Assembly: GCA_034440575.1 (NCBI GenBank)
Contig: JAOTOL010001548.1
Span: 1,699,820-1,763,819 of the forward strand
Source of the DNA: Imbricaverruca yamaguchii
Lineage: Eukaryota > Arthropoda > Thecostraca > Neoverrucidae
Reading direction: 5' to 3'
Length of the DNA: 64,000 nucleotides
Position 1 is the first letter of the stretch; every line of letters starts with the position of its first letter. A program made the position numbers and the translations under genes. Below the pieces are notes generated by a model. The model saw only the letters and a list, made by a program, of their open reading frames with translations, was not told the origin of the DNA and did not search any database. This document shows positions 1 through 64,000 of this stretch, piece by piece.

Positions 1-960
1 CCGTTGGCAAACATAGGAGTAGTGGGGTGCAGAGTGGACGGACTGGCCGCCGGGCCCCCAGCGCTCGAGGTTTGGCCAGCGCGGCGGCGCGGCGTGACGG
101 CCGTCAACTCTGCTGGACCCCGAACACATTAAACCAGGCTCTTCCAATGTATGCTGCAGGGAGACCACTGTAGCTCTAATCTCTCCTCCAAATTGTGTCC
201 TTTCATCAGTAGCTTCAGAGATTTTAGGAGCGCGGGGGAGACAATTCGCCCCCTCCCGTCCGGCTCGCATTACGAGACCCCCCCGGTGCACGTGTTAAAT
301 ACAGGGACACTCTCGGGCAACGCGGTCCCGTGACTTCCCGACTTATCAGTCAGCTCTAGTTCCGTCAGGGCTGTTTGACCATGGCCGGAAACGATGCAGC
401 GGGGCCGGCCTACATCTGGCATAGCGACAGCGTCACAGCAACCTCATCCAAGTGGAGGTGCAAACTCACGTCAATCGCCCATGAGGGAGCACAGGCAACC
501 ACGCATTTAACCCATTGGAAGGCGTTCGTGATAGCTATTTGCCACTCATTTTAACTCACGTTAGTTTTTCATCAGGGTGTACGTCACTAGAATCGGCGTG
601 TAGTGACGTCACGGTCACGCCGGTGACCCGTGGCCCGGTTCGAACTTGGGAATGCACCTCTGGCCTTCGATCCCAGACATGGGCGGCGACGTCCCGGCAT
701 TCATGAGGGAGGCAGCTCGCGCCGCCTGGCAGACAGGATCCGAGGCATTCCACGACAGACCGACCAACTATTGTTCAATTTTTCATGCCCAAAATGCACC
801 CGTCGGGTAATCATGGCCTACACACCTGGACCAGTTGCAGGCCTATTTTAATAACAGTTCCGGAGTGATGTCCTCCGGCATTGTTTTTAGGTCGAACAAC
901 CGTAGCTTTGGTGGTGTATATCTCATCGATACAAACAGAAAGTATAAATAGGTGCATTGA
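1..960. other. Intergenic stretch, no gene recognised
   Basis: Only short frames are open here on either strand and none resembles a known family. The region is moderately GC-rich. A short GGTTCGAAC string near 637 resembles a Pol III B box, but no matching A box or tRNA fold was found. Confidence 0.5.
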
Positions 961-962
961 TT

Positions 963-1023
963 TGGTGGTGGATTGGAGTTTAGGGGTGCGTCGACATCTA
1001 GGGTCATTTTGCGCCCATAACTG
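963..1023 (-). repeat. Short dispersed repeat shared with 60217-60283
   Basis: About 60 bp read on the minus strand (core ATGACCCTAGATGTCGACGC, then CTAAACTCCAATCCACCACC) recur nearly unchanged on the plus strand at 60217-60283. The similarity fades outside this core. Here it lies just beyond the 3' side of the I-like retrotransposon, and at the other site just beside a SINE. Its nature is unknown; it could be the end of a longer element. Confidence 0.6.
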
Positions 1024-1070
1024 AATTTTAATCAATCTACGGTGCTGCTACCATATCTTGCTATCCGCCT

Positions 1071-2402
1071 TCACGGGTGGGGGTATATCACGTCAAGGCG
1101 AGCTTGTCGAATGAACGTGAAACTATTCCCAGACGCCACGACCTCAGAGTCGTTCCCTATAAGCATACGTAAAGAAGAGTCGGTATTCAACCGCCCTAAA
1201 ATCTGGCGTCGTAGAGGATCTAGCGGTATACAGCCAACTAAACCATGGTACACGGCAAGCGGGTTAGAACAGCGCGGACATAGAGGTCGGTCATCACCGG
1301 TAAGCATGTAACTGTGTGTTGCGAATGTATGACCTATTCTCAATTGGCAGAGTATTACTTCTATCCGGCATTTGGTTCGGTGAGAGGATTGCCACTTTCC
1401 TAGTGTCGGTTTTAAAACCCTGAGCTTACTACACTTGGAATTCCAGGTTCGTTGCCATTCTGACCGTATATTTGATAACATAGTGAGGTATAGATCCTTT
1501 GGAGGGAGCCGTAGAGGGACCACACGGCCATTACCAATGGCGTGTTTGGCGGTAATGTCGGCAGCTTCGTTTCCCGCGAGTCCAACATGGCTAGGAATCC
1601 AGCAGAACACGATATTTCTGCAGATGTCATCTAGGGATTTTACGACTTTGGTAATCCTCCGAACAAGTCGGTTATCTTGGTTATAGGTGTTCAGTGCCAG
1701 GAGATTGCTCAAAGAATCTGTGAAAACCACGTGCTTTGTGTACCGGTCTTTCTGTATAAAATAGAGGGCTTGGAAAATGGCATACAGTTCGGCAGTAAAA
1801 ATCGATGTTTGTGTAGGTAAACAAAAAGATCGAACACCTTGTCGACTGACATAAGCACACCCAACACCAGGTACTAACTTTGAGCCATGCGTGTAAATGC
1901 GCGAGAAGTCTTTATATTCATGTATTTTTTCCAATGCCAACATGCGGAGTTCCTCCGGGTTTACTTGTCCTTTCTTTGAGCAGGACAAAGTGACGTCAGT
2001 TTTGACTGGGACAACATGCCAAGAGGGAGTGCTCGGCTTGATGACACGTGCTACAGAACGCGGCCTGATATTACATTCTCGAAGGATCGAGGCCATGCGG
2101 TTAGAAAACGGTTCTCTACGCTGGGTCCTGTGACGTGCTCTTGATGTCCTTGGGAATATCCACCGATAGGCTGGGTGGTTCCGGTTTTGGGCAACATTGC
2201 ACGCGTATCTCGCGCCCAATACCTTACGGCGTAGCGCAAGAGGTGACTCGTCTACTTCTACCATTACACTAGCAGCCGGTGAAGTGCGAAAGGCTCCAGT
2301 GACGATGCGAAGGGCCGAATTGTGGATCACATCAAGACAGCGCTTGGATGTGGTACTCGCTCCGTCATATATAAAAGATCCGTAGTCAATTTTATAACGC
2401 AC
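1071..2402 (-). pseudogene. Retrotransposon RT thumb plus RNase H domain
   Basis: This is the longest open frame of the element (443 codons). It begins in the RT connection region (DYGSFIYDGAS) and runs through an RNase H1-like domain. The RNase H core reads YTHGSK, then TAELYAIFQAL, FTDSLSNLLAL and WIPSHVGLAGNEAAD. The first catalytic aspartate, normally in YTDGS, is replaced by histidine, which should remove metal binding. A cysteine/histidine stretch (LCPRCSNPLAVYHGLVGC) near the C-terminus matches the zinc-binding tail found in many arthropod elements. The frame ends at 1071. Confidence 0.85.
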
Positions 2403-2429
2403 GAGAGATCAGCACATGAGAAGTAAAAC

Positions 2430-3971
2430 TCATCTGTCAACTCCATATGAACACCTAGAAACGGTGCTCATTACCTGAAGACCTTTTGTACATTTGTTGA
2501 TGAGGTCAGTGATGTGAGTTTTATACGTAACATGACGATCCATCCACACCCCCAGAAACTTGACTGCAGGTCTGAAAGGTATGAGGTGACCGTTCATTCT
2601 TATCGTTGGGTCTGTGCAACGGCGTTTGGGACAGAAATGAACAGCGGTAGTCTTTGAGGTGGATAAAGTGAAACCAGTTCTATCACACCACTCCATCAAT
2701 TTCACTACAGTTAACTGGACCTGTCTTTCCACCGTCCGCACCGTACGAGAGGAGAACCACACTTTAAAATCATCTACGAACAGCGCTCGTCCTACCGATG
2801 TTGGCAGTGTATCACCCACATCATTTATGGCAATGGTGAACAAAGTGACACTCAATATACTTCCCTGTGGAACCCCATCAATCTGATAGAAGGTGTCGGA
2901 GAGGTAGCCACCTATTCTGACCCGAAATATCCTATTTGTTAAACAAATTCGTCAGGAAAACCCCATCTGGCCCCTTATGCCTATTTGGTGCAACTTCACA
3001 CGAGGATACCATGACACCATGCGGTATCATAAGCGCCGTCAACATCGAAAAATATGGCAGCGGTATGATATCGTTTCATGAAACTCAGGCGTACAACGGA
3101 ATCAAGAGCTAAAATATGATCAAATGTGCTACGATGTCTGCGGAAGCCACTCTGTATCGAGGTGAGTACATGGTTGCGTTCTAAAAACCACATGAGTCAC
3201 AAGTTTACCTTTTTTCAAACAATTTGCAAAGAGAACAGGTCATTGATATGGGTCAATAGTGCAGTGGATCCTTTCCCGTCTTGTTTGGCTTGCAGATAGG
3301 AAAGACAAGCACCCTCCGCCATGTCAATGGAAATGTTCCCTTTTCCAACATTTCGTTGAACACTTCCAGAAGTGTGTTTAAAGCTGTTATCGGCAGATGC
3401 TTAATACTGTCATTGTGTAAGGTGTCGGGTCCTTCTGCTACGTTCCTACGGGTGCTTATAGCAGCAGTCAGTTCGGAAATAGAAAATGGACTGTTGTAAT
3501 GGATAGAAGCTGTTGTGAAATCAAGTGGTAGTGCTTCGCACCGGTCTTTGTATTCCGAGAAACGTCGACTTTTTTATTTTTCGATCGCTCGGAGAAGGCC
3601 CGTCCAATCTTGTCGGCGACATCCTTCGGATTAATAATATCATGTCCATTTATGTGGAGTGTGGGGAGTAGGGTACAGGTAAGTTTGCCGGAGATACGTT
3701 TGATGCGGGACCACACCGATGACAGCGAAGTGGAACGGTTCAACGTGTTGACGTACGCTTTCCACGATTGCCGTTTGGAATCAGCAATTGTGCGCCTCGC
3801 GTGTGCCCTTGCCTTGCGAAAAGCTACAGAGATTCGCCATGGAACTGTTACGATTAAAAATACGGAATGCCTTCTTTCTAGCATGCAATGCATCTCGGCA
3901 TTTATCAGACCATTAGGGGACTGGTACACGACGTGGTGTGCCCGACGAACGAGGAATATATTGCTCAGCAC
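2430..3971 (-). pseudogene. Retrotransposon ORF2, reverse transcriptase domain (broken)
   Basis: The segment 3971-3468 encodes the region between endonuclease and RT, including HINGHDIINPKDVADKIGRAF. The fingers-palm part follows in shifted frames: FFDVDGAYD near 3050, GVPQGS-like sequence near 2880 and the catalytic loop as LFVDDF near 2780. FLGVWMD near 2545 marks the end of the palm. The RT copies element RNA at the nicked target. Several frame changes lie between 3470 and 2860, and a stop lies at 2430. The FVDD form of the catalytic box is within the known range for these elements, so it is not by itself a sign of loss. Confidence 0.8.
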
Positions 3972-4164
3972 TTTGTAACATTGTGGTTGTAAACAGTTCT
4001 ATGGAAACCAATCCTTCCGAGCACTCGCCGAGTCTCTCCTCGACATCGGACTGGAAGAAAGTCCAGTCAGCTTTCGCAAAAATCCACCTGGGGGACGTCG
4101 ACCAGCTTCCACACCATCAATGAAGCGAGTCCAAACGAATAAATGGTCGCTCGTACCTGGATCA

Positions 4165-4769
4165 TCATTCACCGACCACCTCTAAACAGGGGGAAAGTTC
4201 ATGGTTGCAAAGCGTCAGGTCCAGCACCGAGGCCTGTCCTGTTTGCAGTGTAAAATGTGTCGGAGTTCCAGTGTTAAGAATACTAAGGGGAAAATTCCGG
4301 AAAATTATCTCTAAAGCACGCCCACGACCAGTACTATTCGCTGAGCTCCAAACTTCGTGATGTGCGTTAAAGTCACCACATAAAATCAGCGGGGGAGTGA
4401 GCTGGTTTACCACTTGCAGCAGTTCTGCAAGTGGAAAGGTTGTTCCTGGGGGTAAGTATATGGAACATATGGTGGAAACACGGCGATTAATTACTATCCG
4501 AGCAGCGACAGCCTGAATGTTCCATCTCAGGTGTACTTGTTGGAAGGGGACTGAGTGGTGGACGGCTAGAAGTACACCACCATATGCCACCGTGTGGGTG
4601 ACGACGTCCTTGCGTAAAACAGAGTAGTTTCTTAAATAAAAGGAAGCATCAGGAGATAGTTTATCTCCTGTAGGCATACTACGGCCGGTGTACGACGGTG
4701 CAAAATATGTTGTAATTCGTCATTGCTAATTCTCACACCTCTACAGCTCCACTGTAGAATATTACTCAT
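4165..4769 (-). pseudogene. Retrotransposon ORF2, endonuclease domain (frameshifted)
   Basis: An ATG at 4769 opens a frame reading about 35 codons typical of the start of an APE-like endonuclease, ending in VVCLQE. The reading then shifts by one base near 4660 into the frame that continues to 4165. That part contains GGVLLAVH, the IYLPPG strand, the catalytic-region motif ILCGDFNAHH and a VLDLTLCN stretch, all characteristic of the endonuclease that nicks target DNA in non-LTR elements. A second one-base shift near 4165 moves into the frame carrying the terminal SDH motif (around 4130). The two shifts make this copy non-functional. Confidence 0.8.
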
Positions 4770-5032
4770 TTGTCAGTAATTGAAAGAGGAAGTCCTAAGC
4801 TAAGGCCAAGAGTAACTAAGTCATGGTCTTGTAGTCGGGGGTCTTGGCTTCGTGGGCGTGAGCGCGGGCTCCCAAACTCACTTGGCCACACAGCACCGGG
4901 AAGAGCACGCTTCATAACGCGATTTGAGGATGGGGAGGATATTGGGGGGTGCACGGTTCGACGGGAAGGTGTCTCCGGCGGTCCCATGGCTGCTGCGGGC
5001 AATGGTGTGGAGTGAGGAGCCGTCAATGGGCG

Positions 5033-6196
5033 CTAGTCCTCAAGTTTGGAGATCGAGGAGGGTGGGATATGTCGGGCGGTGCGACCCTGTGCTCCTAAAT
5101 CTTGGGCTCCAGGGCGCACCTGAACCATAGGATGTCCAAGCTTTGGATCTGAGATGGTTGGTGGTGGTGGGGGTGGGGGAGTTGGCGTGATTTTGGAAGG
5201 CTGAATGGGAGTGGGTTCGGTGGGTATGGCGGGTAAGGATTCGAGGATAGTGAATGTCTTGGGGGGCTTCTTAGTCCGCTGGACACGACGCCATTCTTCT
5301 GGAGCTCGCTCTGTAACGGGTTGGATAACTATGACTTCCTGGGCCCTTGGCGACGAAACAACGCGCTCTGCCGTGTCGGTCGTGTCATGCGCAGGATTTT
5401 GTTTAGCTATGGTAGGTAGGGTTTCGGTGCTCTCAACGCAGTCTTGGGTTGGCTGCCTGTTCCTTGGCATCGTAAGGGGCACTCTAAAGGAGCGAAGTTG
5501 GGCTATCATTTGAGAGATGAGCTCAGAATCCTTGTCGGGCTGAGTATGTTGTGGGATCGCGGTATGGCTTTTGGCTTTTGATGCGTAGGTGATTCTGGGT
5601 TGAGTGTGTTCAAATATATATCTGGCCTCTCGGAAGGTTACTTTTTGTGTGTGTTTAATAGCAATAATTTCTTTCTCCTTCATGTACATAGGGCAAGTCC
5701 TGTCAAAAGATGAATTGGAGTCCTGTTCTGGGCCACAGTTTGCACAACCGTGGGTCTCGGAGGAGCAATGCTCACTTCCGTGATCGTGGGAGGCGCACTT
5801 GCCACATGCAGGGCGATTTCGACAAAACTGGTTTCTATGACCGAATTTCTGGCATTTAAAACATTTCACAGGCTTGGGGAAGAAAATACGAACTATAACC
5901 CGGACGTATCCCACACGAATCTCAAGAGGAAGATCGCTCGTGCTAAATGTTAGTACGATGTTGTTGGTTGCGATCATCTCTGTACCTCTCCTCACCTTCA
6001 ACTTTCTCGCTCAAATCACTCCAAATTCTGCTAGTCCATCGACAATATCTTCCTCTGGTACATCCCTCAAGTCAAAACAATTGATGATACCCCTCGACGA
6101 GTTCTTGGTTTTATGGGGTTCTACGTATATTGGGATAATTTCGTCTACCATCTTGCCAACCTTTCGCACACTGTAAACAAACTTAGTCATCGACAA
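5033..6196 (-). pseudogene. Retrotransposon ORF1, gag-like nucleic-acid-binding protein
   Basis: This frame of about 388 codons is interrupted by one in-frame TGA at 6011-6013; the sequence on both sides stays in the same frame. In the central part (around 5780-5870) two zinc knuckles of the form CX2CX4HX4C are readable: one begins CFKCQKFGH and the next CGKCASHDH. A third partial CX2C (CANC) follows. Proteins of this type in I and jockey elements bind the element RNA and form the ribonucleoprotein needed for retrotransposition. The C-terminal third is proline-rich with no motif. The frame ends 264 nt before the first Met of the ORF2 region at 4769. Confidence 0.8.
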
Positions 6197-6207
6197 CGCT
6201 CTCTCCG

Positions 6208-6208
<1 letters not shown>

Positions 6209-6289
<81 letters not shown>
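6209..6289. repeat. (TA)n microsatellite
   Basis: About 80 bp of uninterrupted TA dinucleotides directly upstream (in element orientation) of the I-like retrotransposon. Confidence 0.97.
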
Positions 6290-6290
<1 letters not shown>

Positions 6291-6769
6291 GTATTGTTAC
6301 GATTGCTCCATAAGCAACATTACTTTGGCCATATACAGACATATTCAATGTGTGATTATATTTTAGTCTATAAACACACTACCAGGTGACTTTTGTACCT
6401 TTAAAGTCGATTGTAAACGACTGTGAACGGATCAAATCAGTGCCACAGGGCTCTACTAATTCACGACTTCACGACACTCTATTCACGACTCTTCATTCAG
6501 ACGACTCCATTCACTCGAACTTCACACCCGAGGACATCTCCATATGACGGACGATAATAATGATGATGTATTCGCTTCCTTCTGAGTGGCTCAAGGCATA
6601 AACAGAAGCGAAACACAATGAAACTCCCTCTCCACGACATGTGCACCGCACGCCGACTACCGTAGTCTAAACAGCACTAGCGTGCACACACGAGGCCGAA
6701 CTGCTTGCCTGGCCCGCGCCAAGAGCCAGCTGGAGAAGCAGTCACCTCTGCCGCTGACAGGCGGCCCTG

Positions 6770-7000
6770 TCGCTCCTCACCCACCCACAGGTACGGCCAG
6801 GTAGAAATACGACCGCGTACCTGCCGTCATACACGACACCGCCGCACCGCACATATTATCACCAACAGATCTCGACTGTCGCTCCCCACCCACAACCTGG
6901 TCCGGCCAGGTAGAAATACGACCGCGTACCGGCCGTCATACACGACACCGCCGCACCGCACATACCATCACCTACAGATCTCTACTGTCGCTCCTCACCT
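6770..7000. repeat. Tandem duplication, about 109-bp unit, two copies
   Basis: The segment starting GGCCAGGTAGAAATACGACC at about 6795 is repeated at about 6904 with few differences, including the ACACGACACCGCCGCACCGC stretch. It leads directly into the 60-bp minisatellite. Confidence 0.85.
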
Positions 7001-7029
7001 CTGGGGCGGCCGCGTCAGTCACAGACAGC

Positions 7030-8525
7030 CGCCGCCCCAGCTCAACACCTGTCGGTGATGTCGACAGTTCCCTCCCCACCTCTGGAGCGGCCGCCGCCCC
7101 AGCCGACACGTGTCGGTGATGTCGACAGCTCCCTCCCCACCCCTGGAGCGGCCGCCGCCCCAGCTCAACACGTGTCGGTGATGTCGACAGTTCCCTCCAC
7201 ACCCCTGGAGCGACCGCCGCCCCAGCCGACACGTGTCGGTGATGTCGACAGTTCCCTCCCCACCCCTGGAGCGGCCGCCGCCCCAGCCGACACGTGTCGG
7301 TGATGTCGACAGCTCCTCCCCACCCTGAGCGGCCGCCGCCCCAGCTCAACACCTGTCGGTGATGTCGACAGTTCCCTCCCCACCCCTGGAGCGACCGCCG
7401 CCCCAGCCGACACCTGTCGGTGATGTCGACAGTTCCCTCCACACCCCTGGAGCGGCCGCCGCCCCAGCTCAACACGTGTCGGTGATGTCGACAGTTCCCT
7501 CCCCACCTCTGGAGCGGCCGCCGCCCCAGCCGACACTGTCGGTGATGTCGACAGTTCCTCCCCACCCTGAGCGACCGCCGCCCCAGCCAACACTCCCCCC
7601 CCACACGTGTCGGTGATGTCGACAGTTCCTCCCCACCCCTGGAGCGACCGCCGCCCCAGCCGACACCTGTCGGTGATGTCGACAGTTCCTCCCACCCCTG
7701 GAGCGGCCGCCGCCCCAGCTCAACACGTGTCGGTGATGTCGACAGTTCACCCTAGCGGCCGCCGCCCCAGCCGACACCTGTCGTATGTCGACATTCCCCC
7801 ACCCACCGCCCCCCAGCTCACCCTTTCCCCCCATCCCTCCACCCAAACCTTTGATGTCACAGTTCCTCCACCTAACCCCCCAGCCAACACCTTCCTCCCC
7901 CTGCGCCGCCCCAGCCGACACGTGTCGGTGATGTCGACAGTTCCTCCCCACCCCTGGAGCGACCGCCGCCCCAGCCGACACGTGTCGGTGATGTCGACAG
8001 CTCCCTCCCCACCCCTGGAGCGGCCGCCGCCCCAGCTCAACACCTGTCGGTGATGTCGACAGTTCCCTCCCCACCCCTGGAGCGGCCGCCGCCCCAGCCG
8101 ACACGTGTCGGTGATGTCGACAGTTCCCTCCCCACCCCTGGAGCGGCCGCCGCCCCAGCCGACACCTGTCGGTGATGTCGACAGTTCCCTCCCCACCTCT
8201 GGAGCGGCCGCCGCCCCAGCCGACACTGTCGGTGATGTCGACAGCCCCTCCCCACCCCTACGCCCCCCCGCCACACGTTCCCCCCCACCCCTGGAGCGAC
8301 CGCCGCCCCAGCCGACACCTGTCGGTGATGTCGACAGTTCCCTCCCCACCTCTGGAGCGACCGCCGCCCCAGCCGACACGTGTCGGTGATGTCGACAGCT
8401 CCCTCCCCACCCCTGGAGCGACCGCCGCCCCAGCTCAACACATATTCCCTCCCCACCCCTGGAGCGGCCGTGACAGTCACAGACGGTCGCCGCTCCAGCT
8501 CAACACGTGTCGGCGATGTCGGGGG
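7030..8525. repeat. GC-rich minisatellite, about 60-bp unit, about 24 copies, next to the EF-G stop codon
   Basis: Units consist of TGTCGGTGATGTCGACAG, TTCCCTCCCCACC, CTGGAGCGGCCGCCGCCC and CAGCCGACAC or CAGCTCAACAC. Many unit junctions form the perfect palindrome CCGACACGTGTCGG, and many units carry GCGGCCGC. The unit nearest the gene (8500-8530) merges into the end of the EF-G coding sequence, so the array occupies the 3' UTR or 3' flank. Because most units are multiples of three, long overlapping frames open on both strands; these are by-products of the repeat. The middle (7780-7920 and 8240-8290) is degenerate. Confidence 0.95.
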
Positions 8526-8720
8526 TCAGTTTCGCCGTTTGCCGGCCTTCCTGGCGTCCGGCACATCGCCGTGCAGCAGTCGCTGGTACTGCTCCACCAG
8601 GCGCGCCTGCACGTCCGGGGCCGCCGGCACGTAGCGCGAGTACTCCATGCTGAACTCGCCCTTGCCCTGCGTGCCCGACCGCAGCTCGGTGGCGTAGCCG
8701 AACATCCGACTCAGCGGCAC
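8526..8720 (-). CDS. GFM1: EF-G mt exon 15, C-terminus
   Basis: It encodes [20 protein letters not shown] and [13 protein letters not shown] of domain V, then a short tail ending KAGKRRN and a TGA at 8526-8528. The acceptor GACACCAG precedes 8720. The tail length matches animal GFM1. Array sequence starts on both sides. Confidence 0.95.
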
Positions 8721-11700
8721 CTGGTGTCGGAAAATGGGGGCAGGGGTCAGCGCCACGCTGCGGCACCGTCAGGGTCACATCGCCAGAAAAGTCAGCGTAG
8801 TAATGTGGGGAACACAGGCTCGTACTACACGGAAGAGCCAGCGCCCCACTGTCGGACACCCAGCGTAGTACTGTGGGGAAGACGGGCTCGTACTACGCAG
8901 AGTCGAGGCCCTACTGTCAGACAGCCAGCGTCATAATGTGGGAAAACCAGGCTCGTAGTACACGGAAGAGTCAGCGCCCTACCAGCGCTCTACTGCGGGA
9001 GGGAGTCAGCGGCATACTGTGTGTGTGTGTGCGGGTGGGGATCAGCGGCATACTGTGTGTGTGTGTGGGGGGATCGGCGGAATACTGTGGGGAGGAGCCG
9101 GCGCCATACTGTGGATGGTCAGCGGCATACTGCGAGCAGAAATTACCCACATACTATGGACGGGTCAGCGGAATACTACGGGAGGGGTCAGCGGCATACT
9201 ATGGGAGGGGTCATCGGCATACTGTGGGAGGGGTCAGCGGCATATTGTGAAAGGGGGTCAATGGCAAATTGTGGGAGGGCTCATCGGCATTCTGTGGCGA
9301 GAGATCATCGGCATACTGTGGGAGAAGCTGTATTTGCCTCCACACCACCGAACAAACAGGACACTGGATCCAAATTCATGTTCTTTTGCGTTTCTGCTGC
9401 AAGTACGGATCTTCATGCACGACTCATCCCATTTGAATCCGATCTATTTTTTCGTTGCATATATGTTACAGAAGTGGAATTACATATGCACACGTTTTAC
9501 AGATTGCTTAGTGAAATGCTTCGCCAATGCATAGTTCATCACTACTATACACACACGACGCAGTAGGAGAATCCAAGTAAAAGTGTTGAATCATTTCACT
9601 ACAACGCATCCCCAAGATCGACGCAGCCATGTAACCGTCAGAACAGAAAAAGGAAGTATAATATTCAACACCGGGTACACATAGTTTTTTTTCTTCTCAT
9701 TGTGCTCTTTTCCGCTAAAGCTTCGGGGTTTGGACGTACTGATACAGAAACGCTACAGGGTTCGTGTTCGTGTCGGTCACAGTCAAAAGCAAGGACTGTC
9801 CTCGGGTGGACACACCGGTTGTCCCAGGGACGGGGGTACTACATGTCCGTACCTCGGTGTACAGGGTGACCAGCCCTCATTACCGTCCTGTCACAGGGAC
9901 GGGGTTACTACGGGCCCGTACCTCGGCGTACGGGTACGTTTTTTTCTTTTTGTCTTTTTGAAAGCTTCGGGGTTTGGACGTGCTGATGAAACGCTACGGA
10001 TTCGTGTTTGAGTCGGTCACGGTCAAAAGGTGAGGACTGTCCTCGGGTGGACACACCGGTTGTCCCAGGGACGGGGGTACTACATGTCCGTACCTCGGTG
10101 TACAGGGTGACCAGCCCTCATTACCGTCCTGTCACAGGGACGGGGTTACTACGGGCCCGTACCTCGGCGTACAGGGTGAACCAGCCCTCGCTGCTGTCCT
10201 GTCCAAGGACGGGGTTACTACGGGCCCGTACCTCGGCGTACAGGGTGAACCAGCCCTCGCTGCTGTCCTGTCCCAAGGACCGGGTGTCATGGGCGCGTAC
10301 CTCGGCGTACAGGGTGAACCAGCCCTCGTTGCTGTCCTGTCCGAGAACGACGCCTGCCCGCCGGTTCAGCTGGCCAAGCACGGCTCCCTGGAACTCGGCC
10401 GGCGCGGACACCTCCACCGACATCAGCGGCTCCAGCACCTCCCACCGGCCGTTGGCGTACACTGCGGTCAGGTCGGGGCAGGTCAGTAGGCCCACCGGCA
10501 GTTGACCTACACCGCGTTCAGGTCAGCAGTTCCACCGGCCGTTGGCGTACACTGCGGTCAGATCAGGTCAGACCAGGTCACGTCAGCACGCCTTATGGAT
10601 CACTAGCGTACACAGCAGCCAGGCAGACATGTTCTCCACCGGCCGTTGGCTTACACTGCGGTCAGGTCAGGTCAGACCAGGCCACGTCAGCACGCCTCAT
10701 GGATCACTAGCGTACACAACAGCCAGGCAGACATGTTCTCCACCGGCCATTAGTCACGCCGAGCCCAATCAGGTCAGATCGCTCCAGCATGTCTCGCCGA
10801 CCGTTAACGCACACCTTCGTCGGGTCAGGGCGACTCGTGTCGGCTCCTAACACCCACCATCGGGTGCATCAGTGTCAAGTCAGAGTTGCACACTCCGCCT
10901 ACCGGTGGCATACACTGAGGTCAGACCAAGTCAGGTCGGGTAAGTGAAATCCGCCTGGATCCACAACGCCTTTTGGGGGTGAATACAAAACCAAGCGGCG
11001 CAAGGCGCTGATTTTTGGGCCGCTGTTCAATGACCGCTTGACGCTTTGCTAACATGGATATCAACGTTTTTCATATCCGCTCTTGGTGTGAACATCGACT
11101 GCTGTAATCCAGGAGACACGATGCCTTTATGCGGCTGACACTGTCAGCCGCGCTCCTGACACCACCCTCATCGCGATAAAAAAAATCCGTGGGATGTCAG
11201 GAATGCCACAACACAATTACTATTACCGGCGAAACCAGTATGAGTCGGGTTTAATGTCTCCACAATGGCTGATTTGTGTACATTGACCTTCCACACCCTC
11301 ACTAATTGGCCTTGATAAACCTTGACCTGTCACCATTCCGACGGGATCTCAAAAAGCTCTCATCGATTCCCACCTACCACTTTCTTAACACCATTGGCCG
11401 ACCTGGTCGTCCAGGTTCAGGAGCGAAATCCGGACCCTTTAGTACGTGCTATCAGCAGGAAACAAGAGCACATGGAACGTGCGTGACGAGGCAACTGCCG
11501 ATGAGAGCTCAGCGTCACCTCTCATCACCTCTCGTGTGAGTCACGTGGCGGTGCGTGGCTCACCTTCCTTGACGGCGCCCTGGCCGGCCAGAATGAAGGA
11601 GATCTCGTTTGAGTCGACAACGTGACTGGCGCCGTCCAATAGCCGGAACCGCACGCCGGAGATCTTGTGGCCTGCCGCGGACACGTGCCGGTCAGCGAAC

Positions 11701-14700
11701 ACAGGACACCCAGCGGACACCAGGTATATTCCCAACACCGGACACCCAGCGGACACCAGGTATATTCCCAACACCGGACACCCAGCGGACACCAGGTATA
11801 TTCCCAGCACCGGACACCCAGCGGACACCAGGTTATTCCAAACACCGGACTCCCAGCGGACACCAGACACCTATCCGACACCGGACACCCAGCGGACACC
11901 AGGTATATTCCCAACACCGGACACCCAGCGAACATCAGGTTATTCCAACGCCGGACACCCAGCGGACACCAGGTATATTCCCAACACCGGACACCCAGCG
12001 GACACCAGGTATATTCCAAACACCGGACACCCAGCAGACACCCGGTACCTGTCCGACACAGGACAGCCAGCGGACACCAGACTACCAGCGGACACAATAT
12101 ACATTTCCGACACCGGACACCCAGCAGACACCAGGTTCCTGTCGAACACCACACAGCCAGCGGACACCAGGTACCTTTCCGATACCGGACACCCAGCGGA
12201 CACCAGGTACCTGTCCGACACCAGACACCCAGCGGACACCAGATAACTGTCCGACATAGGACAGTCAGCAGACACTAGGTACCTGTCCGACACAGGACAG
12301 CCAGCAGACACCAGGTACCTGTCCGACACAGGACAGCCAGCGGACACAAGGTACCTGCCCGACATCGGACACCCACCCGACACCAGGTACCTGTCCGATA
12401 CCAGACAGCCAGCGGACAAGGGGCAGTGAGAGAATGTGGTGCAATGCGGCATCACTCTACAGATTTTGCTTTACAATGTGATTTGGGCCCAAAATATCTA
12501 GTGTACGCCATGCGACGTTGATTTAAAACGCCTCACGCCCAACGCTAAGCATGCTGAAAACGGAAGCTACCCGAACCCCGAAATGCATCCAGTGTCCCAG
12601 TGTCCAACTATAGAACACGGACGAGGATTATAAGGCGATTGCATTTCCTTCCTCAAAGGGATCGACTGCCCTACGCATGGTCTTTCAGTCTGTACAAAAC
12701 CTGAAGCACACGAGGAGAATGTTATATTGTGTGTTGATAGCCATGCCGAAGAGCTAACCAACCGGAGGGCGCCCATGGAAGGAAGACGAAATGCATTAGT
12801 CATAGGCCTTATGATATACAACACACTCATATAACAATATAATAGCTTCTCCGGCCTCAACATTTTCCACGGGTGGAAGATGTTAACGTCCAACAGGTCT
12901 GTCAAAGACGCATCAAGGGGGAGACGCATCGCACCTGTCAGACATCCCTTTTCTACCATGTTCATGAATCCCTTCTTAATAGCGGGTACGAACTGCTTGG
13001 GCACGTTCGTGCCCACAGTCTGGTCGACGAACTCCAGCTGGGTGTTGTTGGCTGCACCCAAAGGCTGTAAACAAACACCGGCCGTCAGACTGCGGACCAA
13101 TGAGCCAGAAGGTGAGCAGGCCACCGGACAAACGACATCGGCACTCCGCGACCGGGTTAAGCACCTCAAATGCATGCGAAAACGAACCACAACACTCCAT
13201 TTCGCCAGTCACCGTGCGTTTCGTGGGGGTGGTAGTATCGGTTCAACATGGTAGTAGCCACCTATCACGACAAAACATGTCATCTTTCCTACCGGAATAT
13301 TCCACAGCCCAGCGTCAATAATTAGATAATTGAGGGGAAAATAGCAATTGGAATAGTATTTACGTCCTGAATGGAACACATCGGATTATTGGTAAAACAT
13401 ATCCAGCTCGTAACTCATCTTCTCCTTTATACTTGCATGTTTCACCGGCCATGTAAATTGTCTGTTAAACAACCTATGATAAATAACATGCAATCTAAGC
13501 TCTTTTCACCCATTCTGAGTTGTAGTGTTGCTAAGTGCCGACGAGAAAATTTAATTATTAAACTCCATGCAAATTGTAAACATACCTTTCGATATTTAGT
13601 TCCATGTTTGAGAGCAAACATTGGATCCATTTACATCTGACGACCCACTCCAAGTTAATGTCGCCAAGCTGTTGCACATAGCCGTCTCTCCTCATGTCGA
13701 CTATCAGCGCCAAGAGACATATAGTTTACTGATTTACATTACGTGTGTGTGCACAGACATCTATCTCTCTGGTTGCAAAGTCCTGCGCGAGAAGTCAGAG
13801 TTAGGTGTGAGCTGTAGCTGTGTCAATTTGTTTGCGTGATATGTAAGGACCTAATCCAAGAGGAACGTGAAATACACATCTGAATGAGCGCAATCCAAGA
13901 GGAACGTGAAATACACATCTGAATGAGCGCAATCCAGGAGGCACGTGCAATATACATCTGAATGAGCGTAATCACGATCGTTACGCATTGTCTCCGGGGG
14001 ACGAATAGCCTATGGGTAAGTTGCTCGTCTCACAGTCGAAAGGTTATGGGTTCGAGTCTCACCTGTCGCTGCTCTTCGCCCGCGACCAATCGGCATGAGA
14101 GATTGGCGACGTGTCGTAAAAAAAACAATAACCAATACGCATTGTCTCCAATTGGCTATATGGTTAACTAAGACTAAAATGGTTAACCCACGCAGTGCGA
14201 GGAGAGGAGAGGGGAAGAGAAAGAGGAGGGGAAAGGGAGGGAGGGGAATTTGATCAACTCCGCTGAGGTTTTCTGATATAACTGCCAAATCGTTCCAGAT
14301 ATCACCGTGAAATTTGGACCATCTTCGGACACTTGACGAGCACACTTTCCCTTATACATGAAAAATCCAGTCGGTTACGATCACGGAGCTACAGCAGGTC
14401 ATAATCAGGTCATAACCTCGTCTGGATTAGTCGTACATTGCAACATTTATGAAGAATAAACTACAGACGATACAGTACGAAGCAAAATCACATTGCATAA
14501 GCGAAAAAAAGTGAATACGGAGTGATCTTAGGGTTTGTCACCAGGTCTAAGGGAGATTATATATACAGCTATTCAATGGCGCCTATTTTCGTTGCGGATT
14601 ATTTTCGTTGCGGATTATTTTGTCCTTAAAAAAGAAGAAGAATAAATCAACAAAGAATTGTCTTACTTTATGTCTAATAGTTGTAAAGCTTCACATCAAT

Positions 14701-17700
14701 ATCAGATCATGTCAGCAAGATATGACCTGAAAAGTGCCGAGGGTACACATTACCGACAATGAAGGACAAAATACGACATATTACAAAATATAAATGACTG
14801 AATCAGGGTTCCCAAGGGTACCCTTGAACGCCGAATTCAATTTAAAAAAAATTTGTTCGCTCCGAAAAAAAATTAGAAAAGGACTATTTTTGGATTATTC
14901 TTCAAACTTGTGGCATGAGACTCACAGCTTGCACTTTTCAGTAAATATCGAGTACTTTATCACAGAATGGCATATTTTCAAACAGTACGATTCAACCTCC
15001 AAATGAGACAACATGAGAGGATAATTTTCTGAGGACAATTATGTTTTGGGTGGTAAAAATCTACAAGCAGTCTATTTTTACGACCTTTACAGATAATCCG
15101 CCATTCAGGAGCTTGGACTGACCTCCAAGTTATTTCGGCTTTAGGGCGCATCGACTGCACTGACCATGTAGCTGGACTGACCTCCAACGCACCGACCATT
15201 CGCCCGTACTGCCGATAGTCGGCCATTCAAGATGCTGGACTGACCTCGAACACACCACCGTACTGCCGATAGTCGGCCATTAAGGAGACTGGGCTCACCT
15301 CCAACACACCGACCACTCGCCCGTACTGGCCGGCGCCGCCAGACTGCTTCTTATGCTGGTAGTCGAACTCGCATGGCTGCAGCAACGTTTCCCGGTAGGC
15401 CACCTTTGGCTCGCCCATCACCACGGGACAGTTGTACTCGCGCTCCATGCGCTGCAACCACGTTATCATTACACCACCATCAGGCTCCAGCAGCGTCCAT
15501 CGCCGCTTATGGCCTTCATGTATATCTGCGAACACTTAATATGATGGCTGACGAACAAAGAAAAATTACAAGTGATCAATTTCATTTATGAGCCATGCCG
15601 GATATGCGCATGGTGGTAGTTAAGGGCCTGGGGACGCGTCGGTGATGTGCATGGTGGCACTTCATGGCCTTGGGGAGCGTCGGCTCATAGGCAACATTGC
15701 GCACTTCATGACGTAGGCGCGCCTTGATTCCTAAGCCGCACACAAATACGCTATGGGTATATGATTTATTGATTATTTGGGCTTAAGGGCGCATCAACTG
15801 CTACTAGTTATGTAGCGGCCAACCGTGGGTATATTACTCGCATGTTTATGCCGTGAAGCTGATCTGAAGCAAGAAACCTATGAACACGACCTAGCAATTC
15901 GTTCGTGTTATATTGAGATATGGAGAAGAAAAATAGCTGTATTGTGAATTAACCATAAAGTAGACGCCGTACCCATTCTCTATTTGAACATCATTCACCG
16001 CTAAAATACATTCTTTAGGCTTCTCCACCGATCTCCTTGTCGGGTGTTTCGGTGTGTGCGCACCTGGGAGTAGATATCGAGGTGTAGCTCTCCCATACCA
16101 GCTGCGATTGTCTCCTTGGACTCCTCATCGTACATTATCTTGTACGTGGGGTCCTCTCGGGTGAACCTGCCAACGGTCGGGTGTTGTTTATCGAACCCGG
16201 GCTGTCGGTCCGAGCAGCGGCAAAACAGCCCGGCAAAACAACCCAGCAAAACAGCCCGGCAAAACAACCCAGCAAAACAGCCCAGCAAAACGGTCACAAA
16301 CACCAATGCCCCATCGACTGTGGTCAGCAATCTCGTATCAGAAAAGCAGCAATCACGCGCCACATTTGGGGATTTATACCGTTTCAGTTACATAGCGTAG
16401 CAGAGCACATCGACCCCGAACGGCTTATCCCACCTGTTGACCGCCTTGCCGAAGTTTTCTATATCCTTGCTGTTCTTGGGCTTGATGGACATCGATATGA
16501 CTGGGTCCGGCACGAAGATGGATTCCTGAGGCGGGCGTGAAGTGGCAGCAGTCAGCAGTTGGCACCGGTCGGTGATATCTCAACCACCAGTGCTGTATGG
16601 CACAGTCCAAACTAGGCAAACTTTTGTCAGGTCGAATAACTTGTTGGATAGTTGTGATATTTTGGACATTGTTTGGAAAAACACTTTTACAAACAAAGTA
16701 AAATTAGGAGAGAAGCCAAATTGCGATGATTGACATTTTGCTCATTGACTTGGATAATCGCACAGCATTGGCTAAGCTGTGAAAGGTGGCGCCTTGCTTT
16801 GCCATTGCTCGCCTGAACTAAGCGAGCAATGGCATATATATGCTATATATATAAACGCTTATATATGCTAAGCGAACTAAACATATATTCAATTTAGCAC
16901 AACATTTTTATATTGCTGAAAGATGCACTAGGTTAGAAATATGCCTAGTAAAAACCGTCTTGTCGTCTTCACTATCCTATTCAATGCTTAGGGATAATCT
17001 CAATTCATTGATAAAGGCGTTTATCTACGGAGTCCCTTCAGGTTTCTATACGGCAAACATTTTACATAGCTCGCTAATTGATGTATTACATTATAACTTT
17101 GTTTGTTTCTTTGCCACATTGCCCAAGCCGTTACATGATGGCTTCAAAACATGGAATTGTCTTGTCCAATTCACCAGTTTCGACAGATTTTTGACTAGGA
17201 AGAAACTGCTGTTGGAACTTGGTTGGGAACGAGCTTGAAATTTCCTTCCACCCGTAACACGAACGATCATGCCAACGAAGCTGGCACCCGGGATAGTTTT
17301 CAGATTCAATGATGCCCTGTACATGTCTACACATAGCATCCGTCAAGTGCCGTAACCTGCCTGACACATGCCCAGGCATGGCTATCGCCAATACGACAAA
17401 CACGGGATTCAGATTGAACACTAATGGAGTCGAATCGCAGGTGAAAATTGCGCCATATACCCTGCAATCGGTACATAATGCCGTGATGGCCTCAGTACAA
17501 CTGTCTTCAACAGAAAACCGACGTCAGCTACATGGCCATGGAAGCCGATTGCTCCAAAAACCCACATGACCAAATAACCCAACAAGGTATCGCCTCCACC
17601 GGAACGCACCATGGAGAGCTTCAGTTGATTGTTGCAGACAAACGAGTCTCCGGAGGCACAGTCGACACCAAACAGGGCGAAAATGTCGCCGGCGAACACC

Positions 17701-20700
17701 TCGGTCACGTCCTCCAGCTGATCAGCGTGCAGTCGGACGAGCCGGGAGACGCGAACCTGTCGACACCGCCACACCGTCACACAGGCGTCCGTCAGCGGTC
17801 ACCTGGCCCTGGCCGGACGAGCCGGGAGACGCGAACCTGTCGACACCGTCACACAGGCGTCCGTCAGCGGTCACCTGACCCTGGCCGGACCTTCACGTGG
17901 TCACACCACACTATATCACACCACGCCACACGGTCGTCTGTCGACGGTGACCCAGCCACATCACCTCACCGGTACCTGACAGAGTCCTAAAACTACTTCA
18001 CCATTAACTGTGTGGATGAAGACAGAAGTTGCTTGGGAATAGTGAAAGATTGGAAGAAAATAAAGGATCGCCACTTAAGGATTAAAAAAGCAGAATGGCT
18101 TTCACTTCAGTCACATGCATTGACATTTTTTAGCAGTCGTGTGTATAATGAGTGCCCACGCATGTAGCAAAATGGTAAAAACCTAAGACAAGGATGAAAT
18201 AGCACAATTTCATTAACTGTGAATTTCCAGGCCACATGGTCAATTGTTTTACACTGGAACCTGATCACATCACACCACACCATACCACATCACACCACGC
18301 CACGCGGATGGGTGCTGCATAACCACTGCAGTCGATGTGCCCCTAAGCCCCAATACACAAACAACAAACAACAAACACTCGCCACGCGGTCGTCTGTGGA
18401 CAGTGACCCAGCCACACCACCTCACCGGTGCCTGGCCACATCACACCACTCGCCACACGGTCGTCTATCAGCGGTCTCCCAGCTACATCATCCCACCGTC
18501 ACCATGCTACACTCTTCCACACAGCCACCGACAGACGCCCGCTAAACCGGACGTACTGACCCGTAGCACGGGCTCCAGACTCTTCTTATTCTGCTATTTA
18601 CTCGCATTCATTGAACAGGGATGGCTTACATTATTACACACACGCGTTTGAAGAAGTAGCCGACGGGATGGAATTGGGCAGACATGTCACGCGTCGGGCT
18701 CCAGCCCGACCCACGGCACCCCGCATTGCAACAAACTCATCAAAATCATCTCTTGTACACACATAACTACACTAGACGCAATGCAGGTGATTAATATCTA
18801 CTCACAACGCGGTCACAAAATCAATTAACCAATGGAATACACGTGACGTTGACCGGCGCAGCACACACCAACCACCACCCAACCGCTAGCGTCCGGCGTG
18901 GCTACCACCTTTTTGCCGGTCCTCGTGTTGAAGATGGTCTCGCCCTTGGCGAGGCGGCCTTGGTAGCAGCGCAGGTAAGTCAGCTGGCCGAACTTTCCCG
19001 CTTCCAGCTTGAAGGCGAGCGACACAAACGGGTGCGTATTGTCGCGGCGAGGGTCCATGCGGACCCTGGTGGGCTGACCCTCGGGTCTGGCCGGTCGAGC
19101 GGAGCAGGTCAGCAGGGCAAAGCGACACCAGTTGGTCATGCGTGTGAGAACGCCCCGGGGCCATGTTTGGGAGAATGATAGTGGCAGCCGACGGGGAAGA
19201 GCGTAAGAGGAAATCTGAAGGTCGTGTGAAACAAGGCAACTCCTGACAATTAAACAGCCACAGGAGACATGGAGTAATAGTCATACTGACGAGCTATGGC
19301 ACACTAAGTGCTACGAAATGAAAACAGATGTCATGATCAACATACATTTCACGGGAGACGAGAGAAGTCAGAGGCATGACAGACGCATACGTCACGGGTT
19401 GTGCGACTGACGAAGATATAAGAGTACATCACGGGAGCACGTGCGCGACCCATGGAGGCGTGCGGGACCCATGAAGACGTGCGAGACTCATACAGACCGC
19501 GCGACGCCTGGGACACGTAAGACGCCGACACCGCGGGAGTTTATTGGATCGTTCACGACGCACTTTATGCACATTTGCGGCTAATGGCGCCGACACCGTG
19601 GGAGACGCGACGCGAGACACGAGCGAATGAACCGACCTAAGAGTTTAGAGTCTGGCCGGCCAGGCGGGCGCTGCCACTCACGTAAGACGCGCCTCATCAA
19701 GTGCGAAGTTGTCCACCTGCGACGGGTTCGGCAGCAGGTCCAGCACGCCGTCCAGCAGCGGCTGCACGCCGCGGTTCTTCAGAGCGGTGCCCATCATCAC
19801 GGGCGTGAAGAGTCGCGCCAACGTGGCGCGCCGTACGGCCGCCACCAGCTGAGGCTCGCTCGGAGTCAGCTCCTCTGGAGAACACGCGGCGCCTGTTATT
19901 AGCCGATGTTGGGTCCTCCCACGACATACTCTGTACAAGACGTGGTGCCCATTATAAGCCGATGTTGAGTCCTCATACGATTATCGCTGTACAAGACGTG
20001 GTGCTCACGATACGCCTATGTTGGGTCCTCCCACGACATACTCTGTACAAGACGTGGTGCCCATTATAAGCCGATGTTGAGTCCTCATACGATTATCGCT
20101 GTACAAGACGTGGTGCTCACGATACGCCGATGTTGGGTCCTCCCACAACATACTCTGTACAAGACGTGGTGCCCATTATAAGCCGACGTTGGGTCCTCAT
20201 ACTACCATACACAGTACAAGACGTGGTGCCTACCATAAGCTGAGGTTCGGTCCTCCCACGACAACTCTGTACCAGTCGTGGTGTACACTAAACACTGAGG
20301 TTGAATCAGGGTTAAAATATTGTTTTTTTCGTTAGGTGTGAGATGTCGAAACGAGTGCAGTAGGATGTCGAAATTTGCCTAGGAATTAGTGTCACTTAAA
20401 ACGCTTTTGATGTCTTCAAACTCAAATGTCAGCCAATGGTGTAGGTATGCATGCTTGCACCCTTATCATTTGTTTTTATATTATTAATATAAGAAGAGTT
20501 ATAGTCGGGATAGGGAGAATAGTAACTATGCTATAATTTGGTATTGCATGAAATTCACATTATAGGCAATTCCTTCACCTGGAATTGCATTGTGAAATGT
20601 TCGTGTACCACCATTCCTTATTGAGAGAATGCAAATGAGATAATGCTACTTATAAATGAGATACTGTCAGAAAGGAGACATGAAGACCTCATAAATATGT

Positions 20701-23700
20701 ATCACGGAGCAGAATGCCAATACTCCTTGGAGAAGGATGTCGATTGAGTGTTCAGAAAATGGCATATTCCATCCTATTTCGTGCATAATTTATAACTGGG
20801 TTGAGTCCTCCTTCGACATACTCCTCTGTATCAGACGTGGTGTCAACTAAATACTGAGGTTGATCCCTACGACATACTCATCTGTACAAGACGTGGTGTC
20901 CACTAAACGCTGACGCTATGGTCCTCCTAAGACATATTTATCTGTACAAGACGTGGTGTCCACTAAAATCCCGATATTGGGTCCCCCTACGACACGCTGT
21001 ACAGGACGCAATACCCATCATAAACCAAGGTTGGGACCTCCTACGACGTACTCTTCAGTGCAAGACGTGGTGTCCACTAAAAGCTGGGGTTGGGTCCTGC
21101 TACGACATGCCCCGTACAAGACGTGGTGCCCACTATAAGCTGGGGTCGTCTCCCTTTACGACATACCCTCTGTACAAGACGTGGTGTTCACAATAAGATG
21201 GTCCCTTGTGACGTCATCCTCTGTACTCTAAACACGCGCATGACCCCGACCGACGCTTACGAACGATGGGGACCAGTAAGCGCGTTACCACCAACACATG
21301 ACCAATACTTTTTTGTTTATTTGGCCTTAAGGGCGTCTGAACTGCTATTGGTTATTTAGCATGACCCATGTTTGTTAGGCTAGGTTAGATTGGGGTATTT
21401 AGATTCATTCCTTCCACCCGACGGCCATAGGCAGGTCACAGGCAAACATAGTAGACCTGGCTGCAGCACAGTGCGAATCCAGGGTTGGCAGCAGCCGCTG
21501 GTAAACACCGCTGGTGTCAGAACTACGTGCATGCGTCAGGCAGATGGTGTAAAGCGAACCAAACCATCGATCCGACGGCCTGCGTGCAAAAAAGAAAGAC
21601 AATCTCATCCCACGGTCCTGAGATAACGTACGCAAACTGAACAACTCACCCAGGAACATGTTGCCCAACTCTTCGTCCACGTTGGCCACGTGCTCAATCA
21701 GCTCCGCTCGTGCCTCCTCGGCATGTGACCTCAGGTCAGCAGGAACCTCGTCATACCTAAGTGTCTCACTGAAAACAACGTAACATGTCACCGCCTCCCT
21801 ACCAGGGGCCGTCACCAACTCACTGGGAACGACGACAGAGCGTGTCACTTTCCCATTGGAGACGGTGAGCAGCGTCGTATCAATGGCTCCCCGACAGTCC
21901 TTATCCAACAACATTGTGTGGGTCCTCGTAGCAAAGCAGAGTGCGAGTGCGAGCCCACCGGAGTACCAGGGTGCGGGTGAGGGTCTCAAGGGGCACCAGG
22001 GTGCGGGTGCGAGCCCATTGGAGTACCAGGGTACGGGTGCGAGCCACCGGAGTACCAGGGTGCGGGTGCGAGCACACCGGAGTATCACAGTGCGGGTACG
22101 AGCCCACCGGGGTACCAGAGTGTGGGTGCGACCTCTCATGGGGCACCTCATGGGCATAATTCGAGCACCGGTGTGAATCCTCATAGGACGCCAGTGTGAG
22201 AGAGTGCCGAGACGTCACAACCAATCAAATAATAATACATTAATGCCTTTATGAATCTATTGAAAGCAGTTTCTGCAAAAAGGTACAAATATTTTAAGAA
22301 AACAGATCATTATATCCGCATCCATTCTATTTAACGGTACAGTTAATGGCGTATTCAGGACAGTTAGTCATGCGACCTCTCCTAGCAGGGGTCAGTTTGC
22401 CTTTCTTGTCACAACAAAATCCAGTATTACGAAAACCTAATAAAATATCACGAGCATAATCATCTCAGAAATTGAAAACAGAATATCAGCAACTACTATT
22501 TCCGAATGGCCCTTGAAGAGTGCCAAAGGAGTCCTATGCAGTCCCCATGGGAGCCTGCAATTGACATGTGTCCCATAGGCCCAGCACAGTACCTAATTTT
22601 CGTACTCGAAAATTTCTGTACACGCAACCTCACTGGAGGTTGTGTGCGCGGGCGGAGGATGGCTGTGTACTCGAGCACACCGAAGACCACCTTTTCCTCT
22701 GGAAGGGATGTCTTTGGCAGACAAACCAGTTGAGCGCGGTGGTCAGGGAGTGCACTAGAACCTTCCTGGAGGAGCGCCTTTCCGGCCGGAGGGGCGCCAC
22801 CTTAAGTGACTTGGCAATAGCGATCGTGCACGTCCGGCAAGGGTCGTTCCATAGTTCCCGTTCGATCACTGGGTTAGCACGTATTGGGTTTCGATCACAA
22901 GTTAAGCAGCATTGGGCCCGGTTAGCACGTATATGGGTGACCGCCTGGGAACATCGGGTGTCGTCTCTTCTCGTTTACTTCAGAGGGATAGTGCGATCAG
23001 GCGAAAATCTCTGAGTCCACATCGCGTCCCCACCCGATACCGGGAACCCAGGGTGACGCCCCACTTGTGGCTAGTCCTGGGACTATTACCCGACATGATT
23101 ACATGTCAACCACACCTCCAGGTCTTCACCAGGTGAACATGCATAACGTCAGGCAAGCACCGGAAACCTCCCAATTATGCAACTGATCTAACTTTGTACC
23201 AGAAATGTTCCGCAGCGAATGGTGCTTGTGTTGTTTTGCTGTTGTGCTGTTAAAAAGAACGAAACTAGCTAGGAAAGACATGATGTATGGTACTTTTACA
23301 AGGCGTAGTTGGAGAACATTAGGTTATTTAATGCAGTATTCATAGGAGTGCATACAGCACTGTGCACTGCAAACCTGGCACGCATCTCCTGGCTATGCAG
23401 GCCCAGGCCATGGTGATTACCCAAATGCGCCGTCGAAGTAGATGGCCTTTCTGTGTATGAGGTCCACCAGGCCGCGGGTGTCGCTCTCCTTGCCGATCGG
23501 CAGCTGAAGAAACGCCGCATTGTGGTTCATCTTGGACCTGTGGAGCGACACAACCGTCACGTGACCTACGGGGGGATACAACCGCCACTTGACCTGCGCC
23601 TGCATGCTAACATCACCGCGAGAGACGAACGCCAGTGTCACCGTGTGCTCTGGTTCTGCCTCCACCGCCGGTAACCGGCCTGTGGTAGTAGTAACAGACA

Positions 23701-25362
23701 AACCCAGATGCCTGGTATAGGCCACAGCACAAGCCGGTCACGCCAGAAATCGCAATAAATGCCAACATTGTGGCGCTCTCCGCAGGCAGCATTGATGGCC
23801 ATAGCACACACCTGACCCAATGATTGACTGATTGATTGATTATATGGGCTTAAAGGCACGCCGACTACACGGTCATTTGGCACCCACCTGACCCAATGCA
23901 CATAGCGGGTTAATTCCTACTCCCATGTGACGAACGAGGTAACTGAGGGCAGGTGACGGAAGTTATGGCTTCACCCTTCAGCTTTCCACCAACCGCAACT
24001 GCTGGAGGAAGTCATAGCACCTCCGCTCACCGTAGCTGATTGGGGGCGTTATGCACCTCCCCTACCCCCGCTCACCGCAGCTGGTGGAGAACGTTATGCA
24101 TCTCCCCAACCCCCGCTCACCGGAGCTGATGGAGGACACGATGCGGGTTGGCGCCCATCCGATCCAGCTTGTTGATAAAGGCGATGCAGGGTACCTTGTA
24201 GCGTTTCATCTGTCGATTGACGGTCAGCGTCTGACTCTGTACACCGCCGACGGCGCACAACACCAGCACGGCGCCGTCCAGTACCCGCAGTGCGCGCTCC
24301 ACCTCCACTGTGAAGTCCACGTGACCTGCGGCACAACCCGGGTCAGTGAAGTCGACGTGGCCTGCTGACGCGGCCCGCGCCAGTCAAGTCGACGTGACCT
24401 GCTGACACGGCCCGGGCCAATCAGGTCGACATGACCTGCTGACACGGCCCGGGCCAGTCAAGTCGACGTGACTTGCTGACACGGCCCAGGCCAGTCAAGT
24501 CGACATGACCTGCTGACACGGCCCGGACCAGTCAGGTCGACATGACCTGCTGACACGGCCCAGGCCAGTCAAGTCGACATGACCTGCTGACACGGCCCGG
24601 ACCAGTCAGGTCGACATGACCTGCTGACACGGCCCGGACCAGTCAGGTCGTAGTGGCCTGCCGACACAGGCCGGTTCGGACGGGCACTACCTGCCGACCA
24701 TGTGCATACGCACATCCCAGCTGCAGCCGTCAGACCGTAGGCATGCCGCGTCACACCTCCAAGCATATCAGATCATATTGATGTCCTCCTGCTGCAAACC
24801 CAGCACGCACAACCACCAGCGTTTCATTACATAGTGACGTTCATGCAAAGTAAAACACTTCGGATTTGCTCACCACCTATGCCATCCAAATTATACTTCA
24901 TAGAAAGTTAGGTGCAATCGTCATCATGCACTCAGATGTCATAGCACCGCAAATCGCCTGTACCGATGAAATGTTTCCACTTCTGTCAAACACTCACTAT
25001 GCACCAAACGACACGTCTCCGGTACGCCACCAATGTACACACCATATATTGAATAACGACCCAGTGGGATTGGTTCAATCCAGTGTTAAAATAATGTTTG
25101 TTTTTTCACTAGATGTGAGATGCACAAGTGATTATAAAAAGATATTGATGCTACAATTACCTATGACAAATTATATCGTTTAAGATACCCTCGAAATTAC
25201 CAAGACTATATTTTGAATCAAGAGAATATATGCACATTTTCCACTTGTTTTGACATCCACCTAATTTGAGGATACCTATATTGTTAATAGCAAAACATGT
25301 TGGTGCTATTGACTGATATTCATCAGGCTACATCAGCACATATATATATATATATTTTTTTT

Positions 25363-25417
<55 letters not shown>

Positions 25418-25472
25418 TATATATATATATGTATATATATATGTATATATATGCATGTATATATATATACAC

Positions 25473-25510
<38 letters not shown>

Positions 25511-28500
25511 GGGGACGAATATCCTAGTGGTAGGCTGCCCGTCTCACAATCGAAAGAGTGTAGGTTCGAGTCTCACCTGACGTACTCTTCGCTCGCGACC
25601 AATCGGCGTGAGCGATTGGCGACGCTAAATGACTGAACGGTCGACGTGTCGTAAAACTAATAATCACCAATCACCATATATATTTACTTACCCAGAATTG
25701 TGCTCCCGTATATTCGTGCATCACAATGGAATGTGTTCATATTTCCACAGTTCATAACTCCCAACATTCATAAGTTCCCAATTGGAAGTTAACTTCCAAA
25801 AAGTGGAAATGAGGTTCCAAAACAGCTTGCATAGGATGTGTTATATCTTCAAAAGTACATATCTTCGAAAATTTACAACTTCAAAAATTGGAAGCCTAGG
25901 TCTACTAGGTTCCTAGCAGGGTTCGTTTAGAAGTTAGCTTCAAATTTGGAAGCTATGCACATTGGAATCATGTACTTTCGAAGATATTATACCCGCCCTT
26001 CACACTCCATAATGGTGAGCATAAGCATGATAACACGCATCAAGAAGTACGATGTCGATACCTCTTTGGAAAGAATACAGATTATTCACGTCGATTGTCA
26101 CTCGTGTAAGCTGACTACCTGATGGTGCCAATGCACCAGAGTAATGTGCCAATCAATAGGGAATTAACATCCCAGAGTAGTGCGGCACCGAGTGAATATA
26201 TTCATTTGATGTAGATCAGGTTTCCCTTAGCAAAGTTATTCAATATAATCACTTTCAAACTCCGGAATGCAGGCATTTGTAGATATTAATTTCCAAGTTC
26301 AGTTTACAAATTAATAATCCGAATCCAGCATCACGCCTGTTTTTGCCGAACAGCTTTTGGGCTCAAAGTGAGATGAATATAAGTTACTTTTATGCCTAAA
26401 TTTTCATTCATTTTTCATTCCTCCATAAGCATTCACATCACTTTCAATACATCCATAACATTTATGGTACAATCATGTACACAACTGACTGACCAAATGA
26501 AATAAGAAGTATACAATATACTGAAATTGAACTTCGACTGATCTTCAGCCACCATCAAAGAATTATCGTCCAAGGGAGAGTTAGCTGCGCGTTCGTTGGC
26601 GCAGAGTTGCAGATCCCTCATGTTGCCACCGACCTGGAGTGTCGATGATGTTGATGTTGTGGTCTTTCCAGACGGTGTAGGTGGCCGCAGACTGAATGGT
26701 GATGCCGCGCTGTCGCTCCAACTCCATAGAGTCCATCACGGCGCCCACATTATCCTTCCCGCGAACCTGCCGTCACCAGAATAGTGATGGGCATGGTCGG
26801 CAACCGCAACACTAATTATCCAACTCCATAGAGCCCATCACGGGCCCACATCATCCTTCCCGCAGACCTGTCGTTACCTGCAAAGAGGCGAGGCACACAT
26901 ACAGGCACATAGACACAGCCATGGAGGCAATGGTAGTCACCGACATAGAGGTGGATACAGACTGTAGCTGCAATACTCACGCAATCATCCCGGCGAACAT
27001 GCAGCTGCCGACGTAGAGGTGGGCACACAAGGCAACTGCGATACTCATGCTGTCGTCCCGGCGAACCTGCAGCTGCCGACGTAGTGGTGGGCATACAAGG
27101 TAACTGCGATACTCATGCTATCTTCCCGGCGAACCTGCAGCTGCCGACGTAGAGGTGGACACACAAGGTAACTGCGATACTCATGCTATCTTCCCGGCGA
27201 ACATGCAGCTGCCGACGTAGAGGTGGGCACAGACTGTAACTGTGATACTCATGCTATCTTCCCGACGAATCTACAACTACCGACATAAAGGTTGGCTCTG
27301 ATTGTAGCTACAGTGCTCGTTACTATTTCCCGTGAATCTGCAGCTACCGATATAGAGTCGGGCATCGGCCCCCAAACGTTTGACGAGCTTACCAATAAAT
27401 CTAGAATGGGCGCTGCAATGAAATAAATAACTTCAAAGTGGCTCTTTACCCACCTCCACTCTCCAACTTTGAGACAATTTCTACATCTCTGGGAGTAGTG
27501 CCTTATTAGTGTTAAACCAATAGCTTTTCGTTAGGTGCGAGATGTCGAAACGAGTACAGTAGGATGTCGAAATTCGCCATGGAAACAATGTGGCTTCACA
27601 CAACTTTATGTTCTACAACAAAAATCGGATGCAACAGCGAACTCATACGTGCACCTTTTTCGTTTGTTTACATTGGGACAACTAATTCAACGATAACGAT
27701 GCAAAATACCTGTACTTATCAACTGATATTGTATAACAGACCGCACCACAAGTAATCTTCTTACCTGGAATTGTGTTAGGAGATGCTCGTGCATCACGAT
27801 CCGCAATGGTGAGTACCAGCATGACGCGTATCAACGATATACTGTTAGAAGTAATGATTGAAGACTCCATAAAGACTTATCAAGGGGCACGATGTCGATA
27901 CTTGTTTGGATGGATGTCGATTCAGTTTTCAGAAGGTTGTATATCCCCCCAATTTCACGAATAATTGATCACTGTGCAGTTTCCGTGCAATCCTTGCCAT
28001 GAATATGCGGCCCCCGACGTAGTGCTGGAGATGGACAGCAACCACAGCAGACATAACGTCAAGACGTAGGAAATCAGGATATCATCAACACCGCATTTTC
28101 TTCCGCGACACAAGAACCGACGGACCGACTTTAGACCATGGTATTGACACAGGAGAGTGGAACGTTCCCATGGCTCGGTAGCAAGCACTAGATATCACAT
28201 CACCCATGCTTTTATTCGACGAGCAATTCCACCCAGTGCACTGACGAAAAGTCGCTTATCACAATGGGTCAACAAACTTAACAAACTGAACAAATTCAAC
28301 AACAAAGGAACGAAAAAAATAGCACACAATTACATATTGTTTGTTGTTTGTTTCTTGGTTGGTTAACGACACACTTTATGCACATTCACGGCTAATGGCT
28401 CCGCCCACACTGTTTCGCCGGTGGGCCGCGGGATTTGGAAATGTCCTGAGTGGCGCTAGAGTCGAACCCGGGACCTTTGGTACCCATAGCCCGACACCTT

Positions 28501-29794
28501 AACCACTCGGCCATCCCCGCCCCACAATTACATATTCACAATCACCCAAAACCAATGCAATACCATGGGGGGGGGGGGAAAAGGAAAAATTGACACCCTG
28601 AGAGGTAACAGGCTTCAAAAGGCAGTATCTTCAAAAAAAATGTTTTACATGCGAAAATCAAATACAGCCATTATAATAAAAGTGAAGGATGCAAAAACTA
28701 CAAGTTGGGTACATCAGGATGAAAACCCATATCCAGATTGAGCAGCATTGCACTTACAAAATAACCACATTGCTTAGGGTGGGCGATACAATCATGCAAA
28801 CCCGGACAACTTACTCTTTGTCCATTCATCCTGAGATCTATCTTTGTGGCTCAGTACCTCTGCCACATATTTCTCATTTACTATCATTATTTTTTTAATG
28901 AGCATGAGTATGTGCATGTTATGCAGTACTTGAACAGGAATAGGCATTTACATTGCTTAGTACTAAAAAGATTAACAAAACCTAATCTTTTGAGTGTGTT
29001 TGTTTGAGGTGTTATGCATGGTTTTCCTTCATGGGCATGCTGACAGGCCGTGATATGTATGAGGGTTCTGATGATCAGCAATTGACTCTCTTGTCCCTAA
29101 GAGAAGTGAAGTGCCATATATTTAATAGTATGATAAACCTGAAGTATAATGGTATTAACATTACCTGCAGTACTTTGCACCTCTTTGAAGCAATTGTCGT
29201 GAGATCAGGGTTAGATTTGTACTTCGTGATCCTGGACGTGGAGAGGGAAATGGTGTGCTAATCAAACAGGGAGGATATTTTTCTTCTAAAAAGTGGCATC
29301 AGAATCTCAGCTCGTATTTCTCGGTGAGCCCTTAGTACTTCATTACAGAGCAGTTCATTGTCAAACGGCACCATTCAACCTTCAAATGAGAAAATGATAG
29401 GATATTTGTATGGTGAGGATAATGTTCTAGGTGCCAAAAAATCCAGCTACCGACTATTTTCCAACCCTGCATAAGCCAGTGAAAATGCACAAAAAGGAGC
29501 TATCTAGGGCCGACGACGTAAACGATCTACCAGTCAGGCATCAATTCAACTGACATTTTCGAGTTTCGAATGTGCACACACACTGCGACACCGTTGGGCA
29601 TCACATGAGCTGGCAGGCAGGTGGGTTACCTCGTGCATCTCGCTGATCCGGCCCGTGTAGAAGAGGATCCGCTCGGACAGCGTCGTCTTGCCGGAGTCGA
29701 TGTGCGCTGAGATACCGATGTTACGGATCCGCTCCAGGGGCACGAACGTGGCAGCGGCGCTCTGGGACGCCCACCGGGCCGACGTCAGCCCCTG
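8526..29794 (-). CDS. GFM1: Mitochondrial elongation factor G, 15 coding exons (first exon not found)
   Basis: This is the GTPase that moves tRNA and mRNA through the mitochondrial ribosome after peptide-bond formation. The protein is nuclear-encoded and imported into the matrix. Fifteen exons with GT-AG borders (8526-8720, 10301-10461, 11564-11671, 12935-13064, 15299-15451, 16064-16166, 16434-16525, 17610-17756, 18909-19065, 19682-19874, 21650-21768, 23421-23537, 24121-24325, 26634-26766, 29630-29794) total 2178 nt, and the phases agree at every junction. The 725 residues align throughout with animal GFM1 (about 750 aa): G1 [10 protein letters not shown]2 RGITI, G3 DTPGH, G4 NKLD, G5 GTALKN, then domains II-V. 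The paralogue GFM2 is less likely given the close match to GFM1. The first exon, with Met and the start of the transit peptide, was not located. Many introns hold exon-edge tandem arrays. Confidence 0.95.
8727..9325. repeat. Tandem repeats in the last EF-G intron
   Basis: Between 8780 and 8990 there are about three units of roughly 70 bp (AGCCAGCGTAGTACTGTGGG, GGCTCGTACTAC). From 9000 to 9320 shorter units of about 20-45 bp follow the pattern GTCAGCGGCATACTGTGGGA. The latter resemble the exon 15 acceptor edge (TCAGCGGCACCTGGTG, 8711-8726). Confidence 0.85.
9718..10300. repeat. 69-bp array copying the exon 14 donor edge, with a 244-bp higher-order duplication
   Basis: CCGTACCTCGGCGTACAGGG and flanking exon-like sequence recur at about 10088, 10157 and 10226, each 69 bp apart; the true exon edge is at 10295. 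A larger block of about 244 bp starting AAGCTTCGGGGTTTGGACGT is present at 9718 and 9962 and carries two further edge copies each. On the minus strand every unit reads exon end, GAG, then a GTACG donor. Confidence 0.95.
10301..10461 (-). CDS. GFM1: EF-G mt exon 14 (domain IV/V)
   Basis: It encodes [20 protein letters not shown] and [20 protein letters not shown], then [12 protein letters not shown]. The acceptor GACCGCAG precedes 10461 and the donor GTACGC begins at 10300. Both edges are tandemly duplicated: 69-bp units carrying the donor on the low side and acceptor units on the high side. The donor copies at 10231 and 10162 remain open and in frame, so longer splice forms are conceivable. 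Confidence 0.93.
10443..10960. repeat. Repeats copying the exon 14 acceptor edge
   Basis: The exon edge CCACCGGCCGTTGGCGTACA CTGCGGTCA at 10443 is followed by copies at about 10493, 10533, 10637 and 10740 and a weaker one near 10895. The spacing is irregular (40-105 bp), with GGTCAGGTCAGACCAGGTCA-type filler between them. Confidence 0.9.
11564..11671 (-). CDS. GFM1: EF-G mt exon 13 (domain IV)
   Basis: It encodes [20 protein letters not shown] and [16 protein letters not shown], the tip of domain IV that enters the decoding site. The acceptor GCGGCAG precedes 11671 and the donor GTGAGC begins at 11563. Phases are 1 and 1. A 36-39-bp minisatellite begins about 20 bp beyond the acceptor. Confidence 0.95.
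11690..12420. repeat. 36-39-bp minisatellite beside EF-G exon 13
   Basis: About 20 units of CGGACACCCAGCGGACACCA GGTA followed by TATTCCCAACAC or CCTGTCCGACAC. Frames are open on both strands through the array only because of its periodicity. Confidence 0.95.
12935..13064 (-). CDS. GFM1: EF-G mt exon 12 (domain IV)
   Basis: It encodes [18 protein letters not shown] and [18 protein letters not shown] of domain IV, ending VEKGCLT plus one base. The acceptor GTTTACAG precedes 13064 and the donor GTGCGA begins at 12934; exit is in phase 1. Confidence 0.95.
13855..13970. repeat. 39-bp tandem repeat, three copies
   Basis: AATCCAAGAGGAACGTGAAA with TACACATCTGAATGAGCG is repeated three times in EF-G intron 11 of this model. 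Confidence 0.92.
13996..14135 (+). mobile_element. tRNA-derived SINE, family 1, with a 14-bp target duplication
   Basis: The head GGGGGACGAATAGCCTATGG with an A-box-like GGGTAAGTTG and a B box GGTTCGAGTCTC (about 14049) comes from a tRNA. It is followed by a conserved tail CGACCAATCGGCATGAGAG and TGTCGTAAAAAAAAC. A perfect 14-bp duplication TACGCATTGTCTCC flanks it (13982-13995 and 14136-14149). Other copies are at 25511, 59635 and 60075. Confidence 0.93.
15110..15298. repeat. Intronic copies of the EF-G exon 11 donor edge
   Basis: The exon border sequence CTCACCTCCAACACACCGAC followed by CACTCGCCCGTACTG (from 15294) recurs as GACTGACCTCCAACGCACCG at 15175 and a shortened copy at 15237, with a remnant at 15116; spacing is 55-63 bp. 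Read on the minus strand, the copies repeat [17 protein letters not shown] peptides. Confidence 0.9.
15299..15451 (-). CDS. GFM1: EF-G mt exon 11 (domain III/IV)
   Basis: It encodes [20 protein letters not shown], then [19 protein letters not shown]; the [11 protein letters not shown] box is a hallmark of EF-G domain IV. The acceptor GTTGCAG precedes 15451 and the donor GTGAGC begins at 15298. The last ten or so codons with the donor are copied three times into the intron. Confidence 0.96.
16064..16166 (-). CDS. GFM1: EF-G mt exon 10 (domain III)
   Basis: It encodes [20 protein letters not shown] and [14 protein letters not shown], the conserved domain III signature. The acceptor TTGGCAG precedes 16166 and the donor GTGCGC begins at 16063; exit is in phase 0. 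Confidence 0.95.
16208..16312. repeat. 15-bp minisatellite next to EF-G exon 10
   Basis: About six or seven units of CAGCCCGGCAAAACA or CAACCCAGCAAAACA, starting about 40 bp from the exon 10 acceptor. Confidence 0.92.
16434..16525 (-). CDS. GFM1: EF-G mt exon 9 (domain II/III)
   Basis: It encodes [18 protein letters not shown] and then [12 protein letters not shown], entering domain III. The acceptor GCCTCAG precedes 16525 and the donor GTGGGA begins at 16433; exit is in phase 2. Confidence 0.94.
16801..16833. other. Perfect hairpin, 12-bp stem
   Basis: GCCATTGCTCGC at 16801-16812 and its exact complement GCGAGCAATGGC at 16822-16833 enclose a 9-nt loop. TA-rich palindromic sequence follows to 16885. 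It could be a MITE remnant; no function is assigned. Confidence 0.85.
17610..17756 (-). CDS. GFM1: EF-G mt exon 8 (domain II)
   Basis: It encodes [20 protein letters not shown] and [19 protein letters not shown]. The acceptor GTCGACAG precedes 17756 and the donor GTGCGT begins at 17609. The acceptor with the first seven or so codons is repeated once, 80 bp upstream (17815-17886). Confidence 0.95.
17735..17890. repeat. 80-bp tandem duplication covering the EF-G exon 8 acceptor edge
   Basis: GGACGAGCCGGGAGACGCGA with ACCTGTCGACACCG starts at 17735 (real exon edge) and again at 17815. The second copy keeps the acceptor AG and the first codons of the exon. Confidence 0.95.
17895..18510. repeat. 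Dispersed CACACCACGCCACACGGTCG repeats in EF-G intron 7
   Basis: Blocks containing CACGCCACACGGTCGTCTGT and GACCCAGCCACATCACCTCA at 17925-17975 recur at 18290-18310 and 18378-18505. They form an irregular array interrupted by about 260 bp of AT-rich sequence. Confidence 0.75.
18909..19065 (-). CDS. GFM1: EF-G mt exon 7 (domain II)
   Basis: It encodes [20 protein letters not shown] and [20 protein letters not shown], the start of the beta-barrel domain II, and ends NTRTGKK. The acceptor CCCACCAG precedes 19065 and the donor GTGGTAG begins at 18908; exit is in phase 0. Confidence 0.95.
19545..19605 (-). mobile_element. SINE family 2, truncated
   Basis: ACGACGCACTTTATGCACAT and GGCTAATGGCGCC match the tail half of the SINE at 28339-28522. 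The tRNA-like head is missing. Confidence 0.7.
19682..19874 (-). CDS. GFM1: EF-G mt exon 6 (G5)
   Basis: It encodes [40 protein letters not shown] (G5 box, then the start of the link to domain II) and [19 protein letters not shown]. The acceptor TTCTCCAG precedes 19874 and the donor GTGAGT begins at 19681. Phases are 1 in and 2 out. Confidence 0.95.
19905..20306. repeat. About 58-60-bp minisatellite in EF-G intron 5, first block
   Basis: Units carry CTGTACAAGACGTGGTGCCC, then ATTATAAGCCGATGTTGGGT and CCTCCCACGACATACT. The array continues at 20799 after an inserted MITE. Confidence 0.93.
20307..20798 (+). mobile_element. hAT-like nonautonomous element (MITE) inside a minisatellite
   Basis: The 492-bp element starts CAGGGTTAAA and ends TTTATAACTG, a short imperfect inverted terminal repeat of hAT style. 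It is flanked by an 8-bp direct repeat, GGTTGAAT at 20299-20306 and GGTTGAGT at 20799-20806. Internally it carries GAGATGTCGAAACGAGTGCA and GGAGACATGAAGAC. Related copies lie at 45800-46273 (minus), 27507-27974 and about 25081-26110. There is no coding capacity. Confidence 0.85.
20799..21235. repeat. About 58-60-bp minisatellite in EF-G intron 5, second block
   Basis: It continues the same unit (GTACAAGACGTGGTGTCCAC and variants) to about 21235, with more divergence than the first block. Confidence 0.9.
21308..21375. repeat. Dispersed short repeat (TTAAGGGCGCATCRACTGC family)
   Basis: TTGTTTATTTGGCCTTAAGG followed by GCGTCTGAACTGC belongs to a short family also seen at about 15130-15170, 15766-15830, 23821-23888 and 32175-32235. 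The GATTGATT-type head and the core GGGCGCATCGACTGC are shared. The element type is unknown. Confidence 0.7.
21650..21768 (-). CDS. GFM1: EF-G mt exon 5
   Basis: It encodes [20 protein letters not shown], then [18 protein letters not shown] of the G' subdomain. The acceptor TTTTCAG was chosen over a later AG because it preserves the frame and the length of the family at this point. The donor GTGAGT begins at 21649; exit is in phase 1. Confidence 0.93.
21930..22200. repeat. About 30-bp minisatellite in EF-G intron 4
   Basis: About eight units of GCGAGCCCACCGGAGTACCA GGGTGCGGGT and variants. Confidence 0.92.
22630..22880 (+). pseudogene. Possible C-terminal tail of a non-LTR reverse transcriptase
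   Basis: In one frame the sequence reads [20 protein letters not shown] and then an acidic/basic helical stretch with [14 protein letters not shown]. The spacing of Cys and His resembles the zinc-binding tail after the RT domain in R1-like elements. No RT core is present upstream, so this would be a 5'-truncated fragment. It lies immediately upstream of 5S-like sequence. The assignment is tentative. Confidence 0.3.
22891..22973 (+). ncRNA. 5S rRNA-derived sequence (3' two-thirds), pseudogene or SINE part
   Basis: CGATCACAAGTTAAGCAGCA, then TTGGGCCCGGTTAG and GGGTGACCGCCTGGGAACA match the 3' part of animal 5S rRNA, including the A-box and C-box internal promoter elements. The 5' third is absent, CACGTATATGGG replaces the usual TACTTGGATGGG, and a deleted second piece (TCGATCACTGGGTTAGCACG) lies just upstream at 22862. 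It is therefore not a functional gene. It may belong to a 5S-derived SINE or be a retroposed fragment. Confidence 0.8.
23421..23537 (-). CDS. GFM1: EF-G mt exon 4
   Basis: It encodes [18 protein letters not shown], then [18 protein letters not shown], part of the G' subdomain. The acceptor CCACAG precedes 23537 and the donor GTAATC begins at 23420. Phases are 2 in and 2 out. Confidence 0.95.
23821..23888. repeat. Dispersed short repeat, same family as 21308-21375
   Basis: TGATTGACTGATTGATTGAT followed by ATATGGGCTTAAAGGCACGC and CGACTAC. Confidence 0.65.
23980..24120. repeat. 45-bp array copying the EF-G exon 3 donor edge
   Basis: The exon border CCGCTCACCGGAGCTGATGG at 24113 is repeated at 24068 and 24023, exactly 45 bp apart, with a remnant near 23984. 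Each copy keeps the CTCACC, that is, a GGTGAG donor on the minus strand. Confidence 0.93.
24121..24325 (-). CDS. GFM1: EF-G mt exon 3 (G3, G4)
   Basis: It completes DTPGHVDFT and continues through [31 protein letters not shown] and the G4 motif [11 protein letters not shown], which specifies guanine. The acceptor GCCGCAG lies at 24326-24332 and the donor GTGAGC begins at 24120; exit is in phase 2. Both edges are copied as tandem arrays into the flanking introns (45-bp units on the donor side, 37-bp units on the acceptor side). Confidence 0.96.
24326..24690. repeat. 37-bp array copying the EF-G exon 3 acceptor edge
   Basis: The exon border GTCCACGTGACCTGCGGCAC at 24315 begins a ladder of GTCGACGTGACCTGCTGACA units at 24351, 24388, 24425, 24462, then every 37 bp to about 24650. 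Each copy preserves a CAG acceptor followed by exon-like GTCACGT or GTCATGT on the minus strand. Confidence 0.95.
25340..25510. repeat. (AT)n-rich microsatellite
   Basis: AT dinucleotides with scattered G and C interruptions (ATATGTATAT, ATGCATGTAT). Confidence 0.95.
25511..25672 (+). mobile_element. tRNA-derived SINE, family 1
   Basis: GGGGACGAATATCCTAGTGG with TAGGCTGCCC, a B box GGTTCGAGTCTC near 25562, the tail CGACCAATCGGCGTGAG and TCGTAAAACTAATAATC. It sits at the end of the (AT)n run, and ATATATATTT occurs on both sides as a probable target duplication. Confidence 0.9.
26634..26766 (-). CDS. GFM1: EF-G mt exon 2 (switch I / G2)
   Basis: It reads [19 protein letters not shown], then [14 protein letters not shown] and the first part of the G3 box (IDTP plus one base). 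The acceptor is GGCAG at 26767-26771 and the donor GTCGG begins at 26633. Entry is in phase 0 and exit in phase 1. Its 5' edge is the first unit of the intronic array at 26767-27360. Confidence 0.95.
26767..27360. repeat. 68-bp array copying the EF-G exon 2 acceptor edge
   Basis: Next to exon 2, a stretch at 26819-26878 repeats 60 bp of the exon and its acceptor with a few changes (TCCAACTCCATAGAGCCCAT). Then units with CCCGGCGAACMTGCAGCTGC and CGACGTAGAGGTGG follow every 68 bp (about 26923, 26991, 27059, 27127, 27195, 27263, 27331). A further diverged copy is at about 27995-28030, beyond a MITE. Confidence 0.93.
27507..27974 (+). mobile_element. hAT-like MITE, third copy
   Basis: It starts TAGTGTTAAACC, contains GAGATGTCGAAACGAGTACA and GGATGTCGAAATTCG, and ends GAATAATTGATCACTG. 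The 468-bp length and order match the copy at 20307-20798. The flanking 8-mers agree at only five of eight positions. It separates the exon 2 edge array from an outlying unit at 27995. Confidence 0.75.
28339..28522 (-). mobile_element. tRNA-derived SINE, family 2, with a perfect 14-bp target duplication
   Basis: On the minus strand the head GGGCGGGGATGGCCGAGTGG TTAAGG holds a Ser/Leu-type A box, and GGGTTCGACTCTAGC holds the B box (near 28465). The tail contains CATTAGCCGTGAATGTGCAT and ends C/A-rich. CACAATTACATATT flanks it at 28325-28338 and 28523-28536. No tRNA cloverleaf remains, so it is not a tRNA gene. Another full copy is at 57983-58151. Confidence 0.93.
29630..29794 (-). CDS. GFM1: EF-G mt exon 1 of the model (P-loop)
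   Basis: The exon encodes the end of a transit-peptide-like stretch rich in Ala, Ser and Arg, then [18 protein letters not shown] with the G1 P-loop and switch-I start (TGRISEMHE). The acceptor is TGTCAG at 29795-29800; an alternative AG three bases further in is possible. The donor GTAACC begins at 29629. It ends in phase 0. Unlike many other exons it has no tandem array at either edge. Confidence 0.93.
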
Positions 29795-32560
29795 CTGACA
29801 CAGAGGACAGGCGGTCAGGCGTGGCAGTAAATCCTCAACATCTACGACTAGCGCGACCTCAGACCAAAAAGATCAGCTTGTTAGCTGATTTGTTAGCTAG
29901 TTAGTTAGCTGATTTGCTCCCCTCTTCAAATCACAATACAATATAAAGCTTCCCTTTTGCAAACAAACTTGGCATTATCAGTCAAAGTTCAACTTAAACA
30001 CAAAATTCAGCCATCAACCATCAACATATTTCACCCTGCCTGATCTTAATGAGTATTCTTAGCATCTTAATTGTATCTACAACATGGAAATACAGTTGTC
30101 ACTTGACAACTTGTATGCTTTCGGATACATCATCCCATGCATCATTTAAGCAGTCATATGGAGTGAAAGTGTCAAAGAGAGGGAGATTCAAGAAGAATGA
30201 GCCCTAATGCTATTCTTGTAATTATTTGGGAGGCATGAGCTGCAGATGCATGACCTTGGAGTAGTGATGCACTGCAAAATCATGCATTTCAGGTAGACAA
30301 TGTTGGTGAATGCCATCAACATACATTGATGAAAAAGTCACAACATGGTCAAGTTACAGCTAGCCCGACGGTAAATCCCGGCCATAAAACACCAAACAAT
30401 AACAATGACAGGGCACAGCTACGATTTTCTTAAGGTGGCCCAACCTGAAAAAAATATGATAAAACCAAGATGGATTTCAGAAAGTAGAGAGCCAAAAGTT
30501 CAATGTTTTGGGTTGCAGAAAATCTCAAAATGTCTTGATGATCTGGTGTAATTTAGTTGGTATATGGAGGGGAAGGGGGTGGCTCAGCCACTGATCCACA
30601 TCCCCCTGGCTGTGCCTCTGAACAATGGTATTGTGACTGGCAGCTTCGTAACCAAATACAGTAAACTAGGACTGTGACATCAGTGTTGTTGCAGTCTCAA
30701 ACCTACCTGGAGACTTCCATATCATAAATCAAAATATACCTGGGAGCTAAAATAGAGGTGATAGCTGACCAGTCTGTATGGATTGGCAATCTGCTGAGTT
30801 AAGTATTCCTAGGTCTTGGTGCACCACATTACACTGGCTCAATATATTTAAACAGTATACCACATCAGCACCACACATTTTCTGAACCAAATTACCACAG
30901 TCATAAGATTTCACATTCAGGACACCTCAGTGATTTCAAATTCCCATAGATGTGTGGAAATTGACACTTAATACAACATTTTTCTGTACTTCTGTACTTC
31001 CATGTTGATATCAATCAGTTGAAATGCATCCACATATGTGTCACCACTGGTGCATTAAACAAGACATTCAATACTTGACCCTGTTGCAAATAGGTAGCTT
31101 CAAGTTTAATCCCACACTAATTCTGCATGTACCCAGCTATGTTGCCATTGAAATATCCTTCACAGCTTTGACTGATAGTGTCATCTAATGGTGGTTAGGT
31201 GAACAGGATGTCAGGCAATACAAACTTATGGTAATGAAAACAAACAGCATGATCTTTGTGTCATGTTGTATTATTGTATATGCCATATATTTATTACATC
31301 ACTAAGTTATGGTCAGTTAAGTTAGACTATGTGGTAAGCTTTTGCTTTAAGGTATTTTTTTAATTTCATAAACTTGTCACGAACACAATGCTTATGACTG
31401 TTGTCAACATGAGGTGACAACTCATTTCCTCTGGAAATGTACAACTTTTGGTTGGCATGCAAAATAATATGAAAAAATACTTGGAGATGAGCAGCAATGC
31501 ATAACAATGTTAAAAAAAGCGCAACATCAAAATAACAAAAACTAAACCTAACCAATTTGTTTATTTTATACAGTCAAAATGTGTGTAAAGCCCATTATGT
31601 GAACAGTCTAAAGCACAATAATATCATCTTGCCTCCATGAATCAGACAAAAGGGTTAGGTTTGACTAGGTTATGCTAGGTTGATTTTGTTTGTAACTTGA
31701 AAGCATTTTACCCCCCAAAAAGAAATCATTTTCTTAAAATGGAATTTTGTTAGGCAATGTTAGGTTAGATATTGCATGTATAAAATTGTTGAATTATGTG
31801 CTTAAAACAACAACATACAAGTTATGCATAACCTCAGAGGTTATACACCATGCATATGTGCAACCCTTCTTGTAATTCACCATACACATGACTGGGTCTT
31901 ACAGCTCCAATCCAAACCATGGAAGATGAGACAGCTAGATCCTAAGCCACTGGCAACTCTTCAGTGATGCCACTAATGGTCTGATGCTACATAGCATTAC
32001 ACAATTACCTAAGTAGGTATATAATATACACGTACTTACATTACTACACATCAATAATTGCAAGTGGATGCCTTTTCTTTTGAACAGTTCCTTTTGATGA
32101 AAATCCTTTAACCACTTGCAAAGAGCAACTATAAAACAGATAATTACTTTGTAGTGGTGTGCCATATTCCAAACATGTTAGTTAGTTAGTTATTATGGTT
32201 GTAGGGCACATCGACTGCCTTAGCTGTACAGCAGCCATATACATATTCAAAACATGAAAATGTGGTTTTGCAGCATTACTTTACTGTAGCTGTTGTGGTA
32301 CAAAGTGCTAGTAACCTCTCGAAATGCTGGTGTAATTACACACAAAAATCAGAGGTCACATTTGTACAGCTTTCCAAAGCCAATTGCTCCTGGAAACCCA
32401 AAAATGGTGTATGTGACCTTCACTAGCCCATACACAAATAATTAGTAGAATGGCAGACATCCATTGGTAGCTGATCAGGAAACAACATGTTCCGACCCCC
32501 AACCTACTTTCTCTACCTCAACCTAGGTGCCTACCTACCTAGGTAGGTGCTTACTACAGC
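29795..32560. other. AT-rich stretch without recognisable gene, upstream of the EF-G model
   Basis: No open frame longer than 80 codons and no family match was seen. It probably contains the first intron, the missing first exon and the promoter of EF-G. A member of the short TTAGTTAGTTA...GGGCACATCGACTGC repeat family is at about 32175-32235, and a G-rich low-complexity run lies outside it at 28566. Confidence 0.5.
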
Positions 32561-33324
32561 ATCACACTTCAGCTATAAACCATGACTTTGAGACCCAGTG
32601 ATGGTTGTGACTTTGTGCCGCATTCAGAAGCTGAGGCCATATGGCGCCGTGTGTCTCTCACCCTGACACGAGGGGCAGGCAAGCAGGGGAATCGAACCCA
32701 GTATCTCCTACATGTGACTGTACATACGTTCAGCTTAACCAGAGATACCAGCGAACGACAAGAGGTCTTACCACGGAGGAAGTTTGTCTGGTTTTCTGAC
32801 GCACATAACATGGGATGGCTGACCTCCACGGAAAGCGCATTTTATGTTCTGTATGTTAAAATCCACACCTTGCTAAACAATTTCGGCCCAGGCGCTGTAC
32901 TACAAAACACCAACAAAACGCAAAATGAAGTGCAAAGAACGAAACCCGGCGAACCTTATGTAAACGTCTCAATCACGCCAGAAAAGTATACCGCATAATC
33001 TGGTAGAAATTATACGAAACTATTATTCCCCTTCACCCTCCATAAAGATTGGAACAGACTCATCGCAATTTTCTCGGTCGTCCCACTCACACTTCGCTCT
33101 GCCGCGAGCGTGATACTCGACTTCCAGCAAAGCACCAGTTAGTCAGACGTCCGAAATATCGAACCGAAAGGCAACAGGTAGCAAATTACTTACCGACCTG
33201 TAACCTTAGCCATAGGCGGGCCCAGTGGCCTGTCCCCACGCCTTTGCGGTGAAAGTTGTGTGTTCGTTATTAAAATTATCGGGTTCTCTGTCCAAAATAA
33301 TCGAACCATGGTATTCTGCGAAAT

Positions 33325-34413
33325 TTGAGGGTGTTGTCGACCCTGGTCCACCCACTTTTAGAGACGTTCCTACGCCAATGGGTCTTTTCTGACCTTGGGA
33401 TGCCATGGATATATTGCTCTTGTATAGACTGTATACCCAAATTCAGAGCGTACAAGAATGGAGAGGCTAGCTGCAGAGGCGAAATGACTAGCAATGATAA
33501 GTATGGTGTGATGGACAACAGTCTGGCAGGTCACTTCAATCACATGGAGGAGTCCCTAGGTATTGCATCAAAAAGAATCATTCATGAAGTAACAGTAAAG
33601 AATGAGGTAATGAATGTTGCATGTATGGGACAAGTAGCAGACACTGTCTCAAACAAAATAGATATGCAACAAACGCAAATCATGTCTAGATTAGAGCAGT
33701 TGGAAAGAGTAATAGGGCACAATGTTGTGTCCCTGAAGTCTTATCAGGAGAAAAGCAGAGATGAAAATGAAAAACGAAGGCAGCTGTCATATGCTAGCAT
33801 CGTTAAGGGATCATGCGAACAAGTCATTCGCGCACTGAGTTCCAAGCTTGAGACTATCCCCAAGGCACAGAAGGTGGAGACAGCCAGAGGGTCGATGGCT
33901 GACGTGGATAGACTTATGGATAGAGAGAAACGTAAGTGCAACCTGATTGTCCACAACCTTCCTGAAGATGATGCAGACATATATCATGCTGAATCTGGGC
34001 AACAGAAGGATGCAAAAAAACTCGAGCGCATGGTTCAAGAGGTGATGACCTTGCAGATCAGAGTCATCAAATCCTTCCGCATAGGAAAGAAGATTCCTGG
34101 AAAGCATCGCATCATGGTGGCAACTCTCGAAACTGAAGCATCCAAATTGGAAGTAGTACGGCTTGCTCGGCAGCTCAGACAAAGTGAAAATTTTCAAAAC
34201 ATCTACATCAACAAAGACTTCTCCAGAGAAGAAAGGGATACTGTTGAGAAATTGAGGGACGAGTTAGCTGAGCGAAGGAAAAACGGAGAGAATAACCTAA
34301 CAATAAGAAGGGGTAAAATCGTGTCACTCCCCACTGAACTCGTAAGACCTACTGGAAAAACAGATGCACCTAAAGTTCCTGCAAGCTTGAGGACTGCAAG
34401 TTCCGTAGCTTGA
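33325..34413 (+). CDS. CR1-like ORF1 protein, open
   Basis: A 362-codon frame is open from the ATG at 33325; a second in-frame ATG at 33487 may be the better start. Near the N-terminus CSCIDCIPKFRAY looks like the end of a zinc/PHD-type finger found in many CR1 ORF1 proteins. A helical, probably coiled-coil region follows (QTQIMSRLEQLERVIGHNVV). The C-terminal half contains CNLIVHNLPEDDADIYHAES and IKSFRIGKKIPGKHR, resembling the RRM-like and transposase-22-type RNA-binding part of L1/CR1 ORF1. It would bind element RNA. It is open although the ORF2 downstream is broken. Confidence 0.8.
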   Translation: MRVLSTLVHPLLETFLRQWVFSDLGMPWIYCSCIDCIPKFRAYKNGEASCRGEMTSNDKYGVMDNSLAGHFNHMEESLGIASKRIIHEVTVKNEVMNVACMGQVADTVSNKIDMQQTQIMSRLEQLERVIGHNVVSLKSYQEKSRDENEKRRQLSYASIVKGSCEQVIRALSSKLETIPKAQKVETARGSMADVDRLMDREKRKCNLIVHNLPEDDADIYHAESGQQKDAKKLERMVQEVMTLQIRVIKSFRIGKKIPGKHRIMVATLETEASKLEVVRLARQLRQSENFQNIYINKDFSREERDTVEKLRDELAERRKNGENNLTIRRGKIVSLPTELVRPTGKTDAPKVPASLRTASSVA

Positions 34414-34455
34414 CTATGCCGAAGGGGTAGATGCCAACAGGGAAAAAAGCTTAAC

Positions 34456-35230
34456 GTGCTGTACATAAATGCTGACCAGCTCCTAAACAAGCTAGATGAT
34501 CTGCGAATGTGCATAGCAGGGAATGAGCCACATATAATCTGTATTACAGAAGTAATCCAAAAAGCTTAAGTCTTGCCCATATCACCTACTCTACTGGCTC
34601 TCCAGAACTATTCTGTTTTAAAAATTTGATCCATCCCTGGCAAACCTGGGAGCCAGCAACAAACGAGGAATTTGCATTTATGTGGCTGATGGAGTGCAAG
34701 CATATGAGTTCTTCTCAAACTGTACATTCTCTGAACAACTCTGGGTACAGGTGAGACTGCTGGGTGGTGGTAATCTACTTGTCGGCTGTATCTATAGAAG
34801 CCCCACATCAGGTTTAAGACAGACCAGCCAACTATGCAATCTGCTAAGAACAGTGACAAGTAGTAAATCTTCTCACTTGGTTATTATGGGTGATTTAAAC
34901 TTCGGTGATATTGACTGGGAGTGCACTGTATCCCGATCACCTGAGTCCCACCTGTCTCAACTTTTCTTGGATGCTGTTAGAGACTGTTTCTTGCACCGAC
35001 ATGTGCAGAAGCCCTCTCGCTTCAGGCATGGAAATCATCCACGCATCCTTGACCTAGTCTTTACTAGTGAAGAAGACATGGTTCAAGACACCACGACCCT
35101 TCCAGGACTGGGAAAGAGTGATCATGTGGTCTTGAAGTTTATTCTGACATGTTCTGCAGATCCCCCAAAATGCAAATGCCAAAGCCAGCTCTTAATAGAT
35201 GAGACTACAGGAGAATGTAAGTTCTTTTGA
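34456..35230 (+). pseudogene. CR1-like endonuclease domain
   Basis: LNVLYINADQLLNKLDDLR at 34456 starts an APE-type endonuclease, and a stop follows after CITEVIQKA. From 34682 the frame is open to 35230 and contains GCIYRSPTSG, MGDLNFGDIDW, RILDLVFTSE and GKSDHVVLKF, which are the strand and catalytic-pocket motifs of this enzyme family. The stop and a frame change near 34570-34680 break the domain. Confidence 0.85.
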
Positions 35231-35403
35231 GAGAGGTTCATTGGGAAGCAATGGATACCATAGGTTTGAAGAAGAGCTACTGCTTTTTCCAGTCCAATTT
35301 AGAGGGCATAGCTAGAACTTGCATTCCATGGCTTCCACCAAGTAAGAGAAAAAACATATACATGACCAGAGCAGCTACGACTCTCAGAAAGAAGAAGCAA
35401 TAG

Positions 35404-36472
35404 TTGTGGATCACTTACGCCAAATCTCAGGATGCCCTTGACCATTTACGCTTCACTTGTCCTAGTAATGAACTGAGAAGGCCCACCAGAAATCTACGTC
35501 AAAACTTCGAAAGGAAGCTAGTGGGAGACATAAGCATAATCCAAAGGCATTCTGGAGGTACTCAAATTCTCGCATTAAAGCAAAACCTCGAGTTGCTGAT
35601 CTCAAGTTGTAAGATGGCTCAAGTACCACTGCTAGTACAGATGTGGAGAAGGCGAACATACTTGGGAGATACTTTTCCAGTGTGTTCGCTTTTGAGGAAT
35701 GCTCCCCAATTCCAGGCCTGTCAGTACAATGGGATGGGCCTCTCCTTGAAGACATTCATATATCCCAAGCTGGAGTGAAAACTAAGCTAACAAGATTAAA
35801 TTCGGCCTCTTCACCAGGGTCTGATGGTATCCACCCGAAGGTCCTCCAAGAATTGGCCTCTCCACACTAAGTGTTCCATTGTGCATGCTGTTCAAGAAAT
35901 CTACGGCTGTTGCATGTTTCCTGAAGACTGGCTGATTGCCGAAATTACTCCCATTTTCAAGAATGGTTGCAAGCAAGACCCCTCCAACTACCGTCCCATA
36001 AGTCTTACTTCAGTAGTGTCCAAAGTACTTGAATATATCATTCGGGACAGCCTGATGGAACACATGCTAACCACTGGGCAACTCCATGAAGCCCAGCATG
36101 GCTTTGTATCACACAAATCCTGCACTTCTCAACTTCTGGCTACAATGGAGGATTTCACCCGGATGTTGAAGGATGGCAATCTTGTGGATGTTGAGTACTT
36201 GGATTTCAGGAAAGCATTTGACACTGTCCCCCACCTGCGACTGCTGAGCAAACTACATGACTTAGGAATTCGAGGAAAGGTTCTGGCATGGATTTCAGCA
36301 TTTTTGTCTGGAAGACAGCAAAGAGTTGTGATAAATGGAGCAAAATCTGACTGGGCTATGGTCACTAGTGGGATACACCAAGGATCAGTGCTTGGCCCAA
36401 CTCTCTTTTTGCTATTTGTTAATGACCTTCCACAGTGTGTGAATTGTGGCCTGAAGCTGTTTGCAGATGACA
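35404..36472 (+). pseudogene. Reverse transcriptase, N-terminal part of the outer element
   Basis: The RT begins in alternating frames: GRYFSSVFAFEECSPIPG near 35660, SPGSDGIHPKVLQELASPH, then AEITPIFKNGCKQDPSNYRP, EAQHGFVSHKSC, VEYLDFRKAFDTVPH and GSVLGPTLFLLFVNDLP, ending at KLFADD. It stops exactly at the catalytic FADD box, where the inner element was inserted. There is a frameshift near 35870. The matching C-terminal part resumes at 38053. Confidence 0.88.
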
Positions 36473-38052
36473 GGCAGCAGGACCTGATGAAATTTATGCT
36501 AGGGTGCTGCGGGAAACTGAAAAGGAACTGGCATTTCCACTTAGTGTAATATTTTGTAGATCAGTTTCACATAATGAAATTCCAACCGATTGGAAAAGGG
36601 CAAATGTAGTTCCTATTTTCAAGAAAGGAGAAAGAGGGAAAGTTGAAAACTATAGGCCAATAAGTCTCACATCCCTAGTATGCAAGGTACTCGAATAAAT
36701 TATCAAGGATAGAATAGTTAGTTATCTGGAAGGTAGCAGATTGATTCAAAATACTCAACATGGGTTTAGAAAAGGACGATCGTGTCTCACAAACCTCTTG
36801 GACTTTTTGAACTTCGCCACAGAACAATTTGATCAGGGAAATCAGGTTGATGTAGCATATCTTGACTTTAGTAAGGCCTTTGACAAGGTACCACATAAAC
36901 GGGTAATGATACAGCTTCAGTCCCATGGTATTGCAGGTAGCATCTTAAAATGGATAGAGTTGTGGCTTTCAGATAGACAGCAAAGAGTGATGCTAAATGG
37001 TACAAAGTCATCATGGCAAAATGTTCTTAGTGGAGTCCCCCAGGGGTCAGTACTAGGGCCATTACTGTTCATTATATTTGTAAATAACATTGAAAGTGGC
37101 CTAAGCAGTAAAGTTTTGAAATTTGCGGATGATTTGAAGGTCTTTAGGGCAATAACAGGTCAGGATGAGCATATATCGCTGCAAAAAGACTTAGACGAAC
37201 TTGTGAAGTGGTCCGAAGAATGGCAAATGAAATTTAACTTTGATAAGTGCAAAATCATGCATGTAGGTAAGCAGCATATGAAGGCTCAATACTTGATGGG
37301 TGGCCAAGTGCTATCAGTGACTCAACAGGAGAAGGATTTAGGTGTTATTCTAAACACAAAACTGGGGGCATCAGAACAGACCAAGGAAGCCAGGAAGAAG
37401 GCACTGAGAATGCTCGGGTAAATAAATAGGAATGTATCATACAGAAGTGAGGAAGTGATCAGGAAGCTTTATTGTGCATACGTCAGGCCACACTTGGAAT
37501 ACTGCATCCAAGCTTGGTCTCCTAGCTATGAAAAAGATTGTTGGCTTTTGGAGAGAGTACAAAAGAGGGCTACAAAAATGGTTAATGGCATAAGCAACCT
37601 GGCATATGAGGAAAGATTGAAGAAATTGAATATGTTTTCACTTAGATATAGAAGGCTGAGAGGAGATCTCATCGAGGTCTTTAAATTTGTAAATGGTCTG
37701 GAGAGGGGATACCTTGGGGAAATGTTTCAATTTAACAGAAATGATGCTATTACAGGTCATAAATTCAAAAAAAAATTAACCACAGCAGAACAAGGTTAAG
37801 GCAAACTTTCTTGACCAACAGGGTAGTGGAACACTGGAACCAGCTGCCAGAAAACATCGTCAGTAGCAGCACATTGAACATCTTTAAAAACAGCATAGAC
37901 AATCATTATAAGAATATAGGGCTTGCTTTTCAGTATTACAGGGAGAGCTGATTGACAGTTTTGGTGGGCAACTGGTTCAGTGTACAGAGTGCAGCCAAGA
38001 AGGGCCCTTGTGGCTCATAGTTGCACTAATCTTTGATGTCTTTTATGTCTTT
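36473..38052 (+). mobile_element. Second CR1-like retrotransposon, 5'-truncated, nested in the first
   Basis: The copy begins inside its own RT domain (reading AGPDEIYARVLRE from about 36477) and runs to a 3' end with imperfect TTTATGTC-like repeats (38035-38056). ATGACA occurs at both edges (36467-36472 and 38053-38058), which fits a short target duplication or microhomology with the 3' repeat. In-frame stops lie at 36696-36698 and 37419-37421, and a frameshift near 37795. It is a different subfamily from the host element. Confidence 0.9.
36483..37799 (+). pseudogene. Reverse transcriptase of the nested CR1-like element
   Basis: One frame carries PLSVIFCRSVSHNEIPTDWK, then VPIFKKGERGKVENYRPISL, QNTQHGFRKGRSCLTNLLDF, VAYLDFSKAFDKVPHK, GVPQGSVLGPLLFIIFVNNI, VLKFADDLKVFRAI and RPHLEYCIQAWSPSYEKDC. 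These cover RT motifs from the fingers to the thumb, with the catalytic FADD intact. Two nonsense codons (36696, 37419) interrupt the frame without changing it, and a shift near 37795 leads to the C-terminal NRVVEHWNQLPENIV stretch in another frame. Confidence 0.92.
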
Positions 38053-38862
38053 ATGACACAAAGTTGTATTGCAACGTTCGCAATCTTTCAGGCCTGGACC
38101 AAATACAGTCAGAGCTTGATGCATTATGGGAGTGGCCTGAAAATGGCTTATGCCCTTCAACACATCCGAGTGCAAAATCCTTCACCTTGGAAGCAAAAAC
38201 AGACGGCATTCATATAGCCTACAAAACACCCAGGTACAGCAAGTCACAGAGGGAAAGGATCTGGACATCTTTATTGATCAAGATCTTAAATTCCGAACGC
38301 AAGCAGGCTCAGCATTCTCAAAAGCCAACAGAGTTCTCGGACTTATTAAGAGGTCCTTTGTACAAATTGATACTCAGATGCTGCCCCTCCTTTAAAATCT
38401 TTGGTCAGACCACACCTAGAATATGGTAATGCGGTCTGGGGTCCTTTTCATAAGGCGGACCAGAAAATGGTTGAGAGAGTACAGCGCCGAGCAACCAAGT
38501 TAGTGCCGGAAGTCAGGCACCTTCCTTATAAAGATCGCCTACAAATGTTACGACTACATTCACTGCAATACAGGAGGCGTCGTGGCGACATGATCATCAT
38601 GTACCAATTGTTGCATGGTCTTATCGGTTTACGCCAAGAAGACATGGTTCGGTTGTCACCACCCTTGTCCACCACAGGCCACTCCTTGAAGGTGGCGAAG
38701 CCTGCTGCATTTTCAAGAGTGAGACGAAACCATCTGAGTGTTCGAGCAGTCGGCGACTGGAATTCTCTCCCAGAACAAGTGGTCTGTTCTAATCCTCTGA
38801 ACCAGTTGAAGACCAGAATAGATGCATTCTGGTTCGAACAGCGATTTGATTATCCATCCTAA
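38053..38862 (+). pseudogene. Reverse transcriptase, C-terminal part of the outer element
   Basis: Sequence continuing the outer RT after its catalytic box: LYCNVRNLSGLDQIQSEL, then TSECKILHLGSKN and frameshifted segments, and from 38401 an open stretch with VRPHLEYGNAVWGPFHKADQ, ERVQRRATKLVPEVRHLPY and AVGDWNSLPEQVV. This is the thumb and C-terminal region typical of CR1/L2 RTs. It ends with a TAA at 38860-38862. Confidence 0.9.
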
Positions 38863-39139
38863 GATGTGTTGTGTATTATGCTTTGCGCCACCTTGTGTAT
38901 TTCCAGTTCGAGCTTGATGCGATCGGGTTAAACAGGCCCTTGCCTCTTATGAATCCCGAAATATATATGATATGATATGATGTGATTTTAAATTTCATGG
39001 TTTCACCCTTTAGCCTATAGAGGAAACAATGCAAATTTCAGCAAAACCATGCAGTATTCTATTTAATCAAATTGACTTAAGGCACCATTTCTAGTTGTGG
39101 TATGCGCCTCCGATGAACAAATCGGAACACTTAAAGGAA

Positions 39140-40306
39140 CATTACAATAGGCACAATATCCACAAATCTCAACTTTGAGGGTTCATTTCTTCGGAACTTC
39201 GCCGGAAAAAGGGACATCAAACGTGACGACATATGTGCTGGTAGTAAAAGAAGAACTTTAGGTTCTTTTCGTGATACCGTCGATTGCCAGACATTTAGTG
39301 TTTCCAACTTTGCATGTCGATTGGTGGCTGACATATTTTGTGATGCCGCTGCCTTCGATAATCCCGCTGGATTCAAACCCACGACATTACGATGAAGAGT
39401 CAAATTCCTTGCCGACTGAGGTGCAGCGACCTGAAGTGCCTGTAGTGACTTAATTGTCATACAGATTAGCAAAAATGTTGATGAATTCTTCCGGAATCAC
39501 CATGTGCTATCGGACTGTGTTCTTTATACGCCAATCATAGCTTCCGATACACTGGGGTAGGGGGTAGTAGTCCACCAGCCGGGTCCTACCTCCGGCCGCA
39601 CGGAAGGACGGTCCGAGACCCGGCCGGACGTGGGTTGACTGTATTTGGATTCACTGCACTGGAATTGTCAATCCACATCACCAATTGTGGCCGAAACGCC
39701 GTCATGTCAGAAATTATGCGCTCTTTGTATGATACTCTGCGAATTCAGACTATGGGCACTACATATCTCAACACGAATAGGTAGACTGCCGGCCGCTTGT
39801 GTCCAGAGCGTCTCCTGGTGGTGTGTCGAGGACGTATCCTGGTGGTGTATCGAGGACGTTTTCTCTGATGGTGTGTCGAGAGTGTCTCCTATTTGTGTGA
39901 CGAGTGTATCCTGATGGTGTGTCGAGAGTCTCATGGACGTGTCGAGAGTCTCCTGGGTGTGTCGAGAGTCTCCTGGGCATGTCGGAAGTCTCCTGGGTGT
40001 GTCGAAATCATCTCCTAGTCTCCTGGGTTTGTCGAGTCTCTTCATGTGTCGAGATCATCTCTTGGGCATGTTGAAAGCGTTGCCTGATGTTGCGTTGCAT
40101 TACCCAAGGCGTTCTCAGCGAGTTCAGTGGTGTTACCTAGCTCTCTTGGGTCGTTCTTCAATCCATCGGCCCGGACGGCTGATGCTACTATCAATCAAAA
40201 GTGAATCCAGATAGCAGTGGATAAGATAAGCGGCCGGTCCTCGACTGCTAATTGTGGTGGTCAGCTCACGTGACCACATCTTTAGCAGATGTGTCGCACA
40301 TCTTAA
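39140..40306 (+). repeat. Composite repeat family R, copy A
   Basis: The order is a conserved head (CTTCGCCGGAAAAAGGGACA), a tRNA-like module on the minus strand (39262-39460; B box GGGTTTGAATCCAGC), unique sequence with AATTGTGGCCGAAACGCC, a 20-bp minisatellite (TCTCCTGGGTGTGTCGAGAG, about 39810-40030), TTGCGTTGCATTACCCAAGG, and CCAGATAGCAGTGGATAAGA. The same modules in the same order occur at 43590-46770 and, reversed, at 57835-59310. No coding capacity is seen, so it is probably a nonautonomous transposable element. Confidence 0.8.
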
Positions 40307-41025
40307 GCAATTAGCGGATGAGGAATTCCACAGTAACTCAACCGAAAATGTTCCAATTTGCCGTCCGACCATTTTTGATTTTCTTGAAAAGGTGTGTACC
40401 GGGGTTTCAAGGGCGAAAAATTCAATTATGGTGAACAAAAAATTCCACAAAAAATATTTCCCAAGATACAGTCCTTACAAATTTCCCAAAGACAGAAAGG
40501 AGGGCTAATTTTGACGACCCATAACTCCAAGGCTAAGGGAGCTATTTCACTGAACTTTTTTGGTTGAATTGGGATGAATCAAGGAACAAGTTGGCTATCT
40601 CGGATGTTCGATTTTCAATTTATTAGGTCACGTGACTCCTTGACCTAGTATTTGCGTCTTGACCTTGACCTTTTGGATGCTGAAATGAAAACTTTCGTGT
40701 GATGAGCATTTGAGCCACATTCATGCCTTTTCATATATATAAATAAAAAACGTGTGGCTCGACCTGCAAAAACACTTTTGGGGCTCGCAATGTTGACTCA
40801 GCACGCTGTTTGGGACCCCTGCCCGCTGATAACTTTGCATTTAGTTGGCATACGGTGTCGAAATGGTCCAGAGTGGCCCCTGATGATGAAACCTGTCAGT
40901 TGGTTTCTGCTACACTGACATCAGGTCACAAGGTCACATGACATTAGGCGTTTAAGGTCATCTGATGTTGTGAACACGTTTATGGCTATAACTTTGCCCC
41001 TAATAACTTTGCCATCGACACTGCT

Positions 41026-42795
41026 GTGTGTGATTCAGAAAATCGTGACTGCATGATGGGTGAGTGTGATGAGTGTCCCGGCGAGGAAGGTGTGATGAAC
41101 ATGTTGAACATACTAGTTGAAGAGCGAGACAATGGGATGGGACAAGCGAAGAGCGAGACAAGCGATGGGACAGCAATGACCGCTGCACGCTCCAAGAAAT
41201 CGTCGCAAGCCAGGGCGAGTGCATCGAGAGACTGAGCTCCGCCATAGTGAAGCTGACAAGTCATCACTTCGAGTCAAAGGCTCAGTCAACGCACTTCAAG
41301 CATCTGAAGGAGATCGTTAACCCTCACACGGCTGGGGGGGGGGGGTAGATACCTACCGCCCCTCAGGTTTTCCCGCGATAGCGGGGAAATGGCGTGCGGC
41401 AGCGCACTGAAATTTGGCATACCTTACCATTAGCTGTTTTTGCATGTTCTTTAAAAAATATGGCCGGGTCATCAAAGGTCACCGAGTTATCGCGGGTCAA
41501 GTGAGATCACCTCCAAAAATATTTAAGCAGTCGCCACGCCTTCAATAATACAAATATTACAATGACACTTTCAGGGTTCACTTATCTTGACTAAGCGCCA
41601 AACCGTACAATTTCAGAATGTTCGAATATTGATTTTTTGATGACGTAATTTTTTTGCACTTTGTAGTTTTATCTAAACTAACATCAACATTGCAGACAAA
41701 CTATGGACGTTTGTATAATGCTAAGTTGATTTAGAACGTCATATTTTTGGTTCGTATACCTATTTCAAAAATAAAAAATCCAAAATTCCAAAATTGAAAA
41801 ATCCAAAATTTTGAAAACCCCTCCAAAAGTATTTTGAGTTTTTGGTTTGAATTAGTTTTGGAAGATGTAAAAATAGCTAATTGTAAGGTATGCCAAATTT
41901 CAGCGTCCTGCCGCGCGCCCATTTTCCCGCTGTCGCGGGAAAACTGGTAGGGTAGGTATCTACACCCCTCAGCTGCGCGAGGGTTAAGTTCAAATCCTAG
42001 CGTAAAAACTACGAAGTACTTTCGACTGAAATTTGTTCGAGCTATATGATACAGTTTTCATATTCGTTCTATCTTGCTTGTTTCGTGAGATACCTGGGGG
42101 AGAGGGGGGTAGGCATCTACCCCTCCCCCAGTCTGGCGAAGGTGGCTCGGACCACCAGCCGTGCGAGGGTTAAAGATGGCGAAGTTATTGTCCAAGGAGA
42201 CTTTGCCGAGAACTTCTCCTTCGTGGTGCAGGATGCTGCCCAAGGTTTTCACTGGGACACAGCGCAGAGCACCGTGCACCCGTTCGTGGTGTACTGGCGC
42301 CAAGCCGAAGAGCAGCGACACCAGAGCTTTTACGTGATATCTGACCCAACAAAGCATACAACTAGCACTGTGCACGCCTTCTTGCGCCAACTGGTACCAG
42401 CAATAAAGGAAGAGGTTCCCGGGCTCATGAAAATTAATTACTTCACGGACGGATGCGCTGCGCAATAAAAAAAAACAAGCACAGCGTACAGCTTCGCGAA
42501 TGTGTGCTATCATGACATCGACTTCCCCGGTGTGACATGTGAGTGGCACTTTTTAGCCACATCCCACGGGAAGGGAGCGTGCGATGGTATAGGCGGCACC
42601 GTGAAACGCGCCACGTACCTTGAGAGCCTGCGGCGCCCGGTAAAAGATCAAATCCTCACACCAGAGAACATGTACCGATTTCTCGCCAGGCAGCTTGTGA
42701 CAAAGATCAAGTTTTTATATGACACAAAAGAGGAAGTGCAGAAGGCTGAGCAGGAGCTGAATGGCCACTTCACCAAAGTGACTTACGTGACCTAA
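41026..42795 (+). pseudogene. Broken ORF of an uncharacterised DDE-like protein family
   Basis: The pieces in order are a cysteine-rich start (SENRDCMMGECDECPG, 41035), CTLQEIVASQGECIERL after a frameshift near 41105-41165, then from 42174 DGEVIVQGDFAENFSF, QDAAQGFHWDTAQSTVHPF, YFTDGCAAQ, a TAA at 42466-42468, and CEWHFLATSHGKGACDGIGG TVKRATYLESL. I know this domain order from many uncharacterised proteins in invertebrate and fish genomes. The Asp in GDFAEN, the Asp in FTDG and the acidic WHF region fit an RNase-H-like transposase core, but that role is inference. A TTAA insertion (41321-42169), one frameshift and one nonsense codon disable it. Confidence 0.7.
41321..42169. mobile_element. 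TTAA-flanked MITE sequence (piggyBac-like ends) inserted in the DDE-like ORF
   Basis: TTAA at 41317-41320 and 42170-42173 flanks sequence starting CCCTCACACGGCTGG and ending CCAGCCGTGCGAGGG, near-perfect inverted ends. A second pair lies inside: 41321 onward matches the complement of 41920-41983 (CAGCTGCGCGAGGG then TTAA at 41984-41987), including TAGATACCTACC and TTTTCCCGCGATAGCGGG. So two related MITEs are nested or adjacent. Ends CCCT with TTAA targets are typical of the piggyBac group. Removing the insert with one TTAA restores the surrounding reading frame. Confidence 0.85.
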
Positions 42796-44130
42796 CTTGA
42801 GCCATCGGGGTGATCCCATGTATCACTGTAACCGCCTCGATGTGACGAATACAATAGCATTGAGTTCAGCTGTTTAGCTTATTTAGGGATACAGTTTTAG
42901 CCAGAAATAAATTCGTGACCTCAGATCCAATGACCTTGAACACCAAATGTCAATGTCACCTTATGACCTGATGGCAGCAAAACAGGCACTAACCGACAGG
43001 TTTCGTCGTCGGCAGCCACTCTGGGCCATTTCAAAACTGTATGCCAAATATATGCGAAGTTTTCGACGGATAGGGGGCCTAACCAGCGTGTTGTGTCAGC
43101 ATTGCGATGCACACAAATACTTTTTACATGTCTAACCCTACGTTTTTTTATTTATTTATTTGAAATGGCCTGAATGGGGCTCAAATCGTCATCAGACGAA
43201 AGTGATAATTTCTGCAGCCAAAATGTCAAGGTCACGACGCAAAAGATAGGTCACGAGGTCACGTGACCTAATGAATTGAAAACCGAAAATCTGAGATAGC
43301 CAACTTGTTCCTTGATTCATCCCAATGCAGCCAAAAAAGTTAAATGAAACAGCTCTCTTAGCCTCGGAGTTACGGGTCGTCAAAGTTAGGCCTCCTCACT
43401 AGCCTTGCGAAATTTGCCAAGACTGTATCTTTGGAAAAAAAATTTTTGGGGGGGAATTTTTTCTCTCATTATAAATGAATTGTTCGCCCTTGAAAGCCGC
43501 GGTACACAACTTTTGAAGAAAATACAAAAATGGTCAGACGGCAACATGGAATTACCATGGAATGCCTCAGATGTGACCATAATACATTTGCTAATTGCGG
43601 CCAAACCGCCCCCATGCCAGAAATTATGCGTTCTTGGTGTAATACTATCCGAATTGAGACTATGGGCACTTCATATCTCAACACGAACAGGTAGACTGTC
43701 AGCCGTTTGTGTCGAGAGCGTCTCCTGATTGTGTGTCGAGAGCCTCCTAGTTGTGTGACGAGTGTCTCCTGATGGTGTGACGAGAGCGTTTCCTGATTGT
43801 GTGTCGAGAGTGCCTCCTGGTTGGGTGACGAGTGTATCCTGATGTTGTGCCGAGGGCGTCCCTTGATGGTACGACGAGAGTCTCCTGCGTGTGTCGAGAG
43901 CGTCTCCCGGTGGTGTGTCGAGGGCATCTCTTGGTGGTGTGTCGAGAGCATCTCCTGGGTGTGTCGAGAATCTCCTGAGTGTGTCGAGACAGTCTCCTCA
44001 TGTGTCGAGAGCGTTTCTTAATGTTGCGTTGCGTTACCCGAGGCGTTCTCAGTGAGTTCAATGATGTCACCTAGCTCTCTTGGGTCGTCTTTCATCGCAC
44101 CGCCTCGGTCCGGCCGGCCGAGACTGTTAT

Positions 44131-45416
44131 TGTAAGGAGGCTTACATTTTTCCTCATGAAGTTTTCACATTTTTCCCATCCGAACAGGCCGCCAGACGTC
44201 CAGCCAGATCCAGGTCACCTTCCCCTTCCCTTACAAACATTTGCCCCGAGAAGTAAAAGCAAACGCGAGTGGCGCCGACACCAAGATCAAAGGGGCGGCT
44301 CCGACAATAACACGAAACCGAGTAATGGCCGGCACCCCGTCCAGCTGGCCACCGAAGGTGCAAACACCATCTGACCCACCTCCGGTAGAAGGGTCATCGG
44401 CCCGTGACGTCGGTACCCCGGGTCTGGAGCCGTCGCCACCCAAACTAGAAAAAAGCGCCACGAAGGCCCAGGCGGCAAAGGCAACGGCACATTCCACCAA
44501 TCAAAAGCGCGAGCTCACTCCGAAGCCCCTGGAGTGGGCTACAGAAAAAAGGAGGCGGGTTTACAGAAAATGGAAGACAACTGACGGACAGGCAGAAAAC
44601 GCTCTCTCTCACGCGCTCAAACTCTCACGCTCAGGTTCTCTCACGCGCTCAAACTCTCAGGCTGACACGCTCATACTCTCGAGAGCGCTTATTCTAGGAA
44701 GACCCCGACCTCACACTCTCGGAGATGGAGTAATCTCGAGCAGAGTCGAGGCGGGCGAAGAAGCCAGCCGATCACCAAAATGTGAGTACCTTCGGGCGGC
44801 CATTCCTTATTCCTTCTTCCAAACTGGTCCAACTTCTATCACCTTCTCCGGGAACAAGAGTCTCTTAGGCAGTCAGAGGAAAGAGACGATGCGCCCAAAC
44901 CGCCAGCAAAAATGTTGGTGTCGTCGACCGACACCTCCCCTCCGTCTTCGGACTACTACATGGACCCTACTCAATGAAACTGTACCGGCTTTTCCCGCCC
45001 GGCGCCGTCGCCCCAACCCACCAGGGTACCACCAGGTCATTCATTGGGTGATTAGCCGGGGAGGGACGTGCGAGCGGACGGTGGCATTGACTGCCCACGT
45101 CTATTTTAGGACAGGGTAGGTAAATATTTATGAAAGGGGGGGGGGGGTGTTGGACGGAGAATGCGTGCGTCAAGACCGTGCTCCTGTAAGAAGGCTTACA
45201 TTTTTTCGGCACCAAATTTTTATATTTTTTATTATAATATATAATTTTATTTTTATATTCTTATAAAATACATTTCACACACCCATATCACTGACCCCGA
45301 GTTTAAGCAACATTTGGAACACCTATCACCCACACCCCACTCCCCCCACTCACACCCCACACCCACACCCGTCACCACCCCGACACCCCACCGACGGCAG
45401 AGCCGCCACCCCTACA
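44131..45416 (+). mobile_element. Unclassified 1286-bp insertion with TTAT target duplication
   Basis: Copies A and C of repeat R show the uninterrupted site. In copy B, TTAT (44127-44130) precedes the insert and TTAT (45417-45420) follows it. The insert begins TGTAAGGAGGCTTACATTTT and ends CACCCCTACA, and a second TGTAAGAAGGCTTACATTTT lies at 45186. TG...CA ends and the repeated start suggest an LTR-like or TRIM element, but only about 25 bp of the two repeats agree. The TGTA...TACA ends could equally be a short inverted repeat. Confidence 0.7.
44241..45119 (+). CDS. Hypothetical ORF inside the 1286-bp insertion
   Basis: This is a 292-codon frame with no recognised domain. The N-terminal third is rich in Lys, Pro, Ala and Ser (PPPVEGSSARDVGTPGLEPS), followed by a basic stretch (EKRRRVYRKWK) and a Ser/Leu-rich repetitive part where CTCTCACGCGCTCAAA-type DNA repeats occur (44600-44690). 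A gag-like role is imaginable from position and basic content but has no motif support. The frame may be fortuitous. Confidence 0.3.
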   Translation: MPREVKANASGADTKIKGAAPTITRNRVMAGTPSSWPPKVQTPSDPPPVEGSSARDVGTPGLEPSPPKLEKSATKAQAAKATAHSTNQKRELTPKPLEWATEKRRRVYRKWKTTDGQAENALSHALKLSRSGSLTRSNSQADTLILSRALILGRPRPHTLGDGVISSRVEAGEEASRSPKCEYLRAAIPYSFFQTGPTSITFSGNKSLLGSQRKETMRPNRQQKCWCRRPTPPLRLRTTTWTLLNETVPAFPARRRRPNPPGYHQVIHWVISRGGTCERTVALTAHVYFRTG

Positions 45417-45799
45417 TTATTAATCAAAAGCCAATCCAGATAGCAGTGGATAAGATAATCGGCCGGCCCTCGGCTGCTAATTGTGGTGGTCGGCCCACGT
45501 GACCACACCTTCAGACGTGTCTGTCAGCCGTGGACGTAGATGCTGTGCTGTGTGGAAGGTCAGCGGGTACAAGTCATGTAGACTCCGCTGTGTGGAGCGT
45601 CAGCCGGTACTAGAGATGTAGACTCCGCTGTGGGGGGCGTCAGCGGGTACAAGAGATGTAGACTCCGCTGTGTGGAGCGTCAGACGGTACTAAAGATGTA
45701 GACTCCGCTGTGTAGGGCGTCAGCCGGTACCAGAGATGTAGACTCCGCTGAGTGCGGTGTAAGCGTGTACCAAAGATGAGGACACCGCTGTGTGGAACG

Positions 45800-46273
45800 C
45801 AGTTATAAAATATTCGTGAAATAGGGTGGACTGTACCACTTTCTTCCCACTCAATGAAAATCCTTCTCCAAGAAGTATCAACAACCTGATCCTTGCATGG
45901 TTGTGAAGTCTTCATGTCTCCTTTCTAGTAATATCTCGTTTATTGGTGGCATGTGAATGCTCTCGAGTAGGAATGGCGATACCGCCAACATTTCGCAATG
46001 CAATTTCAGGTGAAGAGATTACGCATCATGTGATATGACATATAATACCGGTTCATAGCATAGTTTTATTATCCCTATCCCGCATATATCTCTTCATGAA
46101 TTACAAAACAAATGATAAAGGTACAACCCTAAGTACGTACATCATTGGCTCAAATATGATCTGAAAGATATCCAAAGCATCATAAATCACATTAATCCCA
46201 TGGGAAGTTTCAACATCCTACTGTGCTCGTTTCGACATCTCGCACTCAGTTAAAGACCATTACTTTAACTCTG
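45800..46273 (-). mobile_element. hAT-like MITE inside minisatellite of repeat R
   Basis: Minus-strand copy of the 20307-20798 family, 474 bp, ending CAGTTATAAA on the plus-strand left and TTTAACTCTG on the right. Flanking 8-mers are GTGGAACG (45792-45799) and GTGGGGCG (46274-46281), six of eight matching. It splits the 40-bp minisatellite. Confidence 0.82.
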
Positions 46274-46768
46274 GTGGGGCGTCAGCTTGTACCAGAGATT
46301 TAGACTCCACTGTGGGGCGTCAGCCGGTACCGGAGATGTAGACTTCGCTGTGTGGAGCGTCGGCGGGTACCGGAGATATAGACTCAGCTGTGTGGGGCGT
46401 CACCATGTACCGGAGATGTAGACTCCGCTGTGTGGGACGTCAGCCTGTACCGGAGATGTAGACTCCGCTGTGTGGGGCGTCGGCCGGTACCGGAGATGTA
46501 GACTTCGCTGTGTGGAGCGTCGGCGGGTACCGGAGATATAGACTCAGCTGTGTGGGGCGTCACCCTGTACCGGAGATGTAGACTCCGCTGTGTGGGACGT
46601 CAGCCTGTACCGGAGATGTAGACTCCGCTGTATGGGGCGTCGGCCGGTACCGGAGATGTAGACTTCGCTGTGTGGAGCGTCGGCGGGTACAAGAGATGTA
46701 GACTCCTCTGTGTGGGTCGTCAGCGGGTACCAGAGATGTAGACACGTAACGACATTGGGAACCACGGC

Positions 46769-46798
46769 CTCCATCTGACACTTTTGTGTCAGATGGAG
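46769..46798. other. Perfect hairpin, 13-bp stem, 4-nt loop
   Basis: CTCCATCTGACAC, loop TTTT, then GTGTCAGATGGAG, directly after the end of repeat R copy B. The same border at 57835 lacks the hairpin. Function unknown. Confidence 0.85.
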
Positions 46799-46799
46799 C

Positions 46800-48165
46800 A
46801 ACCTGAAAACTGCCAGCAGATGTATCAGATGTGGGATAACAACAGGTGGCCCATTCTACGACGAAGTGACAGAAGCACAACACACAATATTTCATATTCC
46901 GATGAAAATGATGGAGTCGAGTCATCTGAGGCGCGGTATCCAGTCGTGTCGGCTTTAGAAAGATCAGGTCAATGATAAAATGTTATAGCCTCGGGCATTT
47001 ATGAGATGTCACCATACATGATTGGTTTGAGATCCTTAGCACAATGAAAGACCAATCCGTATTGTGCAAACGTATATATCGGTGAACACAATAATCCACT
47101 GCATGCTTTGGCCATTTCGGAATTTTCGTTCATAGGTTATTGGAAATGGTGACATCGTAGCGTAGTCACGTGAACTGCTTTAACTTTCGGAACAGTCACA
47201 ATGCGATTTGAAAATAGCGCAGAAATACAATTAGATATTTTACCTTTTGAATACAACAATAGGGGTTTTGTCACAAAATTGTTAATTTTAGTACCAAATG
47301 AAGCACGTAAGGTTCTTTTTTTGCGCTAGTTTCTCGTGACATGGCTTCAGATGCGTTTAGAACAGCATATTATTGAAATACAAGTCTTTTGTCATTCGAG
47401 GCATGTGATAAGATACTAATGTTAGTCATCTGATATTGAATGTTCCGTTGCACAAGTGTTCTAACTCGTTTTGGTGTTAAGGGTGAAATACAAATTGCAG
47501 AAATGCCTCTGAATTTTAGTAGATGGCCTTCCACGACAAATCGGCGGTTGAGGTGGCCAAGATATCACCTTACAATTCATACGTGGACGAAAATACTTAT
47601 ATATGGTGCATTTGTGTGTATAATCCAGTTGTGCAACTTTGATAAATATCGGAGGAAAGGTTCATGAGTTATGGTCTCGAACATTTTTTGAACGGCCACC
47701 TAAGTCTTTCGAGGCCTGTCGCTCAATGAAGAGTAAAATTGCACAAAGGTATATATCGCTAGAGTCGTCATGCTCCACTACACTTTGCGTTACTTTCGAA
47801 TTTCTTGTTGACGCATTTTTTTTTAAATCGTGAGCTTGTAACCTAAGATAACCTGAACTAGTTTGACCTTCGAGGTAGTGACAATGCTATTTTGGATGTT
47901 CATGGAAGTTATTCAAGATGGCATAACAATGTAGCACGCTCAATCTGCGTTCATTGAAGAGCATTGGAAATTGTCAGCACATCATACAGAAGACGTATGA
48001 TGCGTTTTTAGCACGATACGTTGAGTGGCCAATCGCTCCCATTTCACTTTAGGGGCAAAGGGACAGGGTGAAATGATTTGATAATAAAATGAGCTACACG
48101 TCATAAGAGAGCTTGTTTCAATGTTGTTCAAATTTGACCATTGGAAATCATCTGCACCTTCTCTA
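46800..48165. other. AT-rich stretch, nothing recognised
   Basis: Only frames of 60-75 codons without family resemblance are open. No repeat shared with other parts of the window was noticed. Confidence 0.5.
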
Positions 48166-48169
48166 GAAA

Positions 48170-49440
48170 CTAGAACATAGCATTAATCAGACCCAGCCAA
48201 CTCTGGTGGTGCTCCTTCATAAACCCACCATCAGAGGCGCCACCGGTATTATGTCCGCTCATGTCGCCCAGCGCGCTATCGGTGTGGTGCTGGGGACTCC
48301 AGGTGGTGATTTGATGCAATGGTGCTGAATGGTTTCTAACTTTTTGCTCAGAGTCGGTGAAGTGGTGGAAAAGATGATGATGCACTCTAGGATGGGTCGT
48401 ATGATTAACTTATAGAGCCGCAGTAGTGGGTCCCGGTCTCGGCTCCAGACCGTGCCTGTTAGAGCACGGATTTGTTGACGCGCGTCGTGTATCTCTTCGA
48501 GATGGTAGTTCTAAAAGCGTGACACTTTTCACCTGTTTCATGATTGCCGTCGATGTGAAGGAAGCTGTGGGTGTAGGGCGGAGGCGACTAGATACGACTG
48601 ACATATTTTTATACGGAAAGGGTGAAGCCCAAATTTGCTGCTTGAATTGTCCTCTCAGCTGTTTGAATTGTCCTCTCAGCTTTTAGGAAGCATTTTGCTG
48701 TTATCCAAATGTCTACGTCGTCCGCGAAAAGTGAATATTTAAGTGATATGCCTCGTGATCGGGAAGTATATTGTTAACTATGATGATGAATAAGTTTCGA
48801 GAGGGCACGCTCCCGTGTCAGATCCTGATCCGGGGGCGTGGTGCTTGATGTGAAGGTGCCGTATCTGACCTTAGGACCCTGTTTCCGAGGAAGTTGAGAA
48901 TGAAGCGTGCCGTGTGTCCGCGTAGCACACGCACTCCACGCATCTTGTGGAGTACGTGTGTTAATGCGGACTTGTATACTCCGTCGAATGCTGCAGTGAT
49001 GTCTAAGTGTGCGGCTGTTATTGCACGTTCGATGCGTAGACCAATGTTGATGTGGTACACTAGCCGAATGAGATTGTCTGTGGTTTATTTTGACGCTGGA
49101 AGCGGCACTGAAATTCGTCGAATTGGTCGTTGTGTTCTAGAAAGCCTCGCAATCGTACGTTACCCATGCGCTGGACCAGCCTATCAGAACACGAGTAAGT
49201 GAACTAGGCCTATACCCTGCTGTGGGGAAACGATCCTCGCGCTACTTTGGCAAATTTTCCGCCAAGTAGTAGGAAAGGTGTCGCTTAAGTACAGTTCGGT
49301 AATTGCTACTAGTAAGCACGTTATATTATTACTATTGAGATGTTTGGAAAACTGGTAATGAACGTTGTCCGGCCCACCTGACGTGTTTGAACACTTTCTG
49401 AGAGCAAGGTGCAATCAAGGATGTAGTGCAATACAATGCA
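48170..49440 (-). pseudogene. Decayed non-LTR reverse transcriptase
   Basis: Read on the minus strand, fragments appear in RT order: SGGPDNVHYQFSKHL and TWRKICQSSARIVSPQQG near 49380-49210, then HLDITAAFDGVYKSAL and RGHTARFILNFLGNRVL near 49000-48860, and a C-terminal thumb region (RLYKLIIRPILEC and SPTLSKKLETIQHH in shifted frames) near 48420-48270. The catalytic DD box could not be found intact. Many stops and frameshifts show an old copy, probably related to the jockey or I group and different from the element at 1071-6196. Confidence 0.75.
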
Positions 49441-49782
49441 AGGAGGAAGAGTGCAATAAAAACAAGGCGGGTCTCCGTCGCGGCAAATGCTACTATGGTC
49501 CGAGGCGGGTACGACGAGTGGGCTCGCTTGCCTGTTTGGCTTCTGCTTAGTTACCCCTTGAAAGGGTTGTGCAGCCTTTTCACGGTAGTGCACTATAATA
49601 TAGCAAACATTATTTTTCCCATCCGGTATGCTTGTACAGGAACTCGTCTTCAATGCATCTTTGGTTACACGCTGCCGAATAAAATGTTTTCTCTTTATTC
49701 ACTATCTTTCTGATCTCTATTCTCTATGGCAATAGCCAGCAATACCAATAGCTATCGGTACGACAGAAACGTAGACCCGTAA

Positions 49783-50040
49783 ATGTCTAAAAGCATAGGA
49801 CTCGGAAAGTCTAAAAACATCGAATCCGTTTCATCCGGGGATCGGCTGCTTATATTTAGATTAGATAGAAGCACGGGAAGATTGGAAGAGCAGATGCTGA
49901 ACTTTCGGGCGGCTGAACTGAAAACCTTGGGCGCAAAAATAAAATCGAAAGAATGTTGGCTGCATACAAAAGTTGCCGAAATCCGATTTTTTCAACGTCC
50001 AATGGGTGTGAACGGGGGAGGCGGGGTGGACAGGGGCTAG
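49783..50040 (+). CDS. Small hypothetical ORF, weak
   Basis: The 85-codon frame starts MSKSIGLGKSKNIESVSSGD and contains a charged central part (RLEEQMLNFRAAELKTLGAK) with helical character. No known family is recognised. It lies about 290 bp upstream of the GC-rich candidate exon at 50325. The protein-like composition is the only support. Confidence 0.2.
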   Translation: MSKSIGLGKSKNIESVSSGDRLLIFRLDRSTGRLEEQMLNFRAAELKTLGAKIKSKECWLHTKVAEIRFFQRPMGVNGGGGVDRG

Positions 50041-50099
50041 GGCAGAATACAGTCCATGTCTTAGCTCTGCTTTAAAATCGTTCCTGCGCTCCTGGGGTC

Positions 50100-50520
50100 G
50101 GATTTCACCTGGAATCTCAATGCACCATCGCCCGCCAGTCCGTCGGCCAGCTGCCGCGCGCGCCCAGCCGGCGGGGACAGGTTTCGTCGTCAGCTGATTG
50201 TCCGTCTCATCTGCCGATCAGCTGACGCCGGTGCACGTGACGCCAGCCGCGCGCTCCCCCAGTGGTTGCAGGCGGCTCGGCGGAGCGAGGTGGCGCCGTC
50301 GGTGGCGCGGCTGTGGCGGGAGCGATGTGGCGGCCGGCGACGCGCGGCGGCGTCGGTACCGACGGCGCGTCGGAGCCGACGCGGCCCGACGATCGGCCCG
50401 AGGCCGATATAGAGTCGGACGAAGATGACCAGCGAACGATGGGATTCGAGGACACTCTGGTGAGTCACCAACGATAGGCTCGGTCCGGACAGAATTAGAC
50501 GCCAGGTGCCTCCCACTACC
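50100..50520. promoter_or_regulatory. GC- and CpG-rich island
   Basis: A sharply GC-rich block with many CG dinucleotides in otherwise AT-rich surroundings. It could mark a promoter or first exon. No TATA box or initiator was identified. Confidence 0.4.
50325..50459 (+). CDS. Candidate first coding exon of an unidentified gene
   Basis: ATG at 50325 opens 45 codons reading MWRPATRGGVGTDGASEPTR, then a strongly acidic stretch IESDEDDQRTMGFEDTL, directly followed by a consensus donor GTGAGT (50460). An upstream ATG at 50262 is in the same frame. The sudden consensus splice site, acidic low-complexity N-terminus and CpG-rich setting are typical of first exons. No second exon was found downstream to 64000, so the gene cannot be named. 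Confidence 0.35.
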
Positions 50521-50904
50521 CGGGTGGCTGGGAGAACTCCTAGCAAGCTGACGTGCAGCCTATTTACTCAAGTTGTTTGACCAGTTTGTCCTGTCTCCGT
50601 AGCTCTGGAATGGAGGGAACCACCAACTTGAGAGAAAACACGAGCACGTGTTTGAAAGTCGAGTTCTGTTTGGTTTTTCACCTACTTTTCTAAAAGATGG
50701 ATTGTGACTTAGTTAGCACACTCGACGGCAAATGTTACCAGTAATTATGCGGTCTCTGCCGCCAGTCGCCTACATTGTTCAGCTGCCGTCACAGGCGCCC
50801 ACCATGAGTCGCCGCTACCTAACCTGCCCCCGGCTGGGGAATTCTATTACAGATCGACCGGGGCCCGGCACCCTCATGTCTCAGACTTTGAGCAAAATTG
50901 GTGA

Positions 50905-51195
50905 ACAGGGCTATCGTATGCCCTGAATCCACTTGTGTACATTTCACTTCGATCAGGTCAACGATTCAGGAGTTATAGGCTTGGACATTTCTGGAAAGTC
51001 ACCATGCAAGGTAATGTTCGGTGGCCGACAACTATGTGAGTTAAATGCCGAAATGTAAATATCCCTACATTTTTTAACTTGCAAAGATACGTGGATTCTA
51101 ATCCTGACAATATTTGTAATATGTGATGAATAATGAAAGAGTTACCACCATAGCATCAGGTCATGTCACCTTCGGTGACCTCGATGTCTGTGAAA
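50905..51195 (-). repeat. Dispersed repeat family S, copy 1
   Basis: Reverse-oriented relative of 52218-52545 and 52869-53190. Shared pieces include CTGATCGAAGTGAAAT, TATAACTCCTGAATCGT and TGTCGGCCACCGAACATTAC when read on the minus strand. No coding capacity is seen. Confidence 0.7.
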
Positions 51196-51299
51196 TCCTT
51201 GCTTTTTATTGACTGAATGGAAGGACCATGTTTTGCTTGATAACAGGAAATACAAATAGGCGTTTTTTTAGATAAAAATAACGCATACTAAATCGATTA

Positions 51300-51730
51300 C
51301 GGCTCGGACACACTGCACTCACGCACTCTACCTCTTACAACAACTCCCACGACCACAATGCACAACATGTCAACCAACACTCACAATTAAACACATACTC
51401 ATACACAGCACCAAATACAACACAGAAAGACAACCCATCACAAATTACTGCAACATGAACAACATCCCACTAAACATCACGACACTTCTCAACGATGAAC
51501 ATCCAACATTACACGAGCACCTCTTCCACTTTCTCTCTATCACACGCCTGATCCACGAACTATGATAAAAAAGACAAAAAAGAGAAGATATGTTAACAAA
51601 GGAAAGAAAAAAATAAACAAAGTGGGGAAAAAGGAAAAAATGAAAAGATATGTTTAAAAAAGAAAAACAGAAAATCAACAAAAAAGAAAAAGAAAAAACT
51701 ACCCCACGTGATATTTACTAACACTAACGT
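51300..51730. other. Low-complexity A-rich and ACA-rich stretch
   Basis: CAACACTCACAATTAAACAC-type sequence grades into a purine-rich AAAAAGACAAAAAAGAGAAG block. No gene is evident. Confidence 0.6.
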
Positions 51731-52217
51731 TCTTGCATTGTACAATCAATACTGGCGATGACCCGACCCCAACCCTCCAACTACACCCTGCCCCATGGCA
51801 CCGACCGGACTGGCAAACTCTATACTTCTGCACCAGCTCAGCCTTGACTCCTACTTCATCTGCCTGCAAGACGTCTCAACTTCTATTACCTCTACACGCC
51901 ATTCTTCAAGTCGCCTCAACTATCTCACAACTCGCCTCTACAAGACGACTATAATCTTCTTCGCTTCCTCTCATCCGCAACACATTACTCCTCATACCCT
52001 TTCACCCTTAAGAAACAGCAACAAAATACTGACGCCACAAACGCCCCCCGGAAACAGCCGACATCACCACGCCGTGGCAGGCTGGTCAAATACACAGACA
52101 CACACACAAAGCTTGCGATCCCCAGACGAACATTTGTAGCAAAAACGCTATAATCTGTATTCTTTATATGTTGAGCGAAAATATGTCCTTCCATCGTGTC
52201 AATCTAAAAAAGTAAAT

Positions 52218-52545
52218 TTTCACGGGCATCGAAGTCGCCGGAGGTCACGTGACCTGGTTCCATGGGGTAGCTTTTGAATTATTTATCACATGTGCAAATA
52301 TTACCGGAATTGGATTCGGTGAAAATTTGTGAGTTCAGAAATGTCTGGATATTTCAATTTTTAACGATATTTATCATAGTTATCGGCCACCGAGCGTAAC
52401 CATGGAGTGTGACCTTCCAGAAGTACCCGAGGCTATAACTCCTGAATCTTTTACCTGATCGAAATATAATTTTAGCAGGAGGATTCAGGGTATAGGATAA
52501 TCCAACGTATCAATTATTTGCTCAAATTCTGAAAGGTGAGTGTGG
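52218..52545 (+). repeat. Dispersed repeat family S, copy 2
   Basis: ACGGGCATCGAAGTCGCCGG followed by AGGTCACGTGACCTG, ATCGGCCACCGAGCG, GACCTTCCAGAAGTACC and GAGGCTATAACTCCTGA aligns over about 330 bp with copy 3. Confidence 0.85.
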
Positions 52546-52868
52546 ACTCACCGATTTGTCCCAGAATTTCCACGTTATATTTCGTTAAATTTATTAATAT
52601 TGTACAAGTTTGTGCATTACTACTTTATAAATCAGCTCATCATCCACACAATGCCAGAGAATGCACTGGTATGCGTCATGAAATTGCATCTAGAAATTGG
52701 ACGGGGGGGGGAGGACGGCCGAGTTAGTAGCTCAATCTTCGAAAGACTTCAAATATGGTAAAATTTGTGCCTTCCAAATGGGGATTTATAGGAAAAACGC
52801 CAATTTTGTATTTGCTATGTATCAAACCCAAACATGGTTCCTCCATTCTGCAAATATAAGCAAAAATA

Positions 52869-53190
52869 TAACGGGAATCGAGGTCATCGGATGTCACGTG
52901 ACCTGAGGTCATACAGTAACTTGTATTATTAATCACTTGTTGCAAACATTCTCAGAATTGGATTCCTCGTACCTTTGCGAGTTCAAAAATGTCTGCACAT
53001 TTATATTTTGAATGATATTTAGCATATTTGTCGGCCACCGAACACAACCTTATAGAGCGACCTTCCAGAAATTCCAGAAGCTATAACTCCTGACCCGGTG
53101 ACCTGACCGAAGTAAAATTTCCACAGGTGGATTCTGGGCATAAGGTAACCCCATACACCAATTTTCATCAAAATCGGAGACATGAGGGTG
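52869..53190 (+). repeat. Dispersed repeat family S, copy 3
   Basis: ACGGGAATCGAGGTCATCGG, TGTCACGTGACCTGAGG, GTCGGCCACCGAACACAACC and GAAGCTATAACTCCTGACCC. It leads directly into the 23-bp minisatellite. Confidence 0.85.
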
Positions 53191-53239
53191 GACAATTACC
53201 CCTTTGCCTGGTCGATTTACCCTGGAACTCCCAACTGTG

Positions 53240-53420
53240 GTCGCGGCCGCCGAGTGTGGGCTGGACTGAGCTCCAGGTGTGGGCCGGACTGAGCTCCGGG
53301 TGTGGGCCGGACTGAGCTCCGGGTGTGGGCTGGACTGAGCTCCGGGTGTGGGCCGGACTGAGCTCCGGGTGTGGGCCGGACTGAGCTCCGGGTGTAGGCT
53401 GGACTGAGCTCCGGGTGGAA
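53240..53420. repeat. 23-bp minisatellite
   Basis: About eight units of GAGCTCCGGGTGTGGGCCGG ACT. Confidence 0.95.
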
Positions 53421-53429
53421 CAGCGCTGT

Positions 53430-55800
53430 GTGGCGACTTCCCTGAATGAACCCGGCGGCCGTTCCGATAGACTACGGCGACATAAAGTACACTCTTCACG
53501 CGTGACCCCGGCTATGCATTCTGTAACTCTTACAGTAAATCTTCTTAGTCTCAGCACCTTAAGCAAGCAATCCGAAGAAATTAAGCTGATCTTCAATGAA
53601 CTTGCAGGTTCTGAATGTTACCGCTTTCGAATGTTTCCTTATTTGCCAGTCTGGATTGTTTTCGAGTGGCTTGCACTACCATCTAAGTCACTCATGTATA
53701 TCCGGTGTCGCACCTATGGTTCGCGTCAGGGGGGGGGGATTTGGAGGGGCCCACCTGTCCAAGTTGTTAAAAGTCGCGGGATGTCGACCACTATATTTTC
53801 CGATGGGCTAATTATAATGTTGTAATTAAGTAATTTAAACAACAACTTAATTGTCCTATGGAGTAAGCCTAGACTACCACCATCGTTTTAAGCCACCGTA
53901 TTCCAATCACCTAGCTGTTCAAGAGGCTTTTTTCTTGTATCCCTTGCTAACACCTTTTACACTGTTTAAAGTACAGCTACAGAAAGCATGCCAAATGTAG
54001 AGGTGTTCGATTTCACGCCTGCATTGTGCCGAGACACTGCAATTTTGATGCACCCTGGCGCGATTATTTGGGGCCCACCAACACTCATGGGGCCATGCCA
54101 CTTGGGTACGCCGCTGTCAGTGAGACCACGTCGCTTTTTGCGGGCTCCGGCACTCTTAAAAAAAATACCTCATGCCGTTTTTCTGGTCATGGTGTGCTTT
54201 CAGAACACCGGTGCCTTTCAGGATTTTCTGGGCCTTTGACGGCTCCCCATGTGCTTATTTAGCGGATCGGCGCGTACTTTAAAGCCCTGCCAATTTGCTT
54301 GGGCCCAGATGTGATTTTTCCGTCTTCCGTTGTGCTGGTAGGGCCCCGTTTGTTTATTTGGGGTACCTGATGCGAATTTGTGGGGCCTCGGTGTGATTTT
54401 TGAGACCCTCGGTTTGAGTGATAAGTAACGAATTCTGTCCCCGCCATTGCATAGGACGCTGCAGCACTAGTCGTCTGCTAGCATCTCAAAATATAATACT
54501 CAACCATATTTTGGTTTAATGCAGCTTTTATGCCGTGGATAACATTGCTTTTCTTCTTTCATAATCAGTGAAAGTCTCCGATTTGAGCATTAATTAATAA
54601 TTTGAGCAAATCGTCATTTCTGCAGAACCACACGGGGATATTAAACCTTCCTTGGCTCTAGGGTTTTAGTGCACATCGACCAAATTTGATCATTAAACCC
54701 TCGAAATTTTACTTTCTTGTGTCATATCGCACACCGTTTCAAATGATACGTTTCAAATACTTTCTAATCAATGAAGACCTATGTGGGTAAATATTTTCTC
54801 AGCAATGTTCTTTTATTGCGGTTTCTCAGTATATTATCGTTACGGTGGCTATTGCCATAAGCGTATAGCAGTCGTGCCACCGAAAGTCTATGTGACTCAG
54901 ATCAGAAGCAGACCAGGATAATGTAACGGACGGAAGGCTAATATAGTTTGATCCCTAACCTATTCCCAAAATTAACAAATTCGTCCGATTTTCACCGTTC
55001 GTTGGCGGCGGGCCCTTTTTAGGTTCGTTTTCTTTTGATATAATACTTTACATCTCTCCTGTTGTCCCGTCCCTGATTATAGGTCCAACCAGCAAGCTAT
55101 TGGTGTGAAAGAAGGGCCGAAGAGGCCATTCTTTCCTGTTAACGCTCATTGACCACATGTTTAAAACTAAAAATATTGCTGTGAACTATGTGGTATGTTA
55201 GCGATGAAGCAAACCAATGGAAACCTTCACACCCGCTCTATTTGTTCCTCCACTCATGGATGCAATGCATTTTGCTCAATCATTCCACGCATCGTCGTAG
55301 GTGTAATATTGAGATCAGAAGTGTGGGGTACTCGTCTCCCCGCGTCTCGGACGGTAGAGCTGCCCATACAGATTTCTACTACCAGGGGATCAACCGTGGG
55401 GTGATGCAGAAGGGATCTAAATTTAACTCACCGGTACCAATGACTCCTGCCTGTCCACCCCCACCCCTCCCCCAAAAGAATATTCATGACACATTTACCA
55501 TGGACACAAACCGAAATATGAGCTCTGCAAAGAGTAGCGTGATTGTGAACCACGCTTCAAATTGTGTCATAGATCCTACAGACAGCTAAATACCTATCTT
55601 TTTAGCAGGCGCGAACCATGAAATGGAAACACGAAGGAGAACGAGCAAAGGTAGAGTCACGCTTCAGGCTATATTTCCCATCGTTACCTGTCACGTCAGA
55701 AACACAAGACTCTCTATTCTGGGTACTAGTGTGTACAGTGTTACAGCACCCGAGAGCCTCTGCAATGTCACACGACAGACTACCTGTGGTCACCGCGCCA
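53430..55800. other. Stretch without recognisable gene
   Basis: Frames up to 136 codons are open but none has a motif, signal or family resemblance. There is a G-run at 53732-53740. No exon with clear homology was found. Confidence 0.45.
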
Positions 55801-55811
55801 CCAACCGTCGC

Positions 55812-56230
55812 ATGGCTGTGAAGCTTCACGGGACTTCACATCACTAGCCGTTTCCCGGTTGTGAAGCATCACGGAACTTCACATCACTAGCCGTTTCCCG
55901 GTTGTGAAGCATCACGGAACTTCACATCACTAGCCGTTGCCAGGCTGTGAAGCTTCACGGGACTTCACATCACTAGCCGTTGCCCGGTCGTGAAGCATCA
56001 CGGGACTTCACATCACTAGCCGTTGCCCGGCTGTGAAGCATCACGGGACTTCACATCACTAGCCGTTGCCCAGCTGTGAAGCTTCACGGGACTTCACATC
56101 ACTAGCCGTTGCCCGGCTGTGAAGCATCACGGGACTTCACATCACTAGCCGTTGCCCGGCTGTAAAGCATCACGGGACTTCACATCACTAGCCGTTGCCC
56201 AGCTGTGAAGCTTCACGGAACTTCACCACA
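55812..56230. repeat. 44-bp minisatellite
   Basis: About nine units of TGTGAAGCATCACGGGACTT CACATCACTAGCCGTTGCCC GG. GTGAAGCATCAC and GTGAAGCTTCAC parts are internally palindromic. Confidence 0.95.
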
Positions 56231-56804
56231 GGTCGGGACCAGTTCCCGAAGCATTATAGAACTCTTATCAACCTGGGTTCTACTGCTTCTTCCTTATCGT
56301 CTATAGGTGCACGGCTACTTTTCTCATACAAATATGACACGTTGCCTCTCGTGCAATAATCATGCATACTGTGGATATAGACAATGTTGGCTATACTTGT
56401 AATCGGTCTCAAATCTAAGATGGAATAAAGATGGCTGGGGTAGTTATCTACACTAAAAAAACGCCAGTATTGTATGCCAAGTGGCTTATCGTGCAGTAAT
56501 AGTGTTAGAATGACCCGTTTCACTTATTTTTTAGTCGTCCTTGTGGTGATGCGGGTAACATGCTAGTGACACATGAGAGTTACCTAACAAATAGTCAGAG
56601 TCGGTACGCTGTCCGTTAGAGAGGTCGTAAATATAAATATCCACAGTTTGATGTCCGCTAGTTGTGCGCAGTTGGTGGCTCTGTCGGCAGCCGGCTGGCC
56701 TGGTGACCCTACGTAATCTGCCTGTTGTGCAGGCCCGCTAATATGCAGTTTAATATGCACCACGGTCGTTCGCTGGTGCTTCATCAACTGCGCACATTCC
56801 TGCA

Positions 56805-57200
56805 TGATGTGCGCTGGGGCTGTTATGGCCTAGCCACTGTTTGTCAGTGCGCCCCTGGACTGTTGTGGCCCAGTCACTGTCTGCCAGTGAGCCCCTGGAC
56901 TGTTGTGGCCTAGCCACTGTTTGTCAGTGCACCCCTGGACTGTTGTGGCCCAGCCACTGTTTGTCAGTGCGCCCCTGGACTGTTGTGGCCTAGCCACTGT
57001 TTGTCAGTGCACCCCTGGACTGTTGTGGCCTAGCCACTGTTTGTCGGAGCACCCCTGGACTGTTTTGGCCTAGCCACTGTTTGTCGGTGCGCCCCTGGGC
57101 TGTTGTGGCCTAGCCACTGTTTGTCAGTGCGGCCCTGGACAGTTTTTGGCGTTGCCACTGTTTGTCGGTGCACCCCTGGACTGTTGTGGCCCGCAACGTT
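56805..57200. repeat. 40-bp minisatellite
   Basis: About ten units of CCACTGTTTGTCAGTGCGCC CCTGGACTGTTGTGGCCTAG. Confidence 0.95.
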
Positions 57201-57834
57201 GCTGTGGTGCGCCAAAGGCACGGCGCCAACAGTCAATGACCTGGCAAGCCTCCTGCAGCCACTCACGAGAACCCCGCCGCGCCAGATAGTGGCAACGCCG
57301 ACATCGACGGCGGACCCCAATGGTCGGGTCACGCGGTCAAGGTCAGCGCGTTGGTTCGAGCTCGGTTCGACCGGCGCGTAGATATCGGTAGTTGGCAATC
57401 TCCCGGTGATATTGCTATGTGTGGTGATGCTTTGCTATCATATATCTCACACAAAACCTCTGCAGTTGATGCGCCCTAAAACCCAAATAACTAACTATCT
57501 CACACAAGCTTACCGGAGCAAGCCTTTTCTGAACTCCACTATTAGTTCCATCAGCCTGTCGCATAGTGACATAATCGGTCTTGCCGAAACACATGTGGCT
57601 GATCTGGTCAGACTCATAAAATTGCTCCCCTTTCACCTTGTCTGCGACCGAGACCCTCAGAAATTGCCCTTACAGTTCACAGTTATAACTTATAAATCGT
57701 CTACTACCAATATGTGGAGAAATGCCATTTCTTTTTAGCCTTTGCCATCACGAGTTCGAATATTTCTGCAATACAACTCAGGCTCAGATAACCGAGATTC
57801 TCATCCCAGCACGTACCTTGAACATGAAAAGAAA

Positions 57835-59310
57835 GTTGGTAAAGGCCGTGGTTCCTAATGCCGTCACGCGTCTACATCTCTGGTACCGGCTGACGCTGCA
57901 CACAGCGGAGTCTGCATCTTTAGTACCGGGTGACGCCCCACACAGCGGAGTCTACATCTGTGGTACCCGCTGAGGCCCAACATTGAGTGTTTCACGACGC
58001 ACTTCATGTACATTCACGGCTAATGATGCCGCCCACACTGCTTCGCCGGTGAGCCGCGAGATTGGGAAATGTCCCGAGCGGCGCGAGTGTCAAACCTGGG
58101 ACCTTTGGTATCCAGAGCCCAACACCTTAACCACTCGGCCATCTCCGCCCCGCTGAGACCCAACACGGCAGAGTCTACATCTCTAGTACCCGCTGGTGCC
58201 ACGCACAGCGGAGTCTACATCTCTAGTACCCGCTGGTGCCCCCACAGCGGAGTCTACATCTCTAGTACCCGCTGACCCTCCACACAGCACAGTATCTACG
58301 TCCACGGCTGACAGACACGTCTGAAGATGTGGCCACTTGAGCCGACCACCACAATTAGCAGCCGAGGGCCGGCCGATTACCTTATCCACTGCTATCTGGA
58401 TTGGCTTTTGATTGATAACGGCCTCGGCCGGCCGGACCGAGGCGGTGTGATGAAGGACGACCCAAGAGAGCAAGGTGACGCCATTGAACTCACTGAGAAC
58501 GCCTCGGGTAACGCTACGCAACATCAGGAAACGCTCTCGACACACCCAGGAGACTCTCGACACACCCAGGAGACTCTCGACACAGCCAGGGAACTCTCGA
58601 CACACCCAGGGAACTCTGGTCACACAAATAGGAGACACCCTCGACACCACCAGGAGATGCTCTTAACACAAGCGGCCGGCAGTCTATTTGTTTGTGTCGT
58701 GAGGCGATATCCCCATATTCTTTGTTTACTGAGTATCACACAAAGGGCGCACACTTTCTGACGTGGCGGTGTTTCGGCCGCAATTGGTGATGTGGATTGA
58801 AAAAATTGCAGTGCAATTAATCAAAATACAGTCGACCTGAATCCAGCCGGGTCTCGAACCGTTCCTTCGTGCGGCCTGGAGGCTGGGTCCGGCGGACTGC
58901 CTTACATACTTCCATCCCAGGATCTCGGAAGCTATGATCCCCACACAAAGAATGCAGTCCGATAGCCATGGTGATCCCGGAAGAATTTAACGACGTTTAT
59001 ATTTGAACGAGAATTAAGTCACTGCAGGCACCTGGTCGCTGCACCTCACTTGGTAAGGAATTCGACTCTTTATCGTAGTATCGTGGGCTCGAATCCAGCG
59101 GGATTATCGAAGCCAGCGGCATCACGGCATCTGACCGCTACCAATCGGTATACAAGTTTGGCAACACTAAATGCCTGGCAGTCGAAGGTGTTGCAACAGA
59201 AACCTAAGCTCTTCTTTTATTGCCAGCACTTATGTGGTCCTTTTGACGGCACTTTTTCCGCGAAGGTCCCAAGAAATCACCCACACGTTTTAAAAAATAT
59301 ATCTTGTTTT
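57835..59310 (-). repeat. Composite repeat family R, copy C (reverse)
   Basis: It begins at AGGCCGTGGTTCCTAATGCC (same border as 46740-46770), contains the 40-bp minisatellite (57870-57968 and 58166-58300), the CCGATTACCTTATCCACTGC module, CTGAGAACGCCTCGGGTAAC, the 20-bp minisatellite (58530-58640), GGCCGCAATTGGTGATGTGG, and the tRNA-like module on the plus strand (about 59025-59190; GGGCTCGAATCCAGCGGGAT). A family 2 SINE is inserted at 57983-58151. Confidence 0.85.
57983..58151 (-). mobile_element. tRNA-derived SINE, family 2, inserted in repeat R
   Basis: The head GGGGCGGAGATGGCCGAGTGG is cut here to its A box GGCCGAGTGG and a degenerate B box, with the tail ATTAGCCGTGAATGTACATG. GCTGAGGCCCAACA (57969-57982) and GCTGAGACCCAACA (58152-58165) flank it; this may be a target duplication or two neighbouring minisatellite units. 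Confidence 0.85.
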
Positions 59311-59634
59311 AAGATTAGGGTGTTTGTATAAAAATAGGTTCTTCGAATTAAGCTCTTAGCAGAATTGAACTCATTGTTTGACCAAAGTTTCGATTTAATG
59401 CGCCCCGATGTCTCCCACCCTCAACGGAATTAAAAGCTACTTAGCTAGATAACTATCAGGCGTGTCTTATTGTGCTTATTAAGAACATTTTCAAATGAAA
59501 GCAGTAATGGTTGTTCCCCAGCGGTGGACATGCGTTTGTCCACCCAATTCTTCGTGAACTTTACCGCCGCGCCTATTGCGTTGCATGGGAAAAATCGACC
59601 TGGCCCTTTCGTCCCTCCCTGCTCAAGCCTGAAA

Positions 59635-59795
59635 GGGGCGGTTAGGCTAGGGGTAAATTACCCGTCTTGCAATCGAAAGATTGTGGGCTCGAGTCCCACC
59701 TGTCGCTGCTCTTCGTCTGCAGAGCCAAGCGGCGTGAGATTGGCGACGCCATTATGACCCAACAGTCGCCTGTCGTAAAACAAGTAACTCCCAAC
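59635..59795 (+). mobile_element. tRNA-derived SINE, family 1
   Basis: GGGGCGGTTAGGCTAGGGGT, a B box GGCTCGAGTCCCACC near 59690, the tail CGGCGTGAGATTGGCGACGC, ending GTCGTAAAACAAG. Confidence 0.88.
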
Positions 59796-60074
59796 TATCT
59801 GCCCACGTCCGTGCAGACGCCATGGCAACGATGATTTTCGGGTAGCTTTGCATTAATACATGTGACATTCGTACTACTCATTAACGTCGTTTTGTGAAAA
59901 TGACATTGAGATTGGTGGACGCATCACATTCATTTGCGAAACAAGACTGAGTCGGCGTATTAGAAGACCATGCTCACGTTGCTCGAAGCCAATCTAGAGC
60001 GAGGGAGAGGTACTCAGACATTCTTTCAGATTCAACTTTGGTTAGCCGCAATTTAGCATTGGATGGATGGTGGT

Positions 60075-60215
60075 GGTGGTGGTTATTGATTTTAAGACAC
60101 GTCTACCGTTGAGTCATGTAGCGTCGCCAATCTCTCACGCTGATTGACCGCGGACGAAGAGTAGCGACAGGTGAGGCTCGAACCCACAATCTTTCTATTG
60201 TGAGACGTGAAACTC
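60075..60215 (-). mobile_element. tRNA-derived SINE, family 1, reverse
   Basis: On the minus strand: GTAGGTGAGTTTCACGTCTC, the B box GGTTCGAGCCTCACC, TGTCGCTACTCTTCGTCCGC and the tail AGAGATTGGCGACGC. The first dozen bases of the head are replaced. Confidence 0.85.
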
Positions 60216-60216
60216 A

Positions 60217-60283
60217 CCTACTCATGGGCCAAAAATGACCCTAGATGTCGACGCGCCCCTAAACTCCAATCCACCACCCTAGA
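60217..60283 (+). repeat. Short dispersed repeat shared with 963-1023
   Basis: Same core ATGACCCTAGATGTCGACGC as the minus-strand copy near the start of the window. Confidence 0.6.
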
Positions 60284-61154
60284 CTACTCGTCCCCTGCCT
60301 TGAATGGGATAAATTTGACACTGAGCCGGCACATGTCCCAGCCAAAAGGGTGCAAAACGATACTCGTGATGCCACCGTGGTCTTTGTATATCCATCTGAA
60401 ACAGTCAGAACCTCAGTGACGCATGCCTAACCAGTAAAGCCGTGGCATGAGCTGATGGGTGTGGCTGTTTGTAGATTATAATATCCCTCGGAACTCTCTT
60501 GCAATCTTAACCAAACAATGTTGTTGCATAAAGAATCTAATTAGAATGGCGCTTTCCTCTCCGACTAGGCCCAGAGCACTATAAGGAAGACCTTTCCTGC
60601 CGGTGTATGTTTGGATGCATTGCCTGAGACAGCCCTAAGCTTCAGCCCGAAGGAGGTTATTTTTCAGGCATGATTTACTGCGTGGGGATAACTACCATCG
60701 GAGCTTTAACAACCTGCGCAAATAAATCACGGGCACAGGCATTTGGAGAGAGGAAAGCTGTTAGCGGAACGCCTGAAAAGCACCCCACGTCAATAGGGAC
60801 AGATGGATAATCATGTGACGGCAGCTGAGCTGTGTGGATGAAAGTTCACTTGTCATTATGTGGTTGAACTACCAAAGGAATAAAATCGGTTTCAGAAAAT
60901 GTTGCCTGCACGCAATCGACTCGTTCTCCATATCGATGCATGCCTTCGTCAGAGCCACTGATTTGCATAGTACGGCGTCGGCTGGAGACGACAACAAAGT
61001 CCGATATCACGGCGCTGCCGTGGCCTGTGGCGTCGAATGGCTCGTCCTCCCAGCACGACACGAACCCCGTGGTGACGCAACCTCGCCTGTGCTCGGCCGG
61101 GTTACCCTCCCACCGGCCGGGAGCAGCCAAACAAGCTCGTCAAGCCGCGCATCC

Positions 61155-61590
61155 TGGGTACCAACACAAATCACGCCTGGGTGCTCAGGCTCGACCGATA
61201 CATATCACGCCTGGGTGCTTAAACCCGGCTCTTCCGACACAAATCGCGTCTGGATGCTTATACCCGGCTCTACCGACACAAATCACGTCTGGGTGCTTAT
61301 ACCCGGCTCTACCGACACATATCACGTCTGGATGCTTTTACCCCGACACGGGTCAACAGATGCAAATCATGCCTGGATGCTTATACCCAGCCCAACCGAC
61401 ACAAATCACACCGGGGTGCTTATGCCCGTCTCTACCGGCACAAATCGCACACAAATGCTTTTCCCCGGCTCAACAGACACAAATCACACTTGGATGCTCA
61501 TACCTGGCTCAGCAGACACAAATCACACCTGGATACTTATACCCGGCTCTACCGACACAAAGCACGCCTGGCTTGTGATGCTTATACCCG
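61155..61590. repeat. 39-bp minisatellite
   Basis: About eleven units of ACACAAATCACGTCTGGGTG CTTATACCCGGCTCTACCG. The unit is a multiple of three, so two long frames read through it (13-residue peptide repeats such as GSTDTNHVWMLIP). There is no independent support for translation. Confidence 0.93.
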
Positions 61591-61599
61591 GTTATTTTG

Positions 61600-62280
61600 A
61601 TGCCTGCGAGGCAGTGAATTCGTGTGACACAAATTGGGGACTTAAATGTAGATAGGCAATATCAGTCGGTGGCATTCTGCAGGCGCGCGACCCGTGATTT
61701 TTCGATTGGAAGGGCCCGAATGCTCGTCATCTCGGGACTCACAATTAGATCTACAGGGAGATGTTAAGCAGGATATTTTAAAATTCTTGAAAATTATATT
61801 TACACCGAAGCGTAAAATAGCTTAAAGTAATTAGACTGACTTACATTAAGTGAAAATATTAGGAATGTATTCACGAAAAAAACAAACAGGTAGCCTGGTC
61901 CTGGTAGCCCACGATCCTGATGCAACCCCACCGCCTAATTGTGCTAGTGCTACGGGACCAAAATGGAGTGTTTGCAGAGACGCGATTTGTTTTGCGGAGA
62001 CAACCCACCAACGGATCAGCAGCCCGCAAAGATCAATGGAAAGAACAAGGCATCCATTTCAATTGAACTTGTTCTGTGACTCAACGAACCTTCATTGTAG
62101 TGAAACTGGTGCGGCAGCAGGAATAATGTGGACAAGTTTCCTCATATGTTTGAAATCCTTCATGTCGTCGGCAAGTTTAACGTGAGATAGCTTTCTGGGC
62201 GCAGTCGACATGTCCCTCAACTCCAATGACCAGTCAAATGTTCGGGCCAATCTTTGTAAATCGACGACTGTCATCCGGTG
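61600..62280. other. Stretch without recognisable gene
   Basis: A few frames of 60-110 codons without resemblance to known families; no repeat was recognised. Confidence 0.45.
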
Positions 62281-62437
62281 AAAAGTAATCCACTAGATCA
62301 TGTTAGCCGGATTCCGACCGTGAACCTCCCAATTGTGCGACTCTAGAGCCTCATGCAGCAAAGTAATCCGCTGGATAATGTCGGTCGGGCTCCGAGCGTG
62401 AATCTCCCAGCTGTGCGACTCTGAAGGCTCGTGCAGC
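62281..62437. repeat. Tandem duplication, 79-bp unit, two copies
   Basis: AAAGTAATCCACTAGATCAT at 62284 and AAAGTAATCCGCTGGATAAT at 62360, each followed by GTGAACCTCCCAATTGTGCG-type sequence. Confidence 0.85.
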
Positions 62438-62439
62438 CA

Positions 62440-63170
62440 TGGGAATACGTCTCACTTCGGTTATGTCCCGGCAGAAGGAAGAAAGCTGGCTCGCAACGCC
62501 TTAAAATAACTGGCTCATGCAAACACATAGCTAAAATGACCACACTAATATCAAATAATTATGGTTGGCTCAGGCTGTGACATAACGATAAAGGCCAATG
62601 TCCTGTTGGCCTTACTGTGCAATCGGTAAAAATATGTTCTTAGAGGAGGCCGAAGTAGGAATTCATTGCGAATTGTTTGCCATCAATGCTGGTGAATGTC
62701 ACGCATGAAATGTTTCATACACCCAACATGCGTCACCCGAGCGTACCAAGTAAGGTCAAAGTCAAGGTCTACGGCAATAGCTGCGACACAGCTGTTTTTA
62801 CAGTACATGGTCTGGCCGACCCGTTCTCCCTCCAGCAGTGTCCAGTTGACCTGGGAGGCCAAGTACGAAGCGCCCGACACCGCCCGCCGAAGCTATCTCT
62901 TCATCGTCCATGTTTCTGTGCAACTGTCCAGTCCAGTCAGGTCCAGGCCAATTTAACAGATAGCATGCTTAGGCCGCGCATGACGGTCATACAATCTTCA
63001 GCAGCGAACAACCTCACGCCATCAAGACAGGTTTTTATCATTTTATCTTTTTTCATTGACGTTTTGCGCTATTTAGTGCTTTCGTAATTCGAGTTTCTCT
63101 TTTATCATTGAACTATGTATTGACTCGAGTGCTGAAAAGCCATGAATATGGAGAACTCGACTATGACTAT
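62440..63170. other. Stretch without recognisable gene
   Basis: A 136-codon frame at 62677-63087 has no motif or family resemblance; its composition does not argue for or against coding. Confidence 0.4.
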
Positions 63171-63174
63171 GACT

Positions 63175-63350
63175 GTGCATACGTACATTTGACATGCGTA
63201 TATTTGTCATGCGTACATTTGTGCTTACGTACATTAGCCGTACGCACATCTGCGCTTACGCACAATTACCATACGTTCATCTGCGCTTACGCACATGTAC
63301 TTACATACATCGTTCATACGTCCATTTGTCCTCACGTACATTTGTCCTAG
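63175..63350. repeat. Irregular short tandem repeat
   Basis: Variants of TTGTCATGCGTACAT, TGTGCTTACGTACAT and TGCGCTTACGCACA every 15-16 bp. Confidence 0.85.
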
Positions 63351-63359
63351 AATCCGTAA

Positions 63360-64000
63360 AAGGATCCCCGATACGGGGTTAATGCATCTGAGCGCAAAAA
63401 AAAACTTGATTGCACAAAATCACAAGGTTTCACTGTAGCTGTCGTTGCACAAGTCATTAGTATCCACTGAAGCCATGAAATTTTGAGCTTTCGGTATTGC
63501 TGCTCTGTAATTAACCATATGTTTAATTCAAGAAAGCGTTGTTATCGGCTGTAGACAATTTTGTGAAGGACTATAATGTTTTACTCAAATAAGACCAGCT
63601 TCAGGTTTCATTCGAGCAATACGTTCCTCGACTAAAAATGGTTTTAGTACAAATGTCCCTCGCTATTATCATATGAAACCTGTTTCAAGCTTGGATATTA
63701 GTTGTATTTTGGCATCGCAGCTAAAACAGGACAGATGAACAGTTGTCTTTTCCTAGTGTCACATGGCATACTCTTAATATACAGTTCTAGAGTGCCGCAC
63801 ACTTATCCCCGGTGTCATCTGCCACACATGCCGCTCATCGCTGCCTCAAAGGATGATTTCTTGGCGATGGCCAGCGAAGTCATTGAAGAGAAGCTATGAG
63901 TACCACAAAATTCCGTTTATTTGCCAAATTTATTCCAAAAAAATACCCTAGAAACAGGCATGCCTTTGCATCAAATATCATCGTTGTTTGTGGATACTAT
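63360..64000. other. Terminal stretch, no gene recognised
   Basis: AT-rich; one 65-codon frame at 63702-63899 has no recognisable features. Confidence 0.45.

Follow-up and report, generated by a model that had tools for sequence, protein, structure and literature searches.

Do the exon edges of a gene seed the repeats that adjoin them, or do repeats that are common throughout its introns overlap those edges by chance? The question is raised by a window of 64,000 nucleotides from the barnacle Imbricaverruca yamaguchii (positions below are numbered within this stretch), in which a first-pass annotation had described the splice-site edges of one gene as copied outward into intronic tandem arrays. 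By tblastn and a search for GT-AG junctions, we found that this gene encodes mitochondrial EF-G (GFM1), with 15 exons on the minus strand at 8526..29776, an identity also obtained by comparison with PDB structures, where mitochondrial EF-G chains match. All 14 introns between the exons resolve as GT-AG, and the joined frame is open through to the stop codon. Among the matches listed, the nearest GFM1 is that of the barnacle Amphibalanus amphitrite (83% identical), the others being 68-72% identical, and the Amphibalanus protein, compared with the joined exons, has no insert at the junctions. A search of the source assembly (767 Mb, 1,430 contigs) gave no second GFM1 copy among the matches listed. 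The 5' start of the gene lies outside the model, which consists of the following exons.

29776-29630, minus strand, GFM1 exon 1 (29776 marks where the match ends on the 5' side and is no mapped edge)
26766-26634, minus strand, GFM1 exon 2
24325-24121, minus strand, GFM1 exon 3
23537-23421, minus strand, GFM1 exon 4
21768-21650, minus strand, GFM1 exon 5
19874-19682, minus strand, GFM1 exon 6
19086-18909, minus strand, GFM1 exon 7
17756-17610, minus strand, GFM1 exon 8
16525-16434, minus strand, GFM1 exon 9
16166-16064, minus strand, GFM1 exon 10
15451-15299, minus strand, GFM1 exon 11
13064-12935, minus strand, GFM1 exon 12
11671-11564, minus strand, GFM1 exon 13
10461-10301, minus strand, GFM1 exon 14
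8720-8526, minus strand, GFM1 exon 15

We represented each edge by a 33-nt core centred on it and searched that core within its own intron; an edge passed this core scan when a copy of at least 22/33 lay within 700 nt and outscored all sites in 38 other introns examined. The core scan and BLAST place in-register intronic copies of the splice edge at 7 of the 28 GFM1 edges, in five exons: the acceptors of exons 2, 3, 8 and 14, and the donors of exons 3, 11 and 14. The ladders that the first-pass annotation had named at these exons are present at all seven edges, and the in-register offsets agree with its description of the true exon edge as the end of the ladder and of copies that carry codons and a splice site; its count of at least eight edges in six or seven exons was too high. 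Besides the splice site, each copy includes some 10-50 nt of exon sequence. The top BLAST copies at the seven positive edges have E-values in the range 2e-13 to 9e-39, and the edge-spanning copies from BLAST are 72.5-92.5% identical to the true edge. The ladders, and two arrays that adjoin an exon, are these.

26717..27364, minus strand, exon 2 acceptor ladder, true edge 26766
24310..24674, minus strand, exon 3 acceptor ladder, 37-bp units, true edge 24325
24019..24134, minus strand, exon 3 donor ladder, 45-bp units, true edge 24121
17734..17890, minus strand, exon 8 acceptor duplication, unit of about 80 bp, two copies, true edge 17756
15092..15328, minus strand, exon 11 donor ladder, true edge 15299
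10429..10937, minus strand, exon 14 acceptor ladder, periods of 40 and 104 bp, true edge 10461
9717..10349, minus strand, exon 14 donor ladder, 69-bp units in a 241-bp higher-order repeat, true edge 10301
11677..12418, minus strand, intron 12 array, 36-bp, stopping about 6 nt short of exon 13, edge not spanned
19873..20307, minus strand, intron 5 array, 56-bp, stopping at the exon 6 acceptor

The exon 2 ladder consists of a single near copy (26819-26878, offset 101 nt) and a 68-bp array (26939-27364) with copies at 300, 368 and 436 nt, in 68-bp steps, whose units are more diverged in the acceptor and exon start. Upstream of 24325, the exon 3 acceptor has eight copies at offsets of 36, 73, 110 and so on to 295 nt, with AG kept in seven of the eight, and its donor is copied at 45 and 90 nt. 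The exon 8 decoy, 80 nt from the true acceptor at 17756, is identical to it in 32/33 core positions. Copies of the exon 11 donor lie at +54 and +117, followed by a weaker remnant at 15092-15128; those of exon 14 lie at 50, 90 and 194 nt, plus weaker ones, for the acceptor, and at 69, 138 and 207, then 379 and 448 nt, for the donor. The arrays adjoining exons 6 and 13 gave no BLAST copy across the edge. An array also attributed to the exon 15 acceptor was dropped, its best core match (18/33) being below the chance maximum of 19. Two single sites fail the core scan and were left uncounted: that of the exon 5 acceptor no more than reaches the chance maximum (19/33), and that of the exon 6 acceptor exceeds its chance value (20/33 against 18) but lies 1,295 nt away.

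The number of passing edges depends little on the threshold in GFM1 (7, 7 and 6 of 28 at 20, 22 and 24 of 33). Reversed cores, used as a control, passed at 0/28 edges in GFM1 and at 1/78 in GFM1 and four further genes, CCT2, CCT4, CCT7 and CCT8. At sites inside exons, 55-70 nt from the edge, there were no passes at 22/33 (0/56 in GFM1, 0/156 in all five genes); relaxing the threshold to 20/33 gave 1/156.

The four CCT genes were picked for compactness from the CCT loci we had located, a choice not fully blind in that long open frames suggesting arrays were visible beforehand on the contigs of CCT7 and CCT2. Copies within the intron occur at 6 of their 50 edges at 22/33 (three acceptors and three donors), and at 9 and 4 of 50 at 20 and 24 of 33. 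Three edges account for the difference between the two lower thresholds (the CCT2 intron 1 donor, the CCT2 intron 3 acceptor and the CCT7 intron 6 donor). The single match in CCT4 is weak (22/33), none of the eight edges passes in the partial CCT8 (4 introns), and CCT7 intron 2, whose odd donor is perhaps misplaced by a few bases, was scored as a miss. The pattern is thus not peculiar to GFM1, being found in four of the five genes examined, on four contigs. The CCT2 protein is 88% identical to that of Amphibalanus amphitrite and 90% to two further proteins, and its relatives are 534 aa long, a comparison of lengths only. One CCT gene occurs on two contigs (C89 and C1012), between which exon-to-exon distances differ by about 66, 52, 122 and 8,860 nt, differences not tied to arrays.

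In favour of arrays made or inflated by the assembler, almost no difference from the true edge is seen in one copy of CCT2 and two of CCT7. However, assemblers do not invent divergence of the kind seen among the GFM1 copies, and the recurrence of the pattern across genes and contigs also makes such an artefact highly improbable.

To place the edges against their surroundings, we compared them with positions throughout the introns. Edges with copies are 7/28 against 173/739 intron positions in GFM1 (Fisher P = 0.82), 6/50 against 156/1045 in the CCT genes (P = 0.69), and 13/78 against 329/1784 when pooled (P = 0.77), these P values being rough because positions inside one array are not independent. 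Per position, the edges look to be hit about as often as the intron background. Minisatellites make up 21% of the GFM1 region, and in eight 10-kb stretches chosen blind from contigs larger than 0.67 Mb they cover 0.8-32.5% (mean 11.4%). This absence of a positional excess argues against a reading that we regard as unlikely, in which events coupled to splicing or transcription, such as breaks or slippage, start arrays preferentially at splice sites. The first-pass annotation had likewise proposed slippage or repair-driven duplication starting at exon borders, and had suggested testing other genes for enrichment; the arrays do occur there, but the start at borders is not borne out by position.

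The same reading gains more from counts of arrays. With each array taken to start as one randomly placed unit, TRF spans crossing an edge number 5/22 in GFM1, against about 1.9 expected (P = 0.042), and 4/23 in the CCT genes, against 1.71 expected (P = 0.095); pooled, nine arrays cross an edge where 3.58 are expected (P = 0.011), an excess that comes in part from GFM1, a gene chosen for its pattern. The TRF spans were used because core-scan counts (7 and 6) are not like for like with a TRF-based expectation. Permutation tests with arrays defined by self-BLAST were set aside, a clear tandem array having given only its full-length self match, and array coordinates from self-BLAST are quoted here only where another analysis agrees. 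The coverage profile at 20/33, which as a whole fits the explanation by ordinary duplication given below, has two features that favour initiation at edges: in GFM1 it does not drop near the edge (7/28 there, 7-10 of 26-28 at +12 to +250), unlike arrays that merely avoid exons, and in three CCT genes it dips at +12 (4/42) and +25 (6/42), yet is 9/42 at the edge itself (4-9 of 39-42 farther out). At -60, within the exon, it is down to 0/28 and 0/42. Against this, a selected exonic end would not decay, which would make arrays at edges easier to detect. In a hand-made list of 11 arrays, which omits two weaker CCT edges, the exon reach makes up 0.29 to 0.74 of the unit length, a spread compatible with random breakpoints (KS against uniform, P = 0.22). 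The excess in array counts is suggestive only, leaving room for a genuine preference for edges.

The youngest-looking case bears on how the arrays arise. CCT2 intron 5 carries a single 96-bp tandem duplication, from -49 to +46 of the edge, with copies 98% identical, and the 8-nt TGTGCGTG stands both at the breakpoint in the exon (-51) and right after the second copy (+143). These matching ends support slippage or microhomology as its probable origin, in keeping with the mechanism first proposed. The same process may also have made the older arrays, whose copies have diverged; clear microhomology comes from one array only, the young one whose breakpoints were read.

The explanation that we consider probable is that, in a genome rich in minisatellites, ordinary tandem duplication is tolerated over exon ends as the exon-proximal splice site stays intact. 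Short tandem duplications would arise all along genes, either as the polymerase slips during replication or as breaks are repaired by way of short direct repeats, and some duplicated segments, about 25-100 bp long, would by chance overlap an exon end. The copy adjoining the exon would still supply the splice site in use and leave the exon untouched, so that the gene survives and the other copy turns intronic. Copy-number change, homogenisation and decay would then act on the intronic side only, giving a ladder from the exon outward.

The introns do contain decoy splice sites, as had been claimed: over 12 edges (the CCT7 intron 3 acceptor left out), 38 of 46 decoys keep GT or AG, and in 12 of the 46 the score equals or exceeds that of the true site, among decoys selected for their match to the edge. 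Splicing probably bypasses them, judging from the open joined frames and the proteins of relatives; loss of the branch point in decoys showed no consistent pattern as a cause of true-site choice. Such retention might suggest that ladders are kept to tune splicing or, as has been proposed for the globins of amphioxus, as raw material for new exons or introns, and the nearest intact donor decoy lies at a multiple of 3 in 5/6 donor arrays (P = 0.018, uncorrected), the figure being 2/6 for acceptors and 7/12 for all arrays (P = 0.066). We think such a function very unlikely, since recent copying alone predicts that match-selected decoys keep GT or AG, an in-frame donor decoy at exon 3 would yield no protein because the reading frame closes 1 nt past the exon, and 13 of the 15 GFM1 acceptor decoys tested introduce a stop.

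A bolder reading, to which we give a minor chance, is that duplication in barnacles begins or survives preferentially at edges (about 2.5 times random) and that leaky donor decoys select unit lengths that keep the frame. If so, thousands of genes would carry live decoy ladders, from which exons and introns could continually arise anew in a second animal phylum. The 6/50 edges, from four genes whose selection did not rest on the pattern, are a frequency high enough for statistics. Near-equal true and decoy sites adjoin, often several per intron. RNA reads and the genomes of individuals could therefore put directly to the test both the rule of proximal-site choice and the long-standing proposal that such duplications give rise to introns and exons.

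The arrays resemble ordinary intronic minisatellites in unit size, copy structure and density and form one common field with them, whereas only units overlapping an exon end hold coding sequence and a splice site. The terms 'minisatellite' and 'tandem repeat' or 'tandem' are absent from the accessible portions of the barnacle genome papers PMC8917513 and PMC8270832. Intron gain by tandem duplication under the Rogers model (Zhuo et al. 2007; Gao and Lynch 2009, both as cited in the relevant part of PMC3087553), for which potato RdRp is a case in the excerpted text of PMC4974935, likewise involves tandem duplication over AG/GT, giving serial splice sites. There, however, an exon is split by a new intron, whereas here existing introns lengthen and none is shown to be new.

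The founding paper on the repeats called mirages reportedly appeared in Nucl Acids Res in 2002 (gkf386). As portrayed in sections of PMC3087553 and PMC3902484, mirages are tandem repeats over exon-intron boundaries in amphioxus (PGBD5 being treated in PMC3902484, which also cites Adh3 and troponin C); they affect both 5' and 3' boundaries, have diverging units of 10-160 bp, many but not all of which retain AG/GT, leave normal mRNA splicing undisturbed, and vary in length between haplotypes and even somatically. Outside cephalochordates, our literature searches found no mirages. The barnacle arrays share the tandem units across the boundary (7/28 GFM1 and 6/50 CCT edges), both boundary types (4 acceptors and 3 donors in GFM1, 3 and 3 in the CCT genes), the divergence of units and the partial retention of AG/GT (38/46 match-selected decoys over 12 edges). 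They differ in that amphioxus offers RT-PCR evidence on splicing and length instability, whereas the barnacle arrays are known from the assembly alone; in that one gene here has 7/28 edges affected, at a rate set against a measured intron background; and in that the host is an arthropod, whereas mirages were described in cephalochordates. On these features, the barnacle arrays match mirage-type minisatellites, a repeat type already described, contrary to the first-pass annotation, which knew of no such class, and one that would thereby be extended from amphioxus to a second phylum.

Mitochondrial EF-G (GFM1) is encoded on the minus strand at window positions 8526-29776, and its draft protein matched mitochondrial EF-G chains in the PDB across 696 of 705 residues. 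Among the matches listed, the closest relative is from the barnacle Amphibalanus amphitrite (83% identity), and the remaining 119 show 68-72% identity, with the named ones that were inspected belonging to arthropods. With the protein used as a guide, all 14 introns resolve as GT-AG and the joined frame is open as far as the stop codon. The window comes from the end of a contig of 1.76 Mb, part of a 767-Mb assembly, and no second GFM1 copy was found among the matches listed in the assembly search. An intronless EF-G-like open frame of 761 aa, with 37% identity to barnacle GFM1, occurs on another contig (G000:C1360:503560-505686) and may be either a relative lacking introns or contamination of bacterial origin. 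The following features lie outside the gene:

1071-2408, minus strand: retroelement open frame with RNase H (PF00075)
7028-8526: 61-bp array filling the interval that directly follows the GFM1 stop codon; the first unit that can be recognised starts at most about 10 nt from the stop and contains no copies of coding sequence
36699-37421, plus strand: retroelement open frame with reverse transcriptase (PF00078)
45547-46743 and 57870-58274: a pair of 40-bp arrays separated by about 11 kb, their units related but on opposite strands

In GFM1, 7 of the 28 exon edges (exon ends at a splice site) are repeated in tandem in the neighbouring intron, with copies that carry both exon sequence and the splice site; they are the exon 2 acceptor, exon 3 acceptor and donor, exon 8 acceptor, exon 11 donor, and exon 14 acceptor and donor. 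The furthest reach of the copies into the exon is 16-50 nt, depending on the edge. Reversed 33-nt cores gave no copies (0/28), nor did sites 55-70 nt inside GFM1 exons (0/56). Because the distances of the copies from the true edge track the unit length, the exon edge is itself one rung of the ladder, which upholds the earlier description of a real edge joined by copies carrying codons plus the splice site. The first-pass annotation counted at least eight edges of six or seven exons; several edges are indeed affected, but the count is seven edges in five exons. The exon 15 array, which it had called less clear, found no support: its core scored 18/33, and chance alone reached up to 19.

For comparison we used the CCT chaperonin family, picked by family and compactness among the located loci (CCT7, CCT4, CCT2 and part of CCT8; 25 introns, 50 edges). 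GFM1 is not alone in this, since 6 of the 50 CCT edges carry edge-spanning copies: the intron 3 donor and acceptor and intron 7 acceptor of CCT7, the intron 4 acceptor of CCT4 (weak), and the intron 5 and intron 6 donors of CCT2. The partial CCT8 had none at its 8 edges, and the reversed-core control gave 1/50. One CCT gene sits on two contigs, C89 and C1012 (haplotypes or recent copies), and exon-to-exon distances computed from their coordinates show differences of about 66, 52 and 122 nt and, in one instance, of about 8.9 kb.

By position, the edge is not special, and its coverage matches that of intron positions generally [GFM1: 7/28 edges vs 173/739 intron positions, Fisher P 0.82; CCT: 6/50 vs 156/1045, Fisher P 0.69; these P values are rough because positions within one array are not independent]. 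Coverage declines across about 40 nt of exon; from the edge into the intron it is flat in GFM1 and dips at +12 and +25 in CCT. By array count, edges are perhaps special. If every array grew from one randomly placed unit, 1.87 of the 22 GFM1 arrays and 1.71 of the 23 CCT arrays would be expected to cross an edge, and the TRF spans give 5 (P 0.042) and 4 (P 0.095), respectively (pooled P 0.011). We treat this excess as unproven, because GFM1 was chosen for the pattern and because an array at an edge has one end, the exonic one, that is unable to decay. The enrichment in other genes that had been suggested as a check is hinted at by CCT array counts, short of significance, and absent from coverage; duplication starting at exon borders gains no support from coverage and possible support from the excess in array counts.

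The duplication at CCT2 intron 5 is the youngest seen: its single unit of 96 bp, which reaches 49 nt back into the exon and 46 nt into the intron, was doubled once, and the copies are 98% identical. TGTGCGTG is found both at the breakpoint in the exon and, next to a GT tract, immediately beyond the second copy, as would be expected if slippage or microhomology-mediated tandem duplication had occurred; the proposal of slippage or repair-driven duplication thereby gains one supporting case. Across 11 arrays the exonic share of the unit varies from 0.29 to 0.74, a spread compatible with random breakpoints, and the genome is minisatellite-rich (mean 11.4%, range 0.8-32.5%, in eight stretches sampled blind from long contigs). 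In the simplest account, tandem duplications would arise everywhere, selection would eliminate those within exons, and duplications running over an exon end would be tolerated, as they leave the exon and its proximal splice site in place.

We scored 46 decoys (intronic copies of an edge with its splice site) from 12 edges, 7 in GFM1 and 5 in CCT, using a matrix built from other introns. GT or AG is intact in 38/46, and 12/46, in a set chosen for match to the edge, score at least as high as the true site. In GFM1 the nearest decoys of three edges are predicted to preserve an open reading frame (exon 3 acceptor -36, exon 11 donor +54 and exon 14 donor +69, the last also at +138), and most others tested there are predicted to introduce a stop. 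The distance between the true site and the nearest intact decoy is divisible by three in 5/6 donor arrays (P 0.018, uncorrected) and 2/6 acceptor arrays of GFM1 and CCT, a pattern found post hoc in a small sample.

The first-pass annotation knew of no described class of this kind. This was wrong, because amphioxus mirages, minisatellite-type repeats whose units span the exon-intron boundary, have been described (PMC3087553; for PGBD5, PMC3902484), and the barnacle arrays share the structural features of mirages. Since the literature searched, including term searches of barnacle genome papers, yielded no account of such repeats from barnacles or any other non-chordate, the barnacle arrays seem to be a newly recognised instance of the mirage type already known from amphioxus.
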